From contig OZ020517.1 in the NCBI GenBank assembly GCA_963971425.1, positions 23,012,462 through 23,076,461 on the forward strand: a stretch of DNA of 64,000 nt, in the 5' to 3' direction. Source of the DNA: Bryoerythrophyllum caledonicum. Taxonomy: Eukaryota > Streptophyta > Bryopsida > Pottiales > Pottiaceae. The translations under genes and the position numbers were made by a program. The notes under the pieces were generated by a model. The model was given only the letters and a program-made list of their open reading frames with translations. It was not told the origin of the DNA and ran no database searches. This document shows positions 1-64,000 of this stretch, piece after piece (positions within the stretch are counted from its first letter, which is position 1; each line of letters opens with the position of its first letter).

Positions 1-3000
1 TGCACGGGCCAGACTCGCAGATTTACAAGACCAGTGAACTGTCTCCGGAGAAGAAAGCTTTTCACTGTCCGTATTGCAAGGAGGTCGGGTAGAAACATAG
101 GATTAATCTGCACCTGAATCATGCGAAGTGCCTTGGGCGACCTAACAGGAAAATGCCTGCTTATCCGAACCTCGACATCAAGAATCAACCTCAATTCATA
201 CAGAAGATGGTGGATTCTACAACAGTGGACGAAGTCATTGCTGCTTTCCAGCATATCGTCCCACTCGATAGGGCTAGCAGGAAGCCGAGAGGCGGCGGGA
301 AGAGAGCGGCCGGGACTGGATCTCGGGACACGCGCGCAAGAAAGCGAGGTGCGTCGTCCTCTCGGGCATCGAGAGAAGTCCGATTGGAAGCCGATGACGA
401 GGAGTCGTCATCGGATGACGACGATCAGTACGAGGCGGGCGAGGATGGCGATAGGTCTGAGGACCGCGAAGATGTCGATGCTAGGCCCATGGACATCGTC
501 GCCTACAGCGTTCCAGCGACATCGGAAAGTGGGCACTTCGTTTCCGGGAATGTCGCTTCCAGAGCCCCGATAAGCCAGGCGATTGTTACATCAAGTGCTC
601 GTGGTCGGGACATGCACTCGATAAAGCGAGGTGCATCGTCCTCTCGGGCATCGAGAGCAGTGCATGCACAGCCCGCGTCCGATACGACCACATCGGATGA
701 GGAGGACCAGGACGGGTCGCGAGAGGATAGCGAATCCTCTGAGGCGCGCGAAGATACCGATGCGCGTCCCAATGAAGCGATCCCGGTCAGGCATCCAACG
801 ACGGCGAAGGGTGGGCAATGCAGCTCCGGGAACGTCGAGAAGAGGCCTACGATAGGCCAGGAGGTTGCAACATCCTCTCGGCGTGCGAGGAGCCCCAAAC
901 CGAACTTTACTGCGCGTGCGATGTGTCCCTTTGACAGCATCACTGCCCCGAATTTCCATGGAGAAGACGATCCATATTCCGTAGGGAATGCACCGGAAGT
1001 GCGCGAACAGTACAAGGTGGTGCGGAGGGACGATGGACCTAGCGCGACTCTCGCCGATATCTCCGACGAGAGGTTAAGTATCAGACAATACCTCGCGGGG
1101 GGCGCTAGGCCGAGGTACAGTAACCCGGACAGAGAAGCCAGGGCGCGGGAATTGGAGGAAATGCGCATTCGCGAAATAGAGCGCATTTGTCTCGACGTGG
1201 ACGAAAAGTACGCGGCGTCCATCCAAACCGACATACCTCCAGTGAGGCGAACCCGAACCCCTTTGTGGATTCTCATGAAGAATGGTTTGCTGTCTGAAGA
1301 GGAGCGTCGCAGCATATCGTCCGAGGATCATCTACTTCAGATGATGCAGGACGTTGTGGCGCAAGGGCAGTGGCGTTTTACGTCTGCTATCGGGCAAGCG
1401 TTCTGCACGCAAGCCATCTCCACCGACGAGCTAAATGAGTGCAAGCCTATCGTGGAGCTGGCGCAGTTTCCGTGGAGCGAGAAGCTGAGAATTCGGTGGG
1501 TTGCTACTGTGAGGGAGACGTGGCTATTTCTTCAACGAGAGAAGGAGGCGCAAGAATGGGAGGTCTCGGGAAGAGCGAGGGCCGCCAGGATCCAACAAGA
1601 CCGCGAGGCGGAACTGGTCTCCCGAATTGCCTCCTACGACAAGGAGCAGTTTGTGGAATGGGAGGCCTTGGTGTGGGACTACAATCTCCTGTTCCACTTC
1701 TGCGCCGATAACCCCTTCATTCGCGAGCTCTTGCCGCCCATGCCATGGAAACACAACTCCGAAGAGGCGAGAGTGGTGTTATCGATCTTGAAGGCAGCAA
1801 GTATCGATCCCATGCGTCCTCCACGAGAAGCGAGGCTCCTGAAGTGCTGGTTTATCGCCAACGGTTTCAGTAACCGGTTTGTCCCCCCTCTATTATCGTC
1901 ATCTATTTTACCAGCTATTTTAGGGCTTCAATGCTATCGGATTCTCGTTCCAGTTCAGAGTTTTTTGTCGTTTTAACAACTACTGGATTGGAGGTATCGC
2001 TTATGAGTTATCGGCTGACTGTTGTTTGAATTGCAGTGGAACAAATATGTGCCATCCCCACGCGCGAATGACGCCGCTGATGATTGATAGGAACTCCGAT
2101 AACGCACATTCGCCTTGGGATGGCGCATTATTTCTGTACGAGAAGCTAGGGAGGTTTCTCTTCGGGCATGTGGAGTACGCGGATGAAGATCCGGAGGTGG
2201 TAGAACTCCATCAGATGCTCGTTAACGAAGCGCGTGAATGCGGCAGAGCTGTAATACAGTTCACCCATCACGTAAGAGCGCGGATAGTCATCGACATGGC
2301 CTGTAGACACGAGGTCCAGTTTGAGCTGAGGTGGTGTCAAACCGATCTGGCGTCGTACATGCCATGGGAGCTTCTCAAAGAGCAATGCCTGTTTCGGGAA
2401 GACATCGACTTACTATATGTCGGCAATGGATCGAGTAAGCCGTCCGCCACATCGTTTACGATCTTCACTTACAATTTTATGCATATCGTGTGTGAGTACT
2501 TATGTTTATCCACTGTCACGTGTGTACAGATATGGTAGGTGGTCACCTTATCGGAGTCCATGACGGGCCCGAGATGCAGGCTTGTCTCACGGCGATAACA
2601 AGTTTCTGCCGGAAGCAATGCGCAGCATCGGTGTCACGTATTCGATCCGAAGACGTCACGGAGGATTCTTCTCGGAATACTCGAGACATCGAGGGTGCCC
2701 AGGCTCTTATCGCCGTCCACGATGGAACTCCGATTGGGCTCGGAGAGCGACGAGAATCTGCTCAAAGAAAGGAGCACGTAGAGAAGGTCTCTCTCCCGCC
2801 GCATATCGTGGTGGAGGACGTCGGCGATAAGAAATATGAGAGTCCTTCAGAAGCTGCATCTCGGGAGGGGGAGGAGACGATGGACGTCGACTCCGAGAGG
2901 GAGGAGATCTCGGGTAACGAAGGAGATGCCAGTATCCCCGACCCCGGGTTCGATGACGTCCCGAATTTAAGCCGTGGGAGCGAGGAGCGAGAAGCCGATG

Positions 3001-5034
3001 TCACATCTGACAACGCCGAGGTCAACCAGGAAGTTGAGAACCTAGCGGACCGGCGCACTACATCTGCAGGCGGTGCTACTGCCGAAGGCGATATGTCAGG
3101 CGTCGCTTCTTACATGGTCCCGGTTCCTATCGAAGCCGAGAAGGAATGTCGGGCTAAGGAAAACAACGATCCGCCTATCGTTGAGAGGGATTCGCAGCCA
3201 TCGGAGCCTATTGTGTCTGAAGAAGAAGCGGCAATGCCTTCGGAGCCTACCGTACCTGAAGAAGGAGCGGCAACGCCATCGGAGCCTGTTGTGGCGGACG
3301 ACGGGGACGAAACGCCTCTCGGATGGACTCAGGTAATGGCTGACCTCACGCTTGGAGATGGGTTGCTAAACCTACACGGGAACCAAACCCCCGAGGACTT
3401 ACGATTATTACACGGGGTAAGAACACAACGAGCCGTGAAGGTTGCCGAGGGAATAAATAGACAAAACCGTCCTTTTAACCTATCGCGATATCCGCCTATG
3501 TATGCTATGTTGTTTGCTTCCCCTCGAATCCGTGTCATAGAGACTACGCCCCTAACGACTATAGATTCTGTGTTTTTGTAGGACGGGTTATCGGAACAAT
3601 GGAGAGAGCGAACTCTAGCGCAAGTCATCGAGGGCGTGATGGAGAAGAGGGAGTCCATTGTGTATCATCCAGGACTTCTGGAATCGCTCGCGAAACGCGT
3701 CCCTGATAACCCACCCCCGTATGAGTGTATGTTGCCCGAGAACCGCCACATCTGCACGTCTCGGATGCCCGACTGGAATAGAGAGCCCACTCTATGCTTC
3801 GAGGCTGCAAGTCACTCTCTGGAGCTGGTCGAGCAAAGTTTGGGTCTTATCGTCGAGCTTGTGAAGCACAGGTTTAGTTTTTTTACTCTTATCGTCCGAT
3901 ACTTTCCGATTTGCTTCCTCAAGTATAGTTCATGTTCGATATCTTGTGAACGATAACCCCTTAATACGATATGACTTGTACTGTACAAATGCACGTATCG
4001 TTTGCTAACTCACAGTGTCATTTCTGTCCCGCAGACCCCCTGGCAAGAAACTCAATGACATTGTAGACGATATGCTCGTCTTCGGCCCGGACAAGAGGAA
4101 AGCTGTGACCATATCGCTCAATCGTGCCGACTGGGGCTGCATTCTCCAGGACCGGCGAGAGCTCGACGGCTCTCTTATGGACTTCCTACTCCGGCATATC
4201 GTATACCGCGCTGACCCGGAGGTACGACGGCACTACACGTTGACTCACAACTGGATGTCCAATTGCATGCAGTCGAAAATCGATGACGCAAGCACATGGG
4301 ACGAAGTCGTGTATTACATCTATCGTACCGTGCGTACCGTATCTCGACTCGAGGACACACTAGTGGTGCCCTACTAGAACATGGGTCACTGGAGTATATT
4401 TGTCGTGGAGGACTCCCAGACGATACAATTCGACACGTTGAATATGCACCGGGACGAGCGAGCGGGCAACTTCGCGTTTGTGTTGCACATGGCGTGGGCG
4501 ATGGCGAGGGGTGTTTCGCCTAAGTCGGCCATGTGGAGGAAGTGGCAAGGACGGAAGGTGAAGAGGTTGCCGATTCCAAAGCAAGCGTTGTCGTGGGAGT
4601 GCGGTTACGTGTCGTGCTTGGCATTCTGGCAGTACCTCGTCATACGTGGGAGTAGTCCAGTGTCCGATCCGGATTTGCTGCAGAACCACAAATGGCAGGA
4701 CTGGGCGGGGTCAAAAGCGCGACTGTGGTTAGTTTAGGCGTTCTATCTCGAGCTTATTTCCCCGCCCAATGGGTTTTCTAAGCCTACAGTTGATGTCTGG
4801 AGTCCTGTACAGGCATATGTTCTCGCCAGCGAGAACATGGAGGGCGATGATGAAACCATGGAGATGAGCCCGGAAACAGGAAGGAGGAATACGACGAGGG
4901 CTGCTATCGACTTGGGTATCGAGAAGACGATAGCATTGCAGCTCAAGGGATGTCGTGTGAGGCAGCCTCTCGGCGAAGCACCTAGGGAAGGGGTGAAGAA
5001 GCCGGGCACGAAGAGAAAGCCGAAGAAGAAGTAG
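1..5034 (+). pseudogene. ULP1-like C48 cysteine protease gene of the MULE, five exons, three in-frame TAG codons
   Basis: Proposed exons are <1..1876, 2037..2434, 2530..3416, 3582..3871 and 4035..5034; all junctions are GT-AG and keep the frame. The start encodes a zinc-finger-like pattern (CPYC at 66-77, HLNH at 111-122) interrupted by TAG at 90-92. A long acidic, Ser-rich linker follows, containing a tandem duplication (KRGASSSRASR near 343 and 625), and a threefold SEP(I/T/V)V repeat lies near 3200-3290. The last exon holds the C48 protease core: catalytic His in GHW at 4387-4389, Asp in FDTL at 4432-4434, Gln at 4582 and Cys in WECG at 4600-4602. TAG codons at 4375-4377 and 4735-4737 interrupt this frame, yet coding continues to a basic C-terminus at 5034. 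ULP1 proteases cleave SUMO-like modifiers; the role in MULEs is unknown. Either this is a decaying gene or the TAGs are read through. Family assignment is firm; exact exon ends are less so. Confidence 0.65.
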
Positions 5035-5384
5035 GCTCAGAGCTTCTTCTTCTTGTATTTAATATGTACGATAGGTTAGGCTCAGACATATCGTCCGACG
5101 ATAGGTGTGTATACATTCATTTTCCGATCAAATACCGGACGAATCTGTACTGTACATTCCATTATGTACAAGAATGTGTTGGTAATGAAATGATCGCGAA
5201 GATGTCTATCTATCCTGGCTATCGTTTATCTATGCATAATAATGTGTATTTGTCCTACCAATCCTGTTTGTATCCTGTCGAGGACTATACCTCCCGCGAT
5301 AAGAACTATAGGAGGGAGAGCAGTATACCTCTTCCGATAAGATGAACATATGTAGGAGAGGACGATGGACCACAATATGGCAAC

Positions 5385-5408
5385 CCGATAACGCGGTCCG
5401 CTTATCGG
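5385..5408. repeat. 24-nt inverted repeat between the convergent MULE genes
   Basis: The sequence begins CCGATAA and ends TTATCGG, with a GCGG/CCGC pairing inside, so it can form a short hairpin. It lies in the 409-bp spacer between the tail ends of the protease and transposase genes. The arms are made of the CGATA/TATCG word that is enriched across the element. It could be a protein-binding palindrome or a 3'-end signal; no function is demonstrated. Confidence 0.5.
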
Positions 5409-5443
5409 ATCTCTAAATTAAGAATATAGCCTATTGGCTATGC

Positions 5444-8400
5444 TTACTGCGTAAGGTTCTCGGGAGCACGAGCCGAGGAATGTCGGTAACCTCGCGAATC
5501 TAAGAAATCGCACAGTCTTTGAAGCCTCATTCCGAGCCCGTCTCGGTTACAAGGGAGGGAATGAGCAATCTGCAGCAGTGGATGAAGCATGCCGGCATCA
5601 ATATCTGCCTCGATTCTGGACAATGTCGCATCCATACTTCGTAACCCGGCGTCCAAGTGCCGCGCCAGTATCGGTTGCCGATACGCCTTATCGAGGAGCT
5701 TCAAAATGAGTTGGTGCATGCGGTCGAAGTCATCTGACCACACACTTCCCAGTTCTCGTGTTGGCGATGTCTCGAAACATACATCTCGAATGCAAGATCT
5801 TGAAGGCAAGATATCGTTGGCGTCGATATCGAGAACAGGCCGTAGGATTTCCGATCTCTGGTCGTTGGAGAGCAGGAGATTTGTCATACCTCCTTGGGCC
5901 GTGCCGCGTAGAGAGCCGAGGTATCGGGCAATCTTGCCCGAGGCGAGGTCGGGTCTCGTTAACTCGAGTACTTTAACTTGATGCTTGCAGATGTTCCCTT
6001 TCTGGGAATACACACACTCGCAGACGGCCCACTCTATGCAGGGATTGTATACAGCGTACGCAATGTGACCTCGTTTTGAAGACCTAACCAAAGCCGGTCC
6101 TCCAATATACATTGGCAATACGACGTTCTCGTTTGGGATCGAATTGGCTTGAATAATGGAGTTTACCATAATCTGCCTCAGCTTCTTGTTCTTCACGAAC
6201 CCGTTCTGTTTACTCCAGTCGGTGTAGTCATATTTCTCAATGACATTCCCAGTGAGCTCATAGATAAGCCAGTCCATCCGTCGGCCGATAAGCTTCCTTT
6301 TCGACTGTCGCAAGACGGATTTCATATTCGAATGGAATGACTCTATCGCAGCTGTGGTATCCTGGCCCGCATGAGGGATCTTTCTGTCTCCCACTACCCA
6401 CATATGGATTTTCGGCATCCATTCCTTGTCAAAATACTTCCAGTACTCCTTTGCATCTGGAATGCGTGCCTTTGCCTCCATATAGACGTGTTGAACCCAC
6501 TCTAACAACGTCCAGATCCTCGTAGGAGGTCCTCTCGTAGCAGGGTCATCGCAATCACTTGGTGTCTCCGACATGTACATAAGATCCCCTACAGTACGCA
6601 ATGCAGCAGCTCTCGTCTCCATGTCTTTCAACTTCGCACAAGCGTTCTTTTGCCAGGCTCGACGCACGTGCCACAAGCATAGGAACAGAAACGACCGAGG
6701 CCAAACTTCCCTGCGATAAGTAAAAACACGATAACCCATCAGATAACCCGGCACGATACGAGAAAGCCGGAACGCCGATATGTCGGATCATCCCGACCTG
6801 AACGTGACGTACAAAAGGCAAGATATGAAACCAGAGGGGGTATTCTGTGAGTCTCTATAGTTTCTTACCGGAGTGAGTTGATCTCATTATCGGCGTCGTC
6901 GAGTACGAATGCTGTAGGTCTCCATCTTGGGTTGATTTGCTCTAGCTTCTCTTTTAGAGCGTGCATCCAAGGCACTAGATCACTTTGTTTTGATCTCGCG
7001 GTGATTATAAAGGCGACGGGCACGCCATTCCTCCAGTCGTCGAACACCATCATCGTGAATAGAGGGTACTGTAAACAATAGGAAATATTAGTACTAGAAG
7101 ATACGAATCGATGTAGCAGAAGTTCGTAGATAGGATGAGTAGACACATTCAGAGCGAATCGTAAAGGCACATACCTTCTTGTTGTTTGTAGCGAAGGTCC
7201 CGTCTATCGCAATAATGCTATCGTGCCCATAGTTGAGCATCATCCGCAGCTGAAAGGGGGTCTGAATCCCTATCACGAAGGGCACGTTGTCAGAGTTCAG
7301 GACCCCTTCTATCTTAGTCCCCGGATCCTGGTAGTAGAATACCATCTCTCGATTCTCTCGTACCCACATTCTAACACTCTCGGCATCATTATGGTGCTTC
7401 TGGTAGAGTTCTTGCGCACGGACGCCACAAATGTTCCGAATATCCTCCGTGCTCAGGAAACAATCCCGAGAAGGTGTGAGCGTGCCCTCATCGCGTCCTT
7501 TGAGTACCAACCTCTGATGCTTTAGTTTAATCGATTCCATAGGAACGAGCTCGTCGTACTGCCGTAGAACCCAATCTCTAACCTCCTCCAATATGCACTT
7601 TCGGAATCTGAGTCTCCCCCTGGTGATGTTTACCTTATCGTGAACGATAATGCCCTCTCTATCAACGTGATCTTTGCAGAAGTACCCTATCTCGGCGATA
7701 GATGGTAGAAAGTAGTACCTCTTTACATAGAATCTACATTGGCAGCCCACCTTCATAGACCCTCCCTCCTTCGCGTCAGTAGCACGAGGGCCTTTCTGAC
7801 CACGTCCTGAGTATATCTGTTTTCCTTTCCGATTGTATCGTCGTGCTGTGGGTGCCATATCGGGAGTGATATCGTCGATCTTGTCTCTATTGTCTTGGGG
7901 ACCGTATTGACAACGCCATCTGCAACGACTATCGAGAACTTTTAGTGATGGATACAGTGCGCAGTAGACGATATGACAGTAACCCTCGTAACAGCAATGA
8001 CCATCTTACCGTTGAAGCTCGATGGGGCAGTTCCAGCGATAGTGGGTCTTATCTCCCACGTTCGTGAGGTCGAATTTATCCCGCACGAATGTGGTCTCGA
8101 CGTCCTTTCGGCCTGATTGCTCACCGTTCACGAAATCCATTACTCTATTCCATGGAATGTAGGCGATAAGCTTCGATTGCTTTCCCTCACCGGGGTCATG
8201 ATCAGGAAGACCATGGAGGTCATCAACAGCGGACTTCGTCTCCCTCTCGGCCTCAATATTCCACCTCAGATCTTTCCAAGTTAGCAAACCAGGTGGAGGC
8301 TTATGTAATGCATCACGCATCCTAAAAACCTTGTGACCATGCTTCATGAGGTACCGAGCGTGCGGGCCTTCTCGGATAGCTGTATCTAGATCTTGCACAC

Positions 8401-8551
8401 CCTCCTCACGCACACCAGCAGGCTTCTTTCGACCCTGCCGCCTCCATCCTCTCGCTGCCACCCCGTTATCGGCTCTACTCCGAACTGGTACCTCACTTGC
8501 ATCCACACCTGGGAAGACCGGCGGCAGGAGATTCAGATCCAGGAACTCCAT
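5444..8551 (-). CDS. MULE (mudrA-like) transposase, 917 aa, GCM/WRKY-type and SWIM zinc fingers
   Basis: Exons run complement(join(5444..6710, 6869..7068, 7175..7919, 8010..8551)). All introns are GT-AG, the phases agree, and there is no internal stop. In order, the protein shows an N-terminal region with a Trp/Cys-rich stretch (YRWNCPIELQRWRCQYG across the first junction) and a Cys/His cluster of GCM/WRKY type (GCQCRFYVK ... YFCKDHVDREG). The MULE catalytic core follows: IAIDGTFATNNKK with the first Asp, PLFTMMVFDDW, FVLDDADNEINSLR with the second Asp, and LCLWHVRRAWQKN, the CxxH motif of MULEs. A SWIM finger (CEC ... CKH) near 6000 completes the set. Such enzymes cut and paste the element via its terminal repeats in the nucleus. 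An open, fully spliceable frame suggests the copy could be active. The start at 8551 is the first Met of the exon and is not independently supported. Confidence 0.88.
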
Positions 8552-8965
8552 TCCCGCTGCCTATCGGTGACACTCTACTCTCCCGCGAGCACAACAAATG
8601 GCGCCGCAATGAACACGGGCTGGGGAGACGTTGCAAGCCGAGTCCAACATAAATCATCTACATCATATCCGCTCCTCGGATTGCCCGGATGATACTGGCT
8701 TATCGGCGACGGAGGGCGGGTGGATGGGTCCCACCGGTACACGTGGGCGTGGATCCGTTCCTAGGCCGATAGCCGATATGGTGTTATCGGGTCTCGGGGT
8801 CTGCGCCGATAGCAGGGGCGGGCAGGCGCTTATCGGGATGGATCGGGCAGGGATCTCGGAAAGGGCGAGAGGCGCTGGAAGGAAAAGACGCGGACAAGGG
8901 GGCGGAAAGATGCTTTTGGGGGACGGCCGCGGGAGACGGAAAGAAGACCAAAACAGGGCCTGACA
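8552..8965. other. Non-coding right subterminal region of the MULE
   Basis: No convincing coding frame. This GC-rich stretch upstream of the transposase start contains clustered TATCGG/CCGATA words (near 8574, 8700, 8764, 8774, 8783, 8808 and 8830) and a G/A-rich end. It would be expected to hold the transposase promoter and the subterminal binding sites. The clustered words are candidates for those sites, which is inference only. Confidence 0.45.
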
Positions 8966-9209
8966 GCCCGAACACGGATTGAACCTAGTAAGCGGGTGTT
9001 AGGTGCTACCTATGCCACCAAGACCACACAACTATATATTATCCTTGTAGCTACTCTATATTAGAGGAGATATTGAAAATTGTTTTGATTCAATTTTTAT
9101 TATTTACTATTTAAAGCTAATATGTTTTAACATGCTCAAAACATTTCTAAATCACTAGTTGGCTTTCCATTTAGGAATTAATCAAATGAATGATTCTTGG
9201 ATTTTGTTA

Positions 9210-9945
9210 AAGAAGAAGAAGAAGAACTCCGGTTTCCATAGGAGGGCCGGCATGAATAAAGTGTCTATTCCTACCACCTCAAAGTCCATGTCGAGGGAAC
9301 ATGGGTAAGTGGTATGGAACTGCTTCCCTCTCTCAAGGATAGACACTATGTACCACGTAACAAGTAACCAAGAACAAAGAATTGATGACGCTAGGGGGCT
9401 CATGCAGTGAAGTTTTAGTAGGTTTTTAGGGGTGTCTAGCGTGTTGAGGATGGGTTGGTTGTTTTTGAGTTTCCTTTTGTGTACAAGTGTAGACATAGCA
9501 TGTTGGATTGCGTTGGATAGTGTTAATATTTGTAAAGGTGGTCTTGATTGACATCATGAGAATTTTGAATGTTTTTTCAAGGGTTGTCATTGAGGGGATA
9601 AAGGTGGTGGCTCTAGCACCCACGGTGATGACAATGAAGGGGTCTACGTTCCATCCAAGTGCTTGAATATCATTGAGTAGTGGTTGATGTTTATTTATTT
9701 TGTTTGCAATAGCTTCCAGTGAGACTTTATCTTTACAATATTTGAATTCAATAAATTGAATAGTGAGATTCGGGTCTATGTGGGTGGGTGGGGTGTATTT
9801 GTATGGTAGCCCTTTGATACATAATAGGTCGGATTTTAATCTTGCATTACAATGGTATCTCCAAGTACTGCATGTGCATGGTAATAACCATGAGGGGACC
9901 ATATTTTCTCGTTAGAAGAGTTGTTTACAAGGGTTTCCCATATAC
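9210..9945 (-). mobile_element. 5'-truncated LINE copy A (3' end only), short GAA/TTC tail
   Basis: Read on the minus strand, this segment carries the C-terminal end of a LINE ORF with a long open stretch (9426-9902), then a short 3' untranslated part, and ends in a GAA run on the plus strand (9210-9226), i.e. a TTC tail. It matches copy B around 12228-12966 closely: both share the ARATTFIPSM peptide and the same tail-proximal DNA. The homology to copy B fades near 9945, which I take as the truncated 5' end. No target-site duplication was found. Function: inactive retrotransposon fragment. Confidence 0.7.
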
Positions 9946-10895
9946 AGTCCGGTGCGGAATTTCCTATGCCCTAACACTTGCACCTCACCATGCCCAACAC
10001 ATTAGATCCCCTATTCACTCAAAGACACATATACTACCACCAACAACAACATCCCACCTAAAAATATGCCCCTGCCAATTCACCCCCCCAACCAACCGCA
10101 TCCACTCCTCCCTTTCCCCCCAACACACATCCTCAAAAATCCATCTACATATCCCATAAATCTCATTCTTGGCCATAAACACAAAAAACATATCGACTCA
10201 AACAAAATTATAAAAAATGATACCAAATATTTATGCCAATGGCAGCACAATAATAATACCTGTATCAAATGGTTACCCCAACGGAATGTCTATCCACGGC
10301 ATGGCCAAAACACCTCTACCCATAACTCCATTCAACTAACACAATATTATCAAAACACACAAAAATAATTCTGCTTAGAAATCATTCAAGCACACCATCC
10401 TCAAGAGCAATTTTGTGACTCAAGATCACTCACTCCACCCATAATCATTCCCCTCCTCAATATACACACCACCGAATACAACCCCGAAAAAGACATTCTC
10501 ACATCAAACAATACAATCAAAATTAATGAACACCCTGCACATATATACAAAGAAAATGGAAGGCATCTAATCACTATTTCCTTTAACAAACTACAATGGC
10601 TATGGAACCAATGCCAAAATAAATAACAAACTCCGACAAACATAGAGCCAACAATCCAACCATTTGAAACTGAAATAGTCTAGCTATATCAAAGATATAA
10701 ATATCGCATCCCAAAAATGACCCCCTTGAATTTGCACAATATACATTACCCACGCCCATTCTAGACTCACTAATCTCATCCTTCAACATCCAACACTCAT
10801 ACTTTTCATCCCCGTCACATGCTCCATCCAACTTACTAAGTTCTACTCACATTTCGAAAGAGACAAAAGTTTTGGTTACTAGGAAAGGCCTTTGA

Positions 10896-10994
10896 AGAAG
10901 AAGGACGTTGGTCTCCGAAGGAGGCCGTCGTGAATAAAGTGTATGTTCATTCCACTACTAAGATCGTGCCCACCGGGCAGGGAATTAGTAAGCC
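10896..10994 (-). mobile_element. 99-bp truncated LINE copy C nested in copy B, 12-bp target duplication
   Basis: A short piece of the same LINE 3' end in minus orientation, with its tail as GAAGAAG at 10897-10903. It is flanked by identical 12-bp direct repeats, AAAGGCCTTTGA, at 10884-10895 and 10995-11006. The repeats and the polarity fit target-primed reverse transcription with extreme 5' truncation. Copy B resumes right after the second repeat. Confidence 0.85.
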
Positions 10995-12966
10995 AAAGGC
11001 CTTTGACAACAAATGGATTGGAAATGGTATTACATACCCCTACAATATAGAAGAAACACAACAAGCAATACATTGGGCAAGACTTGCAGCCAAAAATGAT
11101 TCAAACTCTATTTCCACTCTTATTATCACACAAAACAATAACTAGTACCAAAACTTTAATCCTCACTCAGGCCCATTTCTAGACTCTCACATCATAGCTC
11201 TATTCAAGGCAGACTTGGTACCATATGAAGAACCAACCTTACTACCCAAATTATTAAAAAAACCTAGGTTTGAACCATCTACCATTCAAATACTATGCAT
11301 ACACCATTAAAATAATAATATTGGTACCTTGGAACAACTTGCCATACTTACCTCCATAACAAATAACCTCAACACAAACAGAATATATACAAAAATTGTT
11401 CCACCTACACCTCCCTTAACTCTGGTGAATCATAACAAAAAATGGTCCCATCTTAAATATGCAAACACAACACAAACCCACCACATTACACCACCCCCTT
11501 CCCACATATCATGAATATTTCCCCTTAAAGTTTGACCTTTCGTATAGTTATTACATTGATGATTCCTTCAAAGAACCAGCAGAAGTCAATCCGGGATATT
11601 GGCATAGAGAAAAAGCCGGATATGACATATACAACTCGGCTAAAGAGATAATAATATCTAAAAGACTCCATGGACTTCAAAATATCCTCGGAGCTGAAGT
11701 ACGGCCCTCCATAAAACCCTCCAAATTATCGCTACACAATACGCTAATGAACTTGCACACATCTTTATAGATTGTGTAAACGTCTTATATCTACTAAACA
11801 CACAAATAACACACCCTACCCTTCACAACAGCCACCCCGACCAAGCCATCCTAACATCCATGGTTCAAATGCTACAAAACCGTACACAAATCACAACCCT
11901 CCATTAAGTTAGAGCACATGTCAACATAGAAGGAAACAAACAAGCAGATAAATTAGATAAAGAAGGACTAAGTAAATCCCATAGAAATGCCAAATACCCA
12001 CATGAACACGCCCACGCTACCCTATACTACCTCAAATGAGAAAATTGGTCCTATATGGAAGACACCCCAGACAAACTTGGCCCCATCATATTTTTGGAAA
12101 AATACCTCAAAAAATAAGATTTAATTAATAACCTTGTTCTTATCTCAGATAATTTCTCCAATATAGATAAATAGAACGATAATAACGAGATTGATAACGA
12201 GATTGATAATGCATGCTTTTATACTTATGAACACCGGAACCTTCAACAACAAACCACGAGAAAATACGGTCCCATCATAGCTTCTTCCATGCACGTGTGG
12301 AACCCAAAGATGTCATTGGAATGCTAGATTTAAATCAGACATACTATGCATCAAAGGATTACCATATAAAGACCCCCCACCAAACTACACAAACTCAAAC
12401 CTTACCATCCAATTTATTGAATTCAAATATTGTATTGACAGATTTTCCCCAAAAATAGTCGAAAACAAAATTAATAAATATCAACCACTTATCAATGACA
12501 TTACAGCCATTGGAAGAAAGTTGACCCCCCTATTTTCATTGCCGCTCGAGCTAGAGCTACTACCTTTATCCCCTCTATGAAAAGTCTTGAAAAAACATTC
12601 AATATCCCTACTAATCCAATTTAAAAATACATTCACAAAAATGACCAACATGCAATGTCCATACTTCAAACATAAACGCAAACTAGAAAATAATCAACCC
12701 CATCCATACTTACATGATACACCTCTAAATCTCTCAAAAACACACAGTTAATCTTTACAGATCACTTCACGGAATGGAGCCTTGTGGCTCTAGTTGGTCG
12801 TTGGTCTCTGGTTATCAGTAACTGGCTACTGGTTCTTGGTTACATAGTGTCTACCCTAAGAGGGGGGAGTAGTTCCATACTACTAAATCTGTGTCTCGTG
12901 GACATGAATTTAGTGGTGGAACGAACACACACTTTATTCACTCCGGCCCCCTTTTAAGAACCAGAG

Positions 12967-13887
12967 TTCTTCTTCTTCTTCTTCTTCTTCTTCTTCTTCT
13001 TCTTCTTCTTCTTCTTCTTCTTCTTCTTCTTCTTCTTCTTCTTCTTCTTCTTCTTCTTCTTCTTCTTCTTCTTCTTCTTCTTCTTCTTCTTCTTCTTCTT
13101 CTTCTTCTTCTTCTTCTTCTTCTTCTTCTTCTTCTTCTTCTTCTTCTTCTTCTTCTTCTTCTTCTTCTTCTTCTTCTTCTTCTTCTTCTTCTTCTTCTTC
13201 TTCTTCTTCTTCTTCTTCTTCTTCTTCTTCTTCTTCTTCTTCTTCTTCTTCTTCTTCTTCTTCTTCTTCTTCTTCTTCTTCTTCTTCTTCTTCTTCTTCT
13301 TCTTCTTCTTCTTCTTCTTCTTCTTCTTCTTCTTCTTCTTCTTCTTCTTCTTCTTCTTCTTCTTCTTCTTCTTCTTCTTCTTCTTCTTCTTCTTCTTCTT
13401 CTTCTTCTTCTTCTTCTTCTTCTTCTTCTTCTTCTTCTTCTTCTTCTTCTTCTTCTTCTTCTTCTTCTTCTTCTTCTTCTTCTTCTTCTTCTTCTTCTTC
13501 TTCTTCTTCTTCTTCTTCTTCTTCTTCTTCTTCTTCTTCTTCTTCTTCTTCTTCTTCTTCTTCTTCTTCTTCTTCTTCTTCTTCTTCTTCTTCTTCTTCT
13601 TCTTCTTCTTCTTCTTCTTCTTCTTCTTCTTCTTCTTCTTCTTCTTCTTCTTCTTCTTCTTCTTCTTCTTCTTCTTCTTCTTCTTCTTCTTCTTCTTCTT
13701 CTTCTTCTTCTTCTTCTTCTTCTTCTTCTTCTTCTTCTTCTTCTTCTTCTTCTTCTTCTTCTTCTTCTTCTTCTTCTTCTTCTTCTTCTTCTTCTTCTTC
13801 TTCTTCTTCTTCTTCTTCTTCTTCTTCTTCTTCTTCTTCTTCTTCTTCTTCTTCTTCTTCTTCTTCTTCTTCTTCTTCTTCTTCTTC
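12967..13887 (+). repeat. (TTC)307 uninterrupted triplet array, 921 bp
   Basis: From 12967 to 13887 the sequence is pure TTC on the plus strand, GAA on the minus strand, with no substitution or phase change in any printed line. It directly follows the 3' end of LINE copy B, whose relatives A and C end in short versions of the same triplet, so it most likely arose by expansion of the retrotransposon tail. It ends 55 bp before a TATA-like box upstream of ISY1. Long GAA/TTC tracts form triplex DNA and attract silencing in other organisms. The frames it opens (poly-Leu, poly-Glu, poly-Arg) are not genes. An assembly artefact in the length cannot be excluded. Confidence 0.97.
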
Positions 13888-13941
13888 TATTTGGCCTTCG
13901 CCCATCATAAACCGTAAACGCGGGTTCTTCTAGTAAATTAA

Positions 13942-13950
13942 TATATAAAA
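13942..13950 (+). promoter_or_regulatory. Candidate TATA box of ISY1
   Basis: TATATAAAA stands 379 bp before the ISY1 start codon and 55 bp after the TTC array. Placement would give a 5' leader of roughly 350 nt. Supported by sequence match and position only. Confidence 0.4.
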
Positions 13951-14328
13951 GGTCCAATGAGTGTAACTCTTTCGAATAAAACTTCCCCTCCAACTAAAAA
14001 CCATCACCCAGTCCTATGACCGTGCCGAGCAAAACGAGACGGAACCAACGAACGTATATATCTCACATTCATCCACGATATTTCATCCAATATCGTCTCT
14101 TTCATCCACACGTTGAAGTGAGAGGGGTTTTGGGAGCAGACGACCTAACCCGAGCTCAGGAGCTGCAACGCTCAGCGAGAAGGAGAATCGCAACCCGCGA
14201 GCTCGGTGGACAACCTCGGGAGCCGTCTCTCGCTTTCATTTTCAGGACCACTCACTGGCAGGCTCCTGAAATCGCTTTTCTTTTTGGGGTAGAAACGCGT
14301 CTGTAGGAAGGTTGCAGGGTTTGGCGCC

Positions 14329-15563
14329 ATGGCGCGTAATGAGGAGAAAGCGCAGTCTATGTTGAGTAGGTTTCTGGCGGCGAAGAACGACGAGAAGAAG
14401 AAGCCGAAGGAGAAGCGGCCGTTTCTGGCGTCGGAGTGCCGCGATCTCGCGGACGCGGATAAATGGCGGAACCAGATTCTGCGGGAAATAGGTCGCAAGG
14501 TGATGGATATTCAGAACCCGGGGCTCGGCGAGCATCGCATTCGTGATTTGAACGATGAGATTAATAAGCTGATACGTGAGAAAGGACACTGGGAGACGCG
14601 GATTTTGGAGCTCGGAGGGCCGAACTATGCTAAGACCGCGCCGAAGGTCGTCGGCGAGGATGGGAAGGAGGTATGGAAGGCGGTGTTTTTTTTCTCTCCT
14701 GTTTTCTGAGACTGTGTTCGCAATTTTTGTACTGACGATGAGATTTTTTATCTGTAGGTGGAAATTGCTAGTGGTAAAGGCATGGGATACAAGTACTTTG
14801 GTGCCGCGAAGCAGCTTCCAGGAGTGAAAGAGCTGTTCGAACTGCCGCCAGAAATAAAGAGGAAACGGAATCGGTATGAAATGTACAAGCGCATTGACAT
14901 GGACTATTATGGATTTCGTGACGATGAGGATGGAGTGCTTGAGAATCTTGAAAGAGATGGAGAGAAGGAGATGCGCGCCAAGGCTATCGATGAGTGGGAA
15001 AGGGTAGAAGCTGTCAAAGCTGAGGCCCGCAAGGGCGTCAAGGAGGTACGATTTGTCATACAAAAATGTAGCCTGGAAATGTGATGGTGTAAGGTGTCTT
15101 GTCCTTTGAGGATGTGACTAACAGGTTTAGTTGCTCCGCTAAGACTGATACACTGGCAACATCTGGTTTGCCAACTTTGTAGACCTAGTGTTAGGGTTTA
15201 GGATCTTGCGCCTTGCCTATTTCGATTGTAGTGCATTCCTGGTACCTGTTTTGATTGCGGTTTCCTTGGTGTTCTTTGCTCTTTTATTGAACAATGATTC
15301 ATATATGGTTGCAGGTTGTTGTAATGAGAGCTGAGACAGACGACATGGTGAACAGCGATTTGGAAGATGAAGTTGACGAGGACGAAGAAGAGAGACGGCC
15401 GAAACGGTATGAGTTTGTTGCGCATGTGCCACTTCCAGATGAAAAGGAAATTGAACGCATGGTGGTAGAAAAGAAGAAGCAGGAGTTGTTAAGCAAATAT
15501 GCAAGCGATGATCTGGTGAACGAGGAGCTGGAAGCAAAGGAGATGCTGAACATCCATAGATGA
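14329..15563 (+). CDS. ISY1: Pre-mRNA-splicing factor ISY1 homolog, 292 aa, three exons
   Basis: Exons 14329..14670, 14758..15045 and 15315..15563 join in phase at GAG|GTATGG and GAG|GTACGA donors and TGTAG| and TGCAG| acceptors. The N-terminus MARNEEKAQSMLSRF and the blocks RPFLASECRDL, RDLNDEINKLIREKGHWE, ELGGPNY, YKYFGAAKQLPGVKELF and YYGFRDDEDGVLE are hallmarks of ISY1. The protein ends with an acidic stretch and a Lys/Glu-rich helical tail. ISY1 belongs to the Prp19-associated (NTC) group of the spliceosome and acts in the nucleus around the first catalytic step. Length fits the family (about 290-300 aa). The start is the family-typical Met. Its promoter lies immediately downstream of the LINE and its TTC expansion, so a regulatory effect is plausible. 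Identification is secure. Confidence 0.95.
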
Positions 15564-16457
15564 GGCCAGATTACGCCCACAAGGATTTTACCACCTTCTG
15601 ACCGATGCATGGGCACCTTTCTTGACTCTCACGGGTAAATTCACTCAACATTATTCTTGAGTGTAAGTGCAGATAGGCAATGATATGAGCTTAAGGCTGT
15701 GGTTGAGATGGCAGGGGTGAGCAGCTTAAGGTTTATGGACCTTGCATCGATGTCAAAGTTCCAAGGCTATCGGTCAACTTTGCAGCCTGTGTGAGTCGCT
15801 TGATACATGAACAACAGGTCAGGGTGGAGATTTGAATAGAAATGTTCATAATCGGTAACGGACATAGGGTTTCTCACGTTTCACATGAGAGCAAATACAT
15901 GGTCTGTCGGGATTCTACTCCCTGGATTTGTAAACTGTGTGATGTTACTAAAGCGAGGATGGGTTGTGGTGCTGTAAACACGTCTGGTATTCGTTTAATT
16001 GAAACTGAGTTTGTGAAGTTTTTCACACTCACTCGCACACTATCTGTTAAGTAGTGCAGCAGAGCAATTCTATGTTCTCCATGGCAGTGAATGATTAGGG
16101 TGGTACTGAAATCTCTACATATTACTAGTTCTTTAGGTGTCCACTCTCTAACAGCGACATTAAAAAGACGTTCTTCTTTACAGTATCAGAAGTATGATTC
16201 TCTACCTCAGCATTATGAACTATGAAATCTCTGAATATTAGTTAATCATGATTTTAAGATATGTTGTATTGGATAAGATACATGTTAATTCCTTTTGCTT
16301 TATACATATATCAAATAAGCTCATAAAAGAATGATTCCATAAAAGAAATAATAGTCAGCATGACAGTGCTACATACTCGATACGTGATGCCTGACCAGCA
16401 TCAACCCTCTAGTACTTAAGACCGTGTGAATCCCAGACTGGTCCTCGCAGTACCCTA
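15564..16457. other. Intergenic, ISY1 downstream region
   Basis: Presumed 3' untranslated region of ISY1 followed by AT-rich spacer before the tRNA pair. Short frames are present, but none resembles a gene. No repeat was recognised. Confidence 0.5.
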
Positions 16458-16530
16458 GACCGTGTGGCCCAATGGATAAGGCGCTTGCCTACGGAGCAAG
16501 AGATTCTGGGTTCGATCCCCAGCATGGTCG
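16458..16530 (+). tRNA. tRNA-Arg (anticodon ACG)
   Basis: 73 nt fold into a full cloverleaf. The acceptor GACCGTG pairs with CATGGTC (one G-T pair) and the discriminator is G. The anticodon arm is CTTGC-CTACGGA-GCAAG, giving ACG (read as ICG). The T-loop B box GGTTCGATCCC and the D-arm A box TGGCCCAATGG are intact. No intron. No T run follows before the next tRNA, which starts 8 nt later. Confidence 0.95.
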
Positions 16531-16538
16531 GCATGTAC

Positions 16539-16620
16539 GTCAATTTGGCCGAGTGGTTAAGGCGGCAGACTCGAAATCTGCTGGGGTTTCCCCGCGCAGG
16601 TTCAAATCCTGCAGTTGACG
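16539..16620 (+). tRNA. tRNA-Ser (anticodon CGA)
   Basis: 82 nt, class II tRNA with a long variable arm (GGGGTTTCCCC region). The acceptor GTCAATT pairs with AGTTGAC and the discriminator is G. The anticodon arm GCAGA-CTCGAAA-TCTGC gives CGA. The T-arm GGTTCAAATCC is intact. It lies 8 nt after tRNA-Arg on the same strand, and the first downstream T5 run is at 16627, so the two may share one Pol III transcript. Confidence 0.95.
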
Positions 16621-16626
16621 ATTGTC

Positions 16627-16631
16627 TTTTT
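16627..16631 (+). terminator. RNA polymerase III terminator after tRNA-Ser
   Basis: A run of five T starts 7 nt after the tRNA-Ser 3' end. It is the first run of four or more T downstream of both tRNAs. Confidence 0.7.
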
Positions 16632-17173
16632 CCATTTTCTTGAGGTTTTTACAGAAACATGAAAACCCTAGGAGTTAGGTCTGTATATGTGTGTGAGGGA
16701 AAGAAGAACATTGCCCGTTTACAAAAAGAATTCACCAACAACTCTGAAGCCTAACCCTAACCCTAAAACTGGTTCCGAATTGTTATGAACGAAACTTTGC
16801 CCCAACAGGTACTGGTGGCAAGATTTTTCAGAACTCTACGAGAAAATCTTTATTCAATGGATCTACAAAAATGAAAAAGACACCGGTATTGGACTATCTT
16901 CACCTTCCTCAACTAGTTCACTGTTCATGTAGCGAAGGTTCCAGGCCTCAAGTGACAATTGGACGAAAGCTTCATCTGAAGGAGGGAGGAAGTGGGACCT
17001 GACCTGTTAAGAGGATTATGGCCAACAAGAGGATTACACACCTTCCAGCCTGTGTAAGTTTTGTAGCTTGAAAAGGCCAAAGTTCAGGATGAAGCATGTA
17101 AAAGCATCCCACTGCTCCATTTCAAGATCAAGTGGCACCAACATCTAAATGCCAAAAAAAACAGGCGAGTTGA
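16632..17173. other. Spacer with short telomere-type repeat
   Basis: No gene seen. Around 16752-16769 there are nearly three CCCTAAA-type units (CCTAACCCTAACCCTAAA), the plant telobox motif often found near genes for the translation machinery. The rest is presumed 3' flank of uL4m. Confidence 0.5.
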
Positions 17174-18988
17174 TTATCTGTTGATGGGCGTGTGGAGACG
17201 GTCTTCGATTTTTCGGATGGCTCCCAGAGTCATCACCAGAGTGTCGTGTTGCAAGATGCTGTAAACATTCAGGCCCTGAAGAAGCATGCGTCTTGGAGTT
17301 AGAAGCAGACCAGGGTTTGAGGCAAATTAGGGTTTAAGGTTCAGACTATCAGAAGGCAACATGGGAACTTTACCTTGGCAGGTATCACATTGATGTAATG
17401 TAAGTTGCTTGTGGCGCGGCTCAAGGGCTCGTTGACAACCTCGGCATCATCAACAAAGAGCACCTTCTTGCTCTCGCCCATACCAGCGATCAAGCGCTCC
17501 ATCTCTCGAGTTTTGAGCGTCGGTGGCTCCACGGAATCAAACACTTTCAACTGTGCACAGAACGGACAGATGATGGATATTATCAGCAATGTAGCACTAT
17601 TCTGGTAACACATTACTCGGGAGACTAATATTAACGACTACAACCTGAATACCAAGCACTACTGCAACCTCATGTAGACAGAAAACCTACATCATAAGAA
17701 GGTTAAGCATACCTTGCCCTCAGCAATGCGAGAAGAAAGAGCTACTTTGAGGCCGAGTCGCCGCACCTGCTTCTGCAAACCTATCTCATGGCTCCGAGGT
17801 TTGGGACCATGTTGAGTAGCTCCTCCTCGAAACTGAGAGAACAACAGAACACATGACAGTGAATAAAAAGCAGCGGAACAACAACGATCTAACAACAACA
17901 TTCCATTCACTAGGTGAGGGTTAGGGATGATGACTGCACCTGAGGACCTCGAAGCGACCCATGCCGAGCTCTACCACTTCCCTTCTGCGGACCAGGTTTT
18001 CTCCCTGTACCGCTAACTTCGTGGATGCCCTTAGTAGACGCATTTCCCTGCGATGCAATTACAAACGAGTAATTAATCGTCAAACTATCTTGGATACAAG
18101 GTACGTACTCCAGTGGTTTAGGGATTGAGGATTTCCCTCTTTCCTCACCTGCCGTCTCTTTGCAAGCTGCCAGCGAACAACGCGGTGGACAATGTCCGGT
18201 CGAATAGGCACGTCAAACACATCACCAGCTATGGTTGCGAGGCCTTTGTCCTCATTCTGGAAATTGGTCACCTCGACCTCTACATCTTGCAGTCGACCTA
18301 CACTCACAATGAGAGAGTTCTTTAGAAATATCCCATCGGTACAGATCTCCGAAACATTGCTCACAACACCACTTAGCCCTAAATGACCAGCGGCAGCAAT
18401 AAAAATACAATCGTCTACATCAGATAAACTCCAAACAATTCAACAAGAGAAACTTCAAAATTCCAGACCACACACGCACCTTGAGTAGACGAAAACACCT
18501 TCTTCACCGTGACAGTGGCATGTCCAGCTCGCTGCCCACAGAGCCATGATCGCAGCAGACTTCCCTGATGAGCGCCATTCCCCTGCATTGCCAAAAACCC
18601 AAACAAATTAAAAAAACCCACCACATCCAAACACAAACCTTAAACCACGTTTTAGCTCTTAAACCCTAAACCCTCACCGATTAAGACAAAGACGACAGTA
18701 GGAAATTCAGAAGGAAGTGTCCCCTGTATCGCCAAAAACTCAAGCAGATTATGAACTTACAACTACCAAACCACGGAAATTCACAACACACGAATGTTTC
18801 ACATTCAACCACAAACCAGAAACCACGTTCTAGCTCTTAAACCCTGAACCCTAGACGCTCACGGATTAAGGCAAAGGAGGCCACAAAAAAATCTGTAAAA
18901 TTAAAAGAGCAGAGAGATTCAAGAGAGCAGTGATTACAGCGGCTTGCGATCGAGCCGAAGCCCAAAGGGCGCGAGCCGTGGCCGCCAT
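17174..18988 (-). CDS. uL4m: Organellar (probably mitochondrial) 50S ribosomal protein L4, 296 aa, seven exons
   Basis: Exons complement(17174..17275, 17374..17550, 17713..17832, 17940..18047, 18149..18378, 18480..18582, 18938..18988); all introns are GT-AG and phases agree. An Ala/Arg-rich N-terminus ([17 protein letters not shown]) fits an organelle-targeting peptide. The uL4 signature follows: [58 protein letters not shown]-like [53 protein letters not shown], ending TPINR. uL4 binds 23S rRNA and its loop lines the exit tunnel. The GTGRARHG and WQLAKRR blocks resemble alpha-proteobacterial L4, hence mitochondrial rather than plastid, which is inference. Teloboxes (AAACCCTAAACCC) lie in intron 1 near 18662. 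The exon model is entirely read from the sequence and is very consistent. Confidence 0.92.
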
Positions 18989-21900
18989 CGCTGCGATTGT
19001 GTGAAGAATGAGGACGCAGTGCAAATGCTTCAACCGGTCGAAGACGAAGACGCTGACGTCATGGATGGATGATGGATGATTGTCGTCGAATATTGATGAT
19101 TTTCATCGTCGAAGATGAGTACGGTAGCTTGAATGTTTTAGACAAAGCTTGCAGCTTATTAAGGTAAACCCCCCCATAACCGACAAGTTAAGCAATGTGC
19201 ATATATGGAGGGAACAAATAATAATACATCTATTTTTCGAGTAATAGCCAATGGAATTGCAATTTCGATGTAAGTGATTTCATTTTCTTCCAATGACATG
19301 TGAATGAATTAGGAATTTCCAAAAGTATGCTACCATGTTTACCCGTGACTGCCAATAGCTATCCTCATAAGCATCGACCAAATGTAAGGGGTCTTCACTG
19401 ATAGAAAACCTTTATTTGGAGTTGAATGGGTGGTAATGGAATGGAAGAGGATTGGATATATCCCAATTTATAAGTGTTGGTTATGGGTTTTGGTTGGTTA
19501 CAAGGGGTTACAATACATGTACACACTTTTCCCACAGTCTCAAAATTTGCATTGAATTGTTCTTATGGAAATCGAATGTGAAATTATAGTATTGTTGGCC
19601 AAATTATTACAATAGACTCCGGCTCACTACTTTGGCTTAACCCTCAAACGTCAATCTAGAACCAATTACACAGGCATGTATTTTACTTTGTAGAATACAA
19701 TAAATGTATTAAAGAGGAGCAAGACTTACATCTTTTGAATGAAGATTCTTCAATTAACGTCTTTTATTTGGAGGTCATTTCAAAATCTCAACCTTTTGAT
19801 GGTCAAATACAACACCATACATATGCGCTCCTAGCGTACCTCCTCGATACCAAGGGGGTACCTGGAGGAATTCTTGGCCTCAATCTTTGGGCAATAAATT
19901 AAAAAATCATCTTAGTGTTCTCTCAAAACTATTGTGACTCTAACTTCTATAATACAACTTCAAATCAACATTGTCAATGGATTTGAATTTAGAAGTGCCA
20001 AATTAGTCAAATTGGTCAATGTGTCTTTTCAATAAACAAAATAAAATTAAAAATCTTATTTTTCCTAAAAACAAACGTTGAGTTCTCCTAATGTTTCTCC
20101 TCGGTACCGAGGGGGTACATGGAGGATTTCTTGGCCACAATCTTTGGGCGGAGAACAAGATCAACAACTAAGAAATCTCTCAAAACTTTTGTGGGTCTAA
20201 CTTCCACAATACAATTCTAAATCCATACCTGTATCAGAGTTGGTTTTATGTGTTTTGACCAAAAAAATAAAAATAAAAATAAAAAATCTTATTTTTTCAA
20301 AAAAAAGTGATGGTGAATTCTCCCTTGCGTTCCTCCAAAAGTATAGAATCCAAATGTACGTCATGTCCCTCCCACATTAATATCGGCCTCAACATACCCC
20401 CGCCACGTGCAATGATCTTCTAATTGCGTTGACGTCCAAGGACTCCACTACAAGCTCCCACCACATCTTACTAGGACGCCAAATGGAATGAATGTTGTTG
20501 ATGACGCTTATCACATCTTCACTAGAGCTCCCTGAATCATACTATCCTCTCAATACTGAGGAAGTGTGTTCAATGCATCATTGGATCATACCTTCGATGC
20601 ACTCCTCTAACAGAATGACATCTAGATCAAGTACCCTTTCGATATGTATGGGCACCATTAGCATCAAGTGCATCGGTGATGTATGTAGGACTTGCCCCCT
20701 CCATGCTTTGGACGTACCCACTATGTTCCAAGGGGTACTCGCGATGCATCCAAGGCTTATGCCCACATACACTTCAAGAGCACCTCGTTAGTACCAAGGG
20801 AGTATGCACGATGTATCTAGGGCGTAGGGTGTGCATAGACCTCCCACAACTCATTAACACACTCATTATATAACTCTCTCGGACGACAATCTACTTTGAG
20901 ATTCTCCACACTCATCGTAGTTCCTCACCGACCTCCTTGCGGCTAGTCCTCACACCTTTGCCGACCTCCTCAAGTTGACCTTGTCCGCCTCAACTTTGAT
21001 GCCAACCTCCCTGGACCTCTTCCTCCCACCTCCGACAAGCTCCTCCTCAATTTGATATAGTGCACTCAACCCCTTCACTTGCTCACCTCCACCGACCTCC
21101 TCTGATTAACGCTTTCCTCCTCTTATCCCCTCCCATACAAACCACTCACATCCTCTTGCACTCTTCCTCACCCACCTAACTCACCTCACATACGTCCTCT
21201 AAAAGCCTCTCACATCTCCACTATCCCCTCACACCATAACTTATCACCTAAACTTCTTGCAACTCTCACCACCCTTTCACACCTCCTCTCATACCAAAAG
21301 ACATAAGTCTACCCGAGTTTCCCGAGATTATATTCTCCCCCGGTCCTCCAATGCGGCCTTTGTCCGATCATGAATACACTGTCTTTGTGGATCTTTGTAA
21401 TCATGACAATGGTCGATCAAGGATCCCCTTGGTACCATCATGAAGGCTGCCCATTGCCTTGGATATTTCCACCATCATGAATTTTCTCGGTACCCTCTTG
21501 GTACCTAGAGGGGTAATATCAAGGCGCAAAAATCCTCTCAAGTATTTTTTTGGTCCGAGATGGTACTCAAAGGAGTACACCCATCATAGTAGGTATCCCC
21601 TCAGTACCAAGGGGGTACCCATCATGTTACAAATACTCTCTACTATCTGTGGACTCCCTCTCTGTCCCTATTCCTAAGTCCCAACTTACCCCCCCCTCCG
21701 GACTCCCTCCAAGACCCGACTCTATCTATCCCTACTCTTGACTCCATCCTTGTCTCGACTCCAAAGACTCCTTCCCTGACAAAATCCAACACGTACATGT
21801 AAAAATATACTATGCATTATATGAAAAAATATACATTCCATTATATGTAAAAATCTATATTGCATTACATATCCGCAATGGCCATTAGAATGTAGTTTCC

Positions 21901-24900
21901 ACTACCACATTCCAAAAATTCTCTCTACATTCTAGAAATCATTCCACCACAACGGTGCGTATATTTCCAAGTCTACGTCTGATCCGATGTCACATCCGAT
22001 TTCAAAAACTCCACCATTGTCAATTGCATTCATCTCCTCAACGCCTTCAAACTAGGGTCCTCTTCTTCTTCCTTGCCCTCGTCTCCCCCGTGTTCTTAAT
22101 CAAAATAAAGAGCAGCGGAACCACGTACGCCAAGGTTATACATGCTCACACGCTCAAGCGGAGGCGACAAGTGTATGAAGAAGCATGGCTTGTCAATGAC
22201 CTAACGTTCCAGCACCAGGCCCAATAATGTCCAAATGGCGACCTGATTGGAGCTATCACGGGCCTATGCATCGGAGAATTTGGTGAGCTACTTTTGTGCC
22301 TCCTAATCCAAATGACCGTATAGAGTAATTTAGGTGGTTTAGGTGAAGAGTAATTTAGATCAATTGATCTAAATCACGTGACTATGAACCTACTATGATC
22401 ATTCATGTCTTTAATAAAGGCCTATTTACCACTATTCCACATTTCTATGGATAATTTTGTTATTATCGTTTTTTCCAATTTCTTTTCTTCCATTCCATAT
22501 TTAATTTTGGTCCTTTTCTCTTGTATCAAGGTCTAGAGTAAATTAACCTCTAAAGGAGCAAGTGTCCCTTAGGAGGACAATTTTGATTTCAGGCAGGTTT
22601 GCAAAATTAAAAAAAATTTATACTAAATTGTCCCTAATAAGAGCTTCGTGGAGGCATTATTATTATTATTTTTGGATTCATGGTTTGAAAGTTAGTACTA
22701 CTTAAAGTTAGAAATGGAAACGGTGGGCAACCTGGGCACCCCTATGAACCAATGAAACTCAAGTGCCAAAGAGGGACAGTAAGTAGGGGCACAAAGGGTG
22801 GTGAATGGGTGGGGCACTTCTAATCCTAAGAGAGAAAAGTATATTGGAAGATCCCACGAAGCCCAAGAAGTATGGACAAATTAAAGATAGATAAAAGAAA
22901 TCGTTCTTGACTTGAAGTCAAATCTTAAAAGACCCTGACTTCTAGGAGGAGTGGTGAATGACGTGGCCCTTTATTTCATGAAAGGTCCCCAATTTCAAGC
23001 CCTGCCCTCTATTAACCGGAGAACTACATGTAGTAAAAAGTAGTCTAGGACAGTAAAATCAGTAGAATAAAACCTTGTTTCACCAAGGTAGGACGTAGTT
23101 TTAGGAGTGGATGACTATTTTGGATGAAAATGGCCTAATGGATGAAAATTCCATTTAGGGCAATTTTTCACCCGGATATGGCGGCTAGGGTTTGGACGGG
23201 GATAAGGGCTGGACTCCCTCATTTTCTCATTCTCTCTTGTTTTGGTGCAACTTAGGGATGTGGGGAAGAGAAGAGAGAGGGTTAGAAGATGGTGAAGGTG
23301 TTAGTATGGATCTAGGGTTAAAGTGAGGAAGGACAAGGGCAATGTGAAGGTTTTTGAGGAAGTAAAGCATTACTTTACTACCCTCTTTTGTATGTTTGTG
23401 GTGTTGGCCGAATGTGTCAGTAGATCTTGATGTTGGAAGTGCATTTGTGGCATGAAACGGGTGTGGGAATTGTAGATCGGGTTGAAGTACTCTAGACCTG
23501 ATGTAGATCTAACTTGATCTAGTAAATCTTACTTGTTTTTAGTATATTAGAGGTAGACACGAGTCTAGATTGTGTGCGGGCATGACCCGTACTACTGAAA
23601 TATATTTCAGATCTGTGACCTAAACCTAAGAAAATCCTAGGAGACAAAGTTCTAACTAACTCCAAATCTAGATTGAGAACTAAATTCAAATCGTGGTCCG
23701 GATCCGGAGTTTAGACTCAACAAAGGTCTAGTTCCAAACCTTTGTCTTGCTGCTTTTGAAAAACTTCGGTTTGAATGAGCTTGGATAAGTAATTTTACTT
23801 GAAATCAAGGAGAAATTCCCCGTTTAACACCCTTCCCTATAATGCTTGAATAATTCAATAAATTCATGAAAATAAGATATCTGCCTATTTTTAGAAGAAT
23901 TTTTTTCTAAAATTAGTGGAACTAAAAATGGAACATATGAGCCGTTATGCCATATTTAACTAAATCTAGACTTTCATGTAAAATCTCGACTTTGGAATTT
24001 ACGTATCATCTGGACATTTTCAGATGAATTTCACTAAATTGAAGTTAAATCATCAAGAGATTTCTTGAATCATTGAGAGATTGCAATAATAGTCTTTATT
24101 TTTGGACTTTGCATAGTTCATATTTAGTTAAATATAGCATCGTTAGGATTCTCAAATTTGTAAAGTTTGATGTTGCAAGACATGTTTACCACTATTGAAC
24201 TCATTCTCATGGTTTTATACCCCTTCTACAAAAGTATTTATTTCCACATATTATATCCCTTAATTTGATTCCAAATATTGCACACAATTAGCTAATGACA
24301 TATGGATCATATTGGTCATGGTTTTGAATACAATTTAGTATAAACGTTACAAGATATGCTATGTCAAAGTGGGCTGACCTTGCCGGGCTTTTGGGGAAAA
24401 AAAACTATTTCTTGCACTTCAAATGTTAAAGTCTTCATATCTCTCTGGTGGATTGCTACCAAAAGATACGGCATATTTGTATATGAGTTTATTTTAAGCT
24501 CTCATGGAAAAAATTCCAAAATATCACTAAAAAATGTGATTTCAGTGCCTCTTTTGATAGTGGCAGTTTTGAACTAGTTTTTAAGGGAAATTGTCAAGGA
24601 GCTTTGGGGTGAAAAAAAACTCATTATACGCTATGAACAATTAGTATGATGATCTGGAAAAAAGAACACATATCTTCTCAGTACCAAGGGGGTACACATG
24701 GAAATACATAAATTAAAAAACGTCCAAGATAAGTAAAAGAAAATCCATTATCATTCTAATAATACGATGATGACTTCACTTTTCAAAAAACTAATACATT
24801 CTAATTTCAGCCCTAATTCTAGAAATAATAATAAAACTTGTTTCTAAATTTTTGTGTTTTATAAATATAGTCCATGGTAATAGGGGCCATTTAATTCAAA

Positions 24901-25140
24901 AATGCACCCAAAAAAATGAGCTCTCTTTTTTTGCTCTCTGCTCTCCGCTCTCTACTCACCGCTCATTGCTTACATATGAGCTTTTCTCCTTCGTCCGCCC
25001 TCGCCTCTCCTCTCCCAACTAACGTTCTGTCACTTTTGAGTTTCCTCCCCCAAAATTTGCCCATACAATTGTCACCAATCCAACTTAAGAAACACCACTG
25101 TAGCTCAACTCACAACAACCAATCCACATGCATTGTGCAT
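18989..25140. other. Long AT-rich intergenic region without recognisable genes
   Basis: I see no supported coding sequence. It contains a dispersed GTACC-x5-GGTAC motif, a diverged tandem duplication (listed separately), A-rich low-complexity runs (near 20270) and a Pro/Ser/Leu-rich C-rich stretch at 20880-21300 that looks like low-complexity DNA, not protein. Short frames at 20492, 21955 and 24916 lack family motifs and introns. Confidence 0.5.
19815..20240 (+). repeat. Diverged direct duplication, about 255-bp period
   Basis: The stretch from 19815 to 19985 recurs at about 20085-20230: CTCCTCG-TACC, AAGGGGGTAC/GAGGGGGTAC, GGAGGAxTTCTTGGCC, CAATCTTTGGGC, CTCTCAAAAC, CTAACTTC and AATACAA follow in the same order in both. 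Each copy includes the near-palindrome GTACC...GGTAC. Likely remnants of a tandemly inserted repeat family. Confidence 0.6.
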
Positions 25141-25149
25141 TGTAGGCCA

Positions 25150-25425
25150 ACCCCGACCACCTTTCCTCCAATTGTTACTCCCCGCAGCCTACCATGTCTT
25201 GCTCGCAGCTCACATCCGCCATCGCTCGACCTCGTCATTGACCTCGCCATCGCCATTGCTCAACCTCACCAACGCTTGACCTTTCGACCATGACCACCTC
25301 GCCTCCAATTGTTACTCCTCATAGCCTACCATGCCCTATTGGTAGCTCACATCCGCCATCCCTCGACCTCGTCATTGACCTCGCCATCGCTCAACCTCAC
25401 CAGCGCTTGACCTTTCGTAGCCATG
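25150..25425 (+). repeat. Tandem duplication of about 125-135 bp
   Basis: The text CCTCCAATTGTTACTCC ... GCCTACCATG ... AGCTCACATCCGCCATC ... CTCGACCTCGTCATTGACC ... CAACGCTTGACCTTTCG occurs twice in a row, at about 25163-25285 and 25308-25420, with a few differences. Non-coding. Confidence 0.75.
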
Positions 25426-25657
25426 GTCATTGAGTCCATGACCGGATGATTGATATCTCATTTGAACAAAATTTCATCCATTGCATGACTATCAAATGTA
25501 ATTTGTCAGTTGCAGAACCAAGGGATGTTTTGGACGGACACACCCAAATCCTATTTTGTTATATATCTACTAGTGGAACCCCCGTCCTAACCGACGGGCC
25601 ATGGGCAATCTTGAGTTAAACAAATGTATGTAGATAAAATTTTTAAATTTTCGATTG

Positions 25658-26115
25658 TATCAAATCCAAATCCTAATGAAAGGACACATTCAAAGGATTC
25701 CTCTAAATGGTACATTCAAAGGATTCCTTCAAAAGGCACATTCAATGGATTCCTCCAAAGGGCACATTCAATGGATTCCTCCAAAGGGCATATGCAAAGA
25801 AATTGTGGATCTGTTTTGTAGCGTTCATTCATTTGACGGACCATTTTCATCCGACGTGTTCATCCATCAGACGGATTTCTCATCCTGTATTCTTTTATAG
25901 ATATCTATATCTATAACAATTACAGTGTGTCTAGAACATTCGTCGGTTCTAAAACAAAGAACTTTCATCCGCGAGTTTTTGGCACATTTTCGGATGACAA
26001 AGCCTTTTGAAGGAATCACTTTGTTCTTTGGATGTGCCGTTTGAAAGAACCCTCCATATGTGTCGTATAGAGGAATCCTTTGAATGTGCCCTTTCAATAG
26101 AATTTGGATATGATA
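25658..26115. repeat. Foldback element: 48-bp inverted arms with internal 27-bp repeats
   Basis: The left arm 25658-25705 and right arm 26068-26115 are inverted copies with about five mismatches; both contain ACATTCAAAGGATTCCTCTA or its complement. After the left arm, a 27-bp unit (CACATTCAA[A/T]GGATTCCTCC) is repeated about four more times to 25790. The right side contains decayed inverted versions (26005-26060). The whole could fold into a long hairpin and be a source of small RNAs. No transposase is present. Confidence 0.7.
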
Positions 26116-26462
26116 TAAAATTATCAAGTTTTAAAATACTACTATTCACCAAATATTTAAAAAATAAGTGCTACACATTCAATTCAAAATAATTATTTCT
26201 AAATATAGAAATATTTTGGATGAAACTATGGGGTATATGAAGTAAGTATGGGGTATCTAAGTAAATAATGAATATATAGTAAATAATAAATACACCCATG
26301 ATGCTTCTCCACAATATATATGCATTGTATGGATCATATAATGGCACAAGATTAATTGCATGGAAATACCACGGATTCCTTTGATTACAAAGACGTTGGG
26401 CTTCTTTTCTCAGTACGTTGCACACAGTTCGTAATCAAAAATTTAAAGTTTTCATCTACGTT

Positions 26463-26464
<2 letters not shown>

Positions 26465-26493
<29 letters not shown>
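26465..26493. repeat. (AT)n microsatellite
   Basis: About 14 AT units without interruption. No further meaning assigned. Confidence 0.9.
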
Positions 26494-26495
<2 letters not shown>

Positions 26496-26534
26496 ACAAT
26501 TCTAACACATTCATTTCACAGTACATGCATGTAT

Positions 26535-26865
26535 TCAAAGTATAAGCACAAGTTTTTGACACTATGTGCATGTGTGTAAAGCACGTGCACAAGATTTCGA
26601 CTCTTTTTTCGACACTTTCTTATATTGTGCACAAGTTTTCGACACTATGTACATGATTGTAAAGTATATGCACAAGTTTTCAACACTATGTGCACGTTTG
26701 TGAAGTATGTGCTCAAGTTTTTGACACTTTTTTTTACACTTGCTTGTAATATTCACAAGTTTACGTCACTATGTTGTAATATGCACAAGTGTTCAACACT
26801 TTTTTTTTTTACACTTTCTTGTAATATGCACAATTTTTTGAACATTAATTTCGACATTTCATCAA
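26535..26865. repeat. Tandem minisatellite, about 45-bp unit
   Basis: The phrase GCACAAGTTTTCGACACTATGT followed by GCATGTTTGTAAAGTATGT-like text recurs five to six times, with shorter, T-rich late units. The frames it opens are repeat translations, not genes. Confidence 0.75.
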
Positions 26866-27524
26866 AAATGAAAAATTAGAGTTGAAAAGAGCCCAATTTG
26901 TAGTGGTGAAGGTCGAGCTCAATGTGCAAGGTGAGCTATGACTCCATGTGGATGAGATTTATTCATGCAATCAAGAGTCTCAAACATGCTGGTGCTCAGA
27001 AAGCTACCTTGTGGTTCAGTTTTACTTATTGTGTCGATTTGGTCGTTGATCTCTGTGCTCTTCATGTTTCTCATTTTCGGATGAACCATTTTCAATGTGG
27101 TATAAACTCTATCTGTGGCATGGGTTCAGGAATACCTACTATGCATGTGGAACGGGCACTGCCTACTAGAGACGAACGTCTTTACTGGTGAGTGACATGA
27201 CACATGCATAGCAGCCATCCCAAAATAAATTGGAATTAAACACTTGCCTTCAATCGTATTAAACAGCCGCATGAACTGTCAAAATGTAGAGATTTATGAT
27301 ACAAGTCTGATCGGTGAATTTATGATTATACTTATTCACCTACATACACAAGTGCGATGCACATACCGAGTATACTTGTCTTTTTGTTTCTGCAGTATGT
27401 TTCTTGAATATGCATCGAACTCACAGTCATGTGAACATATTTGTCTTATTGGTTTTAGAAGCAGTCTTTTTGGTTGAGCAATATGTCTCTTGCTTTCACG
27501 TTGACAATCAGTGATTGAAATTGA

Positions 27525-27710
27525 ATGTGCAACAAGTGCAGCACTTCCATCGTGGACTACCACCGGAACTGCAAGAAGTGCGACTCTGACCTCTGCCTCC
27601 GATGCTGCCATGAGCTGTGGAGCGGAATTCAGCCTGGAAGCGAGCAAGCGGAGTCCACGTTCAAAAGAGAAAACTACGTCAAGGAGGAAGAGGTGGACGG
27701 CGCACAGTAG
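27525..27710 (+). pseudogene. Orphan exon of a JmjC (JMJ25/IBM1-type) H3K9 demethylase
   Basis: The frame reads MCNKCSTSIVDYHRNCKKC then DSDLCLRCCHELWSG, the cysteine-rich finger found upstream of the JmjC domain in plant JMJ25/IBM1-type histone demethylases (CxxC...DYHRxC...CSxDLCLxCC). Only this finger is visible. A TGA lies immediately upstream in frame, a TAG follows 60 codons later, and no JmjC HxD/E core was found on either side. In its family this finger is one exon of a much longer gene. The fragment is therefore a captured exon or the remains of a deleted gene. I saw no flanking terminal repeats that would prove capture. Confidence 0.6.
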
Positions 27711-28094
27711 CCACCACTTGCCTCAGATTGTTCGTTATCTGAATCCAGTGATGAACTAGATTTCCATTAACTTCAAAGTTGGCTCGACAGTCACCTTCTT
27801 CAATTTCTTCAAAGACAGGAATCACGGACTCCGTTATGCTCCCAAGTTTTTCAAAGTACTGAGCAGCCTTCATCAAAAGGATTGTAGAACACTGTACTCC
27901 AATTGTAGAGGCCTCTGGACACAAATGAAGGTTTCATCATTTTCTTCTAGGATGTACTCTCGATGGACTATTAGGATAAAGAAAGAATGGAATATCATCA
28001 ATACTATATCTACATTTTCACGGTGTAATCACACTACGCAAAGGACAATACATGGATCTCTAGCTAGGTCGTAGTATCTTATTGAGGGATCCCT

Positions 28095-28369
28095 TTATTT
28101 ACCCTGGTGGAGCGTTGCACCAAGCCTCAGCATAGGGTAGGACCATTTTTCTGGCCTTCTCACTTTCGGGGTTTTGAAGACCTTTTTTGGATTTTTTTTT
28201 GGCCAAATATAGGGCATGTAGCTTCAATATACCCTCGGAGGACCCCTATGATCAAATAGGGCCCTCCTCGGACCCTCCTCCAACATGAAAATAGGAGCTG
28301 GTCTTATCCGGACCCTCCCCACCCTCCCGAGCCTGACGCTTGGTGCAACGCTAGACCGGGGTTTTTAGT
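28095..28369. mobile_element. 275-bp MITE with inverted ends and 9-bp target duplication, in the BBE-like gene 3' end
   Basis: The ends are inverted copies: CCTGGTGGAGCGTTGCACCA on the left and, read on the other strand, CCCGGTCTAGCGTTGCACCA on the right; the similarity continues to AAGC-TCAG. GGGATCCCT flanks both sides (28086-28094 and 28370-28378). Nine base pairs is the MULE/Mutator duplication length, so this is a candidate Mu-type MITE. The duplication is itself palindromic, which lowers its weight. Its right end supplies the stop codon of the BBE-like gene. Internal text (CCCTCCTCCAACATGAAAAT) is shared with repeats near 33450 and 41490. Confidence 0.65.
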
Positions 28370-31300
28370 GGGATCCCTTATTGAGCGGTATGCTCTTGGG
28401 GAAATTGAAGACATTTTGCGGATCCCACTTCTTCTTCCCCTGGATGAGCGCACCGAGATTGGCCCCGTAGTACGCGCTGAGAGGCATATCACTATCGATG
28501 TAGTTCTGGTACGCGGCTCTCGTGGCATACGGCTTCACGGCATTGAAGAAGTTCCTGATGTACCTCGTCTGCCCCGCCGCATCACTCGCGTCACTCCAAT
28601 ACGCCACCATCTGAGCGGTGTGAAGATGCCCTCGATGTACAAACGCGGACGCAGTCGGTGCCACTTTGTTGATAGCGGACTGGGAGCCGTATAGATCGAA
28701 GGTGAAGAACGCGTTGTTGTTCCCGGCTCTCATGGCGTTGATCATGGCGTTGATCGCCTTGTCCGACATCCCCGGCGCGTTCATGAAGGTGGACTTGGTC
28801 TTGAATGCAAGGGTGGTGAATGGGACGTTGTCCAATGTGTTTGGATCGGTGTTGCTAGCGTAGCCTGCGCTCATTAGAGTCGACTGGATCCAGTCGACTT
28901 GCTCCACGGTAGTACTGGGGTTGGGTCCTGCAGCGGAGAGAAAGCCTTGGACTAGAGATGGGAGGGAGGATCTGGGGCCGAGGAAGGTCCCTTCTAGCCA
29001 GCTCACTCCGGCAGGGTCCATCCTATAAAGGGCGGAGATCTCAGCGGGGACGTTGACCCCCCAGATCTGGAACGCCTTGAAGTTCTGGAACTGGAGCGAC
29101 TTGGTGGTCCATGTGTAGGTGAAGCGCGTGACGGGGAACGAGACGTTGATCACGCGGAACGTGAATTGCGTGACGATCCCGTACGAGGTGGCGCCGGCGC
29201 CTCGAAGCGCGAAGTAGAGGTCCTTGTTCTGATTCGCGTTGCAGGTGACGACGGTGCCGTTGGCGGTGACGAGCTCGAGCTCCAGGGTGTTGTCGGACAG
29301 GAGGCCGAACTTGCGCGCGATGAAGCCCCAGCCGCCGCCGAGCGCGTGCCCCGCGACACCCACCGTCGGGCAGGCGCCCGCCGGGATCGTCACCTTGCCG
29401 GCGTTCCAGAGCGCCAAGTAGAGCGGGCCCAGCCGCCACCCCGCGCCCACTACGGCGGTTTTCGCCGCGCTGTTGTAGCTGAACTGCTTGAATCCCACCA
29501 TATCCACCACCAGCACCCCATCCCGACCTCCTGCAACAAACGGGCAATTGTAAAGTTAAACAGATGAGTTTTGACGCCCATTCTCATTTTCATTTGTCAT
29601 GAAATCAGCTCAAAATATCTTGAATCGGTTCACTGAAAAGGCAGCTACAGTTGATCGTACAACATGTCCTGTAGTGGTTAACACTACTTCTCAGTTTTGA
29701 GTTTCAAGACCACCATGCTCTTCCATACTCAATTGCAGAATTCTAGTTGAGGCCCCGTAAAGCACTTCTGTATATACAGTGGTCAGCAGAAGTGTTCGGA
29801 CAGTAATTACAATCTCAATTTAATAGTAACACTTGTCGAGTTTGGTAGGTAGGTGCTGATTTTTTCAGCTAATTATAACTAAAGAGCCACTTGTAAACTA
29901 GAAAGAGTACCATCATTCACATTGAGCCACTTGCATGGGCTGCAGTTCATGATGTGTCAATCATGGGTGTCCAATTCATTATGCACACAAGTTGTGCATC
30001 TGAAAAATCTTGAGAATCGACATGTATTTATGGAGACCTCTTGCATTTCAAGACACATTGTGATTGAATAAGATTGCTCTTGATTAGCTATGGCTCCTAG
30101 AAGGACTCTTGCTCAACGTAAGTTAGTTCTTCAGATGCATGAGAGAGGGAATTCGTACTCCGAAATTTCAGCGGTTCTAGGCATCTCTCGAAGCACTTGC
30201 CATGCTATTGTGCGGAGGTTTACAATGAGAGGTCATTTGAGAGATGCTCCTTCACAAGGGAGACCTCGAATTCTTGATGAACGTGGTGATCGTGAGGTTG
30301 TAAGGTTGTTGAATGCACCATCTAATGGTACAGCTGCAGCAGTGGGTAGAGAAATGCGATCTCAAGGATTGGATTTGAGTGATGATACAATTAGAAGATG
30401 TCTTCAGAGGCAAGGATTGAGAGCACGAGTGAAAACTAAGAAGCCATTCTTGTCAAAGAAACACAAAGCACGTCGATATGCATGGGCAAAGAAGTGTAGG
30501 CATGCAAGTTGGATGGACTGGAGTTATGTGGTTTTTTCAGATGAGTCAAAATTCAATTTGTTTGGCTCAGATGGGAGGCAGTATTGTTGGAGGAAGAGAG
30601 GAGAGCATCTTTTAGATCAGCATGTGCAACCTACTATCAAATTTGGAGGTGGAAACATTATGGTTTGGGGATGTATGACTTGGGAGGGAATTGGCAACCT
30701 TCGTCTTATAGAAGGAAACATGGATAAGTTTGTGTATCGTGAAATTTTGGAGATGGAGCTCATGAATACTATACACATGTATGATTTAGGAGAGGAGAAT
30801 GTTATTTTTCAGCACGACAACGATCCCAAACATACTTCTAAGTATGTTACAGATTGGTTGTTAGCACAGAAGTTTCAACTAATTTGGCATCCGGCTCAAT
30901 CTCCTGACTTGAATCCTATAGAACACCTTTGGAATGAAGTAGATCGTCGTATGAGAATGTCAAAGAAGAAACCCACTAACAAGAAGGATTTGTGGGAGAA
31001 ATTGCAAGAAATTTGGTATAGCATTGAGATTGATACCGTGAGGAAATTGATCATGTCTATGCCTGAGAGAGCTGCAGATGTTTATCAAGCAAAAGGTGGC
31101 TATACACGATGGTAGTCATTATGATTGTACATTCAAGTTTTTAGGTAGTCCTCATGATTCTACATTCAAGTTTTTAGCTTGATTTTGTAGCTCATGGCTT
31201 TGTTTCCAATGTAAATAGATAACCACTTCACTTTTTGCATAAAGAATTGGACACCCACATCATGTGTTTTATTTTTGATTGATTTCTTGATTGACATTTT

Positions 31301-32556
31301 TTATTATGAATGTTATGTTACATGTTTTTTGTAACTATGTGATTGTATGTTTAAATTTTTACAACTTGAATGTGAGTTACGTAAGAAAACTAGCTCATAT
31401 TGGAAGTGGAAGCGTCCTGTCCGAACACTTCTGCTGACCACTGTAAGAGTGAGCTGTGATAAACAAAAAAAAGGGGTATCTGATTGAAACTTTGGGTAGA
31501 AACTTAATCCCCACAACTTCACTAAACACTGAATATAGTGTAGAGGGATTATTGATGTAGATCATCCACACTAGTTTCCATCAAAGCATGTGCATGCCAA
31601 GTTCTGATTGGGTATTTGTTCTCAAGCAAGTGTGTGTCAGTCAACAATTGCATGTAAATTTTCAATTAGTGTAGGAAATTTCAAATAGTCTAGTCTACAC
31701 TATATTCACGGAACGGTGTAGTTCTAAGTAAGTTTCTAGAGGTCCACAGCACTCTTGCACACTTCCTTGAAGGATTCTAGTAGATGTTCCATATGATGAG
31801 AGGATTGAATGACTGAATGATGACAAGGTACTGTGATAAGTAGCGGCAGAGAGATGACCGATTGAGGGAGGGTGGAGGCGTACCGAGAGAGTAGGATTCA
31901 TACGAGTGGCCGCCGCAGCGGGGCACGATCCCCACGCCCACCTGCTTGGAGCACAAGATGGCATTCTGCACCTGCGCCACCGTGGTAGGGAACACGAACG
32001 CTGCTGGCGCGTAAGAGTTCCGCGTGTTGTACGCCCCGCGCGCGTTGTTGTACTCGGAGCTCCCCGGAAACGCCGTAAGCGCACCGCCCTGCGCCAAGCA
32101 CTGCTGCAGCGTGGTGGCCTGCGCCAGCTTGCGCCCCATACGAACCTGCGCACGGAAAATTCAGAACTGCTCATGCTTGCTTGCCCAAATTAATGACCTC
32201 CTCATCCCTCATTCCATCCAGAAAAATAAAAACTTATGCAGAACGTAAAAGTGTCAGCTTTAGAGTGTCAAAGCACAACCCCATTTGTACGAGGGACAGG
32301 TTGCGTCACAGTTTCAGGCCATGATTCACACGAAGAACTTCAAATTTAGCACAGACGGATAGTTCGTTAAAAATTTAAAAGGGATCATGTATCACAAGGG
32401 AAATATAGCCAATAGTACAAGGTGTGAAATCAATCATTTGATTGAAAGAGAGAGACTGCACACCTGCTGGTTGAGCGCAGCTGCTGCTGACTCTGAGGGT
32501 ACGAAGGCAAGTAACACCACAGTTGCCAACACTGAGACAAGTCTGAGTTTGCCCAT
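28365..32556 (-). CDS. Berberine-bridge-enzyme-like FAD-linked oxidase, 506 aa, secreted, three exons
   Basis: Exons complement(28365..29530, 31884..32145, 32464..32556), with GT-AG introns and agreeing phases. The N-terminus MGKLRLVSVLATVVLLAF plus PSESAAA is a signal peptide. The FAD-binding domain shows CGGHSYESYSLGGRDG, whose His is the usual 8-alpha FAD attachment site, and GACPTVGVAGHALGGGWG, whose Cys matches the second (6-S-cysteinyl) attachment, so bicovalent flavin is expected. The C-terminal BBE domain ends YYGANLGALIQGKKKWDPQN. Such enzymes oxidise alcohols, carbohydrates or alkaloids; the substrate cannot be read from the sequence. Intron 2 is 2353 bp because a Tc1 transposon sits in it; without it, about 684 bp. 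The last codons and stop (28365-28367) come from a MITE, which shortens the C-terminus by a few residues. Family call is secure. Confidence 0.92.
29777..29803 (+). repeat. Left outer terminal inverted repeat of the Tc1 element
   Basis: 27 bp, identical in reverse complement to 31417-31443. The host dinucleotide TA precedes it at 29775-29776. Confidence 0.95.
30090..31115 (+). CDS. Tc1 transposase, 341 aa, DD34E
   Basis: One intronless frame. The N-terminal part has a helix-turn-helix pair: TLAQRKLVLQMHERGNSYSE with SRSTCHAIVRRF, then a second DNA-binding segment ending in basic KTKKPFLSKKHKARR, a likely nuclear signal with binding residues. The catalytic domain shows VVFSDESKFNLFGSDG (first Asp), MVWGCMTWEGIG, FQHDNDPKHTSKYV (second Asp) and SPDLNPIEHLWNE (Glu); 34 residues separate the second Asp from the Glu, so DD34E. 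All Tc1 landmarks are present and length matches intact Tc1 enzymes (about 340 aa). It cuts at its terminal repeats and inserts at TA. Start codon: the Met before APRRTLAQRK, the usual Tc1 beginning. Probably active or only recently inactive. Confidence 0.96.
   Translation: MAPRRTLAQRKLVLQMHERGNSYSEISAVLGISRSTCHAIVRRFTMRGHLRDAPSQGRPRILDERGDREVVRLLNAPSNGTAAAVGREMRSQGLDLSDDTIRRCLQRQGLRARVKTKKPFLSKKHKARRYAWAKKCRHASWMDWSYVVFSDESKFNLFGSDGRQYCWRKRGEHLLDQHVQPTIKFGGGNIMVWGCMTWEGIGNLRLIEGNMDKFVYREILEMELMNTIHMYDLGEENVIFQHDNDPKHTSKYVTDWLLAQKFQLIWHPAQSPDLNPIEHLWNEVDRRMRMSKKKPTNKKDLWEKLQEIWYSIEIDTVRKLIMSMPERAADVYQAKGGYTRW
31417..31443 (-). repeat. Right outer terminal inverted repeat of the Tc1 element
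   Basis: Exact inverted copy of the left 27-bp end, followed by TA at 31444-31445. Confidence 0.95.
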
Positions 32557-32713
32557 GGTGAAGTCACTGGACTCTCAACTAAATTCACTGATACAAACGA
32601 GAGGGATGAGGGGAGCTAGAAACACTTGGAAACTATCTTTGTAGGATGAGCCACCTTCAGTTGACACAGCTGACTGTAAAACTGTTAACTGGAAAATCAC
32701 AATGTGAGGGAGG

Positions 32714-32721
32714 ATTATATA
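32714..32721 (-). promoter_or_regulatory. Candidate TATA box of the BBE-like gene
   Basis: TATATAAT on the minus strand, about 160 bp upstream of the start codon at 32556. Position and sequence fit; nothing more is shown. Confidence 0.4.
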
Positions 32722-33261
32722 GTACACTATGTACACATAAGTACACTAAGATGTACCACTTTTGATGTCACGATTCATACTTTTGGAACGAATTCATTTT
32801 TAAGTGTAAAATCACATGCATGACTTTGGTGTAATGATTGACATTACTAATGGATCCTAGGGTCCAAGAGCAATTTGCCATTTGTAATCAATATTTGGTT
32901 TTATTCACCAAAATCACCTGAAATGGGGAATTCAGTAGAGAATCAAAAATAAAGTTTTTAACACTTTTATTGGTTGGTGGAGGAAGCTAACAAGATTATA
33001 CATGTGGGCCTTTTTTTTAGTATTTAATTTGTCTTCAGAATAACCCTAAACTTAAGTTTGGAACCTTTTAGTGTCACAACATACCTCCTCCTAAGTTTAG
33101 CATTCCTAAGAAAATTCTTGTAGAAGGGATTAAATAATTATAAATTTTAGGTCCACATGTAATATCTTGTTGACTTCTTCCACAAATTAACAAAAATATA
33201 CACTTATTTATTTTCAATTTTTTTAATTGAAATTCCTATTTTTGCCCAAAATGTGTACACG

Positions 33262-33526
33262 ATAGCGTACTATGACCCACCAGTAGGACGGTACCAGAGA
33301 GGGTGGGCACTGTAGGCCTCTATTTTCTAGCTTTTGTTTAATTTGGAGGTCCCAAAGCTTTTTGGGGAATTTTTTGTGCCAAGTTTGGGTCATGCGGCCA
33401 AATTTTTTGTTCAAAGTACCCTCCATGGTCCCACCTTGGTCTAAGTAGAGCCCCCTTCCAACATTTAAATAGGGGCCAGGTTTTGTCGACACTCCCCTTC
33501 CCGTACCATCCGTCTACATGGTTTAA
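33262..33526. mobile_element. MITE-like repeat, family member 2
   Basis: Shares internal text with the 41.4-kb copy (GTCTA, CCCCCTTCCAACAT, GGCC-GGTTTTG, CCCCTTCCCGTACCATCCG, CTACATGGTTTAA) and, more weakly, with the MITE at 28095. The right end matches the 41.4-kb copy exactly for about 26 bp; the left end is diverged, so the boundary is approximate. Confidence 0.5.
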
Positions 33527-34003
33527 AGAGTTCTGAATTGTAAGACCAACGACATCCTAGTTCTGAATTGTAATACAAACCAAAGGGATGAGGGATGAAG
33601 GAGCCATATTGTTGACTACCATCACAAGAGCAGTAACAAGATTGTTGGACTTGGAGAAACGCACCTTATTAAGTTTTACGTCGAGGAGGATGGCAAAGAC
33701 ATTGGGTGGCATGTCATGTGAAACAAGAAATTTGGGACAGACTCTTCTTTGCTTCCCCCGCGTAAGTCGTTTGCATGTCTTCTCTATGTTTGTTGTCTAA
33801 CTCCATCGGCAGCCCGCCGATGAAATTAAGCGTTTTTTTCATCAGCTACTACTTGACGCCATCCTTGTATTCTACTTCAATATTTTTTTATCATTTTCCT
33901 TTGTTTCATCCAGGTAAGCCCGTCATAATGTGGAAGACGGATGTTCTTGGAAACCCACACCTTCATGTAGGGGACCCTTAGCTTGTTCCAATTAAACCCC
34001 TCT

Positions 34004-34138
34004 AAACACCATATTTGTTATGTTGGAAAAATTCCATGATTTTGAAGGTGTTCATTTAGGTCGACCCAACCTAAATTGTTTGCCAAACGTATTAATTTGG
34101 GAGACTAAAAAAATCCCAATGTAACAAATATGGTGTTT
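34004..34138. mobile_element. 135-bp MITE with terminal inverted repeats
   Basis: Left end 34004-34026 starts AAACACCATATTTGTTA; right end 34116-34138 is its inverted copy (20 of 23 identical). The centre holds the palindrome GGTCGACC. No coding capacity, and no clear target duplication. Confidence 0.65.
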
Positions 34139-34654
34139 CTAGGGAGATGTTTGCGCTAATTTCAATAAGATGAACCTTGAGAAGGAGGTTGTCAAAGCTA
34201 GTGGGGTCAATGAGAAGCAGTCTTTTATTAAGAATGGCATTGCAAAGTATATTGAATACTGGAAGTCTAGAATGTCTCAAAATTAAAAAAATATGCACAG
34301 GACATGGCATCCTGTATTGCATATTGGGAGTGTATTCACAAGCAAATTCCTGATTTGTTTCCTCTTAACTAGGAATCACTTCACAAGGAATCCTAGCCTT
34401 CAAGTCACAAGACTATCAATCATGCCTGCGGGAGTGGAGCGGCCGGAGTTTCCGAATCAAGTCCTAATATCACCCCAAAAGATGACCTCAATGCATACCC
34501 CTTCTCAAGCCTTGAGCAAAGCCGTCCAAAATTTTCCTTGAATCCAAACCACTACATTTTGCTTTGTGATTTTGTACATTGTTGTCTTAGAAAAAAGCAC
34601 CCTCTTCTTGTCTCAAAAGGTTGAGTCCTTAAATGCGTGAGTTTATCCCTAAGA

Positions 34655-35300
34655 CCAAATTATGGAAAATTTAACCTCTAAAGGACCAAGTGTCAAAAAT
34701 GGGCTTTTTGAAAGTTCGGTCAGGTTCCTATGGTGTCGATTTCCAACATTCCTTTTTGAAACCTTTACTATAGAGAGGGGTTATCAAGACTTTTGTAGGA
34801 AAACAACTTTTTCCTAAATTGGACATTTGATGAAAAAGTTATAGAGTTTTGAATTTCAAATGGCGAGAGCAGGCACCTCGGGCACCTCCAATATTTTTTG
34901 CTAGGACACTCTATTGAATGTGAAATTTTCAATATTTGCAAGTAATATTGTTTCCCTTCATATTGTAAAAAAAATCTCTTGTCTTTAGTAAAAAATAGCA
35001 CACCAACCCAAGTCAAACATTTTCACACATTGTCACTCATTGTCGAGCAAGGTACCAAAAAAACTTCTTCTTTTCCGCATAAAACCTAGATATCTTTATA
35101 TTTTTCACTTCTTGTTTTTTCCATAACAATATGTGGTGTAAACCTTCTTATTGTCTATTTGGATTATCAATATAAAACATATTAAGTTCACAAAAAATTT
35201 ATTTGTGAATTGGCAAATTTTGAACCTTCACTCCTTGCACAATTTAGACTTTGTGTAGTGCACAAATTTGACACCAAGTAAAGCCAAAGTCTGTTGATCC
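34655..35300 (+). repeat. Interspersed repeat family R, copy 1
   Basis: Contains the ordered blocks AGGACCAAGTGTCAAAAATG, GGTTCCTATGGTGTC, TTGGACATTTGATGAAAAAG, GGCACCTCGGGCACCTCCAA, GCTAGGACACTCTATTGAAT and CCCAAGTCAAACATTTTCAC. The same blocks return at 39290-40240 in this orientation and inverted at 42300-43935. No coding frame is evident; probably fragments of a non-autonomous or decayed retroelement. Confidence 0.7.
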
Positions 35301-35329
35301 ACTAAATGCAAGGAAGAATATGAACCATT

Positions 35330-35640
35330 TGCTTGACTTCAAACACTATAATGTGATTGAGTAGATAACACTGGACAGTAAAATAAAAAATTGTGCACAA
35401 TAAGTCAATTGAGCAATAAAATTAAAGTTAGGAATATATGGCGTAATGGAATTATCTTGGAAAAGATAAGAGGGAGCTTGAGAAAGTAGAACTCCCTCAC
35501 CATAACTATGCATCATTGCACAACACAAGTTCATAGAATTTTGATTTCTAGTAAGTACTCTAAGAATAATTATTGAAATGCATACATAACATAGCTACTG
35601 TCTATTTGACATAGAAACTCTCTATTTGAACTTTCCACTA
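35330..35640 (+). mobile_element. LTR-like fragment, left part, interrupted at 35640
   Basis: Aligns with 48055-48400: blocks such as CCATAACTATGCATCATTGC, ACAACA and ATAGCTACTGTCTATTTGAC occur in both in the same order. The matching right part is found only after 37526, because a TIR element is inserted. This is likely a solo LTR of the family whose internal region starts at 48642. Confidence 0.6.
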
Positions 35641-35832
35641 TACTAAAAATGATGTTTAGTGTAGTGGTACAATTAGTGAACTTACTCTACTACACTATTT
35701 GTAAACATGTTGATGATTAGTGTAGTCCTTGCGGTTGCAACATCTATTATAGTGTACTAGTATCGATACCCGTCGTTCCAATTGGGGAAGGTCTTTTATT
35801 AGTGCTCCTCAGAATAAAATTTGTTTGACATA

Positions 35833-36081
35833 TTATATTTTAGATTGCAATTTGCATCCCTCGGAACGTCGTGCGTTGATCCGCGAAACGTCGTCATTCG
35901 GTGCGGCAAGGATGGCACGACCGCTGAAGTACTCGCGCGCATATGCTTCGACGTTAGCAATTCTTCCATAGACGGCATTGATCAAGCCGTTCAAGGTGTG
36001 ATTGCCGACAATCATCGCCCGTGGACACCTCATCATGTCATCCTTCACCTTCTCCAGTCCTCCCCCAGCGCCAAGAGCCAC
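35833..36081 (-). pseudogene. PIF1-like helicase fragment
   Basis: The minus-strand frame contains LINAVYGRIANVEAYAREYF followed by SGRAILAAPNDDVSRIN, which corresponds to the linker and RAILxPxNxDVxxIN segment of PIF1-family helicases, including the helicase part of Helitrons. About 80 residues are open. The Walker motifs and the rest of the helicase are missing. It may have been captured by the surrounding TIR element. GC content is much higher than in its AT-rich surroundings. A stop follows after LQSKI. Confidence 0.6.
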
Positions 36082-36151
36082 TCTGGAAATGTAAGGTTGT
36101 CCATATCCACACGGCGTTCACCAACAACAGCGCGCATGTTCTGGCAAAGTC

Positions 36152-36189
36152 TTAGGTTTAGGGTTTAGGATTTTAGGGTTAGGGTTAGG
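36152..36189. repeat. Short interstitial telomere-type tract (TTTAGGG-like)
   Basis: About five diverged units of TTTAGGG/TTAGGG in a row (GGTTTAGGGTTTAGG ... TTAGGGTTAGGG). It lies upstream of the PIF1 fragment in that fragment's reading direction. Too short for a telomere relic on its own; it may be a telobox promoter remnant or a filler-repair scar. Confidence 0.75.
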
Positions 36190-36199
36190 ATTAAAAAGC

Positions 36200-37400
36200 G
36201 GCGGACAGACTGACTAAAGCCTATTATATGGGTAGATACAATTTAAACTACAATACATACACAAAATAGTTTCTACAATACACAATATTATATTACAATG
36301 CATACAATATGTACTACATTACTACATTTGTAGTACGTATACAATACATCGATGTAAATAAAATATGTAAAAAATACATAAATACAACATTTATACTAAA
36401 TGTGGTACAGATATTGTATACCATATGCTACTTATAGTAAGAATACTATATATTTCACATAAAAATACTATAAACTAAAATAATATATATATATACCATG
36501 TATTATACTTAATACATGCTATATATTATATGTACTATTAGTAGTACATATAATTAATGATAAAGTTACTATAAATATTATAAGTAATATTTATACTATA
36601 TGCAGTATATATGCTATAAATACTATATAGTGTATATATGCTATAAATAATATATGTAGTACATATTCTATAAATTCCATATGCAATATATACTAATAAT
36701 ACACATTGTTCATAAGCTATAAATCATATTTGATATATAAAGTATAGTAGTGGACCCCATGTTGGCCAATGATAGTCCTCAATAAATAAACATAATACCC
36801 GGATTTTCTATGTATATAAAGGAAATGTAGTCCGGATATTGCCACATGGCGCATTTTGGGATGCCAAGGTGTTGGTCCGATCATTGGCCTTGCTATTTAA
36901 TAATATAGAATAGATATTATATATAGATATTGTATTTATACACAATATATACTATATACAATATATTGTATAAGGCATATGTCATATATATAGTATATAC
37001 ACTCTATATATGTGTATAGTATATGTACTATATATCTTATATACTATAGACATATTTAGCATTCGATATATATTTCTATGATAATAGATATACAACATAT
37101 GGTATATATTCAATTTATACAACACATACAATGTATCCAATGTATATGTTATTTATAGTCTAATGTATATTTTATATATTATATACTATGTATTACACAT
37201 ACTTATAATTGAACGTATTATAGTATATGTGGTAATTTTGATAATATGGTAAGGTTTACATTATTATATTAAGTATATTTTACTATTTTTAGTATATATT
37301 GTATTCATACCATAATAATATATTACATATCCTTGAATCAATTCTTTACACTAAATGTCAACAAGTCAATTTTTTTGTATTGCAATGTTTAGAGGAGTTG
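36200..37400. other. Extremely AT-rich internal region of the TIR element
   Basis: Long stretches built from TATA, ATAC and GTAT words with many overlapping short palindromes. No reading frame of note. A small non-AT island at 36750-36880 interrupts it. Confidence 0.6.
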
Positions 37401-37525
37401 ACAATTAGTGTTGTAGTTGGCATTTAGTGTACGATTCTGTCACTACACTAATTGCGTAGTCTACATTTAGTGTAGTGGTTTGTGTTTAGTGTATACTATG
37501 CACACTAAACATCATTTTTAGTGTA

Positions 37526-37755
37526 CCTACATTAATTGGGGGTTATAATAAAAGTGAGATCATCAAATCATGGATATAGATTCCTAGGTTTATTTGAGGG
37601 AATACTTTGTGATACTAATAATAGAATTATCTTCTTTGTGGCCTATGCGTGACCTTTAGTTCCTATATAAGCCAAAAAAAGAGGCCTTTTCTTGAACCAA
37701 CTTTATAAAGTAGCTCAAGTTGGATAAGCAAGTGGAATTTCTTATACTACATGTC
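37526..37755 (+). mobile_element. LTR-like fragment, right part
   Basis: Continues the 35330-35640 fragment after the TIR insertion. It aligns with 48421-48640 through GGTTATAATAAAAGTGAGA, CAAATCATGGATATAGATTC, TGACCTTTAGTTCC and ACCAACTTTATAAAGTAGCT. A TATA-like CTATATAAG near 37660 could be the LTR promoter. No internal retroelement sequence follows, consistent with a solo LTR. Confidence 0.6.
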
Positions 37756-39289
37756 TTTATGAAATGCAAGGACAATGACAATTGAATTCCTGCAGCAACC
37801 GATTGCCTACCAACACCTCGTCATTGACTCTCCTTCCAACAGATTCTCATTGTTGTTCATGCAGCCTTTGTTGCACTTGCGTCTCAATGATTATGCTATC
37901 TAAGTCAACAATTTGGAGGTCTATGCCATGTAAAATACTTTGGTTTCTACATGCTCCTTGGCTACCACTGAAGTATTGTGTAACCATAGATAACAACGAA
38001 ATACAAATGTTACGTCGCTGTTTGCCGACATACTTGTATTTTGTTTGAGATTGTGTTAATGTGTACTTGGCCATGAACTTTTGTCGAAGCTGTCTTCAAT
38101 GGACATTGCACACACTTCCCTTTTATATTTTCAATGTAAAATCTCCTTTGGATTGTTTTACCTTGTTCTTGACCTCTCTAACTCGGTTGCTTGCCGACTC
38201 TTGCATTTGGATCTCTCCTACCTCATCTTTGTGGTACAATACGTATATATTAATACTGAAGATGATGACTCACGACAATTCCACTTCCTCCTTATCCTCA
38301 TCGTCAGCAGCCCCCTAAGAAAAGAAGAATGTTTACATGGTGAAATTTATAGTGTAAAGATATTTAGGTACCAAGAGATAACCCAGGGTTAGAATGAATA
38401 ATTATAGTCTACAAAAATCTTTAGGGTCTTGAGGAATCTTTACAAATCCATTGACGATATCGATGAATTGTTTAGGTTTTGAAGGAAATATATGTGGTCA
38501 TGCAACAATTTTTATATTTCTATCTTTGTTTGTTGGAGGGTAGCCAATAAATTCTATCCATTTCATTTGTATATCCTTTGAAAATTTGCCCATACATGCA
38601 TCTTTTCTACAATATAGGAGATGAATTTCAAGCCTACGTTTTTTTTTTGGTCCATGATTGATAGCTTTGTAGCAAAACCACCATGGGACATTAAACCATA
38701 TTATATATATGTGTGCTTCATTTTAGTGTAGCTCAAAAGAACATGTCTTATTTTTTGTAATCTAAAAAGACACCCATGTTACTTAAAGCTATATTCCTAC
38801 CGTAGAATGGAGAATAGTTGTGCATAATCCAGTCTAATATCATGTGGTGGGCTCACCGGCGACCACAATTCCACTTGGGTATATTACAATCCAGTCTAAC
38901 TGATGTCAACTCAATCCTTTTCCAGATCATATCGTTAAAACACAATATGAAGTTTGTATGTGATATTTTTCAATACAATAACTATATACATGCAACATGG
39001 GAAACAAAATATAATAGTATTATATGGTAATTTTTCATATTGTAATCATATGGATTTTAAAAACAATATAGAATACATACAATCTATTATTATGAGAACA
39101 ATATTAATATGGTTGAATTCTATATTTATAATTTCTAAAAGTTTGCAAGGAAATACAAGAAGATAAGACCTATATGGAAATATAATTATTATTCTCAACA
39201 AACCTATAGAAAAAGACTTTTGTCATGTTAATAAGACATTGTGTGGATTATTAATGAAAAGTTTAGACAAACTAACTTTAATAATAACT
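37756..39289. other. AT-rich intergenic stretch
   Basis: Nothing recognised. The short frames at 37782, 38061, 38818 and 38954 lack any family signal. Confidence 0.5.
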
Positions 39290-40240
39290 AGAACTTTTTT
39301 TTTAGTTTCAGCTCCAAATTCCCAAGAGTCTCCTTGGGGCACTTTTGAAGGTTTGAGCAAGTACTTATGCTGCCAATTTATAAGATTCTTCTATAACTTG
39401 TTTCAGTAGATGGACTTTACTAAAAACTTTGTGTGAATAATTTATTTTTCTAAATCCGACATTTAATGGAAAAGTTATGCCATCTTATAGAAAAATACCC
39501 CAAGTACGGTCACGTTGGGCAACTCCAAAACCTTTTGCTAGGACACTTTTTGAAAGTGAGATTTTCAATTCTAACAAGTGATAGTATTTCATTTCATATT
39601 GTTAAAAAATAATCTTTTCTACATAGAAAATTAGCAATTTAACCCAAGTCAAACATTTTCACACATTGTCAGGCAAGGTTGCAAAACAATTCTTCTTTTC
39701 CACATAAAACTTACAGATCTTTATATTTAAATTTTTTATGTTTTCCACAACAATATGTGGTATAAACCTTCTTATTTTACCATTTGGAATATTATTCTAA
39801 AACATTTTTAGTTCACAAAAATATTTAATGTGAATTGGCACTTTTTGAACCTCCACTCCTTAAACAATTGTTTTGAATATGTTACACCCGTTCTCCACCC
39901 TCCAAAATTGGGGTACAAGGTACTAATATCATGCTTAACATGATGGTAATGAATTTAGAGTGCAAAAATTTGACACCTACGAAAGTCAAAGTTGGTTGAT
40001 TCACTCAACGCAGTGAAGAAAATGTACCATTTTTTCTACTTTGAACACAATAATATGTCTATATATGAGGTCAAAGTTTATTATATTTTGTGAGAATATT
40101 ACATATTAAATCTCAATTGAGATCCCACAGTTAACAACTGAATTAAAAGTTTTTGTTTCCATCCTTACTCATTGGACTAAACCAAGCAGTTTTGAAGTGT
40201 TTTTGGTGTGAAAATGGTCTAAGGTTAATTGAAAAAAAAT
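39290..40240 (+). repeat. Interspersed repeat family R, copy 2
   Basis: Shares TTTTGCTAGGACAC, ACCCAAGTCAAACATTTTCA, CACATTGTC and CACAACAATATGTGGT with copy 1, and the later blocks (TGTTACACCC, ATCATGCTTAACATGATGG, GATTCACTCAACGCA) with the inverted copies at 42.3-43.9 kb. Non-coding. Confidence 0.7.
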
Positions 40241-41362
40241 TGGAACTGTTTCATGCAAAAAAAAAAGAAAAAAAAAGAAATAAAAAGCATGAAGCAACAT
40301 AACCACAATAGAACTTTTAAGATAACAATGGCATATATAGTGAAGAATGAACTTACCTAATAAAATCGTAATTCACAAATAGTCATGACTCACTATCACA
40401 AACAGTTTGTGCAATGGTGCTCATGTCATTATGCTTGGTAGGTCTTGGGTTCCATCTGCTCCATTGAAGGAGAGCTTGTTGGTTGAGAGTGGCAGAGCGT
40501 GGGGAGCAAGTATTGCATTGGACTGTGGTCTCCAATACTTTTGCCGATTAGAGCTAAAAAAAAGTTATTTTTTATTACCTGTTAAAGTGCCCTTTTGTTA
40601 GAGTGTTCTCATGTAAATAGATTATAACTGTTGTATGATATTTGTGTTGACTTTTGGCAATATAAGATCTATATGAAACCAATAGAACTTTCTTAAGATT
40701 ATTGTAAACGATAGCATTTTACATGTGAACAATACTAGGCCCAAAGGCAATTGGATCTATATGATTTTCATATGAGGTCAATATCAACACCATAGCAAGG
40801 CTTTTTCATGATGTGAAGGTGTTGACTCTTATACAAGTACTCAATGAAATGCTACATGACACCAGTCCCAATAGATGCCAAAAATTGATGTTAGGCCATA
40901 AACATTTCAGTCCATCAATGACCATGCAATGAAGTATTTTTTTTAATAATACTATTATTTTTACATGTTTTTTAAAAATGATATAAAGAGTGTAATAATC
41001 TGTTCTATGATTTGAAGCCCAAATTTGGAAAGAATCCAAACATGCCAGGTGAATATTACATGATCATGAGAAGAAAGAATGAACCCAAACCACCGAAGTT
41101 TGAGAAGTAGCGCGTACTATACCAAGCAACGCACAAAAAGCAGAACAAACATGAGAAACATGAGGAACATGAGAAACATGGTTGTACTATGTAGACCTAC
41201 CTGGCTCCAAAAGCACATGCAAATTGGACCCATTCTGACCCACAAGCATTGACCTTGTGAGGCAAGAATCTTTTCTTTGTAACAATTTTACAGTACGAGG
41301 GTACGAGGGTACGATACGAGGGTACCGGACCTTGGAAGTACCAAGACTGCTTTATTTCATGT

Positions 41363-41553
41363 AGACTGATGTCGTGGGAGGGTGGGCTAGGGTAGACCTT
41401 TTTCTTTGGAATTTTTTAAGCCAAATTTGTAGCCTTTGGTCCTAAATTACATTTGTAAACCCCACCGTGGTCTACACAGGCCCCCCTCCAACATAAACAT
41501 ACGGCCCGGGTTTTGACCACACCCCCCTTCCCGTACCATCCGTCTACATGGTT
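41363..41553. mobile_element. MITE-like repeat, family member 3
   Basis: The left end CATGTAGACTGATGTCGTGG and right end (other strand) CATGTAGACGGATGGTACGG are imperfect inverted repeats that continue into G-rich text. The interior matches the repeat at 33262-33526. It follows a short GTACGAGG tandem (41295-41325). No clear target duplication. Confidence 0.55.
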
Positions 41554-42299
41554 TAATCCCTAAAGGACATAGCCTATGATGGTGGCGATTTCTATTCCAC
41601 CGTGTGCTCTATTTCTTCATTAAATATAGGTGGAATTTATTTTATTTTATTCTTCACAGATGAGATCATATGTCTTGCTTATGTCACAAAAATTGCAGAT
41701 TTTTTTGGTGAAAGCTTGTAATTATTGTGATCTTCCAAAGAAAAAGTGAAGAAAATTTATATCAAATACAATGTACACTTAAAAATTCTAAAAATTCCAC
41801 CAGAGGTGTACATTAGAGTGCCAAAACTTGGGGTGTAGATGAAACTTCCGTGTTCAGCTAAGAGTAATAAATCGGTCAACCATGGTTATAGGTACAAAGT
41901 TCAAACTGCAATAACTTATTCAATTTTATGTATTTTTCAAAAATTTTAATTGGAATGGAAAAAAGACTTTATAAGCTTCGTTTCATCAGTTGGACTCACA
42001 TTCAAAAAGCATTATCTGAATGGCTCAAATTCAGATTTAGAGCGAAAGCTAGAAGTTTTTAAAATACTTCACATTTAGATCCATTTCACAAAGATTTCTT
42101 CTCTAGATAAAACATGAATACCTCAACAAGACAAGTTTCATCATCATCTACTACTTACACATTCAATAAAATCTCCAACAAATAATTGGATGAAAACAAT
42201 TCATTCACATTAATTATCATCCTCAAATTGTCATCCGAGAAGCCAATTTTTGGCTCCCCTTACGTTTGAGGGTTAAAAAAAATCCAAATTACTGTCGCC

Positions 42300-43935
42300 G
42301 TGGTCGCTTTTGACACCTTTTTTCCAAATGCATTATTATTTTGGGACCCACCGGATTGGCACTATTCAATAATTTTTTAAACCCTAAATTTCCTTGACAA
42401 TTTCACACCAATAAGGCTTCAAAACTATTAGTTCTAGTGCAATGAGTAAGGAAGGAAAAACAATGTATTTCTAGTTTTAACTGTAGGATCTCATTTAACA
42501 CTTAATAATTAACGTACTCTCTAAATCTCAGTTACTTCAACCGCACAGATTGAAAGACTATAGTGTTTGAAGTAGAAAAATGGTTCATTTTCATCCGTGC
42601 GTTGAGTGGATTAGCAGACTTTGACTTCATTTGGTGTCAAAATTTTGCACTACACAAGGTCTAAATTTTATATCATCATGTTGATCATGATATTAACTTC
42701 TTGTACACCAATTTTTAGAGGTAGCGAAGGGGTGTAACATATTCAAAAAAATTGTGCAAAGAGTGGAGGTTCAAAAAGTGCCAATACACGTTCTAATTTT
42801 TTGGGAACAAATTATGTTTTAGAATGATCATCCAAACGGTCAATAAGAAAGTTTACACACGTCTTGTAATAGAAAAAAGTGGAAAATATGTTCTCAAATT
42901 TTGATGGAAAATAAGTTTTTTTTAATTCAATGTGTGAAAATCTTTGACTTGGGATAAAATCCATTTTTTCATTAACCCCTAAGGTACCATGACAATTTTA
43001 CACCAGAAACACTTCAAAATTGTTGTATTCTAGTGCAATGAACAAAGAAAGAAACAAAAAATTCAATTTCTAGTTCTGAATGTAGGATCTCAATTAAGAC
43101 TTATTAAGTAATATATTTACAAAATTTCATAAACTTTGACAACACGGATTGAAAGATTATAGTGTTTCAAGTCAAGCAAATGGTTCATATTCTTCCCTGC
43201 ATTTAGTGGATCAACAGACTTTGACTTCACTTGGTGTCAAATTTGTGCACTACACAAGGTCTAAATCCACTACCATCTTGTTAAGCATGATGTTAGTTCC
43301 TTATACACCAGTTTTTAGAGGTAGAGGACCGGTATAGCATATTCAAAACAACTCTGCAAGGAGTGGAGGTTCAAAATTTGCCAATTCACACTTTAATTCT
43401 TGTGAACTTAATATGTTTTAGATTGATAACCCGAATGGTCGATAAGAAGGTTTACACCACATATTGTTGTGGAAAAAATAAGAAGTGAAAAATATAAAGA
43501 TATCTAGGTTTTATGTGGAAAAGAAGAAGTTTTTTTGGTACCTTGCCCGACAATGAGTGACAATGTGTGAAAATGTTTGACTTGGGTTGGTATGCTATTT
43601 TTCACTAAAGACAAGAACTTTTTTTTGACAATAGAAAGGGAAATAATATTACTTGCAAGTATTGAAAATCTCACATTTAACAGAGTGTCCTAGCAAAAGT
43701 TTTTGGAGGTGCCCGAGGTGCCCGAGGTGCCCACTCTCCCCATTTGAAATTCAAAACCCTATAACTTTTTCATCGAATGTCCAATTTAGGAAAAAATTGT
43801 TTTTCCACTAAGGTCTTGGTAATGCCTTTCTGTAGTTAAAATTTCAAAGAGGAATGTTGGAAATTGACACCATAGGAACCTGACCAAATTCTCAAAAAGC
43901 CCATTTTTGACACTTGGTCCATTAGGGGTTAAAGA
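42300..43935 (-). repeat. Interspersed repeat family R, two inverted tandem copies
   Basis: Copy 3 (about 42300-42985) and copy 4 (about 42985-43935) both carry, inverted, the blocks of copies 1 and 2: TAGTGTTT...CAAATGGTTCAT, GACTTTGACTTCA.TTGGTGTC, TTGCACTACACAAGGTCTAAA and GTGGAGGTTCAAAA. Copy 4 continues to the terminal GGAGGTGCCCGAGGTGCCC and CATTTTTGACACTTGGTCC. A further partial copy follows to about 44110. Together with copies 1 and 2 they form large inverted repeats spaced by kilobases. Confidence 0.7.
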
Positions 43936-44109
43936 CAAGAAATATTTTTTGACAATATGAAAGGAAATAATATTATTTGAGAGTATTGAAAATCTCAATC
44001 TTACTAGAGTGTCAATGCGGGCATTTTGGCCCTTGCCCAACATGCCCGCATTTGACAATTTTTTCTTTAAGATGGCATAACTATTTTTCCATAAGTTAGA
44101 TGAAGATAA

Positions 44110-47100
44110 AAAATTATACTCCCACGTACCTCTTGTCTTCTTGCATCTCTGTAATAAATTTCAAGAATTGCAAATGTAAATTGCAACCATGGGATTGTGC
44201 CCGAGATTTGCAAAAGCCCACCTCGGAACTTTTTTCCAGTTAGAGGTTGACATCGGCATGTGCTAGATTGGAATTTCTGGCGGTTTAGCAAATGTGACAC
44301 TTGATCTTGGGATACCGTTACCGGTATTCTTGATTTGGCAGTGAAAAGTCGTAGCCAAAATTACTCAAGGTATTGATGTAAACTTTCGGCTTGATTTTAT
44401 AACGCACAAGGTTTACACATTTGGTGATAGTCAGCCGTGCTCTTGACCGTGGATTTTGATGATCATCAGCCATGCTCTAGCTTTTTCTTTTCTTTTATGT
44501 TTCTAAATATACTTTTCAATTATTCTCTATTTCTAATTATAATTCCGTTCGTTTTTTTATTACAGTTTTAAAAAAATTATACCTTTTTTTCCCTTAATTA
44601 TTTCAATTTCAACAACTCCACCTGTAATTTTCACAGACCTAGACAGCTGAGATTGAATTTATTTATATGGACTACTCTCTTAAAATTTCCAAAATTTTGG
44701 AAAACTCTCTAATTTGAATTAATAATGTACAAAAGCGACCACGGCATAGGATAGTCAGTTTGAGACACAACAAGGCCTTTCCATCAGATTGTGAGAATGG
44801 AAAAAGGGGGAGAAGTAGATAAGATTGTAGGGCATGTGAAATGATATTCTAGACAACAATGCATATGCAAGTTTTTAATGTTGTACGTACACACCGCACC
44901 TGAATTGGACTACAAAAGTGTACGTTAAGAAATGTCAAAGTGAAAAACATAGCAAGATCCTTCCTTTCATTTTCTGAAGGAAGAATTTTGCTAAAAGCTA
45001 TTGTAGAGTTACTTCACTTTAATGATCCTGAGTTCAAAGATAGATACAAAAGTCTACTTATAGCTTTCGGGTTGGATATTAGATGAAAAGTCCCTCAGAT
45101 TTGAGACCACAAACTTGCTACAGGTTTATCTCTACCCTTTAACACTCAGTCAATAGTAGCATAGGCTCCATGATTTTTAGGAACATTTTCTCTCTAAAAT
45201 TAGAGTTTTAAAGTATCAAACCATTGTGAAAATGAACACCATTAAATCTTGAGGTTGTATCAACATAACATTCTAGAACTAGCTATAGGTCTCACTTCTA
45301 TTTACAAATCACTAACTCGAAAGAGTATTCCCAAATAAACTTGGAATCAAATTGGAAGAGGTCAAGTGGTTATTTAAAACAAGAAATAGATGTGTCTTAA
45401 GAAGGTCAACGTGCATGGCGTGTTAGGGGAGTTTCACACTTGGACCAAAGACCAAACCCTGTTGAGGACTGTAAACACTAAAATTTCCAGCTAGGATCTT
45501 TTTTCAACTTGACGGTGTAAAAGGGGCAGATTTCCGAATTGTTTTGGAAATAGCTTGTGAATGTGAATGATGAATCCTTTGAGATTTAAAAAAGAGATTC
45601 TAATATATAAGTAGTTAATGGTTAGCATCTTTTAGAAGCTAATTGGAGAAGACATGACGGCTGTGCCTTTTGAGATCTGGATGCAAAGAGTTGTCAACTA
45701 GACTTTGAATTGATAAATGAATCAAGAAGAAGAAGCAAGGCACTTCACAATATTAGAAATCAAAAAATCTTAAGTGTGCAAGTTGAAGTAGAAAGCTTGA
45801 GTGTGAGATATCTTGAAGAGAATAGAACCATTGCAAACTCTAATTGATGTTCAATTCTAATTGATAAATTGTACTTCAAGTAATAAAAACAATGATTATG
45901 TCAATTTCAAGTATTCCATTTGGAGGAGTTGAACTGAGAATATCACAATACCAATTGTAGTTTTTTAAATGGATGACCTCACACCAATGAAAGTGAATTG
46001 AAGTAAAATAGAAGTAATTGTGAGTTGAATTGACCAAGTCGGTCATGGTCATTGCAGTGCGTCATGCATGCATCCTGCATCCATGCCATGGCTACTTGTT
46101 GATTTGACTTATTTGGTGTTAGAGAGAAATATTGGTTAAAAGGATTTACTGTCTATTAGAAATTGGATCTAAAGACTTATTGAGTAATGGATTAAATAGT
46201 GGAGGCTAATTTAGTCAATCAGAGGATTTGGTTGAACATATAGCACTTGACACTAATATAATAAATTGTGCACAGTGAATTAACTTGTTAAAATTTTTAA
46301 AAAATTGTATTTATTGAGTGCAAGCATTTGAGTGGCATAAATTAGTAATTCTTGTTGAGTAAAAAAACTATGGATCTATAAGAAGGGTCATAGTGAAGAG
46401 TGTGACATTACTTCAATTATAAAATACTTGAGTTAATAGATTCCATAGATTAGACTTACTACCTAATCTACTCAAGGGTCTAGTAAAAGAGACTTGGCAA
46501 GATGATGTAAATCTTAGACTAGATATTGCTTGATAATAAGAATTATGATTGAATGATTTCTTTATGAAATAGAGATAGATATTCTTCAAGGATTGATCAC
46601 CTGTAATAATTAAATATTTAACACTATGGAAAAATAAGGAAATTAGGATAATACTCAGAAACTGTTATTGTCATTGTAGTAATTTAGTTAATTATTGTGA
46701 ACCCAAAATTCTACTCTTCCAAAATAACCCAAGTTACACTCTTAACTCCATTTTTGCTCTCGGGGATGACCTTTTGTCTGTTGTTAAGTAATTGGACTCT
46801 AACTGGATAGTCAAAGCAATCTGTCTCGTTAATACTCAAGGATATTCATCATGTTTTAAGGAAATGGGTCTCTCTTAGCATCACTCTTAAAAGTGAAGCA
46901 CCATTAACTTCCAGGATTCATTATATCAGTGAACCGACATTATTCCTATTAAGATTATGCTTTATGCACCCACTCCTAGACCTATGCCACGTTGGGCTGA
47001 TGGAAGATTCCATCAAGTTTCAATGCATGGATTCTTTAATTACGTTCCGTTAATCAATCACAATATTACCTCATGCATCCGCTCCTCTTTTCATGTCCGT

Positions 47101-47940
47101 CCAACCGGTGCACGTGATAGAGCTCTTATTCTCAGAGTTAGTTTCATAATCCATACACACAAGTAATTTTAAGATGTGATAATGTACCTGTAAAGCTCTA
47201 ACATGAATCTGTCACGGCTATGGCTAACCCTTTAATGCAAGTGGTGTCCCACACCTATGCTTGCGTTTCTTAAGTTCCAACACTGAGACTTTAGAACTAC
47301 TGACTTCTGCTCAAGTGCTTACTCACTGTAGACCCTGTCTACTTAAGTACATTGCACTTAGTCTTAGGTTTTTCAATTCTCACCTTCCTATTTAAGGACT
47401 TAAGTCAGTACTTATGCATATTACTCACTGATGCATTAAGTCACAAACTTTACATTAACTCCAATAAGTCTCACATACTTATGGTTAATGCTTAAAACAC
47501 ACATACAAGGTCATACACCCGACCTTAATGATTAGGATCCCTTCCTAACCTAATTATAAAGACCTATTAATACACATACACATGACTTAAGTCACAACTA
47601 GAAGACTTAAAGACATATAAATAATAATACATATATTAATAAGTAAACTCTTAAACATTAGGAGTCACCGACTAGCTTGGTCTTTAAGCTAGGACTCACT
47701 CCAAAGCTCCTTGTAGAAGTGGCAACAAATGCCAATTTCTCAAGGTCTTTATACTACTGAAAATCCAAGAGGTACACCTCTTGAAAAGGATTTTCCGTCA
47801 AGATCAACCGCTCGTTGATTCCTTCACATCCTCACACCCTTTCACTTAAAGGTGCAATCCAACCAAAGGGTGTGCCTTTTGACCTTTTAATACTACTCTT
47901 TAAGTTTCTGCTATAAACAGGTTCTCTTTAAGAATTTAAC
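44110..47940. other. AT-rich intergenic stretch without recognised content
   Basis: No gene, RNA or clear repeat recognised. The 69-codon frame at 46957 has no family signal. Confidence 0.45.
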
Positions 47941-48054
47941 TACTTAAGTCTAAAACTAAGTACTAAATATCTAGTTATCAAAATATCCACAACCCTATTT
48001 ACACTTAAATTTATGAAAAAGTCCAGAGTAACGGTTTCGGCTCTACAATTACAC

Positions 48055-48640
48055 ATTGTAAGTCCATGATCAATATTAATAATTAAGTGTGAATGTTGTG
48101 AAAAGAAGTTAATAAGTAATTTTCAACATAACTTGAGTTAGAAAAATACGTTGGTGACTTGGAATTATTTTGGTAAAGATTAGCGGAAGTTTGCTTGTGA
48201 TAGGTAGAACTTTTTTACCATAACTTATGCATCATTGCACAACATAAATAGATAGAACTTGATTTAATATAAGTAATCTAAGATTAATTAATTAATTGCA
48301 TCTATTTCATAGCTACTATCTATTTGACCCTAATGACTGCCAATTTGACTAGGCTATTACCGCTTGGAATTGATGCACCCTTGTTATTGTCTAATTGACT
48401 TCCCACTACCTCCATAACATGAGGATTATAATAAGAGTGAGAATAGTCAAATCATAAATGTAGATTCTTGGATTTATTTGAAAGAATACTTTTTGATATT
48501 AATAATATAATTATATTCTTTGTGAAATATATGTGACCTTTAGTTACTAAAATACGCTAAACAAAAAAACCTTTCCCCAAACCAACTTTATAGAGTAGCT
48601 TGGTTTAGATAAAACAATTCTAATTTTTTACACTACATTT
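48055..48640 (+). mobile_element. Putative 5' LTR (3' portion) of an LTR retrotransposon
   Basis: Homologous to the split fragment at 35330-35640 plus 37526-37755 and directly followed by a primer-binding-site-like TGGCACCACTGCGAAGGA (48642-48659), whose TGG matches the tRNA CCA end. The LTR start was not located. No 3' LTR was identified in the window. Confidence 0.5.
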
Positions 48641-48641
48641 T

Positions 48642-51600
48642 TGGCACCACTGCGAAGGATTAGGTTTAAGTTAGCGGTAACTAATGATGTAGGCGTCATA
48701 AATAATTTAGATAGTTCATATTCATTGTTATTGATTGTCTATTTTCTAATATTCTTGTTTGAGAATTTGGATACATATCTTCTTTGTAAGAATTTAAAAC
48801 ACTCTGAGGGATAGATGTTTATTTTACAAAATTCAATATAAATTGTGGATGGAGAAAGATTTACCAAACTATGTGCCTAAAGACAAACAATTACTAAGTA
48901 TTGAAACTCAAATAATACCAATAAATCCAAATTGAACAGTTTGTACTTTTTGTAATCCCATAAGACATGTTAGTCGGCCATGACATTCTCGTAGAAGTAA
49001 ACAAGGATAATTTATGTGACTTCTTTGGAGGTCTACATTTATTTGTTGCTTTAAATAGAATATATAAAAACAACATATTATACCCAAAGCTAGGAAAAGA
49101 CTTTCAAAGTAGGTTTGATTAACTACCTCTTGATATAAAAAAATACTAAATAAAATTTGAAATAAAGGAAAGGATTCAATGAGATAGAGTCCAAAATGAA
49201 ACCTTACAATCCAAATTTCAATTACTTTTTCTATTTGCTCAACATGGTGAACTAAAATATCAAACACAACCGGTTATTTCAAAAGGTTGTGGAGTATGGA
49301 ATGGTTTTAGATTTGATAAAAAAATATTTCCATCCATAAGTATGGTAAACATAATTTCCAATGAAAAAAATATTGACCAATTTTCTTTAATCCACATATT
49401 ATTCCCTTGGAAGATGATTTTGACTCATTATTTATTTAATTGATGGAGTTTTCAAACAAAAGCCTTCAAGATTTAAGAACTCATTTAAAACCACTTCTTA
49501 TGATCTATAGAGACATAAAGAATAATGAGTCCAAGTTATTTATCCTTGTGGGGAAAGAAAAAAATAGGATTGCTAATCGGATATGAAGGAAAAAAACTGC
49601 AATAATAGAGTTAATACTAAGAGGATATTTATATCCAAACGAACAAAATATAGAATATTTAAATCCAAACCATAAGCTTGATGACTTTACTCTGACTCGT
49701 TGGTGGCATTATCGCAATATCCACAATGAATCAATGGGACAGTCCTGATCTTGAGGACTATGAGGATTTAAGTATTCCTGGAATTTATAAAATAACAAAG
49801 TAGATGTGTCGTAAAATCTTTGTTTATTAGGATATAGCCCCAAATGAGGTAGAATTACTTACCAAAGTTGAGAGTCAAATAGATTAATTAATAAGAATGA
49901 CAAGTACGCGGTTAGGTGAAAATGAAATGAGTGCATTATTAACCAATTGTCAATATCCTAGAAATACTAAAGAAGATTAGAAGAAATGGACTTGTTTGCA
50001 GAGAATTTTTTTATATGTTTATCTTGATAGAACTTGTTAAATATTGTGTTTAAAGTTTAAAAAAATACATACAATTAATTTATGAAAAGCATTAGGAATA
50101 ATGATAGGAGAAATCTACCTGGGGGAATTTCATGAGGATGATCAACCTATTTACCTTAGGCATCACCCTATAGATTGTATCCTCCGGCTTTTTATTCAAA
50201 CATTAAGTGTATGTTATCAATTAAATCAATCAGAGGTAAATTTTTGCAAAAATAAGAATCCAAAATAAATTGGTTAATGTTATTACTTCGATATGTTTAT
50301 GGTGATAAATGTATTGGTGAGTTGACAAAAATTTGGGGATACCCAAGAGATATTAGATCTTGGATTAGTGTATAACTATCTAGTGAAACATGTGATTTGC
50401 TATTGATTATGGGAATTGGTATTAATTATGAATAGTGGAATAGATAGGATGATGGTCTGGGGTTAAAAAATTAAATTAAATTAAAAATAATAGGGTTTTG
50501 GCACTTCTAGATGTCAAGAAAGGATAAGGACCCTTGAGAGATGCAAACATTTATTAGGGATGAAAGGCAAAGACGTAGAATTGAGAGAAGAGAAAAATCA
50601 ATATTGGTAGTATTAACATCTAACTTAATATTTGATTTAACTCCGTCAAGTCCACTTGATAATAAGATTACCAAATTTTCTTATGAACTTCCCATATCAA
50701 AGGAATATGTAGAAGATTATGTTACTTTATCAAACATTTGCTCAAAACACACAACTTTTGGCCATTAAAGGACCAAAAGATGATGCTTTAATGGAAAATA
50801 TCACTAAATTAGAAAAATAATTCAGCAAATTGTTTGTTCATGTAAATGGAAGAAAGGAAAAGAGACCTAAACCTACAAATGTACCGTCTAATGTTTGGTG
50901 TAATAATTGTCAAGGACATGGACATCTAGCTAATAATTGTCTAGATGGGAAACTTGTTATAATTTTGCCCCTAATTGGAATGGACCACCTTCTAATCCCA
51001 ATGCACAAAGTTATGGACTTCCTAAAAAAGTAAAATTTATAGTTTGTTATAATTGCCAAGGATTAGGACATATGACCAGAGATTGTCGCAAAGAGAGAAA
51101 ACAAGTAGGATATATACCTCTATGTAGCAGGTGTAATGCATCAGGGCATACTATTAATGAATTCTTTGTACCTAACCAAATTAAGCAAGTTCAATTTCAT
51201 GAGTCAAATAATTCTTCAAATGTTAATCAAGTAACACAAGAATTTGATATATCACCTAAAAGTGTCTTTGTTACAAGAGAAACAAACAAAACCAAATCAA
51301 CATTGATTGAAAGTGATCAATTCAGTAGTTCTGATAGTGGCTATAAAATTGCTAGAGCAAGGAAGGATAAACTACCGGAAAAGAAACAATCTCTTCCGCC
51401 AAAAGTAGTTTCCCAACCTTTAAGCCAAGTACCAATTATACTTCATGATCTCCCTACAACCATTGAAAATCCTTCATTATCTAGCACACCCATCATTCAT
51501 AACAAAGAATTTAGTTAAAACTCATCAATACCTCTAGATATCCAAAAGGAATCAACAATTGTACAACTTGATTGAAGTACTTCCACGTTACCTTCTTTTA

Positions 51601-52350
51601 CAATATTCCTAAAAAGAAAACACCAATAACAACAACTAGTGCAAGAAAGAGAAAGTATAATCAAAGTATAAGAGTGGTAGAGGGTACGACTCCTTATGAT
51701 ATCTTAACTAATATAGATAAAATTCAACCTGACATTTCACTTAGACAATTGTTAGCAATTGCACGAGAATGTTGAGGTGAACTAGATTCATCATAGGTTA
51801 GAAAAGGGCTAAAGTTGTGGATATCAATGATATATCTTTAGATTCGGGAGCTCCTACGATTGATGTGATCATTGACGGCACTTTAATTGGGGGAGTGCAA
51901 ATTGATTGTGGATCTAGTGTAAACCTAATGAATGTTGATACTATGGAAGAATTGGGCTTAACAACTATGACCTCTACTCCTATTGTCCTAAGAATGGCAG
52001 ATTAAAGTAGAGTATTGCGATTGAGAATATTTAGAAATGTTGATGCCACTACATATGTGGTTTGCAATTTAAAATCAATTATGTCAATTATGTTAGTACA
52101 TCGGTTTCCACTTATCCAATCTTATTAGGAAGTATTGATGTTAAAAGTAGTAGAGAGATGGTTGCACAAGCAAGTGAAAGACACACAAGGTAGTACAAAC
52201 AATGCTTGGAGTGAAATGTTGCCTTCTTTCAAAGGCCTTTACTTATACTACCACTTAGTGGCGTCTCATGCATCTTGTAAGCGCCTTTGTGAGAGTCTCA
52301 AACTACCAAAAAAATTAGCTAAAATTGTGATTTTTAGTTAAGATAACCAT
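48642..52350 (+). pseudogene. Decayed gag-protease region of an LTR retrotransposon (gypsy-like)
   Basis: After the putative primer site, an AT-rich region with scattered open pieces leads to the nucleocapsid: CCHC knuckles at 50899-50940 (CNNCQGHGHLANNC) and 51044-51086 (CYNCQGLGHMTRDC), and a third at 51123-51164 whose last Cys is replaced by Phe. A frameshift separates the first two knuckles. Downstream, 51817-52005 encodes an aspartic protease start, with IDCGSSVNLM (catalytic Asp at 51904) and LRMAD, as in plant Ty3/gypsy elements. Many stops and shifts throughout make it inactive. Reverse transcriptase, RNase H and integrase were not found before 52350. The family is inferred from the protease and knuckle style. 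Confidence 0.7.
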
Positions 52351-52719
52351 AGCAATTAGTGAAAGTAGGAGAATGCTTAACTAATTAATTGGTGTTATAG
52401 TGGTGATAAAATCGGGCCTTAAAACAACCAAGTTTTATGCCCGGTAAGACAGAAACGCCCGGGAAAAGTCTCTAGGACAAAGGCTCAAATCACCACTTAG
52501 GACTAAATTAGTTATTTAAGTTTTCATTGAGTAGATAGATTATTTTTAGTTTTCTAATTTAATTGTTTAGGTTTCCTCTGTTTAGTTAGTGTTTGTTAGA
52601 GACCTAAATTCTGATTAAAAAGAATAGGAGTTTAATTTTATTTAAAAGAAAAGGAAAACAAAAAAATAGAAAAATAAAGATATAAAATACAAATAATAAG
52701 GGTTGATACCCGGGACAAA

Positions 52720-53055
52720 ACCGGATATCAATCGGATAGCAACGCAAGAGGGTATCAATCGGATACAACACAAGAGGGTATCAACCGGATACATCGCAAA
52801 AGGGTTTCAAACGAATACATCGCAAGAGGTATCAACCGGATACAACATGTGAGCGAGCATCAACAGCCTGAGAGCAAGCATCAACAGCCTGAGAGCAAGC
52901 ATCAACAGCCTGAGGGTGAGCAAGCATCAACAACCCGAGAACAAGAAACAACCAGATGAGCAACTCCGAGAGGGAGCATCAACAGTCTGAGAGCGAGCAA
53001 CAAGAGCTCGAGGGTGAGCGAGCATCAATAGCCCGAGAGCGAGCACCCAACCCGA
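52720..53055 (+). repeat. Two adjoining minisatellites (27-bp and 21-bp units)
   Basis: About five units of GGGTATCAATCGGATACAAC plus ACAAGA-like text run to 52850. Then about nine units of GAGAGCAAGCATCAACAGCC (21-bp period, some diverged) run to 53050. They lie just after the retroelement remnant and may be its internal repeats. Apparent frames are repeat translations. Confidence 0.75.
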
Positions 53056-53069
53056 GAGGAAGAAAAAAA

Positions 53070-53111
<42 letters not shown>

Positions 53112-53118
53112 GAAGGTG
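53056..53118 (+). repeat. Purine-only GA-rich tract
   Basis: A run of A and G with GAAGAA and AGGAAG units, continuing into GGAAGGTGG. It opens a Lys/Arg frame that is not a gene. Confidence 0.8.
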
Positions 53119-54630
53119 GAAGCAGAGTTGAAACCACTTAAGGTTTGAATTTGCAAACACCTAGGGTTTTGCTTTTGCAACCTAGGGTTTGAATTATGCA
53201 AAGTAGGATTTGTGGAAGATTATGGCGGATGGGATTTTTAGACACAAAGAAGGTAGAGATTACTAGGCGTGGAGGCGGTGCAAGGAGATTCACAACCGCG
53301 GCGAGAAGATTTACAGACTAAATCACGATCTCAAGGAGGTTGCGGGTGCAACAAGGAGGTGGCAAGAGTTGTGAAGAAGGTGATTCTTGCCAATTGATGG
53401 GTTTTTCTTGTTTGTACAACTTCCTCATTTGTTAAACCTCTTATCATTTTCCTTTTCCCAGGGTGAATTCCAGTTGCCTTCTTTTCGATCTAGAGAAAAG
53501 TCTCCCGGTAGACTTTACTTAGACCTCATACGTCCTAGATCTCCAGCTCTTGTTACTTGTGCGTCTACATGTTGTCCCATCATTTCTTTTCCATTATCTC
53601 GGCCTTGTGGCAAAACTTCTTTGATGTTTTCCCTATTCTTCTCCTTTTCCTAAATCTGACCTAAATTTTTCATCTTTTTCCCGGTCTCTCTGGTCACCTA
53701 CAAAACCCCCTTCAAAAATTCTTGTTATCCTAAGCCATCACTTTTGCTTGAAGTGGTTAATTGTTATGTTGTTTCGTTAGTTGAGTTACTAGGTATGTGA
53801 GATGCCTACATCCACATTAATCTAGAAAGGTGTTCCGGAGAAAGTGCACCGGTTGCCTAGTATACTTGTGTTTTCCGGGCCAGACCGGAAATTGTGATAA
53901 GTTGGTAGGGTGATTGGTAGAAGTACGTGTGTCGGAACCTAGTTCTCGAGAAATTGTCGTCTTAGTATAAGCCAAGGGAGAATGGGTGGTGATTTTTTGG
54001 AAATTAGGAACGCCCCCATTATAAATAGATAGTTTTACTAAAAAATATTATAAGTCCTCCCTGCCTAAAATTGGAAACCCTATGAACGATAAGAAGGAAT
54101 TTGGGTATCAGTGACGAGATTCCGGTCTCGATCGGTTATCACCAGGATCAGGATCTAACGGTCAAAACCATAACCGAATTCAACGGTCATAACCGGCCGC
54201 GGGTTCGGATTCAGGTAATGATTACCGGACTGAAAATAAATAGTTAATCCTAGGATTCTTCCTCTCATCTTTCTTAGTGAGCTTGGCGTTGGTTAGCGGC
54301 AAGCAAGCGAGCGTGGGCGGCTGAGGGTTTGTGTGTGAGAGCGTTCAAGCTTGAATTGCTACCGTTTGCGGGTTGGGAATCAGGAAGTGCGGATTAGGGT
54401 TTGTCGTAGTACGCGTTGACAAGTATTCACATCTTAACACAAAGATACCCTTAAGGTAATCGTTCCCACAGAGAGTCACCGAGAACTACAACGACTAACC
54501 ACAAGCCAAAATTTGTACAATGTCAAATATACAATAGATACATCAAAAGAAAGGAGAGAATAAAGGTTTAGATCACAAAGCCTGGGTGTTAATTACACCA
54601 ATTATCCCGCTCTTCGTACGCGTGTTGTCT
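53119..54630. other. Intergenic or retroelement-internal stretch, no gene recognised
   Basis: Contains repeated TAACCG/CCGGT words near 54115-54235 and a short frame at 53387 without family signal. Possibly LTR or untranslated leader of one of the decayed elements nearby; not demonstrable here. Confidence 0.35.
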
Positions 54631-54724
54631 CCTCGTACGTCCTACCTCGTACGTCCTACCTCGCATGTCTTACCTCGTACGTCCTACCTCGTACGTCCTA
54701 CCTCGTACGTCCTACCTCGCACGG
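54631..54724 (+). repeat. 14-bp minisatellite, six full copies
   Basis: CCTCGTACGTCCTA is repeated at 54631, 54645, 54659 (CCTCGCATGTCTTA), 54673, 54687 and 54701, with a partial unit to 54724. Confidence 0.92.
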
Positions 54725-55217
54725 GTAGTAAGGACTTTTATTATTCAAACTTTAGATTAGATCTGGGCCTTATAGTTACACCTATGCACAATATGGACAT
54801 CCAGAGTACATGCGTACCCGGCAGAGATTTTTATCACCACGGACGATGATCCGAGGACTCACAGAGGTTTTAGTGTTTGACACAAGTAACAGATACTCTT
54901 CCTTCCATTCTCTCCTTCTAACTCTACTCACTCACTTGGATGGTTATGGCGTCACTGAGATCCCCCTCCCGAAAGGATCTTAGGCCCGTGTTTCCGAAAC
55001 TATGAGTGGCATAATGTAAGTGAGCAAGGGGCCTATCCGCCCACTATCCGTCTTCCTCCCAGTCTCCCTCCACATCCGATGCGGCTGGAGGTAGGATGTT
55101 TCAGGGGTCGACCCGAGCCCTCACAACCGACACCAATCGGTTGCCGGAAGGTCACTCAAGACTCGCTAGGACCCTTACACATCCGTCACTCTCCCCTCGT
55201 CCTTCCCTAGACACTTA

Positions 55218-55385
55218 TAACCTTACCTGTTATTCCCACCCACACGTACTAATCTACTTGATGGAACAAGGAAACAATTGTAAGTGTTTAGAGTTAAAGT
55301 CACACCCCTACTAACTATCTCCCCACCTCACCTGTTATTCCCATCCACCCGGACTAACTCTACTTGATGGAACAAGGAAACAATG
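55218..55385 (+). repeat. Direct duplication of about 56 bp, 108-bp spacing
   Basis: ACCTGTTATTCCCA, CTACTTGATGGAACAAGGAA and ACAAT occur in order at 55222-55277 and again at 55330-55384 with a few changes. Confidence 0.75.
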
Positions 55386-55798
55386 AGTCGAAGGTTAGTA
55401 CGAACTTGAGGAGTGGACTACTTGAAATGGCACTCACAGTCATGTATGGAATCCGAGCTCTCCAACCATTAAAGGTTTTTTGAGAGCGTAGGTTTAGAAT
55501 TAAACTGAAAGCGAATACACACATCAAGCAGTGAAGAGAGGTGTCCCGAGACTCCTCTCTTATACTGCAGCAAACACACTCTAACGTCCAAAGCAAACGA
55601 TACCTTCTAACTAGAAATGGTGCATTAACTACTCTTGGCGGCGATGGCTGCCACTCCACACGACGTGCACCATCAGAAGGCAACTTATTACACAAATCCC
55701 AAGGCAAAACTAAGTCAAAACCAAAGTCAACCGGGGGCCAAATCCTGGAATGAACAGTGACCTACGAACCAAGATCCTTACCCTACAGCTGTAAGTTC

Positions 55799-57812
55799 CT
55801 ACCTACCCTGCGCCAACTCCTCGAGCCTCTTCTTCTCCTCCTTCCTTCTACGCTTCTTGGAGCTCCGACTCGAAGAAGGGGTGGGCGCGACAGTGGCAAG
55901 TGTCATCAACGGTGCCAAGGTGATATCCACGGGCTGAGTCGGAGTGGCAAACGAACGGGACACGGTTTCTCTTGCAGAGAAAGCGGTGCCCGTCCCGGTG
56001 GAGGTAACTGGTAAGGAGACAGGAACTGGAGGAAGCTCCGACCGAGCTGGAAGAATCGGTACCTGGTTCGGAGTTGTCATGATATCCGGGCCAGATGTAA
56101 GGACCAGGAGGTGCCAGTGAGAAGAACTCTCACTGGTAGTCTTTCTTAGGGGAAAGACACTCGATAAAGGGACCATAATTGGTGCAGAGCGAACGGTGTG
56201 GCCTTGGGGTGGCTGGTGATGACCAATCAAAGGTGGGGGTTCCACCTCTACATTTGAGCTCTCCTTCCATCCACTCTATGTCTGGGTGGTGATTTCTGAA
56301 GGAAAGGGTATCGCCGGAGCCTTTGCAGGTTGCACGAGAAGAGTTGGACTGTCAAGGTCCACCACAGTCTTCCCCTTGTTGTTGCCCGTGCCACGATCTT
56401 TCGTGTCAGAGTCCGAATCCCCATCCTTGCTTGAGCTGTCGGAGTCATCCACGAACTTGGGTAAGATGTGTGTGAGGTTGCTTACCAATAACCTCATGCT
56501 GGCATAAGCCTCCTCAACCTTCACGGTTTCCTCCATCATGAATGCGATCACCCTCTTGCTCGAAACGTGGTCATCTTTCTCCAACCTAGCATCGAACATC
56601 CGGGTCTTGAGTACGACATATGCAGGTAGGTGCAAGGCACCCTTTACTCGCTGTAATGCCTCTGCAGAGGCATTGGCTTGGAGAAGAGCCTCCTTCTGCC
56701 TCTTCTCTGCCTCCAAGGCCCGACTCTTCATCTTGGTCATCTCAAGGGTGAGCCGGTGGACCTTCTGCTCCATACTACGGAGGCCACTCGCTCCTCCTAT
56801 CCGTTCCTTGACTGCAGTGATTAGTCCTTGGATGGGTGGGTTACCTACCAAACTGCTCACATGTGCCAAGGTCTGTCTGTGTCTTCTACGTACACACGCA
56901 AGGCCTCAATTAGTTCAGATGCTCGGTATGTCTTGTCTCCGAGATGTGCGGGTCTGGTAACTGCTACGCGGACTGCGGCTCGGGTCCGAGTGGAAGGGGC
57001 TCCTCCCTCTCTCCTTCTTTGACGCTTGGAGGGTGGAGGCGCCTCTTCTTCTGATGGGGAGGAAGTGCTTCCTCCTTCAGAGCCTGACTCGAACTCCGAT
57101 TCTGTCCCCTAGAACTTCTTCATCATCAAATGAGTCCCGTACGCCGTCGTCTCCTCTGGCGTTGTTTCTTTGAAGTGATGATAGAGGTGGATGAAGAAGG
57201 GACAAAGAGGAGAGCGTTTGGCATTGCTAACACTCTTGGCCAACCAAAGTACTACGTCCTTCACAATGATGGCCCAATTCACCATCCTCTCTTCTAGATA
57301 CGATCTGTATACGGTATTGGCAAGAGTCACGGTGACCCGTGTTGGTTTTCAGGGTGTAGAATAGGTATGAGGAATGCAAAGACCCGTCGGGCTTGAGGGT
57401 CTATGCAATCCTTCAAACCGTAACCATCCTTAGAGTCCTTGGTGTTGAATCGTCCCTTGGCATACTCCTCTTTCTTTAAACTCGTCCATCCTACACCCTG
57501 CCGAGGGAACTTGTACACCTTCTGCCACTTCCCCATAGTCCACCGATTTGGGCAAGCCCGGATACTATCTCCTTCATGTTCCGGCAACGAGTCCTGCCTT
57601 AACTCCTGCACAATGGACTCAATGCAAAAACTCCAACAACATTCGAGAAGGGAGAGGCATCCCATGCGGAGAAGATCCTCTTTGAGTTCGATAAGCTCAA
57701 GGGGGTCCTTGGGGGTGGCGAGGAAAATGGCTTTAACCGAGGATATTACCGGGTTGGAAGAGGCCATGATTCCCCTACTCCTCGTTCCCCCCTTAACGGT
57801 TCGTTTTTTCAC
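55799..57812 (-). pseudogene. Decayed long ORF of unknown TE-like protein, two frameshifts and two in-frame TAG
   Basis: Reading minus, four open stretches line up: 57812-57327, then after an ATGA overlap 57330-57109, then in the same frame beyond TAG (57109-57111) to about 56880, a shift into 56869-56276, and in frame beyond TAG (56276-56278) to 55799. The first part is globular and Trp/Cys-containing (KWQKVYKFPR, KDCIDPQARRVFAFLIPILH). Next come a Ser/Glu-rich linker with SKRQRRR, a coiled-coil segment (EQKVHRLTLEMTKMKSRALE), an acidic patch, a Pro/Ser-rich region and a basic end (KKRRRKEEKKR). I do not recognise the family. The domain order resembles ORFs next to gag in plant LTR elements, but this is a guess. 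Confidence 0.5.
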
Positions 57813-57859
57813 TCGGTCTTCTGCTCACTCGTCCCCTGGTTTGGAGTTTGCTCACCTTG

Positions 57860-58545
57860 GTCGTGTTGCTTTAATCCGAGCTAGAGCTCCCGTGGACGTG
57901 CTCCCTAGTCTGGGCTGGAGCTCTTAGTGTCGGTGTCGTCCGAGCTGGAGCTCCCTTGATCCTCCAGGCTACTCCTCGTGCTCCCTGGATCCGGGCTGAG
58001 CTGCTCTTGGGGACGTGCTTCCTTGGTCCGGGCTGGAGCTTTTATGGACGTGCTCCCTGGTTTGGGCTGGAGCTCTCGTGGACGTGCTTCCTTGACTCGA
58101 GCTGGAGCTTCCTTGATCCTCCAGGCTACTGCTCGTGGACGTGCTCCCTGGTCCGGGCTAAGCTCTCGTGGACGTGCTTCCTTGATCCCTAGCCGTCGTG
58201 CTCGTTTAACTTGTTGTGGTGTAGGAGTCCAGGGTGATCGGTTAAGTAGTTGATTCATGCCGAATGGGAAGATTCCTACAGGTTGCAGTCGAAGGCTCCA
58301 TCTCTGTTCCTCGCTTCTAAGTTTGTTCTCCGGGCTTTACAACTCGTCCTCCGGGCTTTACCGCTCGCCCTCCGGGCTTTACCGCTCGTCCTCCGGGCTT
58401 TACAGCGAGCTTGGGGTGGACTCTGTGATTGAGGTTGGCTGGCCCGGGTCTTGGGTGGGCTGGCCCGGGTCTTGGGCTCCGGCTTTGGGCTTGGGGTCCG
58501 GGCTTGGGGTTCCAGGCTTGAGGCTCCGGGCTTAGGGTTCCCCAG
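57860..58545. repeat. GC-rich minisatellite block
   Basis: Three repeats adjoin. Units of GTGCTCCCTGG...GCTGGAGCTC with GTGGACGTGCTTCC (57860-58200) come first. Then come four 21-bp units of CTCCGGGCTTTACCGCTCG (58328-58408). Last are GGCCCGGGTCTTGGG and CTCCGGGCTTGGG units (58439-58545). Frames on both strands are open but of low complexity (KARRTSG repeats on the minus strand). Confidence 0.8.
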
Positions 58546-58794
58546 GTCTGTCCTTCGTGGTTTTAGGGTATCCAAGCAATCCCGTTTAATCGTTTTTCTT
58601 AATCTATCTAATAAACTATACTAAAGTAGTGTTAACCCAAAAACTGAAGTAATTAGTCTAAGATTATCATAGTTAACCTCCTAACTAAAAAAAAAATTAA
58701 AATGCGTGGTAAGACAGGGTTTGAGTGCGGATTCATTTGCGGATATATTGAAAAGAACCAGGGTTTGCATTCAGTCGAGGAATTGCTGAGATGA

Positions 58795-59297
58795 CGTTGA
58801 AAAAGGCGACCAGCAGTGGGGCGGCAACTGAGTCGATCGTGAATCTCTAGACTGTGGTTCAGGTGATTCCCGAATTCGAGAGCGACCGGAAGGCGCTGAA
58901 TGCAGATCTGAAAAGGATGGACTGCTTCAGATTGTGGAAGCAGCCATGGGATTTCAGGGACCGCGCGATGGTTTGAGAGCTGCTAGACGGAGTCTCCAAC
59001 GAGTTCGAAGGCACCATCCGTGGGAAGATGAGCAAAGTGGAGGACGACACTCCGGACTCGCGGGTTTCCAAGAGGCGGACCATTTCCATTTCCGAGAGGA
59101 TAACTCCCATGGAGCAAACCCGGTTGGCTTCATGGACTATCATCCGAGAAGTAGAGGAGAGGACGCCTACGAGCCAGCGGATCGAGGTGCAGAAGCTGGA
59201 AGACAAGGTCGAAGAAGAAGAAGAGGCTTCACCCCTAGTCAGAACTTCGACGGTGAAGCTTTCGGACTCTTTGGAGGAGGATGAAGGTCAGGATTAG
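58795..59297 (+). pseudogene. Decayed gag-like ORF fragment
   Basis: A plus-strand frame starts TLKKATSSGAATES and runs through VIPEFESDRKALNADLKRMD and ELLDGVSNEFEGTIRGKMSK to an acidic, Lys/Glu-rich end at 59297. It is interrupted by TAG (58848-58850) and TGA (58974-58976). Composition suggests helical, gag-like content. The family is not recognised. Similar acidic and coiled-coil text occurs in the next fragment (60795-61524), so both may derive from one element. Confidence 0.4.
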
Positions 59298-60794
59298 GAA
59301 GACAAATAGTAGGGTTAAACGATCACAACGGTGATCCGGTAATTAGGGTTTTACCCGAAATCGGAACTTGTTCCGGGAAAGGTGGATCTGATCCTTAACT
59401 TTTGGATCTTGTCGGGGGGTAGTTAGGAAGTGGCAAACCAGCTGTTAGGAACCGTTTTGTCCAATGGGTAAGAGGCTCATCATGGGATTCCGGGTTTTGT
59501 GATTTGCTTCCAAAGGTAGGATATTTAGTTGTTAGTCGTGGGGCTGTAAGGGTCTTGTTAGTGAACCTAATCGTGAGAACGTGGGGAGATTACGAACCTA
59601 GGTAGCTTGGATTTTGGTGTGTAGGTCGAACGCCTTGCATGGCCGCTACTGCAGCTAGAATCCGGTTCCCGTTATCTTAGTGTTAGGAAGAGGGTTTGCA
59701 AGCATCCAACTACAAGGCACTATTCCTAAGGTTGTATGAGATGCACTGTCCATTTTTAATGTTAATTATGTCTCTTTAATCTTGACATCTATGTATTTCT
59801 TTTCGTGTGAGCTCCAAAGTGGTCCTTGTCACGGACGTACTCCATTCCAAAATGGTTGTGTAACCTTCGTAAAGCCTGGATTGTAGTAGAAAGGATGAGG
59901 TGAGGGATCCGGGTTTCTCTCGGATTCCGCAAGAGGGTTAGAAAACATAACTGGTCATAACCAGATCCGGATTCTCTAGGATTTCCGTCGTTGTAGTAAG
60001 TGAAGGGTCGGAATACCTCTTGCGTGACCGGCTGTTTGGCAGCGTCCCTTTAGTTGTGAGGAGGTAGACACCCCCTAGTGCGTGTGTGTCATGTGTAGAG
60101 GATGTTAGGATTGATAGTGGAGTCTTTCGCCACTCTAATCTACTAGGGGAGAGTTTTGTACACCGTCCCTCTCCAAATAGGACGCGTCCTCCGATAGCGA
60201 ACGTCATGAGGAAAAACTGGAGCTGATTATTGTTACTTGTGGTTTGATATTCCCGGATCCGGATTCAGAATCGGAAACAAGAAAGTGAGGAGAGGCACTC
60301 CGGATAACTGGAAGGGTGAGGTAACCAAATTAGGCCTGATTGAATAAAAAAAATAAGATGAAGTTTAGGTAGGAGTCATAACCAAATTGTCCTAATCTAG
60401 CTAGCTTCACATAAATCCCTGGAACGATACATGAGTCACCACTTGGGGTGTTTTGGGCACTTAAAACACTCAAGGGGATGCATTTGGAACAATCGTGTTC
60501 TGACATAGGCAATTCAACAAGGTGGATGTTCCAAGACCTTCTTGACCCCATACCTTATACACTTGTATGAGTATTATGGGTGTCTGGAATCGGAAGAGAA
60601 GAGAGTTTGGAGACAAGGGATGGCTCCTTAAAACCATGCTTCCCAGGCCTTTTTCCAACATACTGAGCTACGGTTGACGTTACCGGCAATCCCACGGGAG
60701 GCGTCATCATGTCAATCACTCTTGAACTAGGGTAGGTCATTCCGGTCTCACCGGGAAAAACCACCACCACCACCCTAGCCATCCAAGAATCTCA

Positions 60795-61524
60795 CACCTG
60801 TGGAGAACATAGCCAAGTTCTCCCGGGATGTGACTCGGGATATCCAGCAGATGAAGATGGAGCTTCTGGAGGCAAGGAGTCTTCAGAAGGCTCTCCGAAA
60901 GGTGTTTGGAGTAGAAAACACCGGAACATTTTGGTTGCAGCCCAGAAGGACCGGGAACAGTTGACCAAGGTGAAGAAGGATCTCCGGACATCCCTGAAGG
61001 AGCCCCTTGACACGAAGGTCAAAGGACAAGAGACTGTGGTAGCACTAAGCAAGCTACTTGTTGGACAGACAAGTGTTGCTATACCAATGCAAGATCGGAG
61101 CCTAATCCGGAAGAGTAGAAGGTTTCTCTATACCAGCTCTCTTTCTTCGGAAGATGATGATCCCCCCACTCAATGCCTCATGAGTCGAGCGGATTCTCCA
61201 TCTTCCAAAGAGTGGGGTGTGAAAGTTTATAAGAGGCAACAAGGCCTTCTAGTCAAACCTCCCGGGAAGAAATTGGTTGATCTTTCTTTTTCACAAACGG
61301 ATTCATTGGTTGAGTATTCGATAGCTATGCTTGTTGATTCGGTGGAGACTACTGATGTATCGATGGATACTCCCAATATACCGGTAGACCTTCCGATTGA
61401 GACTTTCAACCTTCTGGTGGATTTTTTTGACTATGTACCGGTGGATACTCCCAATCTTCTAATCAATCCTGCCATGGATCAACCGGGAGATAAGTCCACT
61501 CTTCCAAATGAGTCTTCTGATTGA
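60795..61524 (+). pseudogene. Coiled-coil TE-like ORF fragment with frameshift
   Basis: The frame near 60795-60900 reads KFSRDVTRDIQQMKMELLEA, a coiled coil. After a shift near 60930 the coil continues (AAQKDREQLTKVKKDLRTSL) and the frame stays open to 61524. The C-terminal part has DTPN/MDTPNIPVDLP-type repeats (61340-61460) and a Ser/Asp-rich linker. No enzyme motif. Probably a gag or accessory ORF of a decayed element. Confidence 0.4.
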
Positions 61525-63060
61525 GCTTATGTCATATATTAATTGTGGATTTATCGTATCTGTTGATAGGATGTTGCTAAGTGCGGTAGATTAACGCTAG
61601 GGTAGGAATAGTGATGTCGATGGGGCCCCATTATGCACCCGGTCACTACCATTTGAGTGATTTCTCTGGCTATATACTTTCGTTTAAGAATGTTTTACCG
61701 GTCTCAAACCGGGAGTCTTCCGGATTATCGCTCTAGTCAGTAATCCATCAGTGACTAGGCAACCCTCAATTTTAGGATCTAGATGCCGTTTCCCACCTTT
61801 TGGAGATCTAGTTTTTGGAAGGTAGCTAGTGACCTTTGTGTAATTAAGGTGCCTTGGGCTCTTGGTTTAAGTACTCTTCTCTTTGTTGCTTTGCTTGTGT
61901 CTTGCCTTCATTGTTGTGTCTAAAGTTATTGTTGAGCTTGTGTGAGTAGAAAGGGAGGGAGTTGAGTCCTCCTAGTGGGTCTTTGTTATGATGTGCAAGG
62001 TTGTGGCTTGTTGAATGTTATGTGGTTGAATGTGAGCTAAGGCTTTCGAAGGGAGAATGATATCTTGGCTAGATCGTGGAGTATGATATCTTGGCTAGAT
62101 CGTGGAGTAAGATCTGGGATCTACTTAAAATCCTAGATCCGTTGGACCGGATAGAGTTGCTTACCGGATGGGATCTAGGAAGCCCACTACTATTTATGAT
62201 AGCATTCCTTTAGTGAGAAGTGTTTGGATTAGTGGGGAGGAGGGGTGACGTCCTCCCTCTTGGGATACCGGGAGAGATCCCGGCTAAGCCTAAGTTTGGA
62301 GAATTCCGGGGTTTCTACCCTTGTAGTGGACAAGTTCCGACGATCCCCGTAGAAGGTTGTCTTGCTCATGCGAGTTGCTTAGCATTTGATTGTTGTGATT
62401 TTTGTATTTTCTTTGTTTGATTCATTGGGTGTGGTTGTAATTGGAACCCGGCTTTGCGTGACCGGTTTCTCGGGACTATTTTCCGATAGATTGTGAAGGC
62501 CGGTAATCCGGCTGCAACCTTTCTAACTCTTTCAAGGTGTAGAGTTAGATTGTGGATATTGTGGCCTCTAGATTGTGAGAACGGAGGGTAGTGACTTTCC
62601 GGGCACTGTAAAAACTTACGAGAACACTACTCTAACGCTCAATTGTGGTTACTTGTTACCGATCACTGAGATACCGGGGAAGCCATCCTCCGGGATGTGC
62701 TCAAGTATTGAGTGTAAGTTGTCTTTAGATTTAGAGGATTTGACACACGATTAAAATCCCTAGAAATGATATGGTTAGGTGAGATTGCTTAAAATTAATT
62801 TCGGTTAACTTTGAGAATTACAAACTTCTAGACTATGACAGGCGTCTCAAGAAACTTGCAAGTCCCTCTATGCCAATCCACTTGTCCTTGCTTATCCCAT
62901 GCAAGACATGTAGGTTGGTCCTACTTCTTTGACCTTGAGCCATACATGTACCTCTCAAGTTCCTTTCACCTCTCCTCCTTTTCTCCCCATTTACTTTCCC
63001 CTCTAAATTTACCTCAATAATTATTTATAATGCCATAATAACTATGAGCAACTCTTAACT
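61525..63060. other. Non-coding stretch with CCGG-rich spacers
   Basis: No gene recognised. A 27-bp direct duplication (ATGATATCTTGGCTAGATCG...) stands at about 62057-62109. The text has the same CCGGT/CCGGAT flavour as 54.1-54.2 kb and 59.9-60.7 kb, suggesting these parts belong to one repeat family. Confidence 0.4.
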
Positions 63061-63157
63061 CCAACAATTTGAAAGCTTGGTTTGATAAAAAAAAACTACT
63101 ATGGCCGTTGATTCTTCCTCTTTCACTTCAATGCTCTCTTCTGCTAAGATGTAGAGG

Positions 63158-63650
63158 TTGCTACAAAGCCCATCTAAGAAATTTCTTTCTTTGTATGATA
63201 TTTTATTGCATTATTGCAAGATGGTTGGATACTCGCAACTTCCATTTACTTGTAGCCAGAAGTACTACATAGTTAGCAAGAATACTTTCCACCCTAATTT
63301 TGACTTGGGTAGTGCCTTTAGATCCTACATTGAGAATCCCTCTTCAACCAACAAAAATTTAGTTTGAGAGTTTGAACCGATTAAATACAACACAGATTTT
63401 GGAGGAAAGGAAATAGATGACGAGGGCAACGTGCAAATTGTGGAACCTACACCCGAAGCTACAAAGAGGAAGAGAGGTGTAGTAGGAAAAAAGAAAGCTC
63501 CGACAAATAAGAGTGCTACAAAAGTGAAGGTGGAAGGCGAAGAATTAGAAGAAGAAAACAATGAGGGCGAGAAGAAGTAGAAGAATCGGTTGGACATCAA
63601 AGTTGAACACTTCATCGCACTTTGGGAGAGATGCACCCAGAGTTTGTAAA
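63158..63650 (+). pseudogene. Unrecognised broken ORF with acidic/basic tail
   Basis: The frame at 63158 reads FLSLYDILLHYCKMVGYSQL up to TGA (63367), then continues in the same frame (EFEPIKYNTDFGGKEIDDEG, KRKRGVVGKKKAPTNKS) to TAG (63578-63580) and on to TAA near 63647. The even composition across the stops suggests a once longer protein. Family unknown. Confidence 0.35.
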
Positions 63651-64000
63651 AGCTGCAAACAAAGAAGGTACAGCGCAATCTCTTTGGTTTCATTCCCGAA
63701 ACAGAAGACAAAACAGACGACCTCCAATTCTCAATTCTTAGGTTTACATGGGCTCCTGCAAATCAAACCCTATCAATCTGCCGGCATTTCATACACTCAA
63801 TCCACTACAAAAGGCTACCTATAGTACAGTGAAAGAAAGAATCAAGGAGTAGGGTTCCAAACACACCCGCAGCATCGGTACAAAATCGACAATCAAGTGC
63901 TAGAAGACATCATTCAAGACCTCCACATTCAAGACCTCCACGCTGCAGATTCTTCAAGCTCTCTTTCCTCCTCCCACCATGTCGCGGTCTTGTAGCCTCT

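Follow-up and report, generated by a model that had tools for sequence, protein, structure and literature searches.

Background

The closest described systems to the element reported here come from the moss Physcomitrella patens, in which Liu and Yang described in 2014 two DD34E Tc1 families, namely PpTc1 and PpTc2 (PMC4054914). PpTc1 is 1,584 bp long with 85 copies and PpTc2 is 1,709 bp long with 22 copies, both having 33-bp repeats and a 338-aa transposase, and fragments were reported in nine angiosperm databases too (PMC4054914). The accessions named there are ABEU01007491 for PpTc1 and ABEU01006878 for PpTc2 (PMC4054914). In 2020 both families were reported to be expressed and one PpTc1 insertion to be polymorphic; moreover, they were described as closer to fungal than to plant elements, and a horizontal transfer from fungi was suggested (PMC7466625). 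Another Tc1-mariner element of P. patens, Mariner2_PPa, was found in 2016 to resemble one in the fungus Pleurotus (PMC4905642). As for flowering plants, their mariner-like elements, known as PlantMar, bear the DD39D signature (PMC7325037).

Herein we analysed a window of 64,000 nucleotides of the moss Bryoerythrophyllum caledonicum (contig OZ020517.1, positions 23,012,462 to 23,076,461 of the forward strand), and all coordinates below refer to this window. Of the later reports on P. patens, that of 2020 is the work of Vendrell-Mir and colleagues and that of 2016 the work of Castanera and colleagues. Our results make it highly probable that the window holds an autonomous Tc1 (DD34E) transposon of the PpTc1 and PpTc2 kind, probably of a separate family, which was inserted, recently on an evolutionary scale, in antisense orientation at a TA in the second intron of a moss gene.

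The element and its host intron

The element was delimited by its ends, its TA flanks and its open reading frame, and the following features were located:

29777..31443 (+), whole Tc1-like element, 1,667 bp
29775..29776, left flanking TA, read from the sequence as a target-site duplication
31444..31445, right flanking TA, read from the sequence as a target-site duplication
29777..29803 (+), 27-bp terminal inverted repeat of the left end, starting with CAGT, with 100% complementarity to its counterpart on the right
31417..31443 (-), 27-bp terminal inverted repeat of the right end, its final letters being ACTG
31111..31177 (+), 33-bp tandem duplication, 2.0 copies with 91% match, spanning the transposase stop codon and beyond

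Between the stretches 29775-29803 and 31417-31445, which include the flanking TA, the complementarity is 100% along all 29 nt, and 27 bp of this belong to the element. The identical 27-bp terminal repeats and the TA on both flanks, as claimed by the first-pass annotation, are thus borne out, and they are the TA target-site duplication and the CAGT-type terminal inverted repeats by which the Tc1 family is recognized. When a 26-nt pattern of the ends was scanned with up to 3 mismatches allowed, there were two matches within the window, both exact and both being the element's own ends, and the mean over 100 shuffles was 0.00 matches.

The same annotation had placed the element inside an intron of a plant gene, and this holds as well, the gene being a moss gene for a berberine-bridge-enzyme-like (BBE-like) protein on the opposite strand:

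32464..32556 (-), host exon 1, with the start codon at 32556
31884..32145 (-), host exon 2
28365..29530 (-), host exon 3, berberine-bridge-enzyme-like FAD oxidoreductase
29531..31883 (-), host intron 2, 2,353 bp, containing the whole element

The exons are intact, and splicing them at GT/AG sites gives a protein of 506 aa. In an alignment of 502 columns this protein has 77% identity to one of Ceratodon purpureus, its identity to the Physcomitrium PpBBE-like 1 is 71%, and the Pfam domains FAD_binding_4 and BBE are found in the gene. In the search with exon 3, the best named matches are mosses first, with lycophytes and liverworts after them, and therefore the window is moss DNA as judged by this one gene. 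As a separate observation on the host protein, the stretch encoded at 31900-31935 (-) contains RCGGHS, for which RGGGHS is found in both the Ceratodon and the Physcomitrium protein; the stretch is presumably near the flavin-attachment histidine.

Intron 2 is about 684 bp long after subtraction of the element and one TA. Since the element is antisense relative to the host gene and confined to the intron, we predict that it leaves the host protein unchanged, and the moss would remove this copy by splicing it out together with intron 2.

Inner repeats

In the IR/DR subgroup of Tc1 elements, which is typified by Sleeping Beauty, each end bears two similar repeats in direct orientation, and in Sleeping Beauty, a reconstructed fish Tc1 element, these are direct repeats of one motif. 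The present element also bears a second pair of repeats inside the terminal ones:

29964..29985 (+), left inner repeat, 22 nt, 188 nt from the end, 95% complementary to 31236-31257
31236..31257 (-), right inner repeat, 22 nt, 187 nt from the end

The best match of left and right in the same register scores 20 for this pair, whereas none of 1000 dinucleotide shuffles gives more than 13, and the arms between the outer and the inner repeats have an identity of 26%, which is at chance level. In contrast with the ends of Sleeping Beauty, however, the inner and the outer repeats differ from each other. When their likeness was scored in both orientations and on both arms, the observed score was reached by 0.25-0.93 of the shuffles, and in a second test, again covering both orientations and both arms, by 0.32-1.00 of them; the word GGACA, common to both arms in inverted orientation, is short and within chance. 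Since the inner repeats are therefore no copy of the outer ones in either orientation, the strict IR/DR layout is rejected for this element. In fact, of the IR/DR layout proposed by the first reading of the sequence, the inner inverted pair proved to be real at the proposed distance from the ends, and the direct-repeat half had to be dropped. By analogy with Sleeping Beauty-like elements, the inner pair may be a second binding site of the transposase. For comparison, the zebrafish Tc1 element ZB has terminal inverted repeats of 201 bp (PMC7913693), whereas in the element studied here only the outer 27 bp and the inner 22 bp are conserved.

The transposase

The coding part of the element consists of the following features:

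30090..31115 (+), transposase open reading frame, 341 aa, with N-terminal helix-turn-helix domains and a DDE_3 catalytic domain
30540..30542 (+), codon of the catalytic D151
30816..30818 (+), codon of the catalytic D243
30921..30923 (+), codon of the catalytic E278, separated from D243 by 34 residues

The frame at 30090-31115 is without an internal stop and has all the DD34E residues at D151, D243 and E278, in agreement with the earlier reading of this frame as a complete 341-aa transposase. A DDE triad whose second D and E stand 34 residues apart is a mark of Tc1 membership. Among the 120 relatives listed, the same spacing is present by motif in 106, the others being 13 that are unmatched by the motif and 1 with another spacing. 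PlantMar elements have the superfamily and the TA targets in common with the element, but their triad is DD39D instead of DD34E, and with its triad spacing of 34 an identity as a plant DD39D mariner is rejected.

Two Pfam families are above cut-off in the transposase, namely HTH_Tnp_Tc3_2 (6.9e-15) and DDE_3 (5.4e-15), and the nearest solved sequence is the catalytic domain of Sleeping Beauty (residues 116-340, E 9.5e-53). Inside the DNA-binding half, a GRPR is found at residues 57-60, a motif which has been described for Tc1 transposases, for example in ZB (PMC7913693). The likeness to ZB extends to the 341-aa transposase of DD34E type and to the element length of about 1.6 kb (PMC7913693).

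A structure was also predicted from 45 aligned sequences, which are 44 chosen matches and the window protein, and the model has a mean pLDDT of 88.0 and a pTM of 0.66. The fold search with this model gave Sleeping Beauty 5cr4 first (E 7.9e-19), whose catalytic domain aligns with the transposase with 42% identity in the fold alignment, as well as full-length Mos1 complexes. The rmsd to the first fold matches is about 8-10, including the full-length Mos1 complexes (about 8), and such a high value is expected with differing domain placement; therefore the comparison supports only the domain folds and not the domain arrangement. The N-terminal helix-turn-helix domains and the DDE RNase-H-like fold of the Tc1 family are thus found by Pfam, the model and the fold search. 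Its domains, its sequence and its predicted fold alike mark the protein as a Tc1 transposase of the ordinary type.

The build of the element is consistent with the cut-and-paste transposition usual in Tc1. If the transposase works as others of the Tc1 family do, its helix-turn-helix part would bind the element ends, and perhaps the inner pair as well, and the DDE domain would cut both ends; the excised element would then join a new TA, which would thereby be duplicated.

Relatives of the transposase

The protein search with the transposase gave 6572 matches, and the relatives were taken from the best 120 of them. Among these 120, the five closest full-length relatives are unnamed archive proteins with 99, 78, 77, 72 and 71% identity, and the cluster of the 99%-identical protein has 96 member sequences. 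Such a number suggests many close copies or samples of the transposase, and the members may be repeated samplings instead of genomic copies. The organism names among the matches listed are Rhizophagus irregularis (twice, with 43-44% identity), Rhizopus arrhizus and the catfish Hemibagrus, and no plant is named.

A tree of 112 rows was built. Its rows are the window protein, P0103 (423 aa), residues 1-345 of P0120 and those 109 of the 120 listed matches whose length is 300-400 aa, with 9 shorter matches left out. In this tree the window protein forms a clade with P0001-P0005 at a support of 100/100, and a ten-row clade, which adds P0006-P0009, has a support of 100/96, all the named rows falling outside of it. 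P0006-P0009 are unnamed environmental proteins with 49-54% identity to the transposase. The two Rhizophagus irregularis proteins, P0072 and P0089, are also DD34E Tc1 transposases, at 44% identity, but they belong to a fungal host and to other clades of the tree. The search and the tree, which had been suggested together with the first reading, thus bring out a distinct lineage in the form of the 100/100 clade; however, as the nearest relatives among the listed matches are unnamed, they name neither hosts nor a donor.

Further searches were made with other queries and collections. With a Rhizopus Tc1 transposase as the protein query, no moss is named among the best 120 of 6791 matches, and a Physcomitrium transposase is named neither among these nor among the best 120 of 6572 matches of the transposase search. 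The exact scan for the end pattern over prokaryote genome contigs gave 0 matches. The protein scan of viral contigs gave 7 pattern matches, none of which is a relative, and the alignment scans, with 41 pattern matches in genome contigs and 120 in viral contigs, likewise gave no relative.

With its 1,667 bp, its 27-bp repeats and its 341-aa transposase, the element departs from the published sizes of PpTc1 and PpTc2, which are 1,584 or 1,709 bp, 33-bp repeats and a 338-aa frame. As it is unlike both families in size and its closest relatives are unnamed, the element probably represents a moss Tc1 family of its own, set apart from PpTc1 and PpTc2 by the published sizes only. A description of its own family was not found in the open-access literature, and this particular family is likely undescribed so far. 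The broader claim of a truly unreported kind in plants is rejected, since the DD34E families PpTc1 and PpTc2 have been known in moss since 2014 (PMC4054914).

Age and origin

The identical ends, the unbroken transposase frame and the 99% cluster together indicate a recent insertion of an element that is working or was lately working, which sustains the recency proposed in the first-pass annotation. We infer that the element may be active at present.

A young copy may belong to a lineage of another age, and one account, to which we would give a slightly less than even chance, is that of an old Tc1 lineage, vertically inherited in mosses with occasional bursts. Multi-copy Tc1 families of moss are in fact already known (PMC4054914), and the six-row clade with its several members at 71-78%, along with the degenerate fragments P0012 and P0030, is consistent with such a long residence. 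However, moss hosts for P0001-P0005, P0012 and P0030 are an assumption, because these proteins carry no host name.

Less probably, though still worth serious consideration, the family of this element may have entered the mosses horizontally, for example from a soil or symbiotic fungus, at a time that is recent relative to moss evolution. The 100/100 clade of the window element and P0001-P0005 adjoins P0006-P0009, and the listed named rows are of fungi and catfish with no plant among them; moreover, fungal affinity and transfer have been suggested for PpTc1 and PpTc2 (PMC7466625) and for Mariner2_PPa (PMC4905642). On the other side, no named donor is near the element among the best 120 of 6572 matches, the Rhizophagus rows being in other clades, and the 71-78% diversity within the six-row clade could equally be the outcome of a long residence in mosses. 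The third-position GC is 0.37 in the transposase versus 0.79 in the host exon, a contrast that fits foreign or mobile sequence, but a low third-position GC is common in transposons and is no proof of origin. We hold unlikely the most far-reaching version, that of a third moss DD34E Tc1 lineage, distinct from PpTc1 and PpTc2, which came horizontally from a soil eukaryote, is still mobile and has an unusual end architecture, with unrelated outer and inner transposase-binding sites at each end that make up two nested inverted pairs and not direct repeats.

An assembly chimera or a contamination, by which the element would not truly be in the moss intron, is extremely improbable and is rejected, given the clean TA junctions within a real GT-AG intron and the complete protein that its exons yield on splicing, just as a real insertion would give.

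Taken again as a recently inserted autonomous Tc1 transposon, the element probably brings one more family to the short list of Tc1 elements known from mosses, in the form of an intact copy that may have a second pair of transposase-binding sites. The known distribution of Tc1 is not overturned, as moss has been included in it since 2014. If the element is still active, it could be put to use in moss as a natural tool for insertions and could offer an example by which the transfer of transposons into bryophytes might be dated.

Other features of the window

Several further features were observed along the window. At 12967-13888 the triplet TTC forms an array of 307 perfect copies (100% match), which gives rise to spurious long reading frames, and at 16458-16621 there are adjacent genes for tRNA-Arg (ACG) and tRNA-Ser (CGA) with a gap of 7 nt. 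Consecutive frames at 5444-8560 (-) resemble a transposase of Mutator type that has a zinc finger at its end; Pfam, run on two of these frames, gave no family above cut-off. The frame at 50937-51518 has a CCHC zinc knuckle (PF00098) and is probably a retrotransposon gag remnant. The GC content also shifts strongly along the window, being about 0.29-0.36 at 36000-52000 as against about 0.48-0.56 at 1-10000 and 0.47-0.53 at 54000-60000.
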